Assembly: GCA_913060865.1 (NCBI GenBank)
Contig: CAJXTU010000009.1
Span: forward strand, 1-64,000
Direction: 5' to 3'
DNA length: 64,000 bases
From: an uncultured Cycloclasticus sp.
GTDB lineage: Bacteria; Pseudomonadota; Gammaproteobacteria; Methylococcales; Cycloclasticaceae
The position numbers and the translations under genes are program-made. The notes under the pieces were generated by a model, which did no database searches, was not told where the DNA came from, and was given only the letters and a program-made list of their open reading frames with translations. Below are positions 1 to 64,000 of the stretch, piece by piece. Every line of letters begins with the position of its first letter. Within the stretch, counting starts at the first letter, position 1.

Positions 1-1005
<1,005 letters not shown>

Positions 1006-1092
1006 CTATGAAGTCAAAAATAAAAGAAAGTTATTATACGCGAATCAGATAGCAAGAAAGCACCCGCCAATATAATTAATTAAAACTTAAGC

Positions 1093-2421
1093 TTATTTAA
1101 TTCTTAATTTTGGGTGATACCAATTTATCTGATAACCGGGTTGAGCCTCATTGGCTAGAAACTCTTCAGTTACCCAAAGATCCGCCACTGCTGCCAACTC
1201 ATTGTCTAAATAGATTAAGGGAAGCAAGTTCCTAGCCCACGGAAGAATTTTTTCTTCATTGAATAATTTTTTTAATTTTTTATGCCCCCCTCGCCCAGTT
1301 AATTTAACTCGCTCACCACCCTGCCTTGGTTTAACCGAAACTACAGCTGCATCCCATAAATCTCGTTTGATGCCTTTCCCAAATACTTCCTTTATACTGA
1401 GTTGCCCCATCAGGTCAGGTAATTTAAGTTTTTCACCTTGCCAATTAGTTGACTGAAATTCAATTTGCCTTGATTGTTGCCTATAGAATAAACTGCCATC
1501 AAAAAGTCTAATTTCGTGCGCAGCCCAAGCGACCAGTGGTAACTGATCCGCTCCAACATTTAGCATTTTCACTATTTGCTCAAGAATTTTTTCTGACGGT
1601 GATTGGACACCATGTGTTTTGAGCCACTCACGTATGATGAGTCGTTGCATGTCTGCTTTCTGACTTAGAATTAATTTCACCTCGAGCTCTTTGTTCTTGT
1701 TTGCCATTAGAACAGAAGAGGCAATATCAGCTAATATCAATGATGCCTCTGCACAATGAGAGGCCGACCTTGCTGTCGTTTTAGAAAAAGCTGGCCACCT
1801 GTTTTGTAGTAAAGGTATAACTTGTTGGCGTAAGAAGTTCCTATCATAAGCTTCATTTAGGTTGCTCGAATCTTCGATCCAATGCAGGCCTTCGTTTGCC
1901 GCGTAATTTAAAAGTTGCTGTTTACCGAACTTGAGTAAAGGCCTTGAAATAAAACCTAAACCAAATGGGTGTAATGATGGCATGCTTGCCAAACCATCAA
2001 TGCCAGCACCGCGTAATAGCTGAAGCATAAACGTTTCAGCTTGGTCGTCTTGATGTTGTGCTGTTATCAACACACTGGTCTCATCAATAAAACCTGACAG
2101 AGCCGCATACCTAGCTCGCCGTGCAGCCTGCTCTGGACCTTCTCCACGATTATTTTTTGCGTTGACTTGCCTAGATATGAAAGGAATATTTAGATTAGAT
2201 GCGACTTGTTCACAGTGCGTTGACCATCGAGAAGAGTGATCATGTAAACCATGGTCAATATAAACGGCTAAAAATGAAATATGCTTTAAGTTTTTTTGGA
2301 CTCGCGAACAAGTGTGAAGTAAAACATGTGAATCTACTCCGCCGCTATAAGCAATGACAACCTTCTTAATACCTGCAATTGACGCAATATGTTGCTCAAC
2401 ACAGTTAACAAGATCTTTCAA
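1093..2421 (-). CDS. tilS: tRNA(Ile)-lysidine synthase
   Basis: TilS adds lysine to C34 of the CAU-anticodon tRNA-Ile so that it reads AUA; it is a cytoplasmic, usually essential enzyme. The 442-residue product has the PP-loop motif YSGGVDSHVLLH near residue 25 and the ITAQHQDDQAETFMLQLLRGAGIDGLASM block that is diagnostic of TilS. The C-terminal part, with RGGHKKLKKLFNEEKILPWAR, matches the tRNA-binding domain. Length is normal for the long (E. coli-type) form. It sits 51 bases downstream of accA and is probably co-transcribed with it, as in many gammaproteobacteria. Confidence 0.95.
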   Translation of the reverse strand: MKDLVNCVEQHIASIAGIKKVVIAYSGGVDSHVLLHTCSRVQKNLKHISFLAVYIDHGLHDHSSRWSTHCEQVASNLNIPFISRQVNAKNNRGEGPEQAARRARYAALSGFIDETSVLITAQHQDDQAETFMLQLLRGAGIDGLASMPSLHPFGLGFISRPLLKFGKQQLLNYAANEGLHWIEDSSNLNEAYDRNFLRQQVIPLLQNRWPAFSKTTARSASHCAEASLILADIASSVLMANKNKELEVKLILSQKADMQRLIIREWLKTHGVQSPSEKILEQIVKMLNVGADQLPLVAWAAHEIRLFDGSLFYRQQSRQIEFQSTNWQGEKLKLPDLMGQLSIKEVFGKGIKRDLWDAAVVSVKPRQGGERVKLTGRGGHKKLKKLFNEEKILPWARNLLPLIYLDNELAAVADLWVTEEFLANEAQPGYQINWYHPKLRIK

Positions 2422-2472
2422 CGTGATACCTTATTTAAAAAGAACCATTAAAACGGCAGGCTTAAGAAAAAA

Positions 2473-3432
2473 TTACGATTCGGTAAATTTTCCGTAACTC
2501 ATTAATCGCGCATAACGATCTGATAAAAGGTCGTCTATTGATTTAGTACAAAGCTCATTAACTTCTTTAAGTAACACTTTTTTAATATTGCTTTTCATCG
2601 CCTCTAAATCTCTATGTGCGCCGCCTAAAGGTTCATCTATAACACCGTCAATTAAACCATTAGCCAGTAACTTGGTCGAGGTAATCGCCATCGCCTCTGC
2701 CGCTTGAGAAGCTTTATCTGCACTTTTCCATAAAATGGATGCACATCCTTCAGGTGAAATAACCGAATACGTACTGTATTCCAATAAAAATAATTTATCA
2801 CAAACACCTATTGCTAATGCACCGCCTGAACCACCTTCACCAATAACAATACTGATAACGGGCGTTTTTAATTTAGACATCTCAAAAAGGTTTCTGGCAA
2901 TAGCCTCGCTTTGTCCACGTTCTTCTGCACCAACACCTGGGTAAGCACCCGGCGTATCTATAAATGTAATAATCGGCAAATTAAAGCGCTCTGCCATATG
3001 CATTAAACGAAGTGCTTTTCTATAACCCTCTGGTCTTGGCATACCAAAATTACGCTTTATTTTTTCTTTAGTATCACGTCCTTTTTGATGACCAATAACC
3101 ATCACTGGTAACCCATCAAGCCTAGCCATTCCACCAACTATTGCCGCATCATCGGCGTAATGCCTATCACCATGTAATTCGACAAAACCATCAACAACGC
3201 CATCAATATAGTCTAGAGAATAAGGTCGTTTCGGGTGACGTGACAATTTAGAGATCTGCCAGTCACTTAATTTTGCAAATGTTGATTCAGTCAGAACGAG
3301 GCTTTTTTGCTCTAGCCTCTCAATCTCTTTTTGAATATCAATTTCATTGTCGCTACCAACTCGGCGCAGCTCTTCTAACTTGGCCTCAAGGTCAACAATC
3401 GGTTGTTCAAAATCTAAATAATCTAAGTTCAT
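2473..3432 (-). CDS. accA: acetyl-CoA carboxylase carboxyltransferase subunit alpha
   Basis: The alpha subunit works with AccD to move the carboxyl group from biotin to acetyl-CoA, giving malonyl-CoA for fatty acid synthesis. The 319-residue protein matches the usual length. Seen: the N-terminal [16 protein letters not shown] helix, [19 protein letters not shown], and the oxyanion and binding loops [20 protein letters not shown] and [12 protein letters not shown]. It follows dnaE at a distance of 42 bases, the standard gammaproteobacterial order. Confidence 0.97.
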
Positions 3433-3474
3433 AAATGTATTTTATCGTGAGTTAGCTAAATCAGCTAGCAGTAT

Positions 3475-6400
3475 TCAATAACGAATAAAGCGATGCTGTT
3501 CTGGTAAAACATTCCTTAAGCCCTCAAGAAGCGCATCTTTTGGGGAAACACGCCACTCATCAGATAGATTTAATGCAGAAGATGCGCCATCCAGCGTCAA
3601 CTTTATTCTTACTGGACACTCCCCACCACGGTAAACACTAAGTAGTTCATGTAGTTGATTTACTTGGTTTTCTTGCTTCAATGATTTTCCGTCCAACTCA
3701 ATAAAAAGGTCTTTTAAAAACCGTGCTCGAGCCTGTTCAATGGTCATCACCGACTCAATGCTTATTCTATTTTGTCCTGCAAAATCATCAAAAGAAATTG
3801 ACCCTTCAATCACTACAATCTGATCGGTTAGTAATATTTCGTTATAATTTTCAAAAACCTCACTATAAGCAACTGCCTCCATCCGTGCACTACCGTCATC
3901 TATAATAATGGTCGCTATTTTAGAACCACTTTTAGTAGGACGCGTTCTTACCTCAAGCACCAACCCGGCCACTGTCACAGGTTTTCCTTTTGCTCGTCTA
4001 TATTGGCCTCCAGCTGGCGAACTAAGCTCCATATCATGCAATGTTGATAACTTACCAGAGACAACACTCATCATTTCGTCACGAACTGAGTCAAATGGGT
4101 GACCTGTTAAATACAGCCCCAATATAGATTTTTCTTGTTTTAAGCGCTCATGCTCAGTCCATTGTTCAATATTTATCGGGTCTGACTGTTGGCTCGTTTC
4201 TACTAAACTTAACCCAAATAAATCATTTTGCCCTACCGCAGCACTTTTACCGTGTTGCTCTGCCACCTGCAGTACGTTTGACAGTTCGTGCATTAGCTTG
4301 GCTCGGTTGTCATCAAAACAATCAGCTGCACCTGATCTAATCAACGCTTCTTGCACACGACGATTCGCTTTTCTTAAGTCAATTCGCCTAGCAAGGTCTT
4401 CATGGCTTAAATAGGCTCCATCACTTTTTCTTTGCTCAATAATAGATTCAATAGCTGCCTCACCAACCCCTTTGATAGCCCCTAAACCATAAATGATTTG
4501 ACCTTCTTCGTTCGTTGTAAAGCGATACTCTGAGCTATTGACATCAGGAGGAAGGATATCTAGCCCCATATCTCGACATTCATCAATAAACAGTACAACC
4601 TTATCGGTATTATCCATATCCGATGACAGCACAGCCGCCATAAATTCAGATGGGTAGTGTGCTTTTAACCATGCTGTTTGATAGGCGATTAAGGCATAGG
4701 CAGCTGAATGTGATTTATTAAAGCCATACCCAGCAAATTTTTCCATTAAATCGAAAATATACGTCGCCACGCTTTCATCAACGTTGTTAGCAACGGCACC
4801 TGTTGTAAACATTTCCCGTTGTTTCGCCATTTCCTCTGGCTTTTTCTTACCCATTGCTCGACGTAACAAATCAGCTGATCCAAGACTGTAGCCTGCAAGA
4901 TCCTGAGCAATTTGCATCACCTGTTCTTGATATAAAATAACGCCGTTGGTCGGCTCTAAAATAGGTATTAATGTTGGGTGTGGGTACTCTGCTTTTTTTC
5001 GACCATGCTTTACATTAATGTAATCATCCACCATGCCGGACTGCAAAGGACCAGGTCTAAACAAAGCCACTAACGCAATAATGTCTTCAAATGAATCTGG
5101 CCGTAGGCGACGAATCAGATCTTTCATCCCTCTCGATTCAAGTTGAAAAACTGCCGTTGTGGCATAATTTTTCAACAACTCATAGGTCAGCTCATCATCT
5201 CTAGGAAGGAGGTCAATATTGATCTTCTCTTCACCCTTCACTTCTTTTCGTTGATTAATATTTTGTAATGCCCAATCGATGATGGTAAGCGTCCTTAGGC
5301 CTAAGAAGTCAAACTTAACCAAGCCAACTGCTTCAATATCATCCTTGTCAAATTGGGTAACTAAATTTGCGCCACCTTCTTCACAATACAACGGAGAAAA
5401 GTCCGTCAATTTACTGGGTGATATCACCACACCACCGGCATGTTTACCCGCATTTCTTGCTATACCTTCGAGCATGAGAGCCAAATCTATCAACTCTTTC
5501 ACTTCATCTTCATCTTGGTAAGCACTTAACAGATCTGGGCTTTCATCAAGCGCCTTCGTTAACGTCATTCCAATTTCAAAGGGAATCGCTTTCGCTAAGC
5601 GATCAACAAAACCATACGGGTGACCTAATACTCGGCCAACGTCTCGTATAACCGCTTTCGCTGCCATACTCCCGTAAGTAATAATTTGCGATACTTTATC
5701 TCGGCCATATTTTTCGCCCACATAATCAATAACTCGATCCCTTCCATCCATACAAAAATCGACATCAAAGTCAGGCATAGAGACCCTTTCAGGGTTAAGA
5801 AAACGCTCGAATAAAAGGTCAAACTCTAAGGGGTCTAAATCTGTAATTCTTAAAGCATAAGCAACTATAGAGCCTGCACCAGAACCACGCCCTGGACCAA
5901 CAGGTACTTTATTATCTTTTGCCCATTGAATAAAATCCGCAACAATTAAGAAGTAACCGGGAAAACCCATTTGGCAGATAACATCAAGTTCGCGCTTTAA
6001 GCGTGCTTGATATTCCGCCCTCTTATTCTCGTCAAATGTAATCCTATGTGATGTTTCTACAATTCTTGTGTCTAAGCCTTTTTGAGATAAATCGGCAAAA
6101 TATTCATCAATGGTCATTCCTTCGGGAACCGGAAAATTCGGCAGAAAGTTTTCACCTAAACTTAACTCTACATTGCAGCGTTTAGCAATTTCAACCGTGT
6201 TTTCAATCGCTTCAGGTACATCAGAAAATAACTCAAGCATTTCCTGTTGAGTTTTTAAATACTGTTGTTCAGTGTGTACTTTTACCCGCCTTGAATCTGA
6301 AAGAACGCGCCCTTGATTAATACATACACGTGCCTCATGGGCATTAAATTCCTCTTGGTTTAGGAAGCAAGGTGTATTGGTAGCCACTATGGGAACTTGG

Positions 6401-6978
6401 TGACGCGTTGCTAATCCGAGTAGTTGGTTATTTAAAGCGTCTTCACCTTCACGCCCCACGCGTTGAAGCTCAATATAAAACCGATCACCGAATACCTGCA
6501 TCCACGACGCAGCTATTTGATCAGCTGCTTCTAGGTCATTAGATTCAAGAGAAGTAAAAAAAACACCCTCTAAGCCACCTGATAAAACTATTAAACCATT
6601 ATTATTATCAAATATTTTTTGACTCGTTAAAAAAGGGACGCCCTTATCTTGGCCGTGCAAATATGCATCTGAAATCAATTCACATAAGGCTAAATAACCT
6701 TGCTTATTTTGCACCAACAAGGTCACTGTATAGGGCATTTTTTGACTAATAGAATCCCTAATTTGAATATCTGCACCAATAATAGGTTTAACACCCGCAC
6801 TGATAGCAGCGCGATAAAACTTAACCGCGGCAAATAAATTAGATTGATCGGTCACCCCTATCGCGGGCATTGAAAGTTCTGCCGCTCTTTTCACTAAAGG
6901 TTTTACACGAATAATACCATCAACCAGTGAGTACTCAGTATGGTTGCGTAGGTGAATAAATTTAACGTGCTCACTCAT
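3475..6978 (-). CDS. dnaE: DNA polymerase III subunit alpha
   Basis: Catalytic subunit of the replicative polymerase. At 1167 residues it is close to the E. coli length of 1160. The N-terminal PHP domain begins FIHLRNHTEYSLVDG. The polymerase active site shows PDFDVDFCMDGRDRVIDYV around residue 400, and the fingers region has GVILYQEQVMQIAQ and RRAMGKKKPEEM. An OB-fold follows (GLVLEVRTRPTKSG). No proofreading exonuclease insertion is seen, as expected for the DnaE1 type with a separate DnaQ. The start ATG overlaps the rnhB stop by four bases, so translation is coupled. Confidence 0.97.
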   Translation of the reverse strand: MSEHVKFIHLRNHTEYSLVDGIIRVKPLVKRAAELSMPAIGVTDQSNLFAAVKFYRAAISAGVKPIIGADIQIRDSISQKMPYTVTLLVQNKQGYLALCELISDAYLHGQDKGVPFLTSQKIFDNNNGLIVLSGGLEGVFFTSLESNDLEAADQIAASWMQVFGDRFYIELQRVGREGEDALNNQLLGLATRHQVPIVATNTPCFLNQEEFNAHEARVCINQGRVLSDSRRVKVHTEQQYLKTQQEMLELFSDVPEAIENTVEIAKRCNVELSLGENFLPNFPVPEGMTIDEYFADLSQKGLDTRIVETSHRITFDENKRAEYQARLKRELDVICQMGFPGYFLIVADFIQWAKDNKVPVGPGRGSGAGSIVAYALRITDLDPLEFDLLFERFLNPERVSMPDFDVDFCMDGRDRVIDYVGEKYGRDKVSQIITYGSMAAKAVIRDVGRVLGHPYGFVDRLAKAIPFEIGMTLTKALDESPDLLSAYQDEDEVKELIDLALMLEGIARNAGKHAGGVVISPSKLTDFSPLYCEEGGANLVTQFDKDDIEAVGLVKFDFLGLRTLTIIDWALQNINQRKEVKGEEKINIDLLPRDDELTYELLKNYATTAVFQLESRGMKDLIRRLRPDSFEDIIALVALFRPGPLQSGMVDDYINVKHGRKKAEYPHPTLIPILEPTNGVILYQEQVMQIAQDLAGYSLGSADLLRRAMGKKKPEEMAKQREMFTTGAVANNVDESVATYIFDLMEKFAGYGFNKSHSAAYALIAYQTAWLKAHYPSEFMAAVLSSDMDNTDKVVLFIDECRDMGLDILPPDVNSSEYRFTTNEEGQIIYGLGAIKGVGEAAIESIIEQRKSDGAYLSHEDLARRIDLRKANRRVQEALIRSGAADCFDDNRAKLMHELSNVLQVAEQHGKSAAVGQNDLFGLSLVETSQQSDPINIEQWTEHERLKQEKSILGLYLTGHPFDSVRDEMMSVVSGKLSTLHDMELSSPAGGQYRRAKGKPVTVAGLVLEVRTRPTKSGSKIATIIIDDGSARMEAVAYSEVFENYNEILLTDQIVVIEGSISFDDFAGQNRISIESVMTIEQARARFLKDLFIELDGKSLKQENQVNQLHELLSVYRGGECPVRIKLTLDGASSALNLSDEWRVSPKDALLEGLRNVLPEQHRFIRY

Positions 6979-7541
6979 GCTAACAATTGCCTCACTGGAG
7001 AGAATGATTGACGATAAATAGGCACAACTCCGAGACTTGCTAGTCTTTTTTTATGATCAGGTGTTGGGTACCCCGCATGTTTAGCCAAATCATAACCAGG
7101 GTATAGAACATCAAGAATAGCCATATGCTCATCACGGTATACTTTTGCAATAATAGAGGCGGCAGAAATTTCAGCAATTATATTATCCCCACCCTTGATA
7201 CACTCACCGTCGATATCAATATCTGGATAAAATATGCCGTCTACTTGGGCAAAATCTGCTTTTACAGTTAGTCCATCAAATGCACGTTTCATCGCTAACA
7301 AACTGGCTTGTAAAATATTTATATTATCTATTTCTTGCACATCTGAACAACCAATTGACCAATCTAAAGCTTTTGCAAAAATTTTGCTAGACAGCTCCAT
7401 TCTTCTTTTTTTGGTTAATTTCTTAGAATCCATTAAACCCTCAATAGGTTTACGATGATCTAAAATGACGGCAGCAGCAACAACTGGCCCCGCAATACAG
7501 CCACGGCCAACCTCATCAAAACCAACAACAACTTGAGTCAA
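6975..7541 (-). CDS. rnhB: ribonuclease HII
   Basis: RNase HII removes single ribonucleotides and RNA primers from DNA. The 188-residue protein opens with VVGFDEVGRGCIAGPVVAAAVIL, which holds the catalytic Asp-Glu pair, followed by DSKKLTKKRR and, later, AEISAASIIAKVYRDEHM with the third acidic site region. Length is typical. The gene overlaps both neighbours by four bases (lpxB upstream, dnaE downstream), the lpxB-rnhB-dnaE order found in E. coli. Confidence 0.96.
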   Translation of the reverse strand: MTQVVVGFDEVGRGCIAGPVVAAAVILDHRKPIEGLMDSKKLTKKRRMELSSKIFAKALDWSIGCSDVQEIDNINILQASLLAMKRAFDGLTVKADFAQVDGIFYPDIDIDGECIKGGDNIIAEISAASIIAKVYRDEHMAILDVLYPGYDLAKHAGYPTPDHKKRLASLGVVPIYRQSFSPVRQLLA

Positions 7542-8713
7542 GACGAGATTTCTCCAGTAATAACTTTTGAGACAATATTTGCGGCCTGAGTACTAGCATC
7601 ACATGTTAGTTGCGTCTTCATCTTGCTAAACTCATTAACCATATTCTCCCCAATATTTTTATCTTGATATATTCTCAGTAACTCCTCGGATAAAATCTCC
7701 GAAGTGACATTTTTATGAAGGATTTCTTTCACAATTTCTTTCCCAGCAATTAAATTTGGCATGGATACATACGGTGCTTTTAACAAATTAAATGTTTTGA
7801 AAACCCAAGTCGTTAATGCTGATAACTTATATGCAACAACCATTGGTTTTTTTAATAACATTACTTCTAACGTAGCCGTTCCAGAAGCGACTAATACAAT
7901 ATTAGATGCCGCAATCATTTCGTTTGCAGCTCTAACACGCATATCCAAATCGAGCAGAAAACCTGATTTTTTGTAAATATCACTAAATATATCAGCCGTT
8001 CCTTGGTCTGCCATCGGCACTAAAATTTTCAGATTAGGAATACTCTCTGAACAAATTTTTGCAGCTTCTAAAAAAATTTGACTGTGTCTTTCAAGCTCAC
8101 CTACTCGACTACCGGGCATTATGGTAAGCATTGGCTGTTCCCTTTTGATACCTAAGGCTTTTCTGGCAGCTAGCGTTTCTAGGTGATTTTTATACTGATC
8201 GGCTAAAGGATGACCTATAAAATAGGCAGGTACAGGCGTCTTTTCAAAATATTTTTCTTCAAACGGAAAAATACAAAGCAACGCACTCAATGAACCAATT
8301 AATTTTTTAATTCTCTTCGGTCGCCAAGCCCATACAGTTGGACTCACGTAATGTACTGTTTTAACCCCTTGCTTAAACAGGTCATGTTCCAGTTTTAAAT
8401 TAAAATCTGGCGCATCAATACCAATAAACACATCAGGTTTTTGCTGCAGAATACGTTGTTTTAGATTTTTTCTAATCGTCAATAACTCGGGCAAGTGCTT
8501 TATTACTTCGAACAAACCAAAAACTGATAGTTTAGACATGGGATAAAAAGACTGAAAACCTTCAGCTAACATTCGAGGACCACCTATACCAGAAAATTCA
8601 GCATTAGGATAAGATTTTTTCAAGCGGTTAATTAAGCCTGCACCAAGAATATCCCCTGAATGCTCACCGGCGACTAACATTATTTTTAAAGGTTTATTTA
8701 TTACACTAGGCAT
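7538..8713 (-). CDS. lpxB: lipid-A-disaccharide synthase
   Basis: LpxB, a GT19 glycosyltransferase at the inner membrane, joins UDP-2,3-diacylglucosamine and lipid X to form the lipid A disaccharide. The 391-residue product shows IMLVAGEHSGDILGAGL near the N terminus, YVSPTVWAWRPKRIKKL, the PGSRVGELERH nucleotide-binding loop and SGTATLEVMLLKKPMVVAYK. All are typical of LpxB. The gene lies 62 bases after lpxA and overlaps rnhB. Together with lpxA, lpxD and fabZ it makes an Outer-membrane-bearing cell certain. Confidence 0.96.
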   Translation of the reverse strand: MPSVINKPLKIMLVAGEHSGDILGAGLINRLKKSYPNAEFSGIGGPRMLAEGFQSFYPMSKLSVFGLFEVIKHLPELLTIRKNLKQRILQQKPDVFIGIDAPDFNLKLEHDLFKQGVKTVHYVSPTVWAWRPKRIKKLIGSLSALLCIFPFEEKYFEKTPVPAYFIGHPLADQYKNHLETLAARKALGIKREQPMLTIMPGSRVGELERHSQIFLEAAKICSESIPNLKILVPMADQGTADIFSDIYKKSGFLLDLDMRVRAANEMIAASNIVLVASGTATLEVMLLKKPMVVAYKLSALTTWVFKTFNLLKAPYVSMPNLIAGKEIVKEILHKNVTSEILSEELLRIYQDKNIGENMVNEFSKMKTQLTCDASTQAANIVSKVITGEISS

Positions 8714-8775
8714 GATCTAAAAGAACGTAATATTATTACTTCCAACAAACGTCGTAACACGTTCGTAACGTATAT

Positions 8776-9546
8776 TTAACGTAAAATACTACGGTTTGAG
8801 TTTTCTAAAAACTCCACCAGAACGTTTAATTCAGGTTGCTCTCTAGCCATTTCAGCTAATTTAACAGACGCATCAGAAAGCTTCATTCCTGATTTATAAA
8901 GTACTTTATAAGCGCGCTTAATATGTAAAATAATCTCTTTAGAGAACCCCCTTCTATCCAAACCAACTGAGTTTATGCCGTGTGGTTTAGTGGGCCGCCC
9001 CCCAACCATAACAAATGGTGGAACATCCTTGGTAATTGCGCTACCCATTGCAGCAAAGCAGTGATCACCTAAATGGCAAAATTGATGTACGATTGAGAAG
9101 CCACCTAAAATCACGTTGTTTCCTAAATGGACGTGCCCACCTAACGAGGCAGCATTTGCAAGGATAACATCATCTGCAATAACACAATCGTGAGCCACAT
9201 GAGTGTAAGCCATTAATAAGTTATTACTCCCAATAATCGTAATATTCTTATCTTGGCTTGTGCCCCTATGTATCGTTGTGAACTCGCGTATTTCGTTGTT
9301 ATCACCAATTTCTAAAAATGATTTTTCACCTGCATACTTTTTATCTTGAGGGTCTTCACCTATTGAAGAAAACTGGTAAATTCGATTGTTTTTTCCAATT
9401 TTTGTAGTGCCGTTAATAGTGACATGAGGACCAATAATAGTACCTGAACCGATTGAAACGTTCGCGCCTATGACAGTATACGGACCAATTTCTACATTCT
9501 CATCAACGTTTGATGTTGGGTCAATAATAACTGTTTGATGAATCAT
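8776..9546 (-). CDS. lpxA: acyl-ACP--UDP-N-acetylglucosamine O-acyltransferase
   Basis: LpxA performs the first step of lipid A synthesis, moving a hydroxyacyl chain from ACP to UDP-GlcNAc. I place the start at the ATG at 9546 (MIHQTVIIDPT), overlapping the fabZ stop as ATGA; an upstream in-frame start would run eight codons into fabZ and lacks family similarity. This gives 256 residues. Left-handed beta-helix hexapeptide repeats (for example VEIGPYTVIGANVSIGSG) fill the first 190 residues. The catalytic histidine lies in THVAHDC. Confidence 0.95.
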   Translation of the reverse strand: MIHQTVIIDPTSNVDENVEIGPYTVIGANVSIGSGTIIGPHVTINGTTKIGKNNRIYQFSSIGEDPQDKKYAGEKSFLEIGDNNEIREFTTIHRGTSQDKNITIIGSNNLLMAYTHVAHDCVIADDVILANAASLGGHVHLGNNVILGGFSIVHQFCHLGDHCFAAMGSAITKDVPPFVMVGGRPTKPHGINSVGLDRRGFSKEIILHIKRAYKVLYKSGMKLSDASVKLAEMAREQPELNVLVEFLENSNRSILR

Positions 9547-9992
9547 TTCGTTGATGCCTTTGATGCACACATAATATCAGCTGATACGGCTAATTCCCCA
9601 TCCACTGTCGCTGCTGCTGAGAACGACCAAATATTACGTCTATCTTTTTTATAAACAGCTTCAACCATCAATTGATCTCCAGGAATAACAGAACGTTTAA
9701 AACGCGCATTGTCGACACCAACGAGGTAATATTCTCCAAAGTCTTCACCACGGTCTGTTAATGTTTTCATCGATAGAAGCCCCGTTGCTTGCGCAAGCGC
9801 TTCTAGAATAAGTACACCCGGCATAATTGGGTTATGCGGGAAATGCCCCGTAAAATGAGGTTCGTTATACGTAACATTTTTAACTGCTAACAGTCTTTTC
9901 CCAGGCTCATATTCAACCACTTTATCAATCATTAAAAAGGGGTAACGATGGGGTAAAAACTCCATTACTTTTCTTACATCATCAACTGGCAT
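9543..9992 (-). CDS. fabZ: 3-hydroxyacyl-ACP dehydratase FabZ
   Basis: FabZ dehydrates beta-hydroxyacyl-ACP in the elongation cycle of fatty acid synthesis and competes with LpxA and LpxD for hydroxymyristoyl-ACP. The 149-residue hot-dog-fold protein has FLPHRYPFLMIDKV and the catalytic His/Glu region FTGHFPHNPIMPGVLILEA. The start overlaps the lpxD stop (TAATG) and its stop overlaps the lpxA start (ATGA), so the three genes are translationally coupled. Confidence 0.97.
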   Translation of the reverse strand: MPVDDVRKVMEFLPHRYPFLMIDKVVEYEPGKRLLAVKNVTYNEPHFTGHFPHNPIMPGVLILEALAQATGLLSMKTLTDRGEDFGEYYLVGVDNARFKRSVIPGDQLMVEAVYKKDRRNIWSFSAAATVDGELAVSADIMCASKASTK

Positions 9993-11014
9993 TAGGCTTC
10001 CTTTTCAGACTTCAATAATAGATTGATTTTTTTACTCAGTTTATCAAGTTGCTTAAATCGTACCGCATTTTTAAGCCACTCAGCATTTTTCTGAAACGGT
10101 GTTCCAGATGAATAAGCACCCGGCTCTTTAATGGAGTGCGTCACCATTGTCATACCCGTCACATGCACACCATCAACTATTTCAATATGGCCTACTAAAC
10201 CTACACCACCAGCAAGCGTACAGTAACGGCCAATTTTGGTACTGCCAGCAATACCTGTACAAGCGGCAATCGCCGTATGGTCTCCAATTTCAACGTTATG
10301 CGCAATTTGAACTTGGTTATCAATTTTTACGCCATTACCAATAATCGTATTATCTAACGCACCACAATCAATGGTTGTGTTTGAGCCAATTTCAACATCA
10401 TTACCAAGCACCACATGACCCAGCTGGGGGATCTTACACCAGCCTTTCTTATTATCATACGGTGCATAGCCAAAACCATCACAACCAATAACGCTACTTG
10501 GGTGAATGATTACATCATCACCAATCTTTGTACCCTCACATATTGTTACATTAGCGATTAACTTAAGGTTACACCCAATCACCACATTATTAGCTATGAC
10601 AGAACCGGCACCGATATAACAACCTGCTCCAATTGTGACATTATCTCCAATAACTACATTGGGGGCGATGACACAATCGTCAGCAATATTTACATCACGT
10701 CCTATTACGACTGAAGAGTGAATGCTTCCTTCAGCTTTAGCTGTTTGATGCAGAATACTCGCCGCTTTAGCATATGATAAATATGGGTTTCCAACGATTA
10801 GAGCATTACCACTGTAATGCTCTAAAAATTTCTCAGATAAAATAACCACGCCGGCGTTAGTTGAATTTAAATCAGAGCAATATTTTTTATTGTATATAAA
10901 AGATAACTGATCTGATCTAGCAGACTCGAGCGTCGCACAACTATTTACCTCGTGATTTAAATCACCCCTTACATCAGCACCTATAGCAACTGCTAGCTCT
11001 TTTAAAGATACCAT
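9992..11014 (-). CDS. lpxD: UDP-3-O-(3-hydroxyacyl)glucosamine N-acyltransferase
   Basis: LpxD adds the second acyl chain, on nitrogen, in lipid A synthesis. I chose the ATG at 11014 (MVSLKELAVAIGADV), giving 340 residues, rather than the adjacent TTG at 11017. The N-terminal uridine-binding domain is followed by long runs of hexapeptide repeats (VVIGRDVNIADDCVIAPNVV and onward). The catalytic histidine is in the segment IDNQVQIAHNVEIGDHT. It lies 24 bases downstream of skp. Confidence 0.95.
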   Translation of the reverse strand: MVSLKELAVAIGADVRGDLNHEVNSCATLESARSDQLSFIYNKKYCSDLNSTNAGVVILSEKFLEHYSGNALIVGNPYLSYAKAASILHQTAKAEGSIHSSVVIGRDVNIADDCVIAPNVVIGDNVTIGAGCYIGAGSVIANNVVIGCNLKLIANVTICEGTKIGDDVIIHPSSVIGCDGFGYAPYDNKKGWCKIPQLGHVVLGNDVEIGSNTTIDCGALDNTIIGNGVKIDNQVQIAHNVEIGDHTAIAACTGIAGSTKIGRYCTLAGGVGLVGHIEIVDGVHVTGMTMVTHSIKEPGAYSSGTPFQKNAEWLKNAVRFKQLDKLSKKINLLLKSEKEA

Positions 11015-11038
11015 CAATTAATACGTTTTTAATTAATG

Positions 11039-11548
11039 TTACTTAATTAAAGATAAGCGACTTTGTACCTTATTAGTAATATCAACAGCTCCACTCGCAA
11101 ATACAACGCCATCATGGAGTACTAGGTCATATTTTTCAGCTTCTGAGAGCCCTTTAATCGCTTCAAAAACCATTTTCTGTAACTTAGCTAACTCTTCATT
11201 ACGTCTTAAATTAAAGTCTTCTCTGAATTCTTCTTGATCACGTTTTAGCGCACGCTTCTTCTCTAGCACATCGCGTTGTAATCGACGAGCTTCTGGCTCA
11301 CTCATTAGTTTTGCATCACGAGCAAGTTTTTCGTCTAATTTTTTAATTTCCTTTTGGCTTGCCAGCAGACGTTTATTCCTCGGCGAGAACTCTTTCTCAA
11401 GCGCTACTTTTGCCTTTTCAGCTTGCGGTGCTTTTTCTAAAATTCTAGCCACATTAACAAACCCTACCTTAATATCAGCCGCTTGGGCAGTGCCCACTAA
11501 AACAGTTGTTAATATACAAGCTATTAGAATCTTATTAAAAATTTTCAA
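11039..11548 (-). CDS. skp: OmpH/Skp periplasmic chaperone
   Basis: Skp binds unfolded outer-membrane proteins in the periplasm and hands them to BamA. The 169-residue product starts with a clear signal peptide (MKIFNKILIACILTTVLVGTAQA, likely cut after AQA). The mature part begins ADIKVGFVNVARILEKAPQ, typical of the family. It continues as a long charged coiled coil (residues about 50-130) that forms the tentacles. The gene is 71 bases after bamA, as expected. Confidence 0.93.
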   Translation of the reverse strand: MKIFNKILIACILTTVLVGTAQAADIKVGFVNVARILEKAPQAEKAKVALEKEFSPRNKRLLASQKEIKKLDEKLARDAKLMSEPEARRLQRDVLEKKRALKRDQEEFREDFNLRRNEELAKLQKMVFEAIKGLSEAEKYDLVLHDGVVFASGAVDITNKVQSRLSLIK

Positions 11549-11619
11549 AGTTTTCTCCTGATATTTACGTTATATATAATAGTTATTACCCGACGGGTAT
11601 ACATTTTCATCATTCAATA

Positions 11620-13914
11620 CTAAATTCCAGAACCAAAAGCAAATTGGAAAGTTTGAACTTCATCATCTTCACCATCATTCATTGGCATAGCCAAACTGAA
11701 CGATAGCGCACCGAATGGCGACAACCATTTTGCAGACACACCAACGGAGTACCTAAGTTCACCTAGGTCTATTTCATCATCATAAACATTACCAGCATCG
11801 ACAAAGGTACTCATTCTTACTGTTTTACTCTCTGGCATAAAAGGAACAGGGAATATGAATTCAGCATTTCCAACCAATTTAACGCTACCACCAATAGGAT
11901 CATCAAAAACATCTCTAGGACCTAATGTATTATCGTTAAAACCCCTGACTGAACCTTTACCACCGGCATAATAATTTTCAAAGAATGGTAGCGACTCTGC
12001 ATCCCCATAAGAGTCACCATAGCCAAAATCAGCATTCAAATATAATGTTGTGTCATTAGTAATGGGAAAGTATTGTTTTTGATTATACGAGAGCTTGTAG
12101 AACTCGAGGTCTGAGCCCGGCACTGTGATAACACCTGACAAACGTTTAGAGCCGCCTCGTGTAGCAAAAATAGCACGGTTTCTAGTGTCTGTACCCCATA
12201 CTGCCGATGCTTTCAAATTAGTATATGAATCTCCATTTTCTATAATAAAATTATTAATTTCACCAAAAAACAAATTATCGTCTATATCAATACTCGTAAA
12301 CTCAAGATCTAAACCCAAACCAATTTTATCGCTTTCATTTAAAGGTAAGCCGAAGTTAACCCCCATATTAAATGATTCGGTTGTATAACTTGATGTATTA
12401 GCTTCATCTGCATCAGTGGTTCTATAACTGATGTTATAACCGCGACTAATCCCATCAATAGTGTAGTAAGGATTGGTATAGCCTAAACTGTAAACAGTAT
12501 TAACCGAGCTATTATTGAAGCTCGCGCTCATTCGTTTACCCGTACCAAGAAAGTTGTTTTGGCTAATACTCGCATTTAATACAAGCCCTTGTGATTGAGA
12601 AAATCCAGCGCCCGCCAAAATATTGCCTGATGATTTTTCTTTAACCGTGTATTTAATATCTACTTGATCACTGGTTCCAGAAACAGGTAAGGTCTCCACA
12701 TTGACCTCATCAAAGTGCCCTAAACGAGACAGACGACCTTTAGAGTGATCGACAGCATTCGTTGAAATAGTTGAGGCTTCCATTTGTCTAACTTCCCTTC
12801 TCAACACTTCATCACGGGTCTTAGTATTACCTTCCATGATAACGCGCCGAACATAAACACGCTTTCCAGGATCAACAAAAAAGGTGACCTTGACAGTTGA
12901 TGTTTCGTCATCAATCTCAGGAATCATATTAACATTTGCAAAAGAATACCCTGCATGCCCCAAAACAGTTGTGATGTATTCGGACGTTTGCGTTGCCTTT
13001 TTTCTAGAAAATACATCACTAGGCTGAACAATAACATATGGAATTAATTGATCAGGACTAACAATTAACTCTCCAGCCAGCTTTACCTCGCTGATGGTAT
13101 GGACCTTACCCTCGTTAATATTAATGGTGATAAAAATACCATTTTTATCCGGACTGATTGAAACCTGAGTAGATTCAACTTTAAAATTTATATAGCCCCG
13201 ATCTTGGTAGAACGAATTGACACGTTCAAGATCTGCCGATAGTTTTTGCTTAGAGTATTGATCACTATTGGTATAAAAACTAATTAAGGTAGGCCCTGTT
13301 AACTCAAACTCTTTAAGAATCTCTTCATCTGAAAATGATTTATTTCCAACAATATTGATCTTTTTAATACTGGCTGCTGACCCTTCAATAACACTAATTA
13401 AAACAGAAACTCGATTACGTTCAAGCGTCGTCACTTTACTGGTTACTTCTGCTGAATATTTGCCATTATTATAATATTGCTGTAACAATTCATTTTTAAC
13501 TTTATCGAGTACTAATGGGTTAAATACACGGCCCACTTCCATTCCAACATCACTAAATGCTTCTAATAGTTTTTCCGTTTCAATATCATCGTTACCCTCT
13601 AACTCGATACTAGTAATAGCAGGTCGTTCTTGCACGTTAATGATAATCGTGTCAGCGCTTAACTCAACATTTACATCACTAAAAAACCCCATTTGAAATA
13701 GTTGTCGAATAATGTCGCCAGACTGATCATCCTCGTATCTATCTCCCACCTTAATTGTCATCGCATTAAATACTGCGCCTGCAGTAATTCGTTGCAAACC
13801 ATTTACCCGTATATCCTTAATAACAAAAGGGTCCACAGCAAAGGCCGACGTAGATCCGAAAAGAACAAAAATTAAGGACAATCTAACGAGTAACGTTTTA
13901 AATATTTTTATCAC
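11620..13914 (-). CDS. bamA: outer membrane protein assembly factor BamA
   Basis: BamA inserts beta-barrel proteins in the outer membrane. The 764-residue precursor has a signal peptide ending SAFAVDPF, followed by five POTRA repeats (first one FVIKDIRVNGLQRITAGAVF) to about residue 420. The 16-strand barrel follows. The barrel shows YYAGGKGSVRGFNDNTLGP, containing the conserved RGF of loop 6. It ends in FAFGSGI rather than the more usual C-terminal aromatic residue. It sits between rseP and skp in the conserved order. Confidence 0.97.
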   Translation of the reverse strand: MIKIFKTLLVRLSLIFVLFGSTSAFAVDPFVIKDIRVNGLQRITAGAVFNAMTIKVGDRYEDDQSGDIIRQLFQMGFFSDVNVELSADTIIINVQERPAITSIELEGNDDIETEKLLEAFSDVGMEVGRVFNPLVLDKVKNELLQQYYNNGKYSAEVTSKVTTLERNRVSVLISVIEGSAASIKKINIVGNKSFSDEEILKEFELTGPTLISFYTNSDQYSKQKLSADLERVNSFYQDRGYINFKVESTQVSISPDKNGIFITININEGKVHTISEVKLAGELIVSPDQLIPYVIVQPSDVFSRKKATQTSEYITTVLGHAGYSFANVNMIPEIDDETSTVKVTFFVDPGKRVYVRRVIMEGNTKTRDEVLRREVRQMEASTISTNAVDHSKGRLSRLGHFDEVNVETLPVSGTSDQVDIKYTVKEKSSGNILAGAGFSQSQGLVLNASISQNNFLGTGKRMSASFNNSSVNTVYSLGYTNPYYTIDGISRGYNISYRTTDADEANTSSYTTESFNMGVNFGLPLNESDKIGLGLDLEFTSIDIDDNLFFGEINNFIIENGDSYTNLKASAVWGTDTRNRAIFATRGGSKRLSGVITVPGSDLEFYKLSYNQKQYFPITNDTTLYLNADFGYGDSYGDAESLPFFENYYAGGKGSVRGFNDNTLGPRDVFDDPIGGSVKLVGNAEFIFPVPFMPESKTVRMSTFVDAGNVYDDEIDLGELRYSVGVSAKWLSPFGALSFSLAMPMNDGEDDEVQTFQFAFGSGI

Positions 13915-13999
13915 AATGTGTTTTTTTTATTTGTGTTCGGTTTAGGTGCATCAGGCAAGTATAGATAAAACAGCCAACTGACTCAATACGTATTTCTAT

Positions 14000-15358
14000 T
14001 TAGCCAATGATTCGTCCAATATCAATAAAAACAGCTAAAACCATCATACAAAGAAGGACAAACATTCCAACACGCATACACATCCCTTGAGTCCTGTCTG
14101 ATACGGGCTTCCCTTTAATAGCTTCAATTACATAGAAAAATAAATGACCACCATCTAACATTGGAATGGGTAGTAAGTTCATTACGCCTAAACTTACACT
14201 CACAAAGGCTAAAAACTTGAGAAAGGGTATTAACCCTATTGTTGCTGTTTGCCCTGCATACTGAGCCAAACTAATTGGGCCACTTAAATTCTGAACTGAA
14301 GCCTCGCCTATTAGCATTCTACCGATAAGCTTCACCGTTAAAACTGAGTAGCTTATTGTTTGAGTCGCCGCCTCTGATATTGCAGAAAACCCTGATAACT
14401 TATAAGTTGTATAAAACGATTGAGACACATCTTTATCAACCAAGGGTGAAATACCAATTCTTCCAATAGCTACTTCGTTATCAATAATTTTCTTTGGAGT
14501 CACCGTTAAGGCGACCCTTTCACCCTCTCTCAGCACCAAAATTGACATCGCCACATTCGGACTTGAGCGCGTCAAGTCAACCCAATGACGCCAGCTTTCA
14601 ACAACCGCACCGTTAGCAGATAAAATTAAATCCCCTTGTTTTAAACCGGCTAAATCTCCAGGCTCACCATTAATCACCTTGCCTACTATCGGTTTTAATG
14701 TAGGTACCCGTGGTAAGATTCCAATTTGCTTCACAATATCACTGGGCTCAGGTAAACGGTTAGCATCAAATTGCAGAGGAATCAGATCCGTTCCGCCACC
14801 AGGTTTGATGACGCTCAGTTCAACGACACCACTATCCATCATTTCACTCGCCATCAAGCCTATAGCTACTCTCCATATAGCAACGGGACGGTCATTAATA
14901 GCCACAATTTCATCTCCAACTTCAAGACCCGAATGGATGGCAATACCTGTTTTTTCTAGCTCCCCAATAACTGGTTTTAAACCGTCTTCACCTATTGTTA
15001 AAATCGCCCAAAATGCAAAAAAAGCGAAAATAAAGTTAAAAACGGGGCCCGCTAAGACGATAAGAAACTTACTAAAAAGAGGCTTATTATTAAAAGCCTG
15101 GTCTTTCTCGGCTTCATCTACAGAACCCTCATTTTCATCAAGCATTTTTACGTACCCACCTAAGGGGATACCCGCTATCACGTATTCTGTCGGATCATTT
15201 TTTCTTTTGAATTTAAATAAAGGCTTACCAAACCCAACTTAAAAGCGGAGAACTTTGACTCCACATCGTCTTGCTACCCAAAAGTGACCAAATTCATGAA
15301 CTGTAACAAGAATACCTAATACTAAAGCAAACGATAGAATCGAAATAATAATGCTCAC
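14000..15358 (-). pseudogene. rseP: RIP metalloprotease RseP, interrupted by an in-frame TAA at codon 40
   Basis: RseP is an inner-membrane site-2 protease that cleaves RseA and remnant signal peptides. The continuous open frame starts only at 15181 (GTG, VIAGIPLGGYVKM), which lacks the active site. Reading upstream in the same frame gives GTG at 15358 (sharing one base with the dxr stop), then [26 protein letters not shown] with the HExxH zinc motif at residues 21-25, and KVLRF, followed by TAA at 15239-15241, then VGFGKPLFKFKRKNDPTEY. A serine codon is expected at the stop, as in RFSVGFGKP of relatives. There is no length change, only one nonsense codon in a total of 452 codons. The rest (two PDZ regions, PMLDGGHL motif) is intact. 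A sequencing error, a real mutation or readthrough are all possible. Confidence 0.9.
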
Positions 15359-16536
15359 TATGAAGCCTCCAAATAATGACGTGCGAGAACTCTCGTTTCT
15401 TCGTCAGCTTTCAAAACAGTCTCAATTGAATCAGCTGAACGCACCGTTGAAGCCGCCATCACTTTTTCTATTAATGTTGAGATAGCGGTAAACCGTAACT
15501 TTTTCGATAGGAACGCATCTACAGCGACCTCGTTAGCAGCATTTAATATTGCTGGCGCAGTACCTTTTTTGTTCAAGGCTTCATAGGCAAGCTTTAAGCA
15601 CGGAAACTTTTCAAATGATGGCGCCTCAAACGTTAATTGGTGATTAATAATTAGGTCTAAGGGCGATACGCCACTATCCTGTCTCTTAGGCCACGCTAGC
15701 GCATGTGCAATAGGCGTTCTCATATCGGGGTTACCCAGCTGAGCCAAAACTGAGCCATCTAAATAATCAACCATTGAATGAATAATGCTTTGAGGGTGCA
15801 CAAGAACCTCAATTAAGCTTGAAGGTACATCAAACAAATAACTTGCCTCAATAACCTCCAGCCCTTTATTCATCATCGTCGCAGAATCAACAGAAATTTT
15901 ACGACCCATTGACCAATTAGGATGAGCGCACGCTTGTTCAACCGTGACATTATCCAGCTCACTCAAACTCATCTTTAAAAAAGGTCCACCAGAAGCGGTT
16001 AAAATTAGTTTTCTAATACCTTCCGCACGTTGTCCAGATTGATAAGCATCGGGCATGCATTGAAACAAAGCATTGTGCTCACTATCCAGCGGTAATAATG
16101 TTGCGCCACTTTCTTTTACTGCCGTCATCAACAAATCACCAGAAATAACGAGTGATTCTTTATTGGCCAGCAATAACTTTTTACCTGACTTAGCTGCAGC
16201 CAATGTAGATAACAAACCCGCTGCACCAACGATAGCAGCAACAACGGTATCAACTTCTGCTAATTGAACAACGTACTCTAACGCTTCTATACCGGATAGA
16301 ACTTTTGTTTCTGATGCATCAGATTGTTCAATTTTCTTTCTAAATGTTTCAGCTAAATCATGCTCAGGAACCACGGCATAAACAGGTTTAAACTCAATAC
16401 ACTGCTCAAACAAGCGCTCTATATTTTTATTAGCCGTTAAAGCAACGACCGAATAACTCTGTCGATTAAGTCGAATAACCTCAAGTGTACTGACGCCAAT
16501 GGAGCCTGTAGAACCTAGTACGCAAACGCCATTCAT
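15358..16536 (-). CDS. dxr: 1-deoxy-D-xylulose 5-phosphate reductoisomerase
   Basis: Dxr (IspC) makes 2-C-methyl-D-erythritol 4-phosphate with NADPH in the MEP isoprenoid pathway. I place the start at the ATG at 16536 ([14 protein letters not shown]), which overlaps the cdsA stop by one base; an in-frame start nine codons further up adds residues that do not fit the family. The product is 392 residues. Seen: the GSTGSIG NADPH loop, [26 protein letters not shown] with metal ligands, and [13 protein letters not shown]. Together with uppS it supplies undecaprenyl phosphate synthesis. Confidence 0.96.
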
Positions 16537-17354
16537 TAAAATACCTGTGTCAATAAAGCGCAAGCAACAAAAACAGGCCCCGCTGCTATAAGGCTATCTA
16601 TTCGATCTAAAATACCGCCATGACCTGGTAAAATTGAGCCGCTATCTTTGACGTTAGCACGGCGCTTCATAAGGCTTTCAAACAAATCACCATAGACAGA
16701 AATAAAAGCGACGAAGATTGATACTAGAATAAAAATGGGAGAATTTTCAATATTAAAATAGTTAACACCTAAGAAAGAAAACAAAAGACAAGCAATTAAG
16801 CCCCCTACTACGCCCTCAATCGATTTCCCAGGACTAATAACAGGAGATAATTTGCGCCTCCCAATCGCTCTGCCAACAAAATAAGCCCCACTATCTGCAA
16901 CCCAAATGAGTAATAACAAATACATCAAAAGATCAGGCCCTTGAGAAAAATTAACTCTTATCAGGTATAGCGAGAGGAAGGCTATACTCAGTACTATCAA
17001 ACCCAACCCTAACATTAACCATTGCTTCATCTTAACTATCAACAACCATTGCGGTTTGGAAATAATAAAGATAGTTACTGATAACCAGAATATCAAACTT
17101 GCGCTCATAAGAGGGAGAAGTGCCTGCTCATTGAGTCTGGTTAACAAATAGGCAATAACGAGGGTGACAATCGCGACACTGTATTTTTTAAACTTATTTT
17201 GCACGTCACATAAAGCAGACCATTCATAACCTGCAGTCAAAATAATAATACTCAACACAGAGATATAAACCGTCTCAGGAGAAAGCAAGACAACCCAAGC
17301 TACTACAGGGATCAACACGATAGCTGTTAATAGTCGTTGAACAAGGCTACTCAT
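16536..17354 (-). CDS. cdsA: phosphatidate cytidylyltransferase
   Basis: CdsA makes CDP-diacylglycerol, the precursor of all bacterial phospholipids, in the inner membrane. The 272-residue protein has about eight hydrophobic segments. The C-terminal CDP-alcohol signature is complete: SLMKRRANVKDSGSILPGHG followed by GILDRIDSL. Length is normal. It starts directly after the uppS stop and overlaps dxr. Confidence 0.96.
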   Translation of the reverse strand: MSSLVQRLLTAIVLIPVVAWVVLLSPETVYISVLSIIILTAGYEWSALCDVQNKFKKYSVAIVTLVIAYLLTRLNEQALLPLMSASLIFWLSVTIFIISKPQWLLIVKMKQWLMLGLGLIVLSIAFLSLYLIRVNFSQGPDLLMYLLLLIWVADSGAYFVGRAIGRRKLSPVISPGKSIEGVVGGLIACLLFSFLGVNYFNIENSPIFILVSIFVAFISVYGDLFESLMKRRANVKDSGSILPGHGGILDRIDSLIAAGPVFVACALLTQVF

Positions 17355-18101
17355 CTATGAAGCACTTTCATTAATTTGCTCACCTGTTTTACCAAACCTG
17401 CGTTGGCGAGAAGAAAAGTGCTTTAGAGCCAAATCAAGTTCTGCTTTATTAAAGTCTGGCCAAAGCGTACTAGTAAAATAAAGCTCACTATAAGCTATTT
17501 GCCAAAGCAAGAAATTGCTAATTCTTTGCTCACCACCAGTCCGAATAAATAAGTCTGGGTCAGGCATACCCGATGTTGATAAATAATCTTTGATATTTAG
17601 ATCAGATAATAAAACTTGTTTAGTCGATGCATCTTCCATCATCCGTAAACTTGCTTGCTCGATATCCCATTGCCCGCCATAGTTGGCTGCAATAACCAAC
17701 AACAAGCCCGTGTTGTCAGCCGTTAATCCTTCAACTTCTTTTATTTTTTTTTGCAACGAGAGAGAGAATTTGGTCTTATCGCCTATAATTTTCAGACGAA
17801 TATTATTCTTATGCAAACGCTTTGCTTGACGTTTAAGCGTCAACATAAACAAATCCATCAGTACATTCACTTCTGTAGCAGGACGACTCCAGTTCTCACT
17901 ACTGAACGCAAAAACAGTTAACACCTCTACACGATAAGTAGCACATACCTCAATCGTACTTCTTAATGCCTCCACACCTGCTTTATGACCAACAGTACGC
18001 AGTTTATTTTGATTTGTTGCCCAACGGCCATTACCGTCCATGATAATGGCAATATGCTTCGGCATACCGACTTGTTCTGAGCTGTTTAAGTTGTCGTACA
18101 A
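17355..18101 (-). CDS. uppS: undecaprenyl diphosphate synthase
   Basis: UppS is a cis-prenyltransferase that adds eight isoprene units to farnesyl diphosphate and so supplies the lipid carrier for peptidoglycan. The 248-residue frame contains HIAIIMDGNGRWA with the catalytic Asp, the SSENWSRP motif, and the C-terminal signature DLFIRTGGEQRISNFLLWQ. The start is uncertain: the longest frame uses TTG at 18101, while an ATG at 18065 (MPKHIAIIMDG) gives 236 residues; neither has a strong Shine-Dalgarno sequence. Confidence 0.94.
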   Translation of the reverse strand: MYDNLNSSEQVGMPKHIAIIMDGNGRWATNQNKLRTVGHKAGVEALRSTIEVCATYRVEVLTVFAFSSENWSRPATEVNVLMDLFMLTLKRQAKRLHKNNIRLKIIGDKTKFSLSLQKKIKEVEGLTADNTGLLLVIAANYGGQWDIEQASLRMMEDASTKQVLLSDLNIKDYLSTSGMPDPDLFIRTGGEQRISNFLLWQIAYSELYFTSTLWPDFNKAELDLALKHFSSRQRRFGKTGEQINESAS

Positions 18102-18197
18102 GAGAATTCCATTCGTTCCTTAGTTAGAGAAAAAGAGTACTGACTTAAATACTAAAACACGCACTGATAATTCAAAACATAATGACCGTTTAACGCA

Positions 18198-18755
18198 TTA
18201 CATAGACATTAAATCAACTTCTTTAACTTCAAGGTACTTATCAACTTCTTTAACGTGCTGATCAGTGATTTTTTGAATTTTTTCTTCGCCTGCACGAAGC
18301 TCATCTTCAGTAATCATCTTTTCTTTTAACGCTTCTTTAAACTCAGAATTGGCATCACGACGGATATTTCTAATAGCGATTTTGGCGTTTTCAGCTTCAC
18401 CACGCACAACTTTAACAAGATCACGACGTCTTTCTTCAGTCAGTGGAGGCATAGGGACGCGAATGACATTTCCAGCCGTCACTGGGTTAAGACCAAGGTC
18501 CGATTTCAAGATAGCTTTTTCTACAGTCGCGATTAATCCCGCTTCCCATGGCATAATCGACAAGGTTCTAGCATCTTCAATATTTACAGTTGCAACCTGA
18601 TTCAACGGTGTATCGACATCGTAATAAGACACCACAATCTGTTCCAACAAACTAGGGTGCGCTCGACCTGTACGAATCTTAGCCAACGCTTTTTGAAATG
18701 ATTCGACAGACTTACCCATTCTAACTAGCCCATCTTTAACAATATCTTCAATCAT
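18198..18755 (-). CDS. frr: ribosome recycling factor
   Basis: RRF splits post-termination ribosomes together with EF-G. The 185-residue product has the expected length and all hallmark segments: [16 protein letters not shown] near residue 25, [34 protein letters not shown] and the C-terminal helix region [17 protein letters not shown]. It follows pyrH at 14 bases. The 96 bases between frr and uppS show no strong hairpin or promoter. Confidence 0.97.
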
Positions 18756-18769
18756 AATTTTCTCAACGG

Positions 18770-19483
18770 TTATTCTACTAATGTACCAATATCCTCACCA
18801 TATACTAAACGCTTCACAGCACCTTTATCAAAGATATTAACCACCCTTAATGGCAAGCTGTGATCTCGGCAAAGTACTAGTGCTGTGGCATCCATAACAT
18901 TCAGACGCTTATCAATCGCATCATCAAAACTTATGCGAGGATAAAACTCAGCATTTGGGTTTTTAATAGGGTCATCGGAATATATGCCATCAACTTTAGT
19001 GGCTTTAATTAGCACATCAGCCTCAATTTCAATACCCCTTAAGCTCGCAGCTGAATCAGTGGTAAAAAAAGGGTTACCTGTGCCAGCAGCAAAAATAACA
19101 ACACGGCCTTTTTCAAAATGCCTAATTGCTCTTCGGCGCTTAAAACTTTCACAAACCTGATTTATTTGAAGTGCTGACATTACGCGTACGGCCTGACCTA
19201 ATGACTCTAACGAGTCCTGCATTGCTAGAGCATTAATAACTGTAGCCAACATGCCCATATGATCACTGGTTGCACGGTTTAATACATCAGAAGCTGCTTC
19301 AGAACCTCGTAAAATATTTCCACCACCAATAACAAGCCCTACTTCAACACCTGCATCACATAGTTCCTTAACTTCTTTAGCAAGCCTTAAAACCGTATTG
19401 CCATCAATTCCAGCAGTGGAGTCGCCCATTAGGGCTTCTCCACTAAGTTTTAGCAAGATGCGTTTGTATACCAAATCACCCAT
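18770..19483 (-). CDS. pyrH: UMP kinase
   Basis: PyrH phosphorylates UMP to UDP and is the bacterial-type hexameric enzyme of the amino acid kinase family. I use the ATG at 19483 ([18 protein letters not shown]) rather than the adjacent TTG at 19486, giving 237 residues. Seen: [40 protein letters not shown] and the [13 protein letters not shown] loop. It starts four bases after the tsf stop, with a purine-rich GAGG from the end of tsf acting as a likely ribosome site. Confidence 0.97.
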
Positions 19484-19486
19484 CAA

Positions 19487-20371
19487 TTAATCGCCTCGTA
19501 CTTGAGCCATAACTTCGGCCGCAAAATCCTCTTCTTTCTTCTCAATGCCTTCGCCTACTTCAAAACGAACAAATGATAGCACTTTAGCATTATTTGATTT
19601 TAATAACTGTTCAACGGTTACATCACCATCTTTAACAAAGGGTTGACCTAACAACGTCACTTCTTTTAAATATTTTTTGATTTTGCCAACTATCATTTTC
19701 TCAACAATCTCAGCTGGCTTGCCACTTTCAGCTGCTTGTCCTTTGAAAATTTCTTTTTCTTTTTCAATGCGCTCAGCAGGAACTTCAGCTTCAGAAACAC
19801 ATAAAGGGTTTGTTGCAGCGATATGCATAGCAATATCTTTAGCCAACTCAACAGAGCCGCCTTCAAGCTCAACTAAAACACCGATACGAATACCGTGTAA
19901 ATATGAAGCAACAATACTACTATCGGTTTTAATAGTTTGAAAACGTCTAACATTTATGTTTTCGCCTACTTTAGCAATTAGCGCACGTCTTTTTTCATCG
20001 ATTGTTATTGATTCGCCTGCAACAGTCGTTGAATTCAATGTATCAACATCCGTAACGTCGCTATTAACAATAGTATTTGCAACGACCGTTGCGAAATCAA
20101 TAAAGTCATCACCTTTTGAAACAAAATCCGTTTCGCTGTTGATTTCAACAATCGTTGTGCTTGAACCGTCACCAGATACCGCTACTTTCAAAATACCTTC
20201 AGCAGCAACTCGGCCAGCTTTTTTATCCGCTTTAGCCATTCCTGATTTACGCATATTTTCAATAGCAACTTCTAAATCACCACCCGTTTCTACTAATGCT
20301 TTTTTGCACTCCATCATGCCAGAACCCGTTCTTTCACGTAATTCTTTAACCATTGCAGCAGTTACACTCAT
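19487..20371 (-). CDS. tsf: elongation factor Ts
   Basis: EF-Ts recharges EF-Tu with GTP. I place the start at the ATG at 20371 ([16 protein letters not shown]), which has GAGG eight bases upstream and matches the family start; an in-frame start ten codons earlier would lie in the run of Ts after the attenuator hairpin. The product is 294 residues. Seen: [16 protein letters not shown] with the conserved TG..MM.CK motif, and [14 protein letters not shown]. It lies 79 bases downstream of rpsB, with an intrinsic terminator-like hairpin between them. Confidence 0.96.
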
Positions 20372-20402
20372 TTTATAAACCTCAATATTTTCATTAATCA
20401 TA

Positions 20403-20426
20403 AAAACGCCTCCAATTAGGAGGCGC
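20403..20426 (-). terminator. rpsB-tsf intergenic terminator/attenuator
   Basis: Read on the minus strand the sequence is GCGCCTCC, loop TAAT, GGAGGCG, then TTTTT. The 7-bp G+C-rich stem followed by five Ts is a textbook intrinsic terminator. Placed between rpsB and tsf it would lower the amount of EF-Ts relative to S2. Related attenuation is known in E. coli. Confidence 0.8.
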
Positions 20427-20450
20427 TCATTGTCTTCTAAAGGTTAACGA

Positions 20451-21248
20451 TTAACCTTCTTTATTTGACTCTTCTTTTACAGCCTGCTTAGGTGCTGCTT
20501 TCTTTACAGCTGGTTTTTTAGAAATCGCTTTACCGACTTCTTTATTTTCAACTAATTCTTTAATCACACTCGCCTTGCCTTCAAGAATAGCCGCTGCAAA
20601 ACTTTGGCAATATAGCGTTAATGCTCTAATAGAGTCATCGTTACCTGGAATCACATAGTCCACATCATTAGGCTTGTTGTTTGAATCGACAATACCAATC
20701 ACAGGAATACCTAGTTTCGCCGCTTCTTTGATAGCAATTTTTTCATAACCTACATCCATCACGACAATTGCATCAGGTGGGCCTTTAAGGTCTTTGATAC
20801 CGCCAACGCTACGCTCTAGCTTTTCAAGCTGACGCATAAACTTCAAGCCTTCTTTTTTGCTAAAACGGTTCAAACTGCCGTCTTCACGCATCACTTCAAG
20901 TTCTTTTAAACGATTAATTGATTTTTTTATTGTGCCGAAGTTTGTCAACATACCACCTAACCAACGATGATCAACATAAGGCATGCCGCAACGTTGCGCT
21001 TCAGCTGATACTGTTTTACGTGCCGCTTTCTTGGTACCAACAAACATAATAGTGCCTTTGTTAGCTGCCAATTTGTTGATGAAATTTAATGCATCGTTGA
21101 ATAATGGTAATGTTTTTTCTAGGTTAATAATGTGAATCTTGCCGCGTTCGCCAAAAATGTATGGCGCCATTTTAGGGTTCCAGTATCTGGTTTGATGACC
21201 AAAATGAACACCGGCTTCGAGCATTTCACGCATTGTGATATTAGACAT
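20451..21248 (-). CDS. rpsB: 30S ribosomal protein S2
   Basis: S2 is a small-subunit ribosomal protein. The 265-residue product has [20 protein letters not shown] at the N terminus, [29 protein letters not shown] and [13 protein letters not shown], all family signatures. A Lys/Ala-rich tail ([17 protein letters not shown]) extends the C terminus beyond the 241 residues of E. coli S2. It heads the long minus-strand operon, with a good promoter about 155 bases upstream and AAAGGA before the start. Confidence 0.97.
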
Positions 21249-21393
21249 TTGTTTCCTTTTATTGTTATAGCCATTCAGCTTGTGCTGACGTGACTCGGGT
21301 TAATAACTACCACGCATCCCAAACGGTAACCTGATTTAATTCAAGCACCCTACCGGATGTGTTGATGCATGTGATCGTTGTTGCCAAAAGTGG
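21249..21393 (-). promoter_or_regulatory. rpsB 5' leader, possible S2 autoregulatory RNA
   Basis: The likely transcript start near 21393 leaves a leader of about 145 nt, close to the roughly 160-nt leader of E. coli rpsB, which binds S2 and represses the operon. The region contains G-rich blocks (GGTAGGGTGCTTG and GGATGCGTGGT, minus strand) that could pair with upstream segments. The function is inferred from position and length, not from a structure I could verify. Confidence 0.45.
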
Positions 21394-21399
21394 CGACGC

Positions 21400-21428
21400 T
21401 TTATACCATGTTTGGACCAAAACAACAA
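21400..21428 (-). promoter_or_regulatory. sigma70-type promoter for rpsB
   Basis: Minus strand: -35 TTGTTG (21428-21423), 17-base spacer, -10 TATAAA (21405-21400). Spacing is ideal and both hexamers are close to consensus. It would drive rpsB-tsf and perhaps the whole downstream block. Confidence 0.65.
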
Positions 21429-21492
21429 TTTTATATCCCATAAAAGTTCAATCTACACGCATTAAAAAAAGGGCTGCTTGCTTTTAAGGCGT

Positions 21493-21498
21493 TATAAT
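21493..21498 (+). promoter_or_regulatory. -10 element of a probable map promoter
   Basis: TATAAT, a perfect -10 hexamer, 39 bases before the map start, facing away from the rpsB promoter. No good -35 is seen at 16-18 bases, so an activator or weak -35 would be needed. Confidence 0.4.
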
Positions 21499-21536
21499 TC
21501 AACCTCTTTATTCAAGCCATTGAGCAAACCTACCTT

Positions 21537-22340
21537 ATGAGTATTAGTATAAAAACTCCATCTGATATCGAAAAAATGCGCGTTGCAGGCCGTCTTGCCG
21601 CTGAAGTCCTTGAAATGATTGCTGATTATGTTGTGCCCGGTGTTACAACCGATGAACTTGACCAACGTTGTCATGACTTTATGGTTAATACACAAAAGAC
21701 AATTCCAGCACCACTTAACTATCATGGTTTTCCAAAATCAATTTGCACCTCGGTTAACCATCAAGTGTGTCACGGCATCCCTAATCATAAAAAATTAAAA
21801 ATTGGGGATATCCTTAATATTGATATCACTGTCATTAAGGATGAGTTTCATGGCGACACCAGTGAGATGTTTATTGTTGGCAAACCAAGCATTCTTGCCA
21901 AACGGCTGATTGATACGACTCAAAAAGCCTTATACCTCGGCATCAGCATGGTCAAACCAGGCGCAAAGCTGGGTGATATCGGCCACGCTATACAAACTTT
22001 TGCTGAAAGTAAACGATATTCTATTGTGCGTGAATATTGCGGTCATGGTATTGGTCGGGTTTTCCATGAAGAACCACAGGTTTTGCATTATGGCAAACCT
22101 GATACGGGCGTTACTTTGGAAGAAGGCATGACATTCACGATAGAACCGATGATTAATGCAGGCAAAAGAAATGTAAAAGTTTTACCTGATGATTGGACGG
22201 TTGTAACGAAGGATCGTAGCCTTTCCGCACAGTTTGAACACACATTAACCGTCACTTCAACGGGTTTTGAAATCTTCACTGTTCGACAAGACGAGCCCAT
22301 TGAACCCACTTATATTTCACCTGAACTCCTCAAACCATGA
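21537..22340 (+). CDS. map: type I methionine aminopeptidase
   Basis: MetAP removes the initiator methionine from nascent proteins. The 267-residue product has the pita-bread fold signatures: DEFHGDTSEMFIVGKPS containing a metal-binding Asp, YCGHGIGRVFHEEPQVLHYG with the catalytic histidines, EEGMTFTIEPMINAG, and the C-terminal AQFEHTLTVTSTG with the last Glu ligand. Divergent from rpsB, as in E. coli. The stop overlaps the glnD start (ATGA). Confidence 0.97.
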   Translation: MSISIKTPSDIEKMRVAGRLAAEVLEMIADYVVPGVTTDELDQRCHDFMVNTQKTIPAPLNYHGFPKSICTSVNHQVCHGIPNHKKLKIGDILNIDITVIKDEFHGDTSEMFIVGKPSILAKRLIDTTQKALYLGISMVKPGAKLGDIGHAIQTFAESKRYSIVREYCGHGIGRVFHEEPQVLHYGKPDTGVTLEEGMTFTIEPMINAGKRNVKVLPDDWTVVTKDRSLSAQFEHTLTVTSTGFEIFTVRQDEPIEPTYISPELLKP

Positions 22341-24973
22341 GCGTAAATAACACAGCTGGCTCTCTCACCCCACAAAGTATTAATGAGGTTAAATCATTAA
22401 TCCAAACATTTAATGAGGAATTACATAAGCGTGAAACGTCCGAAGCAACTATAGAGGCTCTTCTGGAGGAGCGTAGTGACTTTATCGATCATCTATTAAC
22501 AGACTGCTGGAACGATATATTAGGTGATCACGCAAGCGATCTAGCGCTGGTCGCTACCGGTGGATATGGTCGTGCAGAACTACACCCGTTTTCTGATATT
22601 GATCTGCTCATCATTTTTGACCAATCTAAACTCGACGCATCTAAATCAGCCCTCGAGTCCTTCTCAACATTTCTTTGGGATATTGGTCTCAAGCCTGGAT
22701 TAAGTGTTAGAACTATTGCCGATTGCGTCGAACAATCTAAACTCGATATAACCGTTATTACAAACTTGATGGAGTCTCGCCTTATCACTGGCTCCGTTGA
22801 TTTATTTAATGACATGCAGGATCAAATAACAGCTGATAAAATTTGGTCAGCCGTTGATTTTTTTCACGAAAAAGTCGCCGAGCAAGATAATAGACACTTA
22901 AAATTTGGAAACACAGCCTACAACCTAGAACCTGATATTAAAGAAGGTCCTGGCGGACTGCGAGATATTCAAACTATCCAATGGATTACACAACGCTACT
23001 TCGGTTCTAGCTCACTTGGAGAACTCTTCAACCATGCATTTCTCACCAAAAGTGAATACCGTGTATTAGTTAAAGGGCAACGTTTTCTTTCCAAGGTACG
23101 CTTTGAGTTACATTTACTCGCTAACCGCCCTGAAAACCGTCTTTTGTTTGATTATCAAAAAAGCCTCGCCTTAGCGTTTGGCTTTGAAGATGGCGACAAT
23201 AACCTTGCTGTAGAAGGCTTTATGCAGTTGTACTACCGCACGGTGATGGACCTTGAGCGTATCAATGAATTGATTCTTCAAATTTTTAACGAAGCACTAG
23301 AAAACAAGGTCATGGACGTGACCCCTATCAATGAGTACTTTAGAGTCATTAATGGATATATTGAGGTAACTCATCCCGATACCTTTAAAACCCACCCAAC
23401 AGCTCTACTGGATATTTTTCTTCAACTACAAAAAAATAATGACATAAAAGGCGTTAGATCAGCCACTATTCGCATAATACGTGAATCTTTACATTTAATT
23501 GATGATGACTTTAGAGCCAATCCAACTGCTCAACACTTGTTTCTTGATATTATTCGTCAACCACTTGGTATTACTCATCAATTACGGCGTATGAATCGCT
23601 ATGGTGTACTAGGTGCCTACATTCCTGCTTTTAACGACATCATTGGCCGTATGCAATATGATTTATTCCACGCATACACGGTTGACCAGCATACGTTATA
23701 CATCGTCAGAAATTTACGACGTTTCGCCTTGGAAAAGCATAAAGATGACTTACCCCACTGCCATGAGGTCTTTCAAAATCTTCCAAAACCAGAGCTTCTC
23801 TATTTAGCAGGATTATTTCACGACATAGCAAAAGGCCGTGGTGGAAACCATGCTGAACTTGGCATGCACGATGCCATCGAGTTTTGCCAGCTGCATGGCT
23901 ACAACACTTACGATTCTCAGTTAGTAGGCTGGCTTGTTCAGCATCATTTAATCATGTCGATGACAGCCCAACGTAAAGATATAAATGACCCCGTTATTGT
24001 GCGCAAATTTGCCTCTAAAATTGGCAGTCTAGAATACCTTGACTACCTTTATTTGCTGACAATTGCCGATATAAGGGCAACAAATCCAACTTTATGGAAT
24101 GAATGGAAAGGTTCCTTATTAAAGGAGCTATACAACAATACTCAAAAGCTATTGCGCCGTGGCCTCCAAACGGCAACTCACGATGAAAGTGATGACATCA
24201 AGGACATGCAATACCAAGCCAGACAAGGACTAAACTCTCGTGGCTTAAGCGATACAAAAATTGATCATGTTTGGCAGAATATAAGCAAAAATTACTTTTC
24301 GAGATTTTCAGTTGAAGATAGCATTTGGCACACCTTAGCCATTTCATCCTGTGATGAAAAAGATATGCCGCTTGTCTTACTAAGGCCACAGACACATCGT
24401 GGCGGTGCAGAGATATTTATTTATGTACACGATCGCGCCGGCATGTTTGCCGTGTGTACGGCAACGCTTGATCAATTAGGTTTAAATATTTTAGATGCTC
24501 GAATCATCACAACTCACGAAAACTTAGCACTCATTAGTTTTCATGTGTTGGAAGATAATGGAAGTCCTATACAAGACTTATCTCGCGAACAATCCATAGT
24601 TAATATTTTACGGGCTAACCTTCTCAACTTAGATAAAGCAGTGCTGTCGGTTGATAGACATAAAACGCGTCAATCTAAATATTTTAATATTGAAACAACT
24701 ATCACATTCAAAGATGACCACAAAAAACGCTACACTATTTTAGAAATACACACGCACGATCAACCGGGAGTCCTGTCAACTATCGGACAGTGCTTTAGTG
24801 ACTGCAATATAAACGTAAGAAATGCGAAAATTGCCACACTTGGAACGACAGCAGAGGATATTTTTTACATTACTGATAGCGACAATAATATGATTAAAGA
24901 TAAAACTTTATTGAAAACTTTAGAGCAGCTTTTGATTAAAAAACTATCCGCTAATATAAAAGAAACTAACTAA
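22337..24973 (+). CDS. glnD: bifunctional uridylyltransferase/uridylyl-removing enzyme
   Basis: GlnD senses glutamine and adds or removes UMP on PII proteins (GlnB/GlnK), controlling nitrogen assimilation. The 878-residue protein has all domains in order: nucleotidyltransferase with GGYGRAELHPFSDIDLLIIF near residue 75; a PII-uridylyltransferase helical region with KEGPGGLRDIQTIQW; an HD hydrolase with LAGLFHDIAKGRGGNHAELG near residue 495; and two C-terminal ACT domains (from about 690, IFIYVHDRAGMFAVCTATL, and from about 800, TILEIHTHDQPGVLSTIGQ). Length is normal. It overlaps map by four bases. Confidence 0.96.
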   Translation: MSVNNTAGSLTPQSINEVKSLIQTFNEELHKRETSEATIEALLEERSDFIDHLLTDCWNDILGDHASDLALVATGGYGRAELHPFSDIDLLIIFDQSKLDASKSALESFSTFLWDIGLKPGLSVRTIADCVEQSKLDITVITNLMESRLITGSVDLFNDMQDQITADKIWSAVDFFHEKVAEQDNRHLKFGNTAYNLEPDIKEGPGGLRDIQTIQWITQRYFGSSSLGELFNHAFLTKSEYRVLVKGQRFLSKVRFELHLLANRPENRLLFDYQKSLALAFGFEDGDNNLAVEGFMQLYYRTVMDLERINELILQIFNEALENKVMDVTPINEYFRVINGYIEVTHPDTFKTHPTALLDIFLQLQKNNDIKGVRSATIRIIRESLHLIDDDFRANPTAQHLFLDIIRQPLGITHQLRRMNRYGVLGAYIPAFNDIIGRMQYDLFHAYTVDQHTLYIVRNLRRFALEKHKDDLPHCHEVFQNLPKPELLYLAGLFHDIAKGRGGNHAELGMHDAIEFCQLHGYNTYDSQLVGWLVQHHLIMSMTAQRKDINDPVIVRKFASKIGSLEYLDYLYLLTIADIRATNPTLWNEWKGSLLKELYNNTQKLLRRGLQTATHDESDDIKDMQYQARQGLNSRGLSDTKIDHVWQNISKNYFSRFSVEDSIWHTLAISSCDEKDMPLVLLRPQTHRGGAEIFIYVHDRAGMFAVCTATLDQLGLNILDARIITTHENLALISFHVLEDNGSPIQDLSREQSIVNILRANLLNLDKAVLSVDRHKTRQSKYFNIETTITFKDDHKKRYTILEIHTHDQPGVLSTIGQCFSDCNINVRNAKIATLGTTAEDIFYITDSDNNMIKDKTLLKTLEQLLIKKLSANIKETN

Positions 24974-25080
24974 CAAAAAAGCTAATGACTCCGAACTCTA
25001 CAAGTTAATACCATATAGTGCTGCCTATTAAGGCAATAACCAATTTAGTCAAACTTTGTCTATAAAATACGGCTCCTCTC

Positions 25081-25848
25081 ATGAAATGGCTTGAACGGGT
25101 TAGCACTTACTACATATTAAAAAAACACGCTATACCCGACCACGCATGGTTTCAGGTTACTAAGAAATTACCTTTATTGAGGTTTCTTAACAGCAGCGAA
25201 AAGGCCCAGTTACGCGTCTTAACTACCTTATTTATCTACAAAAAAACATTCATTGGTACTTATGACTTGAGCATAACCATGGAAATGAAAATCATCATAG
25301 CTGCACAGGCGTGTTTACAAATACTTAAACTGGGGCTTAACTCTTTTGACGGCTGGCAAGAAATCATTATTTACCCAACCGCCTTCAAAGTAAGAAAAGA
25401 AGTGGGCGATGAAGCTGGCATAGTGCATATTCAAAATCACGCACTCACTGGGGAAGCTTGGATTCGTGGCCCGGTGGTACTCTCATGGGATGATGTTGAA
25501 AGAGACAGTTTTAACGTTCGTGCCGGACACCATATCGTCATCCATGAATTTGCCCATAAATTAGATATGCTCAATGGAAGGGCTAATGGTATGCCACCCT
25601 TACACCCTGATATGCCTATTCAAGCATGGACTGAGTCACTTAGTACGGCTTATCAGCATTTAATTAAGCGACTTGAGCATCATCATAATGAGATAAATGC
25701 TTATGCTGCCACAAACCCTGCTGAGTTTTTTGCCGTCATGAGTGAGTATTTTTTTACCTCCCCTGCGACCCTTAAAAACTATTATCCTAAAGTCTTTGAG
25801 CAGCTAAAAAGATATTTTCGCCTGGCCCCGCAACGTTCTGACCACTAA
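25081..25848 (+). CDS. mtfA: MtfA-type zinc peptidase (M90)
   Basis: MtfA is a cytosolic zinc aminopeptidase. In E. coli it binds the repressor Mlc and so affects glucose PTS expression; whether Mlc exists here is unknown. The 255-residue product has HEFAHKLDMLNG, with the HExxH at residues 155-159, and NPAEFFAVMSEYFFTSP with the downstream Glu, both family hallmarks. It lies 107 bases after glnD; no RNA gene is seen in that gap. Confidence 0.9.
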   Translation: MKWLERVSTYYILKKHAIPDHAWFQVTKKLPLLRFLNSSEKAQLRVLTTLFIYKKTFIGTYDLSITMEMKIIIAAQACLQILKLGLNSFDGWQEIIIYPTAFKVRKEVGDEAGIVHIQNHALTGEAWIRGPVVLSWDDVERDSFNVRAGHHIVIHEFAHKLDMLNGRANGMPPLHPDMPIQAWTESLSTAYQHLIKRLEHHHNEINAYAATNPAEFFAVMSEYFFTSPATLKNYYPKVFEQLKRYFRLAPQRSDH

Positions 25849-25855
25849 CTTGGTT

Positions 25856-25871
25856 ATTCAACATGTTGAAT
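25856..25871. repeat. 16-bp perfect palindrome between convergent genes
   Basis: ATTCAACATGTTGAAT is fully self-complementary. It sits 8 bases after the mtfA stop and 17 bases from the end of the glycosyltransferase gene on the other strand. There is no T tract, so it is not a classical terminator; it may be a protein-binding site. Confidence 0.5.
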
Positions 25872-25887
25872 GACTGACAGCATCGCA

Positions 25888-26565
25888 CTAATATTTCTTA
25901 GCCAATAGCGAAGGGTTTATTTTCAACAAATAAGCCAACCTGAATGACCACATTTTTATAATTGTCTTGATAATACCTGCCTGTTCCCATCGTCGACTAG
26001 ATGTCACAACAACATTATTAATACAAACTGGGGGCTTTATTCGCTTCAGTTTCTGACTGATGGCAATATCTTCCATTAATGCAATAGTGGGATAACCCCC
26101 TACTCGTTCAAATAGATGTTTTGAAACAAACATGGCATGATCACCCGTCACAATACCCGTGAGGCACGATCGCCAATTCATCATGGTTTCTATTATTCTA
26201 AACATAAAGTGCCGACCATCTAGCTTGACATTAAATCGCCCCCAAACATCCACAACATTATTACTCATATGTTCATTAATAAGTTGAACAAGCTGCTTGG
26301 GAAGCAGCGTATCGGCATGCAAAAAAAGCAACACCTTTCCCTGCGCCGCCTCCGCCCCTTTATTCATTTGCACTGCGCGCCCTGCAGTCGATAAAACAAG
26401 CCGATCGATTAAACCCTCTGCACACTGGACCGTGTTATCGGCACTGCCACCATCTACCAAAATTATTTCAACACGCTTCCCTCTCACTATTTGCAATTCT
26501 ACCAATGTCCGCGGTAATACCTGCTCTTCATTTAACGCAGGAATAATGATTGAAATATCGGGCAT
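25888..26565 (-). CDS. TIGR04283-type glycosyltransferase of arsenosugar clusters
   Basis: A GT-A family 2 glycosyltransferase of about 225 residues. Seen: ISIIIPALNEEQVLPRTLVEL at the N terminus, IILVDGGSADNT, the metal-binding LFLHADTLLP (DxD-like), and FERVGGYPTIALMEDIAIS in the acceptor region. This set is typical of the TIGR04283 transferases that are repeatedly found beside arsenosugar genes. I use the ATG at 26565, which overlaps the arsM stop by one base (TAATG). Its acceptor is not established; its coupling to arsM and arsS suggests a role in making an arsenic-containing sugar. Confidence 0.85.
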   Translation of the reverse strand: MPDISIIIPALNEEQVLPRTLVELQIVRGKRVEIILVDGGSADNTVQCAEGLIDRLVLSTAGRAVQMNKGAEAAQGKVLLFLHADTLLPKQLVQLINEHMSNNVVDVWGRFNVKLDGRHFMFRIIETMMNWRSCLTGIVTGDHAMFVSKHLFERVGGYPTIALMEDIAISQKLKRIKPPVCINNVVVTSSRRWEQAGIIKTIIKMWSFRLAYLLKINPSLLAKKY

Positions 26566-27608
26566 TAACAGCAAGAGCCGCCTTGTTTAGCATCACTATG
26601 GGTAGAACCCTTTGTTGCAGATGCCGGTCGCAATGTACCTGCTGGTGCGCACCATTCAACACCTTCTTTTTCTAGCATAGGTGCAATGCCAATAAAGTCG
26701 TCGCCGTAAGGTCCTGTGGTTAAAAAGTTATACGTACGTTCACACACCGCCATACGTTTACCACGATAAAAAACGTGGCCTTCATCATCGGTCGTTTCCG
26801 CATAAGGGCCTTTATAGATAACCGCATGGCCTTTATCAACACAGGGTATATCTTCACCTTTAACCGCCGTAATCGTCACTGAACGAAACTCAATACCCTC
26901 AACAACCTGCCAAGGTTCTGCATCCCACTTGTCACACTTGACGGCACGAAAACCCGCTTGCTTGAAGCTTTCTAAAAACTCATCTTCTAAAAATGAACCC
27001 GAGATACAACCCGACCATAATTCCGGATCTGCTTTCAAATGATCAGGAATCGTTTCATCTGCCACAATGTCAGACATAGCAATTCGCCCACCCGGCTTCA
27101 CAACACGAAAGATCTCTTCAACCAATTGTTTTTTGTCGCTGTCATTAACTAAATTCAACACGCAATTTGATAGCACCAAATCAATCGAATTATCGGCAAT
27201 CATTGGTTCTAAGCTATCTGGGTTATCTAAGTTCTGTGTTAAGTCCTGAATTTGGCCTTTAACAAAGCTCACCTTGTCACCACCCAATTTTTCGGCCATT
27301 TCAACTTGATATTGTCGCGCTAATGCCAACATTTCATCGTTCATATCCACGCCAATTACTCGGCCTGTTTCACCAACCAATTGAGCGGCCATATAACAGA
27401 TTTTGCCAGACCCAGAACCTAAATCTAAAACAACATCGCCTTCTTCAACGTAACGAGATGGGTCCCCACATCCATAATCTTTCTCAATGACCTCTTGGGG
27501 CAATAATTCCAATAAAGTCGCGTCGTAATCAACAGGGCAACACAAAGCAGCTTGTACCGCCTCTGCACCGTCTGTATATCGTTCTACCACACTTTTTTTC
27601 ATATCCAT
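26565..27608 (-). CDS. arsM: arsenite S-adenosylmethionine methyltransferase (ArsM-like)
   Basis: ArsM methylates trivalent arsenic. The 347-residue product has the SAM motif VLDLGSGSGKICYMAAQLVG (about residue 60), VIGVDMNDEM, and three positions of the arsenic-binding cysteines: QAALCCPVDYD, SNCVLNLV and WSGCISG. The ending KQGGSCC adds further cysteines. I use the ATG at 27608 with AAGGA eight bases upstream; a longer in-frame start would overlap arsS. It follows arsS by 11 bases and is coupled to the glycosyltransferase. Within this cluster it likely supplies dimethylarsenite for ArsS. Confidence 0.88.
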   Translation of the reverse strand: MDMKKSVVERYTDGAEAVQAALCCPVDYDATLLELLPQEVIEKDYGCGDPSRYVEEGDVVLDLGSGSGKICYMAAQLVGETGRVIGVDMNDEMLALARQYQVEMAEKLGGDKVSFVKGQIQDLTQNLDNPDSLEPMIADNSIDLVLSNCVLNLVNDSDKKQLVEEIFRVVKPGGRIAMSDIVADETIPDHLKADPELWSGCISGSFLEDEFLESFKQAGFRAVKCDKWDAEPWQVVEGIEFRSVTITAVKGEDIPCVDKGHAVIYKGPYAETTDDEGHVFYRGKRMAVCERTYNFLTTGPYGDDFIGIAPMLEKEGVEWCAPAGTLRPASATKGSTHSDAKQGGSCC

Positions 27609-27619
27609 CGTTATAATCC

Positions 27620-28570
27620 TTAGGTTAATGCGCCACCACAACTAGAACCGCTACCGGCGGTGCAGCCATAGCAATGATCGGCAATTATTATTGGTTGTTG
27701 TTCAAAATTCAGTTGTAAGCATTCTGAAATATGCTTCTTTTTATTAGCAATTCCTGCAGGTAACTCCAGCATCTGATTGAAGTCGCAATCGTACACATAA
27801 CCCTCCCAATCGACACTCAACATGCTTTTACACATTAATTGATCAAGGTTAACAGCCTGATATGCCGTTTTGAGTACGTCCATATAGTCATCGAACTGAC
27901 CTTTTGAAATCAACGTACTACCAAATCGTTTAATTGGCATATTCGTGATAGTCAGCAGCCGTGTAAATACGATACCGAATTGCTCAAACAAGTGTTCTTT
28001 ATACTCTTGTTCCAAGGTTGTTTGTTCGGGTGGCAGCGTTGCGCCTTGCGGGTTATACACGAGGTTTAACTCTAACCCTTTGCCATAGCCAAAACCGTTA
28101 AGTTTTTTTAACGCCAATATGCTTTTATCAAACACGCCATTACCTCGCTGCGCGTCGACATTGTCACTTGAATAGCACGGTAAAGAGGCAATAATCTGCA
28201 CTTTATTATTGGCCAAAAATTCACTTAAATCTTCATAGCCTGGCTCTTCAAGAATCACCAAATTACAACGATCGATAACCTTCAAACCTCGCTGAACAGC
28301 CTGTTTAACGATGTACTTAAAATGTGGGTTCATCTCCGGTGCACCGCCGGTCAAATCGAGTGTTTTAACACCCTGCTGATCAATAAACTCAAATAGCTGA
28401 TCAATGGTCGACTTAGCCATTAACTCCTTACGCGTAGGCCCTGCATTTACATGGCAGTGCAAACAAGACAGGTTACATAAATAACCCAAATTAACTTGTA
28501 AGGTTTCCAGTTTATGCCGTGTTATTGCTGGGAAGTCTGTTTCCACTAGCCTAGGTAAGGTTTGGTGCAT
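27620..28570 (-). CDS. arsS: arsenosugar biosynthesis radical SAM protein ArsS
   Basis: ArsS is a radical SAM enzyme that joins dimethylarsenite to the 5'-deoxyadenosyl group, forming the arsenosugar precursor. The 316-residue product has NLGYLCNLSCLHCHVNAGP, containing the CxxxCxxC cluster motif, DLTGGAPEMNPHF, and the Cys-rich C terminus DHCYGCTAGSGSSCGGALT typical of the radical SAM/Cys-rich family. It directly precedes arsM and starts nine bases after the end of the oxidoreductase gene. Confidence 0.9.
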   Translation of the reverse strand: MHQTLPRLVETDFPAITRHKLETLQVNLGYLCNLSCLHCHVNAGPTRKELMAKSTIDQLFEFIDQQGVKTLDLTGGAPEMNPHFKYIVKQAVQRGLKVIDRCNLVILEEPGYEDLSEFLANNKVQIIASLPCYSSDNVDAQRGNGVFDKSILALKKLNGFGYGKGLELNLVYNPQGATLPPEQTTLEQEYKEHLFEQFGIVFTRLLTITNMPIKRFGSTLISKGQFDDYMDVLKTAYQAVNLDQLMCKSMLSVDWEGYVYDCDFNQMLELPAGIANKKKHISECLQLNFEQQPIIIADHCYGCTAGSGSSCGGALT

Positions 28571-28579
28571 ATCTAATGT

Positions 28580-30721
28580 TTAGCTTCGTTTAGCAAGGTG
28601 GTACCTCTCGATCAACTTTAATAATTTTTTTGGCTGATGGTTTTTCTTCCACACACCCGCAGTATACTTGTTCGCTTCTGACCATGTTGGGTATGCGTGA
28701 ATCGTTCCTAAAATTTTATTTAATCCCAAATCATGTTTCATCGCTAAAACAAACTCGGGAAGCATTTCACCTGCGTGTTCGCCAACAATCGTTACACCGA
28801 CTATCTTATCTTTGCCTATCACAGTAAGCACTTTTACAAACCCGCCCTGTTTGCCATCAATAATCGCTCTATCTAACTCATTCAACTTAAACAGCGTCGT
28901 CTCGGTATTCAACCCAGCGGCTTTGGCCGATTGTTCGTTATAACCGACACTGGCTATTTCCGGCTCAGTAAACGTCACCCTTGGAATAACACGGTTATCT
29001 GCTTTAAAGCGCCAGATATCGCCGAATAAGCTATTTACGGTGCTATACCATGCATAATGCGCTGCTGTGTGAGTAAACTGATAAGGCCCCGCCACATCTC
29101 CACAGGCATAAATAGTTGGCACAGTCGTTCGCCTATATTTATCGACCTTAATCGTGCCTGATTGAGTTGTTTTAACGCCTAATTCTTCCAAGCCAAACCC
29201 TGTCGTATTTGCCTGACGACCTATGGCAAATAGCACGACATCAAAAACAAGTTTAAGGGTGTTTCCTTCATTGGACTTGAGTGTTGCAACAGATTTTTCA
29301 TTTTCAATACTAAAGCTGTCTATTGAATACTGCAGTTTTAGCTCCACACCTTCCAGTTCAAGCTGAGTCATTAATGCTAACGAAGCTTCCTCATCTTCAG
29401 TCATCATCAATCGTTCAGCCATATCAATAATGGTTACTTTACTACCGAGTCGACTAAAGCTTTGTCCTAACTCACAACCAATCGGACCACCACCAACCAC
29501 CAATAAACGCTGCGGTTGTTCACGTAACGACCAGATGGTATCAGACGTATAAAACTTCACCTGATTCAAACCATCTATATCAGGCACTCTTGGTTTCGCG
29601 CCGGTGGCAATAATAATATTCTGGCTTGTAATAATCTGACCCTCAATCTCTACTTCCCAAGGCGATAGTACATGCGCTTCAGCATGCCTGCACTCAACAC
29701 CTAACTCTGTATACCGCTCTACAGAATCATGCGGTTCAATCGCTTTAATAACGGAGGCAGCACGTTCCATCACTTCCGAAAAAATAAAGTTTGCTGAGGC
29801 ACTTGAAACCCCATATCGCTCGCTGCGTGTTAAATCTGCTAAAAAACGTGAGGATTTAATTAAAGATTTTGAAGGCACACAACCCGTATTTAAACAATCG
29901 CCGCCCATCTTGTTTTTTTCGATTAACAACACCTTTGATTTAACTGCTGCCGCAATATAGGCACTCACTAAACCGGCAGAGCCACCACCGATAACAACAA
30001 GGTTATAGTCAAATGTATTCGGTTTCTTATAAGCATGAAGCACTTGATAACGTTGAATAATGCCTGGTATTTTTTTAGCCAAAAGCGGAAACAAGCCCAG
30101 CAACGCAAACGATATGGCCACCGTAGGCGACAAAATATCACTGATCTGCTCCACTTTTACCAGCTGCGTTCCTGCATTAACGAACAAAAGCGTCGCGGGA
30201 AACATACCCACTTGACTCACCCAGAAATAAGTTCGCAGCTTGATAGGCGTTAAGCCCATCAGTAAGTTAATGAGCCAAAACGGGAACACCACAATTAAAC
30301 GAAGCGAAAATAAATAAGCCGCTCCCTCCGCCTCAATCCTTTTATTAATCTCTAATAATTTATCTGAGAATTTTCTCTGTACGACACCTTTAAAGATATA
30401 GCGCGACAAAATGAAGGCCAAACTCGCGCCAATAGTCGAAGCAAATGAAACTAAAATAACACCCCAGAAAAGACCAAAAATCGCACCAGCAACTAAGGTA
30501 AGAATGCTCGCTCCGGGTATAGAAAGTGCCGTTGTGACAATATAAATAAGAAAAAACCAAAGCGATGTTTGCCAACGGTTTGCCTCATAATACGCAATAA
30601 AGTCAGTACTTTTTTCTTTCACAACACTTAAGTCTAAGTATTGATTAAAGCCCAACATATAAAAGCCGAGCACGAACAGAGCTAAAAAAACAATTAAACC
30701 TGTTTTTTTAGCATCAAGCAT
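28580..30721 (-). CDS. TVP38/TMEM64 membrane domain fused to a pyridine nucleotide-disulfide oxidoreductase
   Basis: A two-part fusion of 713 residues from the ATG at 30721 (MLDAKKTGLIVFL). Residues 1-225 form a TVP38/DedA-like membrane region (YIVTTALSIPGASILTLVAG, then SRYIF and RLIVVFPFWLINLLMG). From about residue 240 comes a FAD/NAD oxidoreductase: VVIGGGSAGLVSAYIAA, the redox pair in GGDCLNTGCVPSK, GGGPIGCELGQSFSRLG and a dimerisation domain with HAYPTWSEANKY. It lacks the heavy-metal-associated domain and C-terminal Cys pair of MerA, so mercuric reductase is unlikely. The start overlaps the helicase gene by eight bases. Its place just before arsS suggests a redox or transport role linked to arsenic, which is inference. 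Confidence 0.88.
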   Translation of the reverse strand: MLDAKKTGLIVFLALFVLGFYMLGFNQYLDLSVVKEKSTDFIAYYEANRWQTSLWFFLIYIVTTALSIPGASILTLVAGAIFGLFWGVILVSFASTIGASLAFILSRYIFKGVVQRKFSDKLLEINKRIEAEGAAYLFSLRLIVVFPFWLINLLMGLTPIKLRTYFWVSQVGMFPATLLFVNAGTQLVKVEQISDILSPTVAISFALLGLFPLLAKKIPGIIQRYQVLHAYKKPNTFDYNLVVIGGGSAGLVSAYIAAAVKSKVLLIEKNKMGGDCLNTGCVPSKSLIKSSRFLADLTRSERYGVSSASANFIFSEVMERAASVIKAIEPHDSVERYTELGVECRHAEAHVLSPWEVEIEGQIITSQNIIIATGAKPRVPDIDGLNQVKFYTSDTIWSLREQPQRLLVVGGGPIGCELGQSFSRLGSKVTIIDMAERLMMTEDEEASLALMTQLELEGVELKLQYSIDSFSIENEKSVATLKSNEGNTLKLVFDVVLFAIGRQANTTGFGLEELGVKTTQSGTIKVDKYRRTTVPTIYACGDVAGPYQFTHTAAHYAWYSTVNSLFGDIWRFKADNRVIPRVTFTEPEIASVGYNEQSAKAAGLNTETTLFKLNELDRAIIDGKQGGFVKVLTVIGKDKIVGVTIVGEHAGEMLPEFVLAMKHDLGLNKILGTIHAYPTWSEANKYTAGVWKKNHQPKKLLKLIERYHLAKRS

Positions 30722-33700
30722 CTTTATATGCCCAACTGCGCCAACCAGCAAACGCAGGGTAATACAGCCCCAACATAATAGGACGAGAATCGATAGCGCT
30801 CATTAACTGCGCGTACCGTTCTAATTGTGCTTTATAACGTATCACTTCATTATCCAAAAATTGGTCTTTATTGTCGTCATCGTGACGACTGGTTTTATAG
30901 TCAATAATCCATCGCTGACCTTGATCGACAAATGTTCTATCTAATCGGCAATGAACGACTTCTCCGTTTAATACGCCGGACAACGCTAATTCAAATTGAC
31001 TACTCTCGTGTTGATTATTTAGAACCCATTGCCCACGTTTATCTTGCAAACAGGACGTTATTATTTGCTTCGTACGGCTTAACGCCTCGTCGATAAAATG
31101 TGGTAATACCCCTGCTTCACACAATAGTTGATGCATAACCTGCTGATCGATAACTTTAGTATCAGAACAACGCTCACCCATCATTTGCATTATTTGGTGG
31201 CACACCGTCCCGATCGATGCCGCCAAATCACCGGCCCAATCAAACTCAACAACATTACTTTTTGAGACGGCGATCACTTTCGTTTCATGAAGATAATCCA
31301 TATAAGAAGACGTAGAATTTTTCGCTTTATTTAAATTTAATTTCTTTATTGAACAGCTAGTTATAGAGTTTTTGTCATTTAAATTATCATCATTAAAATC
31401 AATCACCATCTCATTGCAAATGCTCGGCCACAAAAGACCTAACAGAGTATTACTAGCGGGTTTTTTAGGCTCACCTTTTTTTTCATCAATAGCCAGCGTA
31501 AAACTTAAGTACAACTGTTTTTTTGCGCGGGTTGCAGCGACATAAAGTAAGCGCTGGCTTTCGTGAGTGGATTTTTCTTGTTCAATTTTATTTAAGTAAA
31601 GTCCAATTTGATCATTCCCTTCTACCCCTGTTTGTTTTATAGGCGCAATCAATAACTCTGTCTCTCCGACCTTCTCAGACGGTCGTTCTAACCAAGCCAA
31701 CAGCGCCTTATCATCGTGTCGTGAGCGCCTATCTAAACCCGGCAAAATGACATGATCAAATTCAAGACCTTTAGATTTATGAATAGTCATAATTTGAAGT
31801 GTTTTGGGCGCATTGACATCTGCTGCCGCATACAATTTTTCAACACGATCTTCCAATACATTTATATCAATCGAAAGCTCATTCGATTCCAATTCTGCAA
31901 GGCAATCGAAAAATCGTTCGCTGTCCGATAAATCAACAGTGCTTGATAAACACTCGGGGCCCAGTAAATCACTCCACAAGCCTTTAATAATACCCGTCAG
32001 ACCCATCCGTTCTCGATGCTTCATCGCCCTGTCAAACTGAGTTAATAGGTGAGCAACACTGTCCTGCCCAGCTTCGCTTAAGTTTAATAACCGTTCATTA
32101 GCCTGTAATAACGCCCATATAGTTTCTTCTCGGTAACCATCAAGTAACTGATGCATATCCGTTAAACTTAATGCGCACCAGGGCGCACGCAATACCGACA
32201 GCCAAGCGACACGATCTGCTGGCTGCAAATAAGCTCGGGTTAATGACATTAAATCGATCACCGTTTGGCGTTTATTCAACGGGTCTATATCCGTTGCTTG
32301 ATACTTCACCCCAGCTTTGTTTAACGCGATGACCAGCTCAGATAAGTGACTACGCCCCTTCACAAGCACACCTATCGTTTCGTTCGGTTTATCGTGTTGT
32401 AACTGCTCAATTAATGTTAATAATGACTGCCCTTCAGCCACCCTATCCTTATGCGGGTAATAGTGAACCGCTTGTTGGTCAACATCGTTTGTTTTGAATG
32501 GTGCTGACGCTTTATATGAAATCGCGCCACTAAAAATATTATCTGTGTCAGGCATAACGGCCTTAAACGCTTTATTGACCCAATCAACAATAGGTTTCTG
32601 TGAACGGAAGTTAACAGCTATATTCACCGGCGATATGCGTTGAACCTCACCCAGTCCCTCTTGTTGCGTTTTTAAAAATAAACCCACTTCCGCCTGCCTA
32701 AAACGGTAAATGGACTGCATAGGGTCACCGACCAGAAATAATGTACGCCCGTCGTCATGCTGCCAGCCTGAAACAAGATCTTTCAACAACATAAATTGCG
32801 TTTCCGAGGTGTCCTGAAACTCGTCAACCAATATGTGCTGTAATTGATAATCCAGTTTCAAACCAATGTCGGTTGCACCCGAGGCGTCATGTAATGCATG
32901 TCCCGCCGATAATGATACTTCACAAAAATCAACCTGGCCTGTCTGCTGAAAAACCAGTCGTAAATGTGCTACAGCTCTTGGTAAAATCACTAATAACGCT
33001 TGAATCACCGCCCATTGTTGATCGCTATAGCTTGCGGCCGGTAAACAGCGAAGCCAAGTAAATGCCTCTGTCAGCGAGCTATTGTCTTGCAACGCCAACA
33101 ACAGCGTTTTGAACTGATTTTTCTTCTCGCTAAACAGTGCTTTTTCATCTTTATTTTTGGAATTACTGGGCGCGGGGAAACCTATCTTTGCGTCTGCTTG
33201 TTTACGCCATGTACCCGCTTTGGTCAGAAGAAACTCACTCAGCATTAACCAAGCAGGTAATGATTCGACCGTGCTATTCGACATATCAAACGACTCAGCC
33301 AAGCGGCAAATTGGCGACGATTTATCATTAATATTTGCACACGCAAAATCCAACAAGTGCTTAATTTCGAGCTGTTGCTCGGTACTTATATTTTGAGCAA
33401 TATCGCTCAATACAGCCACTATCGTACGCTGTAAAACGGCTTCTAATACGTTACGCTTTGATGCATCAGGCTGATGACTCATCACGTGCCTTAACCATTG
33501 ATCACGCGATGCTAACATCGCCGACAATAAACCCTCCGCACGGGAAAATTGATTATCAACGTGTGCCAAGAGCGTTCGCATGGCTTGGCCCACTTCATCA
33601 TCGTCATCTAGTTCTTGTAAACTATTTCTAGCCGCCTCAATATACAACGCTTGGCTATCTTGCTGAATAGCCGGTGATGAACCGAATCGTGCTGTTACTG

Positions 33701-34088
33701 GCAGTTGTCTTGCCAGTTGCGCGCAAAGTGAATCGATTGTTTGCACACGTAAACGATTCGGGTTTTGTAACAAATGCCACTGGCAGTCTTCATCGCGTTG
33801 AAGCACCTGCGTTGCCATCAACCAGGTTTCACTCTCAAACTCACTAGTGGGCCGAGGTTTAGTCGCCAACTTTATCGATTCAATAATACGCTGGTGCATT
33901 TCTGCAGCAGCTTTTTTAGTAAAGGTAATCGCTAAAATTTCTTCGGGGTTATTGACCCTCGTTAACAAACGCAAAAAACGTTGTGTTAATAGACTTGTTT
34001 TCCCCGATCCGGCAGGCGCCTGAACGATAAAGGATCGACTAACATCAAGAACCTCTTCACGCTGAGCATGATCTTGTGGCTTACTCAT
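30714..34088 (-). CDS. AddA-like UvrD/Rep helicase-nuclease
   Basis: A 1124-residue double-strand-break repair helicase of the UvrD/AddA family. Seen: Walker A APAGSGKTSLLTQRFLRLL near residue 25, ILAITFTKKAAAEM, Walker B HILVDEFQDTSETQFMLL, IAVNFRSQKPIVDWV, MTIHKSKGLEFDHVILPGL, LLYVAATRAKKQLYL and a C-terminal nuclease motif WIIDYKTSR. It overlaps its partner upstream by eight bases (ATGAGTAA). With that partner it should process DNA ends for recombination, the job of RecBCD or AddAB. I use the ATG at 34088. Confidence 0.9.
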   Translation of the reverse strand: MSKPQDHAQREEVLDVSRSFIVQAPAGSGKTSLLTQRFLRLLTRVNNPEEILAITFTKKAAAEMHQRIIESIKLATKPRPTSEFESETWLMATQVLQRDEDCQWHLLQNPNRLRVQTIDSLCAQLARQLPVTARFGSSPAIQQDSQALYIEAARNSLQELDDDDEVGQAMRTLLAHVDNQFSRAEGLLSAMLASRDQWLRHVMSHQPDASKRNVLEAVLQRTIVAVLSDIAQNISTEQQLEIKHLLDFACANINDKSSPICRLAESFDMSNSTVESLPAWLMLSEFLLTKAGTWRKQADAKIGFPAPSNSKNKDEKALFSEKKNQFKTLLLALQDNSSLTEAFTWLRCLPAASYSDQQWAVIQALLVILPRAVAHLRLVFQQTGQVDFCEVSLSAGHALHDASGATDIGLKLDYQLQHILVDEFQDTSETQFMLLKDLVSGWQHDDGRTLFLVGDPMQSIYRFRQAEVGLFLKTQQEGLGEVQRISPVNIAVNFRSQKPIVDWVNKAFKAVMPDTDNIFSGAISYKASAPFKTNDVDQQAVHYYPHKDRVAEGQSLLTLIEQLQHDKPNETIGVLVKGRSHLSELVIALNKAGVKYQATDIDPLNKRQTVIDLMSLTRAYLQPADRVAWLSVLRAPWCALSLTDMHQLLDGYREETIWALLQANERLLNLSEAGQDSVAHLLTQFDRAMKHRERMGLTGIIKGLWSDLLGPECLSSTVDLSDSERFFDCLAELESNELSIDINVLEDRVEKLYAAADVNAPKTLQIMTIHKSKGLEFDHVILPGLDRRSRHDDKALLAWLERPSEKVGETELLIAPIKQTGVEGNDQIGLYLNKIEQEKSTHESQRLLYVAATRAKKQLYLSFTLAIDEKKGEPKKPASNTLLGLLWPSICNEMVIDFNDDNLNDKNSITSCSIKKLNLNKAKNSTSSYMDYLHETKVIAVSKSNVVEFDWAGDLAASIGTVCHQIMQMMGERCSDTKVIDQQVMHQLLCEAGVLPHFIDEALSRTKQIITSCLQDKRGQWVLNNQHESSQFELALSGVLNGEVVHCRLDRTFVDQGQRWIIDYKTSRHDDDNKDQFLDNEVIRYKAQLERYAQLMSAIDSRPIMLGLYYPAFAGWRSWAYKDA

Positions 34089-36771
34089 TTTCTTCAAGCT
34101 CCACTATCGTCTGCTCGTTAATTCGGCAAAGACTCGTCAAGTCACAATAATTACACGCATCTTTTGTAGGATTTACTCGCGCATCACCCGCCACAAACTC
34201 ATCTGATAGTGACTGCAACACCCTCTTCCAGTGAGTTAATTGATCCGCCCACTGTTGTTCATCGGCTTTACTTTCTTCAAGGTTTTTTAAGCACGAAAAA
34301 AAGTCCTCGCTATCGGTCAAACCAACATATTTCATATCGCCTTTTTTCATCTGAGCAAAACTAATACTACTAACCTGATCACTACCAAACACACTATATA
34401 AAGGAAGTTGCGGCTCATCTGGCCGCTCACCAAACCACTTGGTCAAGGACGTTGAGCCTGTTTTATAATCTATGATTGCGCTTGACCCATCTTGCAATTT
34501 ATCTACCCTATCAATGGCAGTATTCAACTGAAGCTTGCCAACGGTTAGTACTTGTTTCAATTCGGTATGTATTACTTCAAAAGGCTCTCTGTCGCGTTCA
34601 AGCATTAGCCAGTCCAGTAACAACTCTTTTATCCGGCTTTTTTCTAACACGCCAAACCCTGTTCTCAACAACACCGTACGATGGCTCTCTTTATCGACAA
34701 CATCAGAGGCGATTACGTCTACCACGCTGTCTATATCATCAACCGTCATTAAACATAAAGCTTGATGGGTTTTGATCTTTAACCAAACAGCTTCTAAGGC
34801 TCTGTGTACTAAACTACCACGCAAACGCGCATCAATACCTGGAACAGGGTCTTCCATTGCCTTAGCCAATAAACGATAGTGGGCAAACGCTTTAAATGGA
34901 CAAGCCGATTGATCTTTTAAAACACCAACACCACCACGTGTTACCCCTTCATCGCTTAACGTCGGTCCATTGCTATCATCTATAGAACATAGCATTTCAC
35001 CACCAATTCGCTGAGCATATCGATCCACCGGCATCTGATCTAATAACGTTTGCTTATCAAGCAAGGGGAATAATTCAAGTAGCGGACTCATTTTCTGCGG
35101 CGTTTCAGCGGCAAAGCTTGGGTAGCTAAAGACCACTGTTGCAGCAGAAGCTGACCAATGCTTCGTTGTCGTTTTAGCCTGCTGATATTGCAACTCAGCC
35201 GAAGACTGTATTAACCCTTGCTTGCGTTGCTCAATAACCGGTAAAAATGGGCTCGGTTGTGGCATGGGCGGCCAACATTTATCGTGTAAACCACACACCC
35301 ATAAAAAATCAAAGGTTTGCCCTGCCGCTTCCATTAAGCCCATAATTTGTATCGGCACTACCGGCGTTTCTGCTTGAAAAATGCGCTCAGATAACATTCG
35401 CCTTAATGAGCTTAAAGCCGTTTTATAATCAATAACCGTAAACACTGAGTCTAAGGCGGCAAAGCTACGCAAAACATCATCCCACGCTTGGAACACTTGA
35501 TACTCGGTTGAACTTAAAGCCCGTTCACCTTTAACATCAACCGATGTTAACAATGCTCTAAACAAAACGATCCACTCAGAGGGCTTAGCTCGTTTAGGTG
35601 CCTCATCAAGCTGCTGTATCGTTTCTTTTAATGATATTGCCAGTAAGCTGCACAATAGCTGCTTGCCTTCCTTTGGATATAGCTCTTTTTCTAATTGGTG
35701 AATCGAACAGGTTAAAAAGCCTTTTTCACGCAAACTTTTTTCCACACGTGCTCGGTCTCCCCATTCTGCGTGGCCTGCCGTTATAAATTTTGAGCGTAAC
35801 AACATTGTTAATTCACTAAGCGGTAAAGGCTTATTAAAAAACTGAAGCCAACGTAATAATTGTTGAATGGGAGCAAATGAGGATAACGATTGCCCTAATG
35901 AGACGTTGTAAGGTTTGTCAAAAGGCAGCTCAACCGCATAACTAACACTGGGGTAAAAAGCGGCATTAAATGCCGATTCCAAAACGTGCCTAACTGATTG
36001 TAATTCTGGCACCACAATACCAATACTTGAACTAGGTGACTGCTGCAAACGTTCCCTTGCCCACTGCGCCATCAGAGCCATTTCATCTTTAACATCAACC
36101 GCTTCTATAACAACCGCCTTATCATTTGATCGATACGGGATATACTCCGTTAACACACATCCTTTATTCTCAAGCAATGCCCACAAGGCTTTTTGCGTTG
36201 TTGTGTACACATCAAATCCAACCAAAACAATCTGCTTAGGTATTGATAGTAAAGAGGCCTTTATAAGCTCACTCACCAGTTGAATTAACTGAGCCCGATC
36301 TACCCAACCACCGCGTATTAATTTTGCCTTAAATGATTTATGCCAACCGCTAAAGGCTAACAAATCGACATTATCATCAGAATGATTAGAGGCAAACTGA
36401 CCTATACCCCACTGAATACTTAATTGACGCGCCTTACTGGCCGCCTGGGCAGTTGCTGCGATGTTTAATAATGCCGATTCGCTAGACTCACGAATCACCT
36501 GTTCCCATAAAACGAGTGCTTGTTCAGGGGTGAGTAAGCTTTTATTAAACAATGGGTTAATCGCGCTATCATTCGTTTGATCAAACCGCTGTTGCCAGCT
36601 CTGTAATAACCACGAATCAAACGAGATAATAGGAGCCGATGGCCAGGTCACATCGCCCCTATCTAGGTGAGCTTGCGACACCTTCGCGTCTAAGTGACGA
36701 GCCAAACGTTGATTAACCGTTAGAACAACGGCGCCATTTTCTATCGCAGTAAAAACATCAGTAAAATTCAT
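34081..36771 (-). CDS. AddB-like PD-(D/E)XK nuclease (TIGR03623-type DNA repair protein)
   Basis: The 896-residue partner of the helicase. The N terminus ENGAVVLTVNQRLARHLDAK matches the gammaproteobacterial family labelled 'probable DNA repair protein'. A nuclease core is seen near the C terminus (SAIIDYKTGSTSLTKW). Cysteines that could hold an Fe-S cluster, as in AddB, occur as QSACPFKAF and DACNYCDLTSLC. The N-terminal region resembles an inactive helicase. No RecBCD genes are seen in the window, which fits this pair serving in their place, though the rest of the genome is not visible. Confidence 0.88.
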   Translation of the reverse strand: MNFTDVFTAIENGAVVLTVNQRLARHLDAKVSQAHLDRGDVTWPSAPIISFDSWLLQSWQQRFDQTNDSAINPLFNKSLLTPEQALVLWEQVIRESSESALLNIAATAQAASKARQLSIQWGIGQFASNHSDDNVDLLAFSGWHKSFKAKLIRGGWVDRAQLIQLVSELIKASLLSIPKQIVLVGFDVYTTTQKALWALLENKGCVLTEYIPYRSNDKAVVIEAVDVKDEMALMAQWARERLQQSPSSSIGIVVPELQSVRHVLESAFNAAFYPSVSYAVELPFDKPYNVSLGQSLSSFAPIQQLLRWLQFFNKPLPLSELTMLLRSKFITAGHAEWGDRARVEKSLREKGFLTCSIHQLEKELYPKEGKQLLCSLLAISLKETIQQLDEAPKRAKPSEWIVLFRALLTSVDVKGERALSSTEYQVFQAWDDVLRSFAALDSVFTVIDYKTALSSLRRMLSERIFQAETPVVPIQIMGLMEAAGQTFDFLWVCGLHDKCWPPMPQPSPFLPVIEQRKQGLIQSSAELQYQQAKTTTKHWSASAATVVFSYPSFAAETPQKMSPLLELFPLLDKQTLLDQMPVDRYAQRIGGEMLCSIDDSNGPTLSDEGVTRGGVGVLKDQSACPFKAFAHYRLLAKAMEDPVPGIDARLRGSLVHRALEAVWLKIKTHQALCLMTVDDIDSVVDVIASDVVDKESHRTVLLRTGFGVLEKSRIKELLLDWLMLERDREPFEVIHTELKQVLTVGKLQLNTAIDRVDKLQDGSSAIIDYKTGSTSLTKWFGERPDEPQLPLYSVFGSDQVSSISFAQMKKGDMKYVGLTDSEDFFSCLKNLEESKADEQQWADQLTHWKRVLQSLSDEFVAGDARVNPTKDACNYCDLTSLCRINEQTIVELEENE

Positions 36772-36865
36772 CCAACAAGCGTACCAAAATCAGCCTATCA
36801 AATCAGAAAAAAACCATGCCTTAACGCTAAGTAACAACTATAAATTTAGCTCTTAACGCTAGGTT

Positions 36866-37195
36866 TTATTTTTTAACCCAATGTCCACTGGCTTGTTGAA
36901 TATAAAGGCCGGGCTTTGTTTTCTCAATCGCTTTTTGTCCAGCCAGTTGTTCAACGATGGCTAACGACTTACCTACTTTCGCTGCGACTTCGGTGTATTT
37001 CGCTTTACGCTTAGCATTAATATCCTTCATCAACGCCTTTACTTCAGTTGAAGCCGTACCGCTTGGAGCAGCTAAATAGCCAGATGGCGTTTCGCCGACT
37101 AACCCTTTATTTTTGGCACTTTGCAAGTCCAAGGCAAAACCAACGGTAGATACAGTGATCAATAAAACGGCGCATAAACTTAGTAAATATTTCAT
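36866..37195 (-). CDS. ydbL: YdbL-like periplasmic protein (DUF1318)
   Basis: A 109-residue exported protein. The signal peptide is MKYLLSLCAVLLITVSTVGFA. The mature part has DLQSAKNKGLVGETPSGYLA and KALMKDINAKRKAKYTEVA, which match DUF1318/YdbL. In E. coli YdbL helps the YdbH-YnbE bridge work properly. It is the last gene of the ydbH-ynbE-ydbL set, 11 bases after ynbE. Confidence 0.88.
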   Translation of the reverse strand: MKYLLSLCAVLLITVSTVGFALDLQSAKNKGLVGETPSGYLAAPSGTASTEVKALMKDINAKRKAKYTEVAAKVGKSLAIVEQLAGQKAIEKTKPGLYIQQASGHWVKK

Positions 37196-37206
37196 CCTAG
37201 CTCTCC

Positions 37207-37410
37207 TTAAAATAAGCCTGAATCTTCAGATAGTATCGAGTCGAGTTCCTTATCAACCTTTACTCGAATTTCATGTTCAATTTTTACGTTTAAATTAATC
37301 GTAATCGGCTTGTCCGATGCCTCCACTCTAACCGTAGGTGTACAGCCGATGCTTGAAATTAGCACCCAACATACGCCCGTAAGGCCAGCTACACGTAGTA
37401 TTTTATTCAT
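37207..37410 (-). CDS. ynbE: YnbE-like outer-membrane lipoprotein
   Basis: A 67-residue lipoprotein. The signal peptide ends in the lipobox-like SSIGC, with Cys23 as the likely lipidated residue. The mature part CTPTVRVEASDKPITINLNVKIEHEIRVKVDKELDSIL matches YnbE. In E. coli YnbE docks to the C terminus of YdbH to form a bridge between the two membranes. Its place 15 bases after ydbH agrees. Confidence 0.88.
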   Translation of the reverse strand: MNKILRVAGLTGVCWVLISSIGCTPTVRVEASDKPITINLNVKIEHEIRVKVDKELDSILSEDSGLF

Positions 37411-37425
37411 AAAACCTCCTGAATT

Positions 37426-40197
37426 TTATTGGCAAAAGTATTGTTTATTGTTTGGTGTCGCTTTTGACGCCACAAATTTTTCAATTTTAGAATCTATTCC
37501 CGATTGTATCCGCATCACGTCAATCGCGCCTTTTAATCCTACTTCGGTATTCAAGTTTAAATTAATCGTCTGGCCATTTTTAATATCCGGATTTTTACCC
37601 ACGATGGATGACTTCAATAACAGCGTATCCGCATCGTAAACTATTTTGCTATTCAGCGAGCTATAGTTAAAATTTTCTAGCACATCAAGCGTTAATTTAA
37701 ACTGCTCGTTCAAATCGCTACTCTTACTTAACGGTGTCGAATAACGTATTTTTCCACTTTCTACGCTGCGCATCTCACCGTCTAACACCTGCACTTGTCC
37801 GTTTGCGTATCGAATAGGAATATGCCCCGACATTTTTCCCGTGGTATACAGCCCATCCACTTGCTGGGTTTTAATCAGCGCCGATAAATCTATTTGATCC
37901 AGCAGCACGTTGAGTTGAATATCTTTATTGAAATTAATCTCCTCATCACGAATCGCCATGCCGCCGGAAAACACCTTTGCCGTCATCAGCGGTAGTTTTA
38001 AGTGCCAATCACCAGCCTTGTCATAAAGAATACTGTCAAACGTAAGCTCGTTGATTTTAGCGCCCATATTTAATTCAGCCACCGTACCCACCAGTGACGC
38101 TTGTAAAGTATCAAACTTAATGCCCTCGAATTGCGTTGATCGTCGCAAAGGCGAGCTTAACCGCAGCTGAACCCCTTCAAACGTACCCATCGCATTAATG
38201 CCTTGAATGCCTTTAAGCGATACGTCTATGGTCCTAATTTTTGTTTCATTCTCATTTATATCAACCATCAAATGACCCGCAAAGGTGCCCTGCGTAAAAT
38301 CCATGGGAATCACCGAGCTATTCAACCATTGGCGCAGCGTTTTGCTAGACGAAAACGTCTGCTGCCACTGTATCTCTACTTCAGCCTTCTTTTTAATAGC
38401 TCGCCAACTGGCATTTAACAAAGGGTCATTGCAACTATTGGCTAATTTAATCGACGCGGTTTTAATGGCCGCTTTATCTAATTGAATGGTTGATTTTGCG
38501 ATCAACGGCGGAATATAGTGCGTGCCACCCGACATTTCAACGTTCATCGCCGCTGTCGTTATATCAAGCAGCAGTTGATTGTCCTTAAAAGACAGGCTGT
38601 TTTGCAGCGCAAGTGTCTTAATATTGGCATCCTGTAACACCAACCCCTTGCCGTTTAAACCAAACACCATCTTGTTCAATGTTAGCTTGCCATTCGATGA
38701 GCTATCTAAATCAAACTTAATGCGCTGTGGTGGAATATCCAGCACCAACGCGTTTACGTAATAATCATTAAAACGAACCTGACTCAAATCCATACGACTT
38801 TTTGCTAACGGTTCAAGCAGCAAACTTCCGCCTTGTAAACTCACCCGGCTATGCATAACGCCTTTGATCGAATCTAGCGAAAACCCGCTTAAGCCCAATC
38901 GCTCGCCAAGCTTATCAATCGCTATCTTGCCATACAGCGTTAAATAGTTTTTTTTATTAACACCGCGTTCAGATGTAGTCACATCAAGGTCAGACAGACG
39001 TAAATCAATCAACCGTTTATTGCCCTCCAAATAACTCAAGGCCAAATCACCCGCGTCAATTGACATAACCGCATCGGCAGATAGTGCCCCATTGATAACC
39101 AGCGGTTTATTAATCGTCGCCATCAGCGTGTCTGTTTGATCGGCCTTTTTATTGCTCTTTAAATTAACTGCCGGATAAAAAGCCCGGGCAAGGCGCCCTT
39201 TAGCTAGTACTAACGGTACTTTATCCTGTGCTAAGCTGATTTGCCATTGCCCCTTATCAAGCGACGCATCTAGTGTGGCGTTACTCGTTAGTTGGGTATC
39301 GCCCAAGGCCTTAGGAAAACTGACCCGCGCATTGTGTTGCAGCTGACCCTGTATTAACAATTGCGATAAGTCATCGCGCGTAAGTCGCTGTTTAACGGGT
39401 AACGAAACGTTTAGCCAACCGTTTAATTGGCTGTTCTGCACGACTAAACGTTCGCCGTTACTCATCGGCCACTCGACATTCGCCAACGTGTTATTAACCG
39501 TTAATGTTCCGTATAACCAGCCCTCTTTCGTCGTCAGGCTCAATCCAACATCCAACAAAGGTTCTGAACTGGCATCAATAATTTCAAAGTCTATTGTATT
39601 ATCGGGCAACATAACCAAAGTAATATCCGCCTTTAAAAATGGCGTTAATAAAGAGTTATTATCAGCCTGCGCAAAGCTATCCAGATGCGTTGTAGCCGTA
39701 ATTTTAGCCGCTGCAACATCAAGCATAAGGTTATCCAGTTTAATCGCCGGTGCGTCTAACACGAGCGATTGCACCAACAAACGCGCCGTTGGTAAATCTT
39801 GCATCAAAGCAGACGGTAACAACGTTAAGAAATCGAATTCTTCCACCGAGTCGGTATTTTCAGCAGACGCGCGTCGAACCGTAATAGATGACACCTTCAC
39901 GTTATAAGGAACTTCCCCCTCTAAACTAAACCGCACACCACTAATATCGACCTCCGTCTTATCTTTAAGCCTAAAAACCAGCGATTGCAGGCGAATATTT
40001 TTCGTCGTTAAATCATTAAACGACGGACGGGGAAGCTGTAATTCAATCAGTTCAACCCCGTGCTCATTAAAGGTTTTTTTAAGCAAGGCTTCGGCGATCA
40101 AAGGAAATGCAAGGTATACCCCAAACAGTAGGATTGGCAAAAAGATTAATACGCCAAAAAATAAAGAGACAGCTCGATTTTTAAGCATGGGCTTCAA
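37426..40197 (-). CDS. ydbH: YdbH-like AsmA-family intermembrane phospholipid transport protein
   Basis: A 923-residue protein with one N-terminal transmembrane helix (VSLFFGVLIFLPILLFGVYLAF) and a long periplasmic beta-rich region, ending with KIRYSTPLSKSSDLNEQFKL and YDADTLLLKSSIVGKNPD, typical of YdbH. In E. coli YdbH is one of three AsmA-like proteins (with TamB and YhdP) that carry phospholipids to the outer membrane. The downstream ynbE and ydbL genes confirm the assignment. The start ATG at 40197 has no clear upstream promoter; the 300 bases upstream border the cassette array. Confidence 0.9.
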   Translation of the reverse strand: MKPMLKNRAVSLFFGVLIFLPILLFGVYLAFPLIAEALLKKTFNEHGVELIELQLPRPSFNDLTTKNIRLQSLVFRLKDKTEVDISGVRFSLEGEVPYNVKVSSITVRRASAENTDSVEEFDFLTLLPSALMQDLPTARLLVQSLVLDAPAIKLDNLMLDVAAAKITATTHLDSFAQADNNSLLTPFLKADITLVMLPDNTIDFEIIDASSEPLLDVGLSLTTKEGWLYGTLTVNNTLANVEWPMSNGERLVVQNSQLNGWLNVSLPVKQRLTRDDLSQLLIQGQLQHNARVSFPKALGDTQLTSNATLDASLDKGQWQISLAQDKVPLVLAKGRLARAFYPAVNLKSNKKADQTDTLMATINKPLVINGALSADAVMSIDAGDLALSYLEGNKRLIDLRLSDLDVTTSERGVNKKNYLTLYGKIAIDKLGERLGLSGFSLDSIKGVMHSRVSLQGGSLLLEPLAKSRMDLSQVRFNDYYVNALVLDIPPQRIKFDLDSSSNGKLTLNKMVFGLNGKGLVLQDANIKTLALQNSLSFKDNQLLLDITTAAMNVEMSGGTHYIPPLIAKSTIQLDKAAIKTASIKLANSCNDPLLNASWRAIKKKAEVEIQWQQTFSSSKTLRQWLNSSVIPMDFTQGTFAGHLMVDINENETKIRTIDVSLKGIQGINAMGTFEGVQLRLSSPLRRSTQFEGIKFDTLQASLVGTVAELNMGAKINELTFDSILYDKAGDWHLKLPLMTAKVFSGGMAIRDEEINFNKDIQLNVLLDQIDLSALIKTQQVDGLYTTGKMSGHIPIRYANGQVQVLDGEMRSVESGKIRYSTPLSKSSDLNEQFKLTLDVLENFNYSSLNSKIVYDADTLLLKSSIVGKNPDIKNGQTINLNLNTEVGLKGAIDVMRIQSGIDSKIEKFVASKATPNNKQYFCQ

Positions 40198-40498
40198 GTT
40201 TTAAACCCAACCACTAAATTAAACGTGGGTAAGCCGCCATAGCCAAAGGGACTTTTGTTTATGTGAATTAAACCTTTCCTATTCATACCGCCAGCGTACC
40301 AAAAACAGCCTGTTAGCGCAGAAAAATTAAACAACTAAGATGCCGGTTTTTATAAGGCTTTTTGAGTTCGGTTTTAGTGTTTATTTATGTTGAGGAGAGT
40401 CCTACGCCCAGTAACGAGATCAAGCTGGCCGGACCCTTGATTTTTCGCTCTGGGTTTGAGTCACTTACTGGCATTTTTTATCGCGGGTTACTTTTGGG
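40198..40498. other. intergenic flank between ydbH and the cassette array
   Basis: No gene is seen in these 301 bases. The stretch would hold the ydbH promoter on the minus strand, but no hexamer pair stands out. The sequence up to 40498 forms the downstream flank of the last cassette attC site. Confidence 0.5.
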
Positions 40499-40585
40499 TC
40501 TAAACGACCAAGCTCAGATGCCGTAAAAAGCAGAGCGACAATAGGAGCGGCGCTTTTTACGATCAGCTGGAGCGCCTGGTTATGC
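40499..40585 (-). repeat. attC site after higBA (array end)
   Basis: Minus strand: GCATAAC at 40585-40579 and GTTTAGA at 40505-40499, 87 bases. The arms pair well (AACCAGGCGCTCCAGCTG against the rc of CATCTGAGCTTGGTCGTT), and the middle contains GTAAAAAGC/GCTTTTTAC. The higA stop TAA is part of the first box. Confidence 0.85.
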
Positions 40586-40897
40586 CATGTTTTGCACATG
40601 CTTAAAGTCCAGAATGGACTCAATTTCTTTTTTTTCTGTATTTTGAGTTTTATATAACTCCCACCTCATTTGCAAATTTAGCCAGAAATCTGGCGATACA
40701 CCAAAAAATTTACCCAACCGTAAAGCAGTGCTTGGAGTTACACCTCGCTTTTGATTAACTAGCTCGTTAATACGTTGATATGGAACATGAACCGCCTCCG
40801 CAAGCTCACGCTGGGTTATATTCATGGGAACAAGAAATTCTTCTCGTAGCATTTCCCCAGGATGGGTTGGTTCTCTATGTGTTGGAATTCTCATCAT
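40580..40897 (-). CDS. higA: HigA-family antitoxin
   Basis: A 105-residue XRE/Cro DNA-binding antitoxin. Seen: PTHPGEMLREEFLVPMNITQ, then the helix-turn-helix QRELAEAVHVPYQRINELVN, and GKFFGVSPDFWLNLQMRWEL, all typical of HigA. It would bind and neutralise HigB and repress the operon through the inverted repeat at the higB start. It lies nine bases downstream of higB with AAAGG before the start. Its stop codon falls inside the attC box, so the gene fills the cassette completely. Confidence 0.92.
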   Translation of the reverse strand: MMRIPTHREPTHPGEMLREEFLVPMNITQRELAEAVHVPYQRINELVNQKRGVTPSTALRLGKFFGVSPDFWLNLQMRWELYKTQNTEKKEIESILDFKHVQNMA

Positions 40898-40906
40898 ATT
40901 CTGCCT

Positions 40907-41200
40907 TTAATGATAATCTGTTATTTCTACGTTTGCTGGGCCTAACTCTTCCCAAGTGAAACAAATTCGATATTGCCCATTGATACGGATACTGCAAGAA
41001 TCCACTCTGTCTCCAGAAAGGCTTTCTAACCGATTTCCCGGAGGAACTTTCAGTTCTTCCAAAGACTGAACTGAATCTAGTTGATCCAACTTCCTAGCTG
41101 CAATACGCCATAGTGTTTGCAGGCAAGCCTTCCGTGCTACTTTTGAATTGATACCGTTAAATATATCTTTAGTAGCTTTACCTTTGAACGATACGATCAT
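40907..41200 (-). CDS. higB: HigB-family toxin (RelE/ParE fold mRNA interferase)
   Basis: A 97-residue toxin that would cleave mRNA on the ribosome. Seen: MIVSFKGKATKDIFNG, ARRKLDQLDSVQSLEELKVP-like segment (ARKLDQLDSVQSLEELKVPP), GNRLESLSGDRVDSCSIRING, and QYRICFTWEELGPANVEITDYH, the HigB family signature. The toxin-first order is typical of higBA. The ATG overlaps the likely operator and no Shine-Dalgarno is visible, so the message may be leaderless. Addiction modules of this kind are common in cassette arrays and help hold them in the genome. Confidence 0.92.
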   Translation of the reverse strand: MIVSFKGKATKDIFNGINSKVARKACLQTLWRIAARKLDQLDSVQSLEELKVPPGNRLESLSGDRVDSCSIRINGQYRICFTWEELGPANVEITDYH

Positions 41201-41234
41201 GCATACATGATAGCACGGCTTCCATGTTAATCAA
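41196..41234 (-). promoter_or_regulatory. higBA promoter and operator
   Basis: Minus strand: -35 TTGATT (41234-41229), 16-base spacer, -10 TATCAT (41212-41207). An inverted repeat ATCATG-TATG-CATGAT (41211-41196) covers part of the -10 and the higB start codon, a fitting site for HigA autorepression. Confidence 0.65.
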
Positions 41235-41256
41235 GGCAAATATTCCTCAGACTAAG

Positions 41257-41352
41257 GCATAACGCCAAGCTCAACTGCGTAGCGAACTGGCGGGCTTTTT
41301 GGAACAAAAAGCGTGACAGTTTGCGGAGTCAGATTGCAGTTTTTTGTTAGGG
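41257..41352 (-). repeat. attC site
   Basis: Minus strand: CCCTAAC (41352-41346) to GTTATGC (41263-41257), 96 bases. A perfect GCTTTTTG/CAAAAAGC hairpin occupies the centre. The stop of the upstream 280-residue gene lies in the first box. Confidence 0.85.
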
Positions 41353-42189
41353 GTTTACTCCCGTTACATGTAATTTGAAGACTTCATCTTCACCGAATGG
41401 ATTTGACTCCATTTCTATCAAACAGTGCAATTCAACCTGTGGCTTGAGCATTGAATAAATATAGTCGACGTTATCTTGATTGCCAAATATTTCAAATGAA
41501 TACTCACCTTCTGGCACTGGTTGGGATGACGACGCTACCGACAACTTACCTACATTCTTATATTTATTGAAATCGTATATCTCGCAGCTAAGTTCAACTG
41601 TGTCTTTTTCTATTCTTCTGGGCACATCAAACATTCGGCGGTCATTAGGGCCAATGTATATATCTGGAGCTTCTTGGTTCACAGGGTTCGCAGATATATG
41701 ATCAAGCTTTTTGGGATCAATCATTCCAGCAAGACTTTGATAGTTAGGCAGCGCAAGCTTCCCTATTTGAATTACCTGAGCATGATAGTGGTGATGTGTA
41801 TCGCCAATGATCACCGTTGCATCGCCATCATTGTTAAATGCATAACTAGGCTTCTCTCCTTTTTGAACAGCACCGCAAACTAACTTTAAGAATCCAAAGG
41901 AGTCCTTTGTGAAGTCCCAAAGGTTTTGAGGACCAAGGGAACTCACGAGAGGTAGTGTTAGTTGAACGCCAGAAAGAATAATTTCAAATTGCGTAAGAAG
42001 CGACCCTCTTTCAAAATTTGTAGCTAGAAGGGAAAACACGTCTCTGTCTTTAGCTGACATGCGTTTCGCACCGGAAAATCCGAGATAGGATTTATCAACA
42101 ACTCCTTGGAAATTATCAAGCGCTGTTACAGCAATATGAATTGGCACTCCTTCTCGTAAGGCTGACCCATCAATTTTGAATTCATGCAC
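41347..42189 (-). CDS. cassette-encoded hypothetical protein, 280 residues
   Basis: I do not recognise a characterised function. The N-terminal part (EFKIDGSALREGVPIHIAVTALDNFQ, then AKDRDVFSLLATNFERGSLL) looks like a conserved domain seen in uncharacterised bacterial proteins. A hydrophobic middle (TQFEIILSGVQLTLPLVSSL) is followed by a His-rich loop GDTHHHYHAQV near residue 133. The C-terminal third is beta-rich. No signal peptide is seen. The gene is alone in its cassette, between higBA and the Kiwa-like pair, so a defence or regulatory role is possible but unproven. Confidence 0.75.
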   Translation of the reverse strand: MHEFKIDGSALREGVPIHIAVTALDNFQGVVDKSYLGFSGAKRMSAKDRDVFSLLATNFERGSLLTQFEIILSGVQLTLPLVSSLGPQNLWDFTKDSFGFLKLVCGAVQKGEKPSYAFNNDGDATVIIGDTHHHYHAQVIQIGKLALPNYQSLAGMIDPKKLDHISANPVNQEAPDIYIGPNDRRMFDVPRRIEKDTVELSCEIYDFNKYKNVGKLSVASSSQPVPEGEYSFEIFGNQDNVDYIYSMLKPQVELHCLIEMESNPFGEDEVFKLHVTGVNP

Positions 42190-42215
42190 TATCCATTGCT
42201 CCTCATATTATTGAC

Positions 42216-42287
42216 CCCTAACGCCTTACTCACCGGAATTTTGGGAGCGAAGCGAGTAAAATTTCCGAGTGCAGTGATTTGTTAGCA
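42216..42287 (-). repeat. attC site
   Basis: Minus strand: TGCTAAC (42287-42281) to GTTAGGG (42222-42216), 72 bases. The stem shows CGGAAATTTT opposite AAAATTCCG. It is related to the site at 47994. Confidence 0.88.
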
Positions 42288-42289
42288 TG

Positions 42290-43177
42290 CTACCGCGCAC
42301 GTTTAGAGTTAGTTAAGTAATTATTACCAGACAACGGCCCTTTATATATATCTTCTAATAAAAAGTGCAGCACCTCTTTGAGTTTTTTCTTATCACTTGG
42401 CAATGTTATTTTGCCATTATTTACAACGATTGAAATATCAGAGAAATTGGCCGCCGCTGTAGATATTTGGGTAACAGTATAGTTGTCTAATACCCCCGAA
42501 CTTTCAATAGAATGCGCCATCTTTCTTACTTGCGTATCAGCTTTTGAGATAAAACTTGCAAGGTCAGCAATTTCCAATGAGGCATGTTGAGACATCTGAT
42601 TTAAGTCTTCGTCTGTTGCTTCTCTATAAAACTCAGATAGATCAAAAACCATTCGAGCATTGTGAAAGCTTTTAAATTTCGTTTTATTGTCTTCAATGAT
42701 TGCTACTAACTTATTATCAATCGTAAATATGTCATCAGTTGTTTTTACAAACGTATTGCCAGTTTGCATCTTTATTAGTGGGAGCTGATTTAGCGAAAGA
42801 GCCTGTCTTGATGAAAACTTTTGAACAAACACTTTGGTTTGACCATTTGTAATTATGCCTGTGAATATTGCTTTTATCGGCTCATTTGAAAAATTGGAAA
42901 TATTCACATCAGTAAAAGATGATGCATTTGCATTGATTACATTCCTCATCAACGTTGATTCACTAATATCATCAATAGTGAGGACTTCATTTGCGTCTGG
43001 CTTCCAGTCACCATTAAAATCCACTTCAGTATCTACTCCCTGCTCAAAGAACACTCGCTGATCTTCAAATATTTGAATCAGCTCTGACTGAAGTGGATTA
43101 TTTACCCTAACTCGTTTAATTTGACAGCTGCCGCTATCGTCCTTAATAAAAGCGAAAAAATTCTGCTGTGCTGTCAT
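42290..43177 (-). CDS. kwaB: KwaB-like DUF4868 protein (Kiwa anti-phage system)
   Basis: A 295-residue soluble protein that I assign to DUF4868/KwaB. Two regions support this: a middle block with FVKTTDDIFTIDNKLVAIIE then NKTKFKSFHNARMVFDLSEFY, and the C terminus KKLKEVLHFLLEDIYKGPLS followed by GNNYLTNSKRAR, matching the Leu-rich helix and final Y..nSK motif of the family. It starts one base after the stop of a four-TM membrane protein, the KwaA-KwaB arrangement. In Kiwa, KwaA senses phage infection at the membrane and KwaB acts on phage DNA replication and transcription. The assignment is from recalled family patterns, not a profile search. Confidence 0.65.
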   Translation of the reverse strand: MTAQQNFFAFIKDDSGSCQIKRVRVNNPLQSELIQIFEDQRVFFEQGVDTEVDFNGDWKPDANEVLTIDDISESTLMRNVINANASSFTDVNISNFSNEPIKAIFTGIITNGQTKVFVQKFSSRQALSLNQLPLIKMQTGNTFVKTTDDIFTIDNKLVAIIEDNKTKFKSFHNARMVFDLSEFYREATDEDLNQMSQHASLEIADLASFISKADTQVRKMAHSIESSGVLDNYTVTQISTAAANFSDISIVVNNGKITLPSDKKKLKEVLHFLLEDIYKGPLSGNNYLTNSKRAR

Positions 43178-43178
43178 T

Positions 43179-43697
43179 TTATTCCTCTACATCGATAACT
43201 ATATATTCTGTTAACTGAGCCACCGTTAAAGGTTGGCTAGCATGCCTAAGTTCTTTTTTTGTGATAAGTACGTAAGTTACACCCTCTGGCGTACCTACTT
43301 TATAAAAATGCCATTTCATGATGCCTAGAAGAGGATTGAAGTGATAGCTATATCCAGTACTGGTTATCACGGCAAATACTAATAATGTCGGAACCCAAAC
43401 TGTCCAGTTTAGTGCTGTGAAACTTGCAGTAAAAAGCGGAAGTAAATATAAAAGAAGAAAGCCCATATTTTCACGATCAGCAGCTTCAACAGTCGCTACA
43501 GAAAAATTGAAGCGCTCTAGGTTTTTCTTTGCATAGCGAAGCATCCAGATGCAAACCAGCACTAGAAATAATGAAGCGGCAATAGCCAAGCTAGCAAATG
43601 TTTTTTCGCCATCAAACCAAGCCACCCAAGCATAAGTAAAGCCTACTGGGGCTATTGCTGTGCTAGTAAGTAAAATTTTGGCCAGTGTACTTAACAC
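43179..43697 (-). CDS. kwaA: KwaA-like membrane protein (Kiwa anti-phage system)
   Basis: About 172 residues with four likely transmembrane helices: ILLTSTAIAPVGFTYAWVAWF, LAIAASLFLVLVCIWMLRY, MGFLLLYLLPLFTASFTALNW and VPTLLVFAVITSTGYSY. A small C-terminal domain follows (NPLLGIMKWHFYKV, VTYVLITKKEL, TVAQLTEYIVIDVEE). Size, helix count and tight coupling to the DUF4868 gene agree with KwaA. I favour the GTG at 43697, which has AAAGGA six bases upstream; the longer frame starts at a TTG at 43733, only seven bases from the attC core, with no ribosome site. Confidence 0.62.
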   Translation of the reverse strand: MLSTLAKILLTSTAIAPVGFTYAWVAWFDGEKTFASLAIAASLFLVLVCIWMLRYAKKNLERFNFSVATVEAADRENMGFLLLYLLPLFTASFTALNWTVWVPTLLVFAVITSTGYSYHFNPLLGIMKWHFYKVGTPEGVTYVLITKKELRHASQPLTVAQLTEYIVIDVEE

Positions 43698-43739
43698 ATT
43701 CGTTCCTTTGCTCGAAGTTGTAATTGAAGTCAATTTGCA

Positions 43740-43805
43740 TGCTAACGCCGCGCTTTGCGGAGAGCGAGCGTAGCGAGTGATTCCGACAACAGCACTTTGT
43801 TAGAG
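43740..43805 (-). repeat. attC site
   Basis: Minus strand: CTCTAAC (43805-43799) to GTTAGCA (43746-43740), 66 bases, the shortest site of the main array. It contains ACTCGCTACGCTCGCT in the loop. Arm pairing is weaker than at the other sites. Confidence 0.8.
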
Positions 43806-43810
43806 CACAT

Positions 43811-44479
43811 TTACTCTGGCTCCGAGATAAAACTTAGAAACGAATCGCCGAGACTAGTTGAGCGCTTCTGCCCCAACCCATTCCCTGACATTGTTACATT
43901 CAAGCCATCAGTATTTACCAAACCTCTTGAATTAAGGTCTTTCCACAGTTGATTGTATAGTTCTTGGCGACCACGCATTTCTGGCATGTTGTGTTCTAGC
44001 ACACTACTCAAACCACCCATACTCATGCCCGGCGGTGGTGTTGGCGCCTGAAATAGCTTGAGTATTTGAACATGTAACTCGGTTAACGTATCAACAAAAT
44101 TCAAAAATATATGCTGCATTGCCTCCTCGGGGGCTTGCCCCGTGGCAATATTTACCACAGCATTTCGTAGTGCTTCTAATTTCTCTTCTTTATGTGTTCG
44201 TAGTGCGAGTTGTGAGGCGTACATTGCAGCCGAAATGAACTGCTCATTTTCTTGAAGTGATTCTAGATCTAGCCCTTTATCTTCTAATTCTTGAAGTTTT
44301 TCCCCAACTTGAGCCATCCATTCAGATCGTCTCTTTTCTAAAGGTGGCTGCACAACATTTTGAAATAATTCAACAGCAGCTCCACCTAATACAGGTATTG
44401 CAGACAACCCAGACTTGACTACGGAATGAGCAATGTCACCTGATGATTGTGATGGAATTTTTATTTCTTTGTCGTCCAT
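43811..44479 (-). CDS. cassette-encoded hypothetical protein, 222 residues (IPVLGG type)
   Basis: Function unknown. The N terminus has a short Gly-rich hydrophobic patch (SGLSAIPVLGGAAVELFQ, residues 24-41) followed by a charged helix VVQPPLEKRRSEWMAQVGEK. The middle (ENEQFISAAMYASQLALRTH, then EEKLEALRNAVVNIA) is helical and looks conserved among uncharacterised bacterial proteins. A Pro-rich turn PTPPPGMSMGG precedes a polar C-terminal third. It has a strong ribosome site (GGGAGAGAAG before the ATG). One gene, one cassette. Confidence 0.75.
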   Translation of the reverse strand: MDDKEIKIPSQSSGDIAHSVVKSGLSAIPVLGGAAVELFQNVVQPPLEKRRSEWMAQVGEKLQELEDKGLDLESLQENEQFISAAMYASQLALRTHKEEKLEALRNAVVNIATGQAPEEAMQHIFLNFVDTLTELHVQILKLFQAPTPPPGMSMGGLSSVLEHNMPEMRGRQELYNQLWKDLNSRGLVNTDGLNVTMSGNGLGQKRSTSLGDSFLSFISEPE

Positions 44480-44497
44480 TCTTCTCTCCCTTTCTTG

Positions 44498-44578
44498 CTC
44501 TAACGTTTTAAAGAAGTGGCGCGCGGCTCTTTGCGCGTCCCAGTGAGCATAGCGAACGACTTGATTTTTTTGTTATAT
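44498..44578 (-). repeat. attC site, near copy of the one at 47317
   Basis: Minus strand: ATATAAC (44578-44572) to GTTAGAG (44504-44498), 81 bases. About 73 of 81 bases match the site at 47317-47397. It contains the GACGCGCAAAGAGCCGCGCGCC stem region in part. Confidence 0.88.
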
Positions 44579-45334
44579 TCACTTACAAAAAGTCCCAAAT
44601 CTTTTTTTCCACTTACGCTCAAGTGGCTTTATACGTGGTAACAGTTTTTCACAAAATTCATTAAGAGTTTCTGCCACTTTAGGATTAGACGAGCTAGTAG
44701 TGTTAAAAATAATACTAAAAGATAACCCATAAATTGCTTTTGCATTATAAAACCTGAAAGAAGCATACCTCCAATCAGTTACCTTATTGAGTTCCACATG
44801 TAACGATGGTGCAGCAGTTCCTGGGCTTGGGTGAATAGCTTTATCTCTAAAACTGAAAGTCTGTTTTATTATATTTCTCAAACTCTTGCTATTAGAATTA
44901 TTCAAACGAAACGCCATTCGAAGAACTTCTGAAATTTGCTTATACCTTGCTGTGCTATTTTCTCGCCACGAGTCTAATGTCGATTGCGAAATTTCAACAT
45001 GCTCTTTAATACTCGCATAATATGCATCTAGCGCGATACCAGTAGCCATTATTGACTGCATTCCTGCAATAGATTCTTTTTTCAAATAGAGAGAAATTTT
45101 TTCGTCATTTTTTTCCTCTTTTGCAAGCATCAGTTTCTTATGAGCTGACTCCGTATTCAATAGATGTTTGTACGCGATCTCTAACCAATACTCGGTCATG
45201 TCTATACCTAGATGAAGTACGACAGGACTAGCCTCTATCTTTCCTTTCTCATTCACAGAAATAGAAAAAGATTGAACACTAAACACGTCACCTTTAACAA
45301 GGAATACCCCAGAATCTGGTTTGGAATCTGTCAC
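44579..45334 (-). CDS. cassette-encoded protein with a HEPN-like Rx4H motif, 251 residues
   Basis: Mostly helical after residue 45. Residues 163-168 read RDKAIH within SFRDKAIHPSPG, an R-x4-H followed by Pro, the form seen in many HEPN-type RNases and HEPN-related domains. An upstream helix, GIALDAYYASIKEHVEIS, could supply the acidic residue usual in that fold. The start is GTG at 45334, with AAGGAG five bases upstream. No partner nucleotidyltransferase (MNT) gene is in the cassette. HEPN proteins often act in phage defence or as toxins; the assignment here rests on a short motif and is tentative. Confidence 0.7.
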   Translation of the reverse strand: MTDSKPDSGVFLVKGDVFSVQSFSISVNEKGKIEASPVVLHLGIDMTEYWLEIAYKHLLNTESAHKKLMLAKEEKNDEKISLYLKKESIAGMQSIMATGIALDAYYASIKEHVEISQSTLDSWRENSTARYKQISEVLRMAFRLNNSNSKSLRNIIKQTFSFRDKAIHPSPGTAAPSLHVELNKVTDWRYASFRFYNAKAIYGLSFSIIFNTTSSSNPKVAETLNEFCEKLLPRIKPLERKWKKRFGTFCK

Positions 45335-45349
45335 TGAATCTCCTTGTGA

Positions 45350-45436
45350 ATATAACGTTAGAATTAAACGGCGCCGCTTTTCGGCGTCCGAGCAGGGCAG
45401 GTTTTTTGCCCTGCGTTTTTAAATGACTTGTTATGT
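45350..45436 (-). repeat. attC site
   Basis: Minus strand: ACATAAC (45436-45430) to GTTATAT (45356-45350), 87 bases. Arms TAACAAGTCATTTAAA and TTTAATTCTAACGTTA pair. The loop carries two strong hairpins, GCAGGGCA/TGCCCTGC and GGACGCCG/CGGCGCC. Confidence 0.88.
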
Positions 45437-45940
45437 TTCGTCTTCATTTTTTGGTAACCTCCCTTTTTCAGCCTCATCCTTTACTTTATCCCATTCTATT
45501 TTAAGTAATTCTTGAACATCTGTTACCATGCCTTTTAGGTCTTTCTTTAGTTCTTCTTTTTGGCTTTCATGTGTGTGGCTTGAAATAGTATCTATCCATC
45601 CTATTATTTTTTTACCAAGTTTTTCGTTTGGGTTTATCTGAAGCTGAATAAGAATTCTTAATTGATCTATTTCCTTTAATATTTCTTTCGATTCATCACT
45701 TCCTTCTTCTACGTCCGAGATTACCCAGTTGTATGTTAAACCTGCATATTTCGATACATTTTCACGAAGTGCATTTATCCATTTCACACGCTCAGCTGTA
45801 ATAGAATTGATGTAGGTAGTGCGCCTATTGATATAGATATTATAAATAATATTACCTAGACCAATGAGGAATGTTGCAGCAATTCCTACAATATAGAATA
45901 TATCTTTAAGCTCAAATGCATCCTTTAATTCAAGAGCCAT
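45431..45940 (-). CDS. cassette-encoded membrane-anchored hypothetical protein, 169 residues
   Basis: One N-terminal transmembrane helix (IFYIVGIAATFLIGLGNIIYNIYI, residues 14-37), then a basic segment NRRTTYINSITAERVKWINA and a cytoplasmic helical, coiled-coil-like region with many Glu and Lys. This layout recurs in uncharacterised membrane proteins but I cannot name a function. AAAGGA precedes the ATG. The stop codon TAA lies inside the attC box. Confidence 0.75.
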   Translation of the reverse strand: MALELKDAFELKDIFYIVGIAATFLIGLGNIIYNIYINRRTTYINSITAERVKWINALRENVSKYAGLTYNWVISDVEEGSDESKEILKEIDQLRILIQLQINPNEKLGKKIIGWIDTISSHTHESQKEELKKDLKGMVTDVQELLKIEWDKVKDEAEKGRLPKNEDET

Positions 45941-45958
45941 AATTTATTCCTTTTAGAA

Positions 45959-46039
45959 ACATAACGCCGCAATAAAAGGCGAGCGTTAGCGAGTCCAGCC
46001 CACGCTTTTTGTGGGCGATTTTTAATTGCCTTGTTAGCT
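45959..46039 (-). repeat. attC site
   Basis: Minus strand: AGCTAAC (46039-46033) to GTTATGT (45965-45959), 81 bases. Arms AAGGCAATTAAAA and CTTTTATTGCGG pair; CGCCCAC/GTGGGC forms a side hairpin. Confidence 0.88.
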
Positions 46040-47302
46040 ATTTTCATCTTGAATAACCTTCAAGCTTTTTATTTCACTTTGTTCAGGCGGTAATAAATCT
46101 GTTATCCAATTGACTATGGCCTCCCTCGTGACCTCGAAACACATTCTATGCATATGAGAAGTATTGATTTTTTCATCGTCCATTAGGGGGTCAGAAAATC
46201 TATTCGCTTCAAACTCTCCAAGCGGAAAAGAACCAGCGTGAAAATGTGCAGACCTGACTGAACCATAGAGGTATTCCAAAAGGGGATTAATATGATCTAC
46301 TGACCTTACATATTTTCTTACGAACTCACTGAACCCATTACATGATTGGTCAGCCTTACTAATTGCTTCAACTGCCGCTACGCGATAAGCAAGCCCTACA
46401 GAAGGAAATTGAGACCCTACAGCGGCCGCTACTTGATACAAGCGTGCAGCACAATCAAATGGATCCGCTATAGATAAATCAGAAGAGTCTATTGTTTTAA
46501 GTATTTTTCTTGCCTGAGGAGGCAAGCTAAGAAGCTCACCTGCCACACGATATCGGGCCGTAAGTGATCCGCTGTATTTTCCTAGCGGGCAAACAACCCC
46601 TTTTTTTGGCATATCAGTTAATTGTGGTCCCAAGCCCCAAAATCCAAGTTGAAGTCTTTCTGATTTTTCGGATGGACGATTATCTTTAGATGGAATAACC
46701 CAGCGAGCACTTGACGAGGATTGGTATAACCCTACGTTAAGCAGGAGAGATAACCGAGCTGCTTGGCGTCTTGCTATCTCTTCCGCCAAAGCCATTGCAT
46801 CCATTTCATCTATCGCATCAACTTCAATATCAATAGATACTACTCTCTCCGCATTTATCAGATGCGGCTGATCATCATCTGGCCATACGGGAGCAAACCT
46901 TATACCGTGAAGCCAATATTCGCCATCAATTTGAGTCCCAATATAGTTGAAAAAAAACCTTCTAAAATATTTATTCTTTCTTTCTGCTATGGTTGCAGAA
47001 AAAACAGAGTTAATGAATTCTTGTGTTGCTATCTCCCAGTTGGCAACAGAAGGGGATTCTTCAGCACAAATAGCTTCTACATAAAGCAGCTCTCCTTCTA
47101 TCGATTTCACGACCCGCCATGTGATCGGAACTTCCTCTTGGTCAATTGAAAATGGTCCTGTAATGGTACTCTCAAAAGAGCCGCCATCACCGTAGCCAGC
47201 TGAACCAGAGTATCCAGAAGTACGTGCTCGAAGCTGAGAATTCAAATAATCCAAGAATAATCTTTGTCTGTTGCCTTTAGGTAGATTTAACTCAACTTTC
47301 AT
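46034..47302 (-). CDS. cassette-encoded protein with a HEPN-like C terminus, 422 residues
   Basis: No characterised family recognised over the N-terminal 270 residues, which start with a Gly/Ser-rich stretch (TSGYSGSAGYGDGG). The C-terminal helical part has YLYGSVRSAHFHAGSFPLGE; R350 and H355 make an R-x4-H, and the form 'LY..RS..xHxG' resembles the Apea-like HEPN domains of defence proteins. The ATG at 47302 has GAGAG six bases upstream; a GTG two codons earlier is also possible. The stop lies within the attC box. Role in defence is inference. Confidence 0.7.
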   Translation of the reverse strand: MKVELNLPKGNRQRLFLDYLNSQLRARTSGYSGSAGYGDGGSFESTITGPFSIDQEEVPITWRVVKSIEGELLYVEAICAEESPSVANWEIATQEFINSVFSATIAERKNKYFRRFFFNYIGTQIDGEYWLHGIRFAPVWPDDDQPHLINAERVVSIDIEVDAIDEMDAMALAEEIARRQAARLSLLLNVGLYQSSSSARWVIPSKDNRPSEKSERLQLGFWGLGPQLTDMPKKGVVCPLGKYSGSLTARYRVAGELLSLPPQARKILKTIDSSDLSIADPFDCAARLYQVAAAVGSQFPSVGLAYRVAAVEAISKADQSCNGFSEFVRKYVRSVDHINPLLEYLYGSVRSAHFHAGSFPLGEFEANRFSDPLMDDEKINTSHMHRMCFEVTREAIVNWITDLLPPEQSEIKSLKVIQDENS

Positions 47303-47316
47303 TGTCACTCTCAGAT

Positions 47317-47397
47317 AGCTAACGTTTTAAATAAGGGGCGCGCGGCTTTTTGCGCGTCCCAGTGAGCAGAGCGAACGACTTGATTTTTTTGTTATGC
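47317..47397 (-). repeat. attC site, near copy of the one at 44498
   Basis: Minus strand: GCATAAC (47397-47391) to GTTAGCT (47323-47317), 81 bases. Shares about 73 bases with the site at 44498-44578; half of the differences lie in the outermost box bases. Confidence 0.88.
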
Positions 47398-47910
47398 ATT
47401 GGACACCAGATAAACGATACGCCCCCAAAACGAAATCCAAAATATAGACGAGATAAATAAAAGCACGCTAAATAGCCACGAGGCCGCTTCTCGCTTGCCG
47501 CTGTCAGCCTCAAATTCATTCCACTTTATGTGATAAAGCCAAAGAGCCAATGTAGTGAATAAGGTGATTGCAGTAATCTCAATGCTGCTAGTTAGCATAT
47601 GCTCGAATACAGCTCCTTTGGCGATATAAGGAAATGATATTTTTGCACTTAATGTTACAGCCCAATTGATTGCAGCTGCAACGAAACACAATGATATTAA
47701 AAAGTTTGATGGATTAATTATAAATAGCTTTATTTTCGTCCCGTAATTACGTTCTTTATAGGGGTTACGAATTGAACATAAAAAGCCTAGAAACATAATA
47801 GGACCAACAAAAGTCAGTATACTTCGACCTGCAATATGCTCTTGCATTATCGTAGAAATTGGCTCGGCCAGCTTTGGAAAAAAATCACCAACGATACCAA
47901 GAAGAAACAT
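47392..47910 (-). CDS. cassette-encoded four-helix membrane protein with apparent 5' frameshift
   Basis: Function unknown; 172 residues from the ATG at 47910, with about four hydrophobic segments (SILTFVGPIMFLGFLC, FLISLCFVAAAINWAVTL, IEITAITLFTTLALWLY, LFSVLLFISSIFWISFWG). The first helix seems cut: in the same frame upstream codons read ITENIGIFVYFFIA but reach no ATG. An ATG at 47975 with AAGGA just upstream starts MDKFSHIK in another frame. One extra A in the AAAA run at 47955-47952 would join the two as MDKFSHIKITENIGIFVYFF. So the intact gene probably began at 47975. The stop lies in the attC box. Confidence 0.72.
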   Translation of the reverse strand: MFLLGIVGDFFPKLAEPISTIMQEHIAGRSILTFVGPIMFLGFLCSIRNPYKERNYGTKIKLFIINPSNFLISLCFVAAAINWAVTLSAKISFPYIAKGAVFEHMLTSSIEITAITLFTTLALWLYHIKWNEFEADSGKREAASWLFSVLLFISSIFWISFWGRIVYLVSNA

Positions 47911-47993
47911 TGCAATGAAAAAGTAAACAAATATGCCTATGTTTTCTGTAATTTTATATGACTAAATTTATCCATGTGGTCCTTGTTGAAGAT

Positions 47994-48068
47994 GCATAAC
48001 GCCCCACATAACCGGAATTTTGCGGCGCGCAGCAGAGCAAAATGTCCGTGTTAATGTGATTGTTAGGC
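47994..48068 (-). repeat. attC site
   Basis: Minus strand: GCCTAAC (48068-48062) to GTTATGC (48000-47994), 75 bases. Good stem: CACATTAACACGG with CCGGTTATGTG, and CATTTTGC with GCAAAAT. Confidence 0.9.
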
Positions 48069-48074
48069 ATGCTA

Positions 48075-48791
48075 TTAATAATATTTGAAACCAAAAAGAT
48101 CTAGTGAAACAGCCAACCACTTTGGTTCATTATATGAGCCAGCAATGTATGCTGGTCCTCTCGAACCTTCAACATCCCAATCAGGTACTTCATTTGAAAA
48201 GCCATAAACTAGCTCAAACGCTTCTTCTGATGTAGGTAAAACTACTAGGGTGTGCTCAGGATCAAGCTGGAGTGACTCTGTATTTATTCGCCATTCTCGC
48301 TCCCAAGTAAAATCAGTTCCATTTGTTGGGTCATATGGGACAAATCGATACTTTTGGCTTTCTTTCATTTCACTTAGCTCTGATGGGTGGCCATAAATTA
48401 CTGGCCTGCCACCTTGCTTAAAAAGCCATTCTTTTGATACAGCTATGCCATAGGGCTCATACCTAGGGCGCTCATCTTCAGTTGCTGCAATTTCTGCTAA
48501 GGAAAATATTGAGTTGAATTCTTGGATTGGTGCTTCAGTAAATGAAATGCTGGGGAACCCATATGTCCAACTACTAGTTCCTATTAGCTTTGATTCATGC
48601 AGTATCTTATTAAGTACTCCACTTGCACTACCCGTTGTGTGCATAGAAGAATTCTCACCCGTACTTATTTTAAGAAATTTTTCAGTCGATGCTCGTGTAA
48701 AATGAAAAAGCATAGACCCCATATCTCGGCGTACCAAACGAATTCTTTTAGACAATTGATCCGATAATTCTGGTGTTTTGTGATCTTCCAT
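48075..48791 (-). CDS. cassette-encoded conserved hypothetical (GGRPVIY/WEREWR family), 238 residues
   Basis: First cassette of the array. Seen: MLFHFTRASTEKFLKI, SISFTEAPIQEF, YEPYGIAVSKEWLFKQGGRP then VIYG, and NGTDFTWEREWRINT. I have met this set of motifs in a widespread family of uncharacterised bacterial proteins. The opening (HFT..., L..IL.E..L.G, SFTE) recalls the entry motif of some ADP-ribosyltransferase-like toxins, but catalytic residues cannot be assigned with confidence. No ribosome site is evident; it starts 10 bases from the upstream core site. Confidence 0.75.
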   Translation of the reverse strand: MEDHKTPELSDQLSKRIRLVRRDMGSMLFHFTRASTEKFLKISTGENSSMHTTGSASGVLNKILHESKLIGTSSWTYGFPSISFTEAPIQEFNSIFSLAEIAATEDERPRYEPYGIAVSKEWLFKQGGRPVIYGHPSELSEMKESQKYRFVPYDPTNGTDFTWEREWRINTESLQLDPEHTLVVLPTSEEAFELVYGFSNEVPDWDVEGSRGPAYIAGSYNEPKWLAVSLDLFGFKYY

Positions 48792-48800
48792 ATTTTTATT

Positions 48801-48900
48801 GCCTAACTTGTTATTAAGGGGAACAAAAAGTCCCTGTAATTTCTATACATAGAAGGACTGTAATACCCTGTAATTTGATAATAAAGAACAAACAGGGAAT
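48801..48900 (-). other. upstream end of the array, candidate attI-like region
   Basis: Minus strand: AATAACAAGTTAGGC ends at the core site GTTAGGC (48807-48801), similar in form to the AAACAAAGTTAGGC end of class 1 attI. No attC-like stem is found upstream. Instead there are two copies of CCCTGTAATTT (48832-48842 and 48866-48876 on plus), a third CTGTAAT at 48858, and an inverted repeat TTCTAT-AC-ATAGAA (48841-48854). Extra integrase-binding repeats are a feature of attI, so this is a candidate only. Confidence 0.4.
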
Positions 48901-49020
48901 TATTCCGCCTACGTTAAGTTAAAGACTAACATAGTCGATAGTATTTAGTTAGCATCCAGTTACACGGTGTTTTGCAAGTGCGGATAAGCGCTCTCAAAAA
49001 CCTTGAATGCTACACCCTTC

Positions 49021-49527
49021 CTAACTATAAATAGACCCAGCAAGTTCCAATTGGATAAGATAAAGCCGCATTTCAAATTCAAGCTGATGGTATGCCGGTA
49101 GCATGTGCTCGCATAACCGATAAAAGGCTTTGTTGTGCTCTTTTTCTTTTAAATGCGCCAGCTCGTGCACGACGATCATGTTTAAAAAATCGATGGGCGC
49201 TTTTTTAAAGACCGCGGCCACGCGTATTTCATTTTTACTTTTTAGTTTGCCACCTTGCACCCGCGACACATGGCTGTGCAGCCCCAATGCATTGTGTACA
49301 ACGTGCAATTTGCTATCGTAAATCACCTTGCTTAAAGCCGATGATTTTTTCATGTATTGGTTTTTAAGCGCCAACACATAATCGCGCAGGGTCTCATCGT
49401 TGCTTATATCGTGGGGTTTGGGGTGTCGTTTGAGTAGAAAGCTGGCTAATTGATTTTGCTGAACAAGTTCGTTGACTTGTTTAATAACCGACGGGGGATA
49501 TTGTGCTAAATATTTATTAATTGGCAT
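49021..49527 (-). CDS. YgjP-like metallopeptidase
   Basis: A 168-residue protein of the YgjP/WLM (DUF45) group. The zinc motif VVHELAHLKEKEHNKAFYRL shows HExxH and a second His five residues on. The N-terminal part is helical with KRHPKPHDISNDETLRDYV. Members of this family are minimal gluzincins of unclear substrate. It stands 229 bases from the first cassette gene, with no integrase gene between. Confidence 0.85.
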   Translation of the reverse strand: MPINKYLAQYPPSVIKQVNELVQQNQLASFLLKRHPKPHDISNDETLRDYVLALKNQYMKKSSALSKVIYDSKLHVVHNALGLHSHVSRVQGGKLKSKNEIRVAAVFKKAPIDFLNMIVVHELAHLKEKEHNKAFYRLCEHMLPAYHQLEFEMRLYLIQLELAGSIYS

Positions 49528-49633
49528 CTGGGGTTATTGCCTCTATTACGGTGCTAAAGCGAAACAAAGCTAGCCAAAAAAAACTGTGGGCTGTTTATTG
49601 AAACTAATAAGCAGCCCATGGTTATTGCCGGTG

Positions 49634-49972
49634 TTACTCTTCGTGAAACACGTCTAACAGTTTGCTAACGACTACGTCAGAAATGATGCTGTGAGCTGAC
49701 AAGACGGCTTCGATCGCTGCTTTGTCTTCTTCGGTTGCTGAGCCGTAACGATCGTGCGAGGTGACAAAGCCTTCAAACTGTTCATCGGCGTTATCCAAGC
49801 TAATTAACAGATTTTTTTCTTCTGCCACATCTGCAAACGCTTCAAGAAATGCCTCGAATTCAGCATCTGAATTGATATCAACCTTACAGCTGAAATCAAA
49901 ACCCATAATGGCGAATTCACCCACGTATAATTTTTTGCGCAAACGCCTGCTTCGTACTACTTCTTTAGTCAT
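49634..49972 (-). CDS. yggL: YggL-like ribosome-associated protein (DUF469)
   Basis: About 112 residues. I place the start at 49972 (MTKEVVRSRRLRKKLYVGEF), because SRRLRKK...EF..MGF is the conserved start of YggL; the open frame runs 22 codons further up without similarity. The rest (FLEAFADVAEEKNLLISLDN, VVVSKLLDVFHEE) matches the family, ending with the typical acidic C terminus. YggL binds the 50S subunit in E. coli. Confidence 0.85.
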   Translation of the reverse strand: MTKEVVRSRRLRKKLYVGEFAIMGFDFSCKVDINSDAEFEAFLEAFADVAEEKNLLISLDNADEQFEGFVTSHDRYGSATEEDKAAIEAVLSAHSIISDVVVSKLLDVFHEE

Positions 49973-49989
49973 GATATTTATTGCCTTTT

Positions 49990-50022
49990 TAGAGATGAGA
50001 GATGAGAGATAAGAGAGTGAGA
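49990..50022. repeat. short GAGATGA tandem repeat upstream of yggL
   Basis: Plus strand reads AGAGATGAGAGATGAGAG and continues ATAAGAGAGTGAGAT: about three degraded copies of a 7-base unit. It lies 20-50 bases upstream of the yggL start, so copy-number change could alter its leader. The rest of the gap up to 50183 shows nothing clear. Confidence 0.5.
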
Positions 50023-50183
50023 TCAGTACAGCCGACAAACTTTCTGAGGGACGATTCCAGCCGTATTAATCAGGGCGGGCATATTAGCATAAATATAAGG
50101 GCTAGAAATGACGTTAATTAATAGCCCTGCACTCGCCGATATAAATGTTTGTACGTTATTCAAGCGGTTCCGCTGTCATAAAC

Positions 50184-50218
50184 AAAAAAGCCATACAGAA
50201 TAACTGCATGGCTTTTTT
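50184..50218. terminator. bidirectional intrinsic terminator
   Basis: CAAAAAAGCCATACAG, loop AATAA, CTGCATGGCTTTTTTG. The stem GCCAT-A-CAG/CTG-C-ATGGC is flanked by six As and six Ts, so it works in both directions. It ends the dioxygenase operon 31 bases after its last stop codon. Confidence 0.88.
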
Positions 50219-50248
50219 GCTTGATAGATAATTTTCAATTAATTCAAA

Positions 50249-51301
50249 TTAGCCACACAGTACCCACGCTTCCTTTTCAGAGCTGAACATTTTTTCTTTC
50301 CAATCATCACATAGTGGAATGACTATTTCGGTCGTTACACCCGATAAATACTCCCGTGTATCGATGTAATAATATTCTATCAAGCCATCAATAGTGCCAC
50401 CTTGAATAATGGGCATTCCCAACGCTTCCAAGCCAGGTAAAAGAGCTGCAAACTCCTCTTTTGAGCACATTGATGGAAAGAAGTGATGCACACCTTCACC
50501 CTGCTCTTTTAAGAAATCGTCATAAACACATTTATCTGACTCTGGGGTGATGAGCTCTAAAGCAAAATCACCCACACGACCCACATGATTATTGTACTTA
50601 TGGTAAACCTCGTCACCAAAGTAGGTGGTGTCACTCATGGTTACGCCTGATTCAATCTTAAATTCAATCCAGTCGGTCATCGACAATAACTTTGTTAAGC
50701 CTGCCTTGGTCGCATCCCTGTCTTTACAAACCACGCCAAGATGTAACATATTGGCTGTTGGTAATAACGCTGGGCCTAGTAGCGTCAGGTCAATATCAAA
50801 CACCTCATCTGGCTTAATAGCTGCTTGCCAGTTGTCTATTTTTGGGCAGATAACTTCAAACATCACATTGGACACCAACAAGCGCGTATCTAATAAATAA
50901 ACATCGGCTACATCGTAAATTGTGCCACTTTGACGAATGCTAATACCTAGCTCATCGAGTGTTTTATTTAACGCCTCAACGTCAAAGGCCATCGATTGGG
51001 TCAAACTAACATGATGCACTCCTTCGCCAACCGTATCTAACATATGTTGAAAACTTGACGGCCCATCGATCGGTTGAATGAGCTCTATCGCTAAATCTTT
51101 ATTCCGCCCTATTACTCGAATATAACGATGTTCAACCAACTCACCTTCGAAGCGTGTATTGGTTAAATGATTACCGTCATAACGAAAGACTTCCCAGTGG
51201 CTTATGCCAAAAAAACGTGCGTAATTAGTAACCACTTGACGATAATCACGAACAACGATAGATGTACTATGCCAGCCGTCTATAGGAATGCTTAAATCCA
51301 T
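50249..51301 (-). CDS. two-domain VOC (glyoxalase/epimerase-like) protein
   Basis: A 350-residue protein made of two VOC halves. Half one: GWHSTSIVVRDYRQVVTNYA, then LAIELIQPIDGPSSFQHML, GEGVHHVSL, and NVMFEVICP. Half two: MLHLGVVCKDRDATKAGL, FALELITPESDKCVYDDFL, GEGVHHFFP, and GVTTEIVIP. Each half thus has the His/Glu/His/Glu metal set of methylmalonyl-CoA epimerase-type VOC proteins, not the His-His-Glu pattern of extradiol dioxygenases. It is the last gene of the dioxygenase operon, 29 bases after the one-domain VOC gene. The substrate is unknown. Confidence 0.85.
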   Translation of the reverse strand: MDLSIPIDGWHSTSIVVRDYRQVVTNYARFFGISHWEVFRYDGNHLTNTRFEGELVEHRYIRVIGRNKDLAIELIQPIDGPSSFQHMLDTVGEGVHHVSLTQSMAFDVEALNKTLDELGISIRQSGTIYDVADVYLLDTRLLVSNVMFEVICPKIDNWQAAIKPDEVFDIDLTLLGPALLPTANMLHLGVVCKDRDATKAGLTKLLSMTDWIEFKIESGVTMSDTTYFGDEVYHKYNNHVGRVGDFALELITPESDKCVYDDFLKEQGEGVHHFFPSMCSKEEFAALLPGLEALGMPIIQGGTIDGLIEYYYIDTREYLSGVTTEIVIPLCDDWKEKMFSSEKEAWVLCG

Positions 51302-51330
51302 ATATTTCCCCTCAAATCTTATTATTGTTA

Positions 51331-51837
51331 TTAATCAAACGTAACATCTTCGCCTAGGTCGGCAATGCGTGCATATGTTGGTGGTGCTACAACCTCTAAA
51401 AACATACCACCTAATTGTTCACGCGTGTCTAAGTAATAGAGTTCTGCCACCCCTGCAATATTGCAATAATTACCCACTTTCACCCCTTGGCGAGTATATT
51501 CTTTAACCAGTTCTAATGGATTAGGGTGCGATAAATCACCCACATGTTGCATGCCGTCTCCGTGTTCCTTAACAAAATCATCAAACACGGTTTTTCCTGA
51601 AACGGGTTCGCACAGTTCTATGAGCGTGTCGCCCATACGCGCAAAGGCCGATATCCATACAAATTCAGCAGGCTCACCGTAGTACTCGGCGGTTTCCATC
51701 ATATCTGATGAAATTTCCATCACTCGCCATGTTTTTAAGCCCATTAATTTTGCATAGCCTTTTGCGGTTTCTCTCCAGTCCTTTACCGCCATTGCTACAT
51801 GGTTGATAGGCCCCATACTAATGTCTAAATCATTCAT
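51331..51837 (-). CDS. VOC family protein (epimerase-like)
   Basis: A 168-residue one-unit VOC protein. Metal-ligand candidates: INHVAMAVKDW (His13), DTLIELCEPVSGKTVFDDF (Glu), GDGMQHVGDL (His) and GMFLEVVAPP (Glu). The block ELCEP.SGK..FDDF closely resembles methylmalonyl-CoA epimerases and repeats in the two-domain neighbour, suggesting that the two genes arose by duplication. It starts 11 bases after the CMD-like gene. Confidence 0.85.
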   Translation of the reverse strand: MNDLDISMGPINHVAMAVKDWRETAKGYAKLMGLKTWRVMEISSDMMETAEYYGEPAEFVWISAFARMGDTLIELCEPVSGKTVFDDFVKEHGDGMQHVGDLSHPNPLELVKEYTRQGVKVGNYCNIAGVAELYYLDTREQLGGMFLEVVAPPTYARIADLGEDVTFD

Positions 51838-51848
51838 TATCCTTCCCC

Positions 51849-52313
51849 CTACTTATTGTTGTTTTGTTGTGCTTTTCGGTCGAGCATTTCTTTTATTTCT
51901 GGGCCCAACACGTCATTAGCCACTCTTAAGCCCAGTACCATGGCAGGCGCTCCTAGGTAAAAAACTGTTTGAAATAAAACCTCTATAATTTGCTTCGGTG
52001 TCATCCCAGCATGCAAGGCTACTTTCATATGATCTTTCAACGGCCCTTCACGCCCTAAGGCTAGATCGGTTCCCATTAAAATCAACGCCCGTTCTTTTAC
52101 CGTTAGACCTTCTCGTTCATATAAAGCCCCCCATGTTTTAGAAAAAACATAGCCGAGCTCATCACCAAATAGAGGGTTATCCAGTAAGGATTCAATATGC
52201 TCAGAGGATTCTTCACCCAACACTTCACGCATCAAAGATAAACCTTGCTTAAAATCTTCTCCCTCTCTTGAGAAAGGAAAACCATCAGCATATTTATTGT
52301 CCAAATCAGTCAT
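51849..52313 (-). CDS. carboxymuconolactone decarboxylase-like protein
   Basis: A 154-residue all-helical protein. Seen: YVFSKTWGALYEREGLTVKE, RALILMGTDLALGREGPLKD and HMKVALHAGMTPKQIIEVLF, typical of the CMD/AhpD-like superfamily. The Cys-x-x-Cys of AhpD peroxidases is absent, so a peroxidase role is unlikely; a decarboxylase or isomerase step on a ring-derived compound is more likely but unproven. It follows the beta subunit by 13 bases with GAGGG before the ATG. Confidence 0.85.
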   Translation of the reverse strand: MTDLDNKYADGFPFSREGEDFKQGLSLMREVLGEESSEHIESLLDNPLFGDELGYVFSKTWGALYEREGLTVKERALILMGTDLALGREGPLKDHMKVALHAGMTPKQIIEVLFQTVFYLGAPAMVLGLRVANDVLGPEIKEMLDRKAQQNNNK

Positions 52314-52326
52314 TACTTGCCCTCAG

Positions 52327-52836
52327 TTAAATTAAAAAGCTTAGGTCGTATATTTCACCATCACAATTAAGCAATACCACTTTTTTACTGGCCATTTTCC
52401 ATTCACCGCCTTGTTTAACTAACTTATGTTCACAATTAGCGGCCATTGTTTGTAAGGGGTAAAACCTGTCTTGTCGGTTAGCACGGTATTCATGCAACGT
52501 CAGGTATGAATCGATAATGACAACACCATCCACTGTTTTAACACGTACATTATTCACTGAATGCTGTGTTCTTGACCCTGGTATTTGTGCATGACAATCC
52601 CCACTTTGCAGGCGTTTAATTCGCTCATCAAGCATTTCCATATCATCATAGATAATGGATACGTGTTTTGTCGGGTCAACATTTGCATCTCGGCTGTACG
52701 GTAACCAATACAGCGCATCGTCGGTAAACAGCTGCCGCCAAGCATTAACCTCTCCTTGGTCAAGTAAGCAGGCTTCAGCAAATAAAAAGTCTTCGGCCTC
52801 AGCGCGTGTCATTTGTTCAATAGCATTAGCACTCAT
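52327..52836 (-). CDS. aromatic ring-hydroxylating dioxygenase beta subunit
   Basis: A 169-residue cystatin-like-fold subunit with AEDFLFAEACLLDQGEVNAW, QLFTDDALYWLPYSRD, RTQHSVNNVRV and the C-terminal SKKVVLLNCDGEIYDL, typical of the family. Beta subunits shape the alpha3-beta3 hexamer. The start overlaps the alpha-subunit stop by four bases (ATGA). Confidence 0.92.
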   Translation of the reverse strand: MSANAIEQMTRAEAEDFLFAEACLLDQGEVNAWRQLFTDDALYWLPYSRDANVDPTKHVSIIYDDMEMLDERIKRLQSGDCHAQIPGSRTQHSVNNVRVKTVDGVVIIDSYLTLHEYRANRQDRFYPLQTMAANCEHKLVKQGGEWKMASKKVVLLNCDGEIYDLSFLI

Positions 52837-54083
52837 GATTGCCCCCCTATTTTCATTAAACGTCTGTATTCAAAGTAAGGTGCTCTTTGCTGTGTTTCTT
52901 GCGTATGCCCCCCATACCGACGACCATGTTCATCTACTTCTTCAGATTTAATACCACGATTAAATAAAATCCACGGCACCATGTCTGCCTTCATGCCTTG
53001 GCCAGCTCTATCAAACATGGCGTAGTCATCTGGCCCACCAAATGCTGCGGGGCTATAAAAGAACTCATGCTCACGTACGCGTCGAGTATTTATATCATCA
53101 GGCGCATCTTTTAACATCGTGTGATACATACGTACTTCTGTTTTGTCGACCCCCATAGGGCGAATCACTCGGAATTGATATTCGAGTATGGCTAAATTGG
53201 GGAATATCACTAAATTGAAACGATGACGTAACACATGCATTGCACGCTCTTTGCCATGTTTTTCAATCATTAGGTCAATATACTCAGCAGGCCAGCGTTT
53301 ATAAACCGCCTCATCCGGTAAGCTATAAACTTCTAAGAGATTATTACCGTAACCGCCATCAAGGCCTTTTGTTCCATAGCCTTGATAATTAGGGGGCATG
53401 CCCATTTTTCTAACCATAATATCAAAGGCCGTCGAATGGGTGACCGGTGCATGATAGCCCTCTACACTACCTTCAGTTTGAATCTTCCAGTTGGCATGAT
53501 AGTAATGCTTGTTAACACCACTATTACCGACAATAATTTCACCAACAGGGGAAAAGTCCATATACATATCTATATATTCTTTTACTCCTCTTAGTTTTTC
53601 ATCCAATGAAATATCGGGAACAGATAACAGTGAAGCAAAGATAATACCGCGATAACTTTCGACCTTTTTGGCAGCGACTAGCCCTAAACTTTTAAAGTCT
53701 AATTCGCCTTCGTTATAACCTCTAGGCATCGAAACCGCCAAGAGCTCACCGTCCATGCCAAATTCCCAACCATGGTATTTGCAAACAAAACTCGGGGTAT
53801 TACCCTTCTCCAATGGGCATACCGCAACACCACGGTGTGTACAGCGGTTGATAACAACATTTATTTCATTATTCTGCCCACGCGTCACAATGACGGGGAC
53901 ATCACCCATAAAGGTTGTTTTGTAATCACCCGGATTGGGGATTTCACTCTCGTGTGCAACATAAATCCAAGAACGGTAAAAAATCCGTTCCATTTCATCG
54001 TTGTATACACCTTGATCTTTATACAAGCTGACATGCGTTCGATCTATTCGAGCCAGGTCATCATAATCACGTTCAACGCTCAT
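52833..54083 (-). CDS. aromatic ring-hydroxylating dioxygenase alpha subunit
   Basis: The 416-residue catalytic subunit. The Rieske motif is C81-x-H83 (NRCTHRG) and C101-x2-H104 (CKYHGWEF). The mononuclear iron site shows H211 and H216 in EGYHAPVTH, with an Asp expected near PDDYAMFD. N-terminal length and order match Rieske oxygenases that act on aromatic acids or hydrocarbons. No ferredoxin or reductase is in this operon, so electrons must come from proteins encoded elsewhere. The substrate cannot be told from the sequence. GGAGAG precedes the ATG. Confidence 0.94.
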   Translation of the reverse strand: MSVERDYDDLARIDRTHVSLYKDQGVYNDEMERIFYRSWIYVAHESEIPNPGDYKTTFMGDVPVIVTRGQNNEINVVINRCTHRGVAVCPLEKGNTPSFVCKYHGWEFGMDGELLAVSMPRGYNEGELDFKSLGLVAAKKVESYRGIIFASLLSVPDISLDEKLRGVKEYIDMYMDFSPVGEIIVGNSGVNKHYYHANWKIQTEGSVEGYHAPVTHSTAFDIMVRKMGMPPNYQGYGTKGLDGGYGNNLLEVYSLPDEAVYKRWPAEYIDLMIEKHGKERAMHVLRHRFNLVIFPNLAILEYQFRVIRPMGVDKTEVRMYHTMLKDAPDDINTRRVREHEFFYSPAAFGGPDDYAMFDRAGQGMKADMVPWILFNRGIKSEEVDEHGRRYGGHTQETQQRAPYFEYRRLMKIGGQS

Positions 54084-54122
54084 TATTTCTCTCCATTAAT
54101 TTATTATTATATTCAGAGAAAT

Positions 54123-54151
54123 AACATACATTAGATAATACTAATTTACAA
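54123..54151 (-). promoter_or_regulatory. probable promoter and operator of the dioxygenase operon
   Basis: Minus strand: -35 TTGTAA (54151-54146), 17-base spacer, -10 TATGTT (54128-54123). The spacer holds an inverted repeat ATTAG-TATTAT-CTAAT, a likely regulator site. It is 40 bases upstream of the alpha-subunit start. Confidence 0.5.
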
Positions 54152-54201
54152 TATGATTATATTTAGGCATATATATCCAACTATCAGCTCATATTAAGGT
54201 G

Positions 54202-54229
54202 CGCTCGTATACGTTAATGTAAACGAGCG
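54202..54229. other. hairpin after the MAPEG gene
   Basis: CGCTCGT and ACGAGCG pair over seven bases around a 14-base loop, 28 bases after the MAPEG stop. There is no T run, so a terminator is uncertain. Confidence 0.45.
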
Positions 54230-54256
54230 GCTGCCAATCATTAGGCGTAGTGTTAC

Positions 54257-54658
54257 TTAGGCAATAGCCGTGGTAAGCGCCAAGTAAAAAAGGCCTGCAC
54301 AACAAGCAAAACCCAATCCAAACGCGCTGAAACGTAACATGGCCATATTAGTTAAATAGGCAATAAAGTAAACGCCGCGTATAACAACAAAGGAAATTGA
54401 AAGCATAGCAGCCGTCTCACTAATCGCACCGGTGATAAAAATGGCTAGTACCGCTGCTGAGAAAAGGCCTAATGCTTCCCAGCAGTTGGCGTGTAAATAT
54501 TGTGAACGGGCACCGGCACCCTCCAATGTTGCTGCTTGCTCACGTGGATTAACAAGGTCATATTTACCTTTTTGTGAAATACGATAATAACCACCGATTG
54601 ATGAAGCAAGATAAGGCATAAACGCAATACAAGTTAAACAAATGACAACGGTCAACAT
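54257..54658 (-). CDS. MAPEG family membrane protein
   Basis: A 133-residue integral membrane protein with about four helices. The segment VNPREQAATLEGAGARSQYL followed by HANCWEALGLFSAAVLA is the MAPEG signature (membrane-associated eicosanoid and glutathione metabolism proteins). The bacterial members of this type are mostly uncharacterised. GAGGAG precedes the ATG. It is upstream of, and probably separate from, the dioxygenase operon. Confidence 0.9.
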   Translation of the reverse strand: MLTVVICLTCIAFMPYLASSIGGYYRISQKGKYDLVNPREQAATLEGAGARSQYLHANCWEALGLFSAAVLAIFITGAISETAAMLSISFVVIRGVYFIAYLTNMAMLRFSAFGLGFACCAGLFYLALTTAIA

Positions 54659-54943
54659 AAGAAATCTCCTCTATTTATATTATTTTTTGAACTAAATTAG
54701 TTGTGTAGTGCAGGAGTGAGTATAAACATTATTTTGTAGCTTGGCACGATTCAATTTCAACCGTTTCACTCAACCTAATTTACCCACATTAATTCACTGA
54801 TAAAAAGCTGGTTCCACCCAAAATTAACAAAAAAATCTACCGAACGAGCATTAAGATAATATTGTTTTATTAAAGTCTTTTAATGATTTCTTACTAAAGA
54901 ATCAATACGGAGTAGCCTATAAGTATGTCAATTGAATGCCTAG
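54659..54943. other. gene-free stretch between the MAPEG and batD genes
   Basis: These 285 A+T-rich bases hold no gene and no strong hairpin. The MAPEG promoter on the minus strand must lie here; no convincing hexamer pair was found. The tail of the bat operon transcript ends somewhere in it. Confidence 0.4.
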
Positions 54944-56692
54944 TTACAAACGATTTAGAGGCTCCAAAGCATCTACCTGTGTTGTATTATTTTGTAGCAA
55001 GCGACTCTCTTCCAACACTAATTTTGCCAAGGTATCACCTTTCCACTCAGCGCCCTTCTTTGCATATAAGCTTGCGTTAAGCAGTTTTATTTCTGCTTGT
55101 AAGTTTGCACGACAATAAGTGCTAAGGCCCTCTAGATCAACAGTATTGAACTGAGCATGCCCCCATTGCAATAAAGCCTGTTTAGCCTTTTTTGCGTCGT
55201 TAACAGCACAGGCATTTTGTAAGCGTTTAACCGCTTGCTTGATAGACGTTGAGCCATCATCAAACGACGACTGCGATGGTTGTTTATTAATATGTCGCTT
55301 TTTATACATCCAAATAAGCGTTAATACCCAGCCAACAGCCAATATGATTGATAACCATTTCCAATAGCTGCTCTCTGTATTAACGGCCACTGCCTTGTCA
55401 GTCGTTTGAGAATCAATCACTGGGTTTTCTATAGGCTCAGCTATCACCTTAGGTATTTCTACAGACTCTGTTGCAACAGCCGTGATCGTTGTTTCTGGAA
55501 CCAGTGCTATTTCCATTAAACCCGTTGTTGTATTAAGCCAAGGGACTTCAATCGCGGGTAATACATATTCCCCAGCTTGTGATGGAATGATGGCAGTTTT
55601 TTGTTCACGTAACGCTACCACCCCCGTTTCTGCCAATTGGTTTTTTAATAGCGGCTGATCTGGGTACATTTTGAGTTGTGATGAATTAATAATTGAGTTC
55701 AGTTCGGGCAGTTGACTCGCCGTTACGCCTTTTCCCAACATTGATATGGTGCGAGTTAACGGTTCACCTACCGCAATGCTTAAATCCTTATTGGACCATG
55801 TTTGTTGTATTTGAATACTTTCCGCAGCCAACCAGTGCTGACCTGTGAACCCATCCGGTACTGGTTGTACATCGACGTTAATGGCTTTTGACTGCACCCG
55901 TTTAGTTTGCGTTCGCTGCGTATTAAACAGGCTACCATAACGTGAAGTGGGCGCGCCTGAAACGACTTGAGCTGTTAATACGATGGGTGGAATAATTAGT
56001 TGCCCACTTTGTTGTGGAAAAATTGCGTATTTACGCTCAAAGACCGAATAATTGACACCATTTACCTTTGTGCTGTATTGATTATCTTGTCCAATTTTTT
56101 CAACGATTGCGTTCTCTGGTGACGGTTCAGATAAGGACGCTTGCGATATTTGAATGCGCTGAAATAAACGTATTGTATAAAGTAATTGAGACTGGACATA
56201 CGGCTGTTCTGGCGAAACATCTATTTGTAAATACAGCTCGTCATTAACGGTCATTTCATCGCCAACTGTTCTGGCAATAACATTAATGTCCAAGTCTTCT
56301 GACGTATCGTCGCCAAATGAAATAGCAGGGACTTTTAATTGGCCGGCCTGTTTCGCCATAACGTCCAAGGTCCATGAAATACGCCTTTTTGATTGGCCAT
56401 TCACCCATGAAGACTGGCTATTTTTCTGTTGGTTTAAGATTTGAAAATTATTATCCAGTGGACTGAAATCAGGGTCATCATCGGGTGATTCAGACGCACT
56501 AAAAATCAACTTGAATGACTCATTGAGCGTCACCGGGTTTCTATCAACAGACACGTCAATATCAACCGCAAAACTTTGTACGCTAAAAAGAAGGCCGATA
56601 AGTAAAAAAAAGGCAGATGAAGCTATGCGCTGGAAACCTAGTTGATTCATTACCCCTGCCATATTTTTATTAACGCTGTTGTCGTTGACCAT
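54944..56692 (-). CDS. batD: BatD-like protein
   Basis: A 582-residue frame. A signal-peptide-like segment (IASSAFFLLIGLLFSVQSFAVDI) lies at about residues 24-45, so a start at 56662 or 56650 (MNQLGFQRI) may be the real one; the longest frame overlaps the upstream gene by 23 bases. A long periplasmic beta-rich part (VDRNPVTLNESFKLIFSASE) and one transmembrane helix near residue 440 (WLSIILAVGWVLTLIWMY) follow. This is the BatD 'BatD/oxygen tolerance' layout. Last gene of the operon; the precise biochemical role of Bat proteins is unknown. Confidence 0.88.
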   Translation of the reverse strand: MVNDNSVNKNMAGVMNQLGFQRIASSAFFLLIGLLFSVQSFAVDIDVSVDRNPVTLNESFKLIFSASESPDDDPDFSPLDNNFQILNQQKNSQSSWVNGQSKRRISWTLDVMAKQAGQLKVPAISFGDDTSEDLDINVIARTVGDEMTVNDELYLQIDVSPEQPYVQSQLLYTIRLFQRIQISQASLSEPSPENAIVEKIGQDNQYSTKVNGVNYSVFERKYAIFPQQSGQLIIPPIVLTAQVVSGAPTSRYGSLFNTQRTQTKRVQSKAINVDVQPVPDGFTGQHWLAAESIQIQQTWSNKDLSIAVGEPLTRTISMLGKGVTASQLPELNSIINSSQLKMYPDQPLLKNQLAETGVVALREQKTAIIPSQAGEYVLPAIEVPWLNTTTGLMEIALVPETTITAVATESVEIPKVIAEPIENPVIDSQTTDKAVAVNTESSYWKWLSIILAVGWVLTLIWMYKKRHINKQPSQSSFDDGSTSIKQAVKRLQNACAVNDAKKAKQALLQWGHAQFNTVDLEGLSTYCRANLQAEIKLLNASLYAKKGAEWKGDTLAKLVLEESRLLQNNTTQVDALEPLNRL

Positions 56693-58415
56693 ATTGATAC
56701 TTAAATTTTCGTTTTAATAAACCCGCCGGATCATCGTGAATACGATTTAACCATTGCTCAGCAGCTTGTTGTTGTTCATCGGAAAGGTTCGCCGTTGTTG
56801 CTTGCTGCTCATCACTGCTTTCGTTATTTTCATTAGATTGACTGTCTAAATCAGCTTGCTCAGGTTGCGATTCGTTTTCATCAGATGGTTCTGATTGTTC
56901 ATCACTTTGCTGATCGTTCGGTTGTTTAGATGGGCCACCAGGGTCTTGTTCACTATCACTTGGTTTTTCATCCGCTTGTTGGCTACCGCCTTCTGAATTG
57001 TCGGGTTGTTGATCGCCTTGCTGCTGCTCATCTTGTTTTTGATCACCTTTAGGCTGGGGTTTCTTTTGAGCTTCTTCAACCAGTTTCAGGTTGTACTTTG
57101 CATCCTCATTTTTTGGGTTTAGTTTTAACGACTTTTCATACGCCTCTTTTGCTTTATCAAGTTGGCCTAATTTAGCAAAACTATTCCCTTGGTTATATAA
57201 ACTATCCGCTGTTTCAATCGATTCAAGTTGTTCGACAGCTTGCTGGTATTTTTCTGCTTTATATTGGGCTGCCGCTTTCCACTCAGCTGAATCAAACTTT
57301 TCTGCCGCTTGTTCAAACTTATTTTCTTTAAATAATTGTTGCGCTTGTTGATCTTTATTCAGCCAAAGGTCTTTCCATTCAACCGCATAACTGGTTTGCG
57401 GTAGAGGTAATATGAGAAACACACATAAAATCAATAAACCTCTTCGAAACCCCAATGCGGCAAGGGGTAAAACCAACAATAGTAGCCAAACACCCATATC
57501 ACTCCACTGTTCAACAAGGCCACTATTTTTATTATCAGCCGTGTCAGACACCGGCTGATCTAAACTTGATAACATTTTTTTTATGTCACTATCATCTGAC
57601 GTAATCGTGCTGTAACGACCACCTGATGTGTTTGCCAACGAAGCTAATTCAGCCGTGTTTAATTTAGGCACAACGATATTCCCGGACGTATCTTTTAAGA
57701 AGCCACCTCTGGGTAATTTAACCGGGCCACCCTCCGCTGTTCCAACGCCTAACACTGATACCGAGTAAGCAGCGAGTTCTTTTGTTAGCCCCTTTACGCC
57801 CTGTTCAATACCATCCGTTATCAGAAAAATATTTCCTTGTTTTTGCCCTGCTTGCTGTAATAGCTTAACGGCCAATGCTAATACAGATTCAGTGTCTTTA
57901 CCCTGACGCGGCATTAAACCGCTTTCTAGCGCGTTTAGCTGGCTTTCAATCGTTGCCACATCATTGGTCAACGGTGTAACAGTGAATGCATCGGCAGAAT
58001 AAACCACTAACGCCGTCAAACCATCCTTTCGCTGTCTTAATATATCGGCAATTTTATAACGCGCACGAATTAATCGGCTCGGCTTAACATCGGTAGCATT
58101 CATCGTTTGGGAAAGGTCTAAGGCAATCACTAATGCTGCATCATTTCTAAACGCGGGTGTTTCCAATCGTTCCCATGTTGGCCCTGCTAAAGCAATAATT
58201 GATAATAACGCTGCCACTGATAATGCACTCAATACCCAATAGCTCTGGGTGCTATTTTTATCTTCCAAAATAAACGGCAATAATTCAGCATCACATACGT
58301 TTGCCCATTCACCTTTACTTAACGTATTTTTGACCGACAAAGTCAATAAAACAATAGCCGGAATAAAGGCCAACAACCAGTAAGGCCTAATAAAATGGAA
58401 ATCTGCCCAGTTCAT
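56670..58415 (-). CDS. BatB-BatC type protein: von Willebrand A domain fused to TPR repeats
   Basis: A 581-residue protein. Two N-terminal membrane helices lead to a VWA domain with the metal-site motif ALDLSQTMNATDVKPSR (DxSxT), then a helix VWLLLLVLPLAALGFRRGL, and TPR repeats (ADSLYNQGNSFAKLGQLDKA; KEAYEKSLKLNPKNEDAKYN). The tail is very rich in Gln, Glu, Ser and Asp. In several species these parts are two genes, batB and batC; here they are one. It overlaps batA by four bases. Confidence 0.9.
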   Translation of the reverse strand: MNWADFHFIRPYWLLAFIPAIVLLTLSVKNTLSKGEWANVCDAELLPFILEDKNSTQSYWVLSALSVAALLSIIALAGPTWERLETPAFRNDAALVIALDLSQTMNATDVKPSRLIRARYKIADILRQRKDGLTALVVYSADAFTVTPLTNDVATIESQLNALESGLMPRQGKDTESVLALAVKLLQQAGQKQGNIFLITDGIEQGVKGLTKELAAYSVSVLGVGTAEGGPVKLPRGGFLKDTSGNIVVPKLNTAELASLANTSGGRYSTITSDDSDIKKMLSSLDQPVSDTADNKNSGLVEQWSDMGVWLLLLVLPLAALGFRRGLLILCVFLILPLPQTSYAVEWKDLWLNKDQQAQQLFKENKFEQAAEKFDSAEWKAAAQYKAEKYQQAVEQLESIETADSLYNQGNSFAKLGQLDKAKEAYEKSLKLNPKNEDAKYNLKLVEEAQKKPQPKGDQKQDEQQQGDQQPDNSEGGSQQADEKPSDSEQDPGGPSKQPNDQQSDEQSEPSDENESQPEQADLDSQSNENNESSDEQQATTANLSDEQQQAAEQWLNRIHDDPAGLLKRKFKYQYGQRQQR

Positions 58416-59398
58416 CTAAACCTCAATCGTATTAAAATAATAATGCTGGTTAACAACAAACTAAATGCTAAGGGCCACGGGTAAAGCTCATGCATTGGGC
58501 GGTAAAATTGCTTGCTTTTCTCAACAGGTTCTAGTTGGTCAAGTAACTCGTAAATATTTTCTAGCTCTTCTTTATTGCGCGCACGAAAATAGCGTCCGTT
58601 TGTTGCTTCAGCAATGGCGGTTAATGTTTTTTCATCCAAATCACGTGATGGGTTAACCTTACGGTTTCCAAAGAAACCTCTTACCAGCATTTGGTCAGCA
58701 CCTATACCAATCGTATATATTTTAAGCTGATGATCTGCAGCAATTTTTGCAGCCTGAAGAGGTGTAATTTCACCCGCTGTATTAGCACCATCAGTCAATA
58801 AAACCAACACTCGACTATTCGCCTTTTCATCCTTTAAGTGTTTTACCGCTAGACCAATGGCATCGCCAATAGACGTTGCCGGTTCATCGTCGGTAATGCC
58901 AATAAAGGCTTCATTTAATAAGGTGGCCACTGTTTTACGGTCAAAGGTCAACGGTGTTTGTAAATAAGCCGTGGTGCCAAATAATATCAAGCCTAAACGA
59001 TCACCCATACGGCGTTCAATAAATGCTGTCGCTACGTGTTTCGTTGCCGTTAGTCGATCAACCGGTGAACCTTCAACGACAAAATCTTCTTCATCCATAC
59101 TGCCTGAAACATCCACTGCTAACATTAAATCGCGACCACTAACTGCCTGTTCTATAGGCTCACCTAACCACTGTGGCCGAGTGGATGCCAACACCAATAA
59201 AACCCAAGCAATAGCCGCTAACCATAAAAGCCAAGGGTGTTTTTGTGAACCATATGTAGCCTTGGACTGACCAAAATCTTCTATAAACGGTACTTTAAGT
59301 GCTGACTGAAGTGCTGGAGATTGTGCCGGTAATAACCATCGACACAGTATTGGCAAGGGTAACAGCAAGAGTAATTGAGGCCATTCAATATGAATCAT
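58412..59398 (-). CDS. batA: BatA-type von Willebrand A membrane protein
   Basis: A 328-residue protein with membrane helices at both ends and a VWA domain between them. The MIDAS motif is LMLAVDVSGSMDEEDF (DxSxS), with VLLTDGANTAGEI and FRARNKEELENIYELLDQLE further on. It overlaps DUF4381 upstream (TAATG) and the fused batB-C gene downstream (ATGA). Confidence 0.92.
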   Translation of the reverse strand: MIHIEWPQLLLLLPLPILCRWLLPAQSPALQSALKVPFIEDFGQSKATYGSQKHPWLLWLAAIAWVLLVLASTRPQWLGEPIEQAVSGRDLMLAVDVSGSMDEEDFVVEGSPVDRLTATKHVATAFIERRMGDRLGLILFGTTAYLQTPLTFDRKTVATLLNEAFIGITDDEPATSIGDAIGLAVKHLKDEKANSRVLVLLTDGANTAGEITPLQAAKIAADHQLKIYTIGIGADQMLVRGFFGNRKVNPSRDLDEKTLTAIAEATNGRYFRARNKEELENIYELLDQLEPVEKSKQFYRPMHELYPWPLAFSLLLTSIIILIRLRFR

Positions 59399-59859
59399 TA
59401 TTTTTGCCTCTTTAGCCAGTGTTCACATAACTCAATTAATGCGCCTATCTCTAATTCTTCAGGGGCTTTTTTGCGATAAAGGGCATCAGATAAATATTGC
59501 CCAACCCCGGTGCTAAAGGGTGTTCCTTCAACCGACTGATCAAGATAATTTAACCATTCCTTGCCCGTTAAACTGGCCACCTCAGAACGTGAATTAACGC
59601 TGATAGACACCCGACGAACACATGCAGATAACTGTTTTAATGTTTCCAACTCATTCGTATTTTCTGCTTGCTTTATACTCATTAGCAACGCCGTTGCAGT
59701 TTTAACAGCAGTTTTTTTCGTTAATTTTTTATATAGTAACCAACAGCCAAATGCAGCCACTATAATAACGGCCAATAAAAGCCACCAACCAATAGCCGGA
59801 GGCCACCAAGTAATCGCATCCGGTAAATGTATGTCTCTTAGCGGTAGCTCTTCATTCAT
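59398..59859 (-). CDS. DUF4381 membrane protein
   Basis: A 153-residue protein with one helix (PAIGWWLLLAVIIVAAFGCWLLY, residues 21-43) after the typical lead LRDIHLPDAITWWPPAIGWW. The soluble part has QLSACVRRVSISV and ASLTGKEWLNYLDQ. DUF4381 genes are regularly found between the DUF58 and BatA genes of MoxR operons. Both neighbours overlap by one base. Confidence 0.92.
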   Translation of the reverse strand: MNEELPLRDIHLPDAITWWPPAIGWWLLLAVIIVAAFGCWLLYKKLTKKTAVKTATALLMSIKQAENTNELETLKQLSACVRRVSISVNSRSEVASLTGKEWLNYLDQSVEGTPFSTGVGQYLSDALYRKKAPEELEIGALIELCEHWLKRQK

Positions 59860-60749
59860 TAACTAAGTACCTCAAATGGGTCATCGCTTGTATTACATTC
59901 AACGAGTGAAATTCGCCATTTTTTACACAGTGTTTTTAACTGCTCTTGTCGATCTTTAAAGTGCTGTTGATAGGCTAATACCCGCTGATTATCCCCCGTA
60001 TCAATAAGCGTTTCGCGCTCACCATTGGTAAAGCGGTATTGCCCTTTTTTAGGTAAGTGACTCTCAAACGGGTCATAAATATGCACCAACTGAAGCTCAC
60101 AATGCCGTGCTAATTTGGATAACTGCATTTCTACCTGACTGTTTAAGCCACGAAAATCACTGACGATATACAGTAAACTTCCTGGGCGAGCATGTTGTGC
60201 TAAGCGTTGAAGAATTTGTTCTAACGACAGCGATTCAGTAACGCTTAACATCGGTTTAACCAATGCATTTAAGAAATGTAAAACAGAGCGCCTGCCTGTT
60301 GCTGGTTTCAATTCTTGGCAACCCTGTTGATTAAACACTTGACCGCCTACCCTATCACCATTGAGTTGGGCTGCCCAAGCCAATAAAGCAGCCACTTTAG
60401 ATGCCTGTACGGATTTAAAAACGCCCCGTGTTGCAAAGTTCATCGTTGGACGTAAATCCACTGAAATAAAAACAGGCCGTTCTCGTTCTTCACGGAATAT
60501 TTTACTGTGCGTTTTATTCGTTCGTGCGGTAACTCGCCAATCTATACTTCGAATATCATCACCTGCTTGATATTGTCGCACTTCATCAAATTCCATCCCA
60601 CGGCCTTTAAAACCCGACACATAACCACCGCTTTGAGCAGACTTAATGCGTTGGCGACGGACAGTTAAAAACGACGCCTTATTGGCTAAATTAACCAACG
60701 GTTTCAATTGAATTGAAACCCGCTCGCTTTGCAAAACATCGCTCTTCAT
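59859..60749 (-). CDS. DUF58 domain protein
   Basis: A 296-residue cytoplasmic protein. The DUF58 core is GRGMEFDEVRQYQAGDDIRS followed by IDWRVTARTNK. After it comes a VWA-like fold (PVFISVDLRPTMNFATRG). DUF58 proteins are partners of MoxR ATPases. Its start directly follows the moxR stop. Confidence 0.94.
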   Translation of the reverse strand: MKSDVLQSERVSIQLKPLVNLANKASFLTVRRQRIKSAQSGGYVSGFKGRGMEFDEVRQYQAGDDIRSIDWRVTARTNKTHSKIFREERERPVFISVDLRPTMNFATRGVFKSVQASKVAALLAWAAQLNGDRVGGQVFNQQGCQELKPATGRRSVLHFLNALVKPMLSVTESLSLEQILQRLAQHARPGSLLYIVSDFRGLNSQVEMQLSKLARHCELQLVHIYDPFESHLPKKGQYRFTNGERETLIDTGDNQRVLAYQQHFKDRQEQLKTLCKKWRISLVECNTSDDPFEVLS

Positions 60750-61733
60750 TTATGGTACGGCGATTCTACTGATCAATTCCTTAATAAACCGATCGGGCGT
60801 AATGCCTTCTGCCTCGGCTTCGTACGACATAATTAAACGATGACGCAGCACGTCATACGCAATGTTTTGGATATCTTCTGGCGTAACAAAATCACGCTGA
60901 TGCAACCATGCTTTAGCACGTGCGCAACGATCCAAAGCAATACTGGCTCTAGGGCTAGCACCATATTGAATCCAAGCCGCCAAATCATCACCATAAACCG
61001 CCGGTTCACGTGTTACTAATACGATCTGTAACAGATAATCTTCCAACTCATCACTCATATACACGTCTAATATTTCCTGTCGTGCAGCAAATAATTGTTG
61101 TTGTGTCATCGGCTTATGTTGGCTAATGGTTGATTCATTAGCTTTTGCTTCAGCGCGCGCTAAATGTAATATTTCCTTTTCATGCGCTGCGTTCGGGTAA
61201 TCAATATTGATATGCAGTAAAAAGCGATCTAATTGCGCCTCAGGTAATGGGTAAGTACCTTCTTGTTCTAACGGGTTTTGCGTGGCCATTACCATAAATA
61301 AATTCGGCAACTTATATGTAGTCCCCCCAACAGTAATTTGCCTTTCCGCCATCGCCTCTAATAGTGCCGCCTGTACTTTTGCAGGCGCACGATTTATTTC
61401 ATCGGCTAAAACAAGGTTATGGAACAAAGGCCCCTGTTGAAACTCAAAAGTACCCTGTTCGGGGCGATAAATATCCGTCCCTGTTAAATCCGATGGTAAT
61501 AAATCTGGTGTAAATTGAACTCGGTGGAAATCAGCCTCAATTCCTTTGCTTAATACATTAATCGCACGCGTTTTTGCTAACCCAGGTGCGCCCTCAACTA
61601 AAATGTGCCCATCAACCAGCAAAGCAATCAGCATCCTTTCCACCAATACATCTTGGCCTATAATTTGTTCAGTTATTGTTTTTTTCAGTTGCTCAATAGC
61701 TGTTTTAGAATCGCTTAAACTTACTTCTAACAT
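60750..61733 (-). CDS. MoxR-family AAA+ ATPase
   Basis: A 327-residue ATPase. Walker A HILVEGAPGLAKTRAIN, Walker B NLVLADEINRAPAKVQAALL, sensor 1 MVMATQNPLEQEGTYPLPEA and the arginine-finger region QLDRFLL are all intact. MoxR proteins act as chaperones for VWA proteins, here probably BatA and BatB-C. It heads the operon. The name refers to methanol oxidation in Paracoccus, but no methanol dehydrogenase genes are present. Confidence 0.94.
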   Translation of the reverse strand: MLEVSLSDSKTAIEQLKKTITEQIIGQDVLVERMLIALLVDGHILVEGAPGLAKTRAINVLSKGIEADFHRVQFTPDLLPSDLTGTDIYRPEQGTFEFQQGPLFHNLVLADEINRAPAKVQAALLEAMAERQITVGGTTYKLPNLFMVMATQNPLEQEGTYPLPEAQLDRFLLHINIDYPNAAHEKEILHLARAEAKANESTISQHKPMTQQQLFAARQEILDVYMSDELEDYLLQIVLVTREPAVYGDDLAAWIQYGASPRASIALDRCARAKAWLHQRDFVTPEDIQNIAYDVLRHRLIMSYEAEAEGITPDRFIKELISRIAVP

Positions 61734-61907
61734 TGTTTATTTGTCCTTTTCATTGCTGGTTTTTATACAATACTGTTTTAGTCAGTCTCTATGTTTATCT
61801 AAAGCTTGTCGTAAACATTGGGGGCATTCATTGAAAGATTCAACCACCTATCAACTCATCCACACCATAAATGTCCAACATTCTAACTAAAACTACTCAT
61901 CAGCATC

Positions 61908-63089
61908 ATGAATAAAACCGCCGACGTTCTTATTATTGGCGCTAGCGCCGCTGGTTTAATGTGCGCCATAGAAGCAGGCAAACGCGGCCGCAAGGTAATT
62001 GTGCTTGATCACGCCAATAAGGCCGGTAAAAAAATACTCATGTCGGGCGGTGGGCGCTGCAACTTCACCAATATGGATGTGAGCGCCGATAACTATATTT
62101 CCCACAACCCACACTTTTGTAAATCGGCGCTTAGTCGGTACACACAGTGGGATTTTATCGCACTGGTAACGGACTACAACATCCCTTATCACGAACGTAA
62201 CCACGGCCAATTATTTTGTGATGACAGTGCTAAAGACATTCTCAATATGCTGTTGTCCGAATGTGCGCACGCAGGCGTAGAAATTCGCCTTAACTGCACA
62301 ATTGAAAACATTCACAAAGATAACGAAACTTACATCATCAACACCTCTTTAGGTGATTACAGCGCAGAATCACTCGTTATCGCCACCGGTGGTTTGTCCA
62401 TTCCAAAAATGGGCGCCACGGGGTTTGGTTACAACACGGCTAAACGCTTTGGCCATACCGTTCACCCTACTACCGCTGGCCTTGTACCGTTCACCTTACA
62501 GCCCAACGATAAAGCCTGGCTAGCCGACCTTTCTGGTATCGCCATCGAATGCATCGTAAGTAATGAGCGCACGAGCTTTAGAGAAAATATCCTCCTCACC
62601 CATCGCGGTTTAAGTGGCCCCGCTATATTACAAATATCATCATATTGGCAAGCAGGTGAAACAGTCACCATTAACCTACTACCTGATGTAGACATTGAAG
62701 CCCTACTAAAAACTAAACAACAAGAACAACCGAAAACGCATTTAAAAACCGTACTTTCTGAGCTTTTACCCAAGCGGTTTATTACCGGCTTGTTAGATGA
62801 TGACTTAATTAACCAACCGCTCCAATCCATCTCGCACGAACGTTTTAAAGCCATCGCCAAACAACTACACGAATGGCAAATAAAACCAAACAGCACTGAA
62901 GGCTATAGAACAGCAGAAGTAACCCTTGGTGGTGTGAATTGTAATGAACTGTCATCCCAAACAATGGAATCTAAATACTCAACAGGGCTTTATTTTATTG
63001 GAGAAGTAGTTGATGTTACCGGATGGTTAGGTGGTTATAACTTTCAGTGGGCATGGTCTTCTGGTTGGTGTGCGGGGCAAGTGGTTTAA
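61908..63089 (+). CDS. BaiN/YhiN-type NAD(P)/FAD-dependent oxidoreductase
   Basis: A 393-residue flavoprotein of the HI0933/YhiN family. Seen: FAD-binding ADVLIIGASAAGLMCAIEAG near the N terminus, KILMSGGGRCNFTN, VIATGGLSIPKMGATGFGY, TTAGLVPFTL, and the C-terminal VAEVTLGGV-like AEVTLGGVNCNELSS and FIGEVVDVTGWLGGYNFQWA. The family is widespread; its reaction in most bacteria is unknown. It is monocistronic and divergent from the moxR operon. Confidence 0.92.
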   Translation: MNKTADVLIIGASAAGLMCAIEAGKRGRKVIVLDHANKAGKKILMSGGGRCNFTNMDVSADNYISHNPHFCKSALSRYTQWDFIALVTDYNIPYHERNHGQLFCDDSAKDILNMLLSECAHAGVEIRLNCTIENIHKDNETYIINTSLGDYSAESLVIATGGLSIPKMGATGFGYNTAKRFGHTVHPTTAGLVPFTLQPNDKAWLADLSGIAIECIVSNERTSFRENILLTHRGLSGPAILQISSYWQAGETVTINLLPDVDIEALLKTKQQEQPKTHLKTVLSELLPKRFITGLLDDDLINQPLQSISHERFKAIAKQLHEWQIKPNSTEGYRTAEVTLGGVNCNELSSQTMESKYSTGLYFIGEVVDVTGWLGGYNFQWAWSSGWCAGQVV

Positions 63090-63283
63090 ACTTTCCACCA
63101 CCCAATACAATTCGTTTCGCATTAAACATTGAAGTTATAGGAAAAAATCACTAGAGTCTGCATGTTGATAAAAGGAATTTACGTAAAGCATCCATGTTTA
63201 CTCCTTTAATATCACAATACATGGAAGTGACATCCACCTATGTCTATCTAATACGTGGACAATTGTTTCCGCTTATTAACGCT
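63090..63283. other. gap between the flavoprotein gene and the second cassette locus
   Basis: These 194 bases show no gene. If the locus has an attI-type region it would lie here, directly before the core site at 63284; no integrase gene is present. Confidence 0.4.
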
Positions 63284-63290
63284 GTTAGGT

Positions 63291-63362
63291 GCAATACAAG
63301 GCGCTCGTTCGGACACAAACTGCGCTGCGCTTCGTTTGCGCCGCACAGCTTGGTCGTTATGT
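63291..63362 (+). repeat. attC site with a degenerate first box
   Basis: GCAATAC stands where GCATAAC is expected; GTTATGT closes the site (63356-63362). Arms ACAAGGCGCTCG and AGCTTGGTCGTT resemble those of the attC at 40499. The loop has CAAAC/GTTTG and TGCGCTGCGC. Confidence 0.75.
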
Positions 63363-63377
63363 GTAATAAATAACCAG

Positions 63378-63914
63378 ATGAAACTGTCGGAATTTAAATC
63401 TAGCTATATAGAAGATATAAAGCAGCTGTTCACTAAGGTATTTTCAGATTCTGAAGGACAGTCTGAAGGCGAGTTAATAGGAAATTTATCTAACGAGATA
63501 ATGACCAGTACAGATACTCAAGATCTTTATGGGTTTGTTGCCATTGAAAATAAGAAAATCATTGGCAGCATTTTTTTTACACGGTTAACTTTTAAAAATG
63601 GTATTAATGCTTTCCTCCTATCTCCAGTAGCCATACATACAAGCCACCAAGGAAAAGGGATTGGACAAAAACTAATTTCCTTTGGTATTGACCATTTAAA
63701 GAAAAACGAAGTAAGCATAGTATTTACTTATGGTGACCCCAGTTTTTACTCAAAAGTTGGTTTTAACCAAATTACCGAAAAAACGGCGAAAGCTCCTTTC
63801 AAATTATCACAACCAGAAGGTTGGCTTGCTCAATCATTGGTTGGTGATGAAATTAAACCAATTGCAGGTAAATCATCTTGCGTAGTAGCTTTTAACAATC
63901 CTGAAATTTGGTAA
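63378..63914 (+). CDS. GNAT-family N-acetyltransferase (cassette gene)
   Basis: A 178-residue acetyltransferase. I use the ATG at 63378 (MKLSEFKSSYIEDIKQLF). The open frame continues upstream to 63255, but that part is the attC site itself and is not coding. The acetyl-CoA loop is HTSHQGKGIGQKLI (Q-x-x-G-x-G form), followed by FTYGDPSFYSKVGFNQ, typical of the GNAT C-terminal half. The closest general type is the YhbS-like N-acetyltransferases. The substrate is unknown; GNAT genes are common cargo in cassettes. Confidence 0.9.
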   Translation: MKLSEFKSSYIEDIKQLFTKVFSDSEGQSEGELIGNLSNEIMTSTDTQDLYGFVAIENKKIIGSIFFTRLTFKNGINAFLLSPVAIHTSHQGKGIGQKLISFGIDHLKKNEVSIVFTYGDPSFYSKVGFNQITEKTAKAPFKLSQPEGWLAQSLVGDEIKPIAGKSSCVVAFNNPEIW

Positions 63915-63936
63915 GAACGTTAATAATGGCAAATAC

Positions 63937-63999
63937 ACATAACAAATCGTTCCAGCTTGACTTCTGCTTTGCTGCGCCCACTTAACTCGACTGTTATGA
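63937..63999 (+). repeat. attC site at the window edge
   Basis: ACATAAC (63937-63943) to GTTATGA (63993-63999), 63 bases. It follows the GNAT stop by 22 bases. Arm pairing is imperfect but the boxes and spacing fit. Confidence 0.75.
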
Positions 64000-64000
64000 A

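Follow-up and report, generated by a model that had tools for sequence, protein, structure and literature searches.

How does a complete anti-phage defence system become a mobile unit, and how does it come to lie in an integron array that lacks its own integrase? We addressed these questions in a 64,000-nt stretch of DNA from an uncultured Cycloclasticus sp. (hereafter the window; features in Table 1), in which an initial annotation had pointed to a Kiwa-like gene pair between two recombination sites. Our comparisons indicate that the window very probably holds a complete, divergent Kiwa system as a single two-gene integron cassette, drawn from a pool common to marine bacteria. The unexpected part is its setting, an integrase-less array headed by a detached copy of attI, in a layout that recurs in the genus.

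Table 1. Features of the Kiwa array in the window, in array order
Feature	Position	Strand	Description
Detached attI copy heading the array	48804..48886	-	no integrase beside it; 95% over 83 bp to the attI on contig C5
Cassette 1 ORF	48075..48791	-	238 aa, no family found
attC, cassette 1	47994..48068	-	both patterns; 0.04% of shuffled arms pair as well
Cassette 2 ORF	47392..47910	-	172 aa, no family found
attC-like, cassette 2	47317..47397	-	looser pattern; type common to other arrays of the genus; pairing about as in shuffled arms
Cassette 3 ORF	46034..47308	-	424 aa, no family found
attC-like, cassette 3	45959..46039	-	both patterns; arm pairing no better than shuffled arms
Cassette 4 ORF	45431..45940	-	169 aa, no family found
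attC-like, cassette 4	45350..45436	-	looser pattern; fold z -5.15; arm pairing no better than shuffled arms
Cassette 5 ORF	44579..45334	-	251 aa, no family above cut-off
attC-like, cassette 5	44498..44578	-	looser pattern; type common to other arrays of the genus; pairing about as in shuffled arms
Cassette 6 ORF	43811..44479	-	222 aa, no family above cut-off
attC of the cassette preceding Kiwa	43743..43802	-	pattern; moderate arm pairing
Kiwa cassette	42222..43745	-	1524 bp between two inferred G^TT crossover points; seventh from the attI-like head
kwaA	43179..43697	-	172 aa, GTG start; membrane protein, putative phage-contact sensor
kwaB	42290..43177	-	295 aa, ATG start; putative DNA-binding effector
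attC of the Kiwa cassette	42219..42284	-	patterns; arm pairing; matched in L006, L007 and L010
Cassette 8 ORF	41347..42189	-	280 aa, no family found
attC-like, cassette 8	41257..41352	-	looser pattern; arm pairing no better than shuffled arms
Cassette 9	40580..41200	-	HigB-like toxin 40907-41200 (PF05015, 54 bits) and HTH antitoxin 40580-40897 (PF01381, 40 bits)

The gene pair encodes a divergent Kiwa system

As first annotated, two ORFs on the minus strand, kwaA before kwaB, are separated by a single base between the kwaA stop codon and the kwaB ATG, with a GTG start at 43697 and a second protein of 295 residues. The same adjacency, strand and order are found in five relatives from other genera (L006-L010). 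The ORF tool also offered a longer kwaA starting with a TTG at 43733. We disfavoured this start and consider GTG 43697 the better one, because the alignment to the PADLOC KwaA profile opens at residue 14 of the longer form, a Rheinheimera relative has an ATG at the codon matching the GTG, and in an Amphritea relative a stop codon lies two codons ahead of that position.

Both proteins matched Kiwa models over nearly their full length (KwaA to PADLOC PDLC00221, 7.3e-75; KwaB to PDLC00234, 3e-115), and 13 PADLOC KwaA models were listed for the first protein at E values up to 1. In Pfam, KwaB scored 41 bits against PF16162 (DUF4868), above the gathering score of 26.3, and KwaA had no family above a cut-off. 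Solved KwaA chains were matched weakly by the single KwaA sequence (0.017 and 0.019), and at 1.4-1.5e-9 by a seven-sequence profile (chains 9mrg, 9mrr, 9mrx and 9o0i); for KwaB, neither the single sequence nor the profile found a credible chain among solved structures. Hydrophobic stretches fall within the first two thirds of KwaA. AlphaFold, given an alignment of six sequences, drew four helices for this protein at low confidence (pLDDT 46.4), and its model of KwaB (pLDDT 37.8) was too poor to use. We conclude from the profile matches that the pair consists of a KwaA and a KwaB homologue, in the usual Kiwa order. This bears out the initial reading of a KwaA-like membrane protein followed by a DUF4868/KwaB protein in Kiwa architecture. 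The search against KwaA/KwaB and PF16162 models that the annotation proposed was run, and neither of the outcomes it had named as refuting, a second protein with neither a DUF4868 hit nor a structural match to KwaB, or a membrane protein lacking KwaA similarity, appeared.

Against the NCBIfam equivalogs of the characterised Kiwa subtype, KwaA scored 45.4 bits (NF041622, cut-off 100) and KwaB 18.1 bits (NF041623, cut-off 200). As both proteins fall below these cut-offs, the pair is best described as a divergent Kiwa subtype. Both genes are under purifying selection: in comparisons with four close relatives, dN/dS ranged from 0.021 to 0.081 for KwaA and from 0.089 to 0.174 for KwaB; for the fifth relative, L009, dS was saturated and no value could be computed. 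The shortfall against the equivalogs, together with a KwaB that sequence links to no solved chain, would also suit a DUF4868 KwaB-like protein and a membrane protein with some role other than phage defence. We consider such a role very improbable, given that both proteins match Kiwa models nearly end to end, that the KwaA profile leads to solved KwaA, and that in three relatives (L013, L014 and L015) the pair lies beside genes resembling type I restriction specificity subunits, as judged from the ORFs by eye. By the same inspection, L016 and L017 have no obvious restriction-like neighbours.

The pair lies between two recombination sites

The initial annotation placed flanking attC sites at 42216 and 43740. 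The pattern CTAACAA-N45..75-GCGTTA matched the window four times, against 0.10 matches expected from shuffling; all four lie in the array, and the two that flank the Kiwa pair (42216-42287 and 43740-43805) are the sites proposed. A looser pattern, TAACAA-N50..80-CGTTA, gave nine matches against 1.91 expected: seven at array sites and two on the plus strand. Eight attC-like sites that share the orientation of the array were selected, on position and sequence, from a longer set of pattern matches.

The arms of the Kiwa cassette's own attC pair well, to a degree matched by 0.2% of shuffled arms and by none of 13 control pairs from outside the array. They contain single unpaired bases of a kind known from attC sites. 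Pairing in the attC upstream of Kiwa is moderate (equalled by 9.8% of shuffled arms and 2 of 13 control pairs). Among the other six sites, one (47997-48065) pairs very well (0.04%) and five are comparable to shuffled arms (24-82%); the test set only two of the eight sites clearly apart from shuffled arms. Fold energies of the two flanking sites were unremarkable against shuffles (z -1.26 and -0.85), and those of the other six ranged from +0.37 to -5.15. The attC model used in the searches below, R1, is a sequence profile only, RNAalifold having found no base pairs on the MAFFT alignment, and by construction it matches the eight window sites. A home-made scan for attC arms was dropped: a shuffled 64-kb strand would be expected to give 0.78 sites of score at least 9, and the scores of several array sites did not exceed background.

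A gene unit with its own attC (42219-42284), and with no promoter found in its leader, fits an integron gene cassette. The decisive evidence for a cassette is the comparison with other genomes, in which DNA similarity stops within a few bases of the two putative crossover points.

The cassette occurs in other marine genera

Five relatives, L006 to L010, were taken from GTDB contigs by a search that took close relatives only. The Oceanobacter copy (L006) is 93.3% identical over 1530 bp, with similarity running from 43746 to 42217 of the window, and the Amphritea copy (L010) 93.5% over 1529 bp, from 43746 to 42218. In Marinomonas (L007) identity is 92.3% over 1500 bp, from 43718 to 42219, the leader being shorter after the same GTTAGC. 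In all three the cassette is the only part in common with the window, the flanks differ, and the attC matches model R1. The Shewanella copy (L008, 88.4% identity) shares the 5' cassette end, which there directly adjoins an integrase (IntI 6162-7115, kwaA from 7481, pair region 7432-9226); similarity breaks off at 42279, the point at which the attC begins, and there is no R1 attC match there. The most distant of the five, from Rheinheimera (L009; 73.5% DNA identity, 74% KwaB identity), is similar from 43700 to 42279 and has no R1 attC match. DNA comparison found no other part of the window array in the five loci, and tblastn found no IntI in the fetched stretches of L006, L007, L009 and L010.

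We conclude from these alignments that the unit between the two putative IntI crossover points is present in other genera with different neighbours. The initial suggestion that the pair could move as one cassette is thereby strengthened, since similarity is confined to the cassette in three genera. In Amphritea, the gene that follows Kiwa (L010 9023-11809) codes for a protein of 928 aa that combines TPR repeats with a part resembling an NTPase; the gene has an attC match at its end (11805-11874) and found no match in PADLOC.

The KwaB model matched 3 of 61 nearer genomes and, across the class, 5 of 369; both counts include the window genome. Plasmids yielded one record in 72,556, at 33.6% identity; a DNA search of 20,395 E. 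coli genome records gave no match, and no relative of the pair was found among IMG/VR viral contigs.

The array carries no integrase and no obvious promoter for kwaAB

Read from right to left, the array comprises nine cassettes, seven of which are single ORFs without a family above a cut-off; Kiwa is the seventh cassette and a HigBA-like pair the last. No attC was confirmed after the last cassette. A possible decayed attC lies there at 40505-40586 (fold z -1.91, no R1 match).

No IntI was found in the window by tblastn. The genome has one integron integrase match above the family cut-off, at 6377-7321 of contig C5; four weaker matches (contigs C1 and C14) fall below it, as do those in all 14 control genomes. 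An integrase overlooked in the window was ruled out by the tblastn and the genome-wide family search together. With no integrase gene adjoining it, the array is not a complete integron, and with eight attC-like sites and no IntI in the window it is classed as a CALIN. On C5, the first cassette beside the integrase (L033 7519-8277, genome G000) is class D beta-lactamase-like, at 244.7 bits against an NCBIfam cut-off of 250.

The window runs continuously from a ygjP-like gene through the array to a ydbH-like gene. In another genome of the genus, G001, the ygjP-ydbH interval has other ORFs, together with an attI-like sequence and one R1 match (E 0.0009); in a third, G005, it holds neither an attI-like sequence nor an R1 match. 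Of the ORFs in the window array, the HigBA-like ones alone had relatives in the fetched arrays of the genus (33-45% identity), and recent traffic between these arrays is therefore not evident.

How the pair is expressed at position seven was considered from promoter scans, whose signals are weak. The 48-nt kwaA leader has no promoter-like site, and the scanned region has 2 sites against 5.1 expected. In the window's attI region, one site was found, on the strand opposite the array (1.0 expected); the attI region of C5 has two sites on the array strand (1.6 expected), one of which (7406-7434) lies inside the segment common with the window. Because no promoter stands out in the leader, kwaAB expression is probably dependent on read-through, or low. 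The pair could accordingly be a stored, mostly silent cassette in this host, of benefit once moved beside a promoter. We regard this as quite possible, though short of an even chance, and it is compatible with our preferred explanation of a complete Kiwa cassette. The bare leader, the six cassettes between Kiwa and the attI-like head, the lack of an integrase in the array and the Shewanella pair placed directly beside an integrase all agree with storage, whereas purifying selection shows that the pair is used somewhere, without telling where, and read-through or non-consensus promoters could still drive it here.

Detached attI copies head arrays across the genus

The segment that heads the array (48804-48886) is identical at 79 of 83 positions (95%) to C5:7405-7487, which lies between intI and the first cassette on that contig, and the similarity ends at the GTTA core. 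This finding ruled out an array that starts at a site unrelated to attI.

Such sequences are widespread in the genus. In 18 genomes we found 30 attI-like matches distributed over 15 genomes, and 26 of at least 83 bp in 13. Five of these 26 long places adjoin intI; at 19, tblastn with the C5 IntI detected no integrase within 1,500 bp on the corresponding side, and at the remaining two (L044 and L054) contig ends leave less than 400 bp on that side. Two genomes, G008 and G015, are single contigs and carry four detached copies, which assembly breaks therefore cannot explain. Of 151 genomes of the order that were searched for the element, 16 matched: 15 belong to the genus of the window, and the one outside it has a match of 26 bp. 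The attI-like family, about 95 bp long, includes the window copy (48804-48886), C5:7405-7487 of G000, and loci L032, L092-L094, L096, L098-L100, L102, L103, L106, L107 and L109-L111.

Most of the detached copies examined are followed by attC-like sites. At least 1 kb was available downstream at 16 of 21 detached sites, and R1 matches follow 13 of these 16 heads (L032, 11 of 14 others and, by construction, the window), some of them weak, with E values up to 0.037. No R1 match was found downstream of the attI copy at L099, L100 and L107. The five sites left out were L105 and L108, which are shortened by contig ends (no match), and those on G016 C192, G010 C23 and G003 C263. In the downstream search, which also covered intI-linked arrays, every one of the 21 R1 matches is on the array strand and downstream of attI.

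We also considered the genes upstream, taking the nearest frame of at least 140 aa from the two nearest listed at each of 18 detached sites. Such a frame is present at 14 of them, pointing towards the array in 11 cases and away from it in three (G002, G001 C71 and G004); the other four have none of at least 140 aa among the two nearest. The 14 sites are not independent, because two pairs represent the same place in two species, behind a YgjP-like gene in G000 and G001 and behind a gene that reads as MnmE-like in G011 and G013. YgjP is the one upstream gene confirmed by family search.

Ten detached copies lie in genomes that have a matching intI-linked attI. For five of them, the best of the five intI-linked attI sequences was that of their own genome, with about two expected by chance. 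Over the same 83 bp, the window copy is 95% identical to its own C5 attI and 80% to the copy at the matching site in G001.

The attC-like sites at 47317-47397 and 44498-44578 have counterparts of 77-91% identity in other species of the genus, both in detached arrays (L093, L094 and L102) and in an intI-linked one (L095). Unlike those two, the Kiwa attC has its matches in L006, L007 and L010, within the common cassette. The genus also has a second integrase type (L065, L068, L069, L072 and L074), about 66% identical to the C5 IntI and with a different attI.

Possible working branch arrays or relics of complete integrons

The likeliest source of recombination for the array would be an IntI encoded elsewhere in the genome and acting in trans. 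We tentatively propose, at not quite an even chance, that the genus has a distributed integron, in which separate arrays with their own attI heads, often placed just behind conserved genes, would be filled by an IntI made elsewhere, the Kiwa array being one such outpost. Three observations favour use of the heads in trans: the greater identity of the window copy to its own intI-linked attI than to the G001 matching-site copy, an attI-like element that can still be made out over about 95 bp at many loci lacking intI, and the related attC sites in detached and intI-linked arrays alike.

The same three observations speak against the reading that the array is a relic, in which the integrase of a complete integron was deleted and its attI left behind, and that the other integrase-less attI sites of the genus arose likewise. 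This reading, whose probability we place somewhat below one half, draws on a detached copy in G005 (C23) that seems, by eye, to keep the first IntI codons before attI. Two further genomes, G001 and G016, have detached copies of this type, yet the complete IntI found in these fragmented assemblies is 66-67% identical to the C5 IntI and has another attI. A relic would also agree with the absence from the window copy of the promoter-like site that the C5 attI has on its array strand.

Proposed mode of action

In the published system, as reviewed, KwaA tetramers in the inner membrane and KwaB dimers form a fence-like supercomplex that senses infection by a phage; KwaB binds the DNA that the phage injects and, without cutting it, blocks its replication and late transcription (PMC12904381). 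By analogy, the KwaA of the window would form a tetramer in the inner membrane that senses infection, and KwaB dimers attached to it would bind incoming phage DNA and stop its replication and late transcription. We infer this activity for a distant relative of the studied proteins: with the scores below the equivalog cut-offs and no credible solved chain for KwaB, the published mechanism is one carried over. Integron biology suggests the mode of spread. IntI would recombine the attC, in its folded form, with either an attI or an attC, and kwaA and kwaB would thereby move, and be inherited, together.

Significance and relation to known systems

The finding of a complete defence system that travels between marine genera as a 1.5-kb cassette, its edges sharp to within a few bases, lends support to the idea that integrons are common stores of phage defence. 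Should the detached attI heads be functional, integrons would not necessarily be single-locus systems, and one integrase could serve many capture sites. Some integrase-less attC clusters that are called remnants would then be working branch stations, which give new cassettes the first-in-line position, and arrays filed as remnants would need a second look. The cassette picture of the initial annotation has thus held up; the integrase-less array and its detached attI head lie beyond it, as does the fact that Kiwa cassettes were already in print.

Kiwa in integron cassettes is already known from Xanthomonas, where, in the part of that report available to us, Kiwa and Shedu are among twelve systems detected by DefenseFinder in cassettes (PMC12444791). 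The alignments of the window with other genomes give clean evidence that a Kiwa cassette has moved between genera. Among the titles and abstract beginnings listed in searches of an open-licence library, there was no description of integrase-less arrays headed by attI copies.

Compared with Kiwa as described, the window pair has the same kwaA-kwaB order, nearly full-length PADLOC matches and a KwaA related to solved chains. It differs in scoring under the NCBIfam cut-offs for the characterised subtype and in lying in an integron cassette, whereas the L013-L015 relatives lie beside restriction-like genes (by eye). With the Xanthomonas defence cassettes it shares a defence system as cassette cargo; the hosts are others, and for the window a complete pair in a single cassette is established, whereas the accessible part of that paper does not state if one cassette held both Kiwa genes (PMC12444791).

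The array resembles a CALIN in its eight attC-like sites without an integrase and differs in opening with a recognisable attI copy. According to the portion of its description that we could consult, IntegronFinder 2.0 does not detect attI outside class 1, where such sites are poorly described (PMC9024848), and attI heads on CALIN could therefore be missed. Two known phenomena also involve attI sequence in unusual positions, each compared here from the accessible text of one paper. The delta-attI-type cassettes of mobile integrons likewise have attI sequence away from its usual place; there, pieces of attI are recombination sites of unusual cassettes, whereas in the window a near-complete attI heads an array (PMC12901181). 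Reactions between attI and attI-like sites have been reported, with attI-like sites frequent across genomes (PMC10127599). That work concerns secondary sites; the heads in Cycloclasticus are long copies of the genus's own attI, and most of those examined are followed by attC-like sites.
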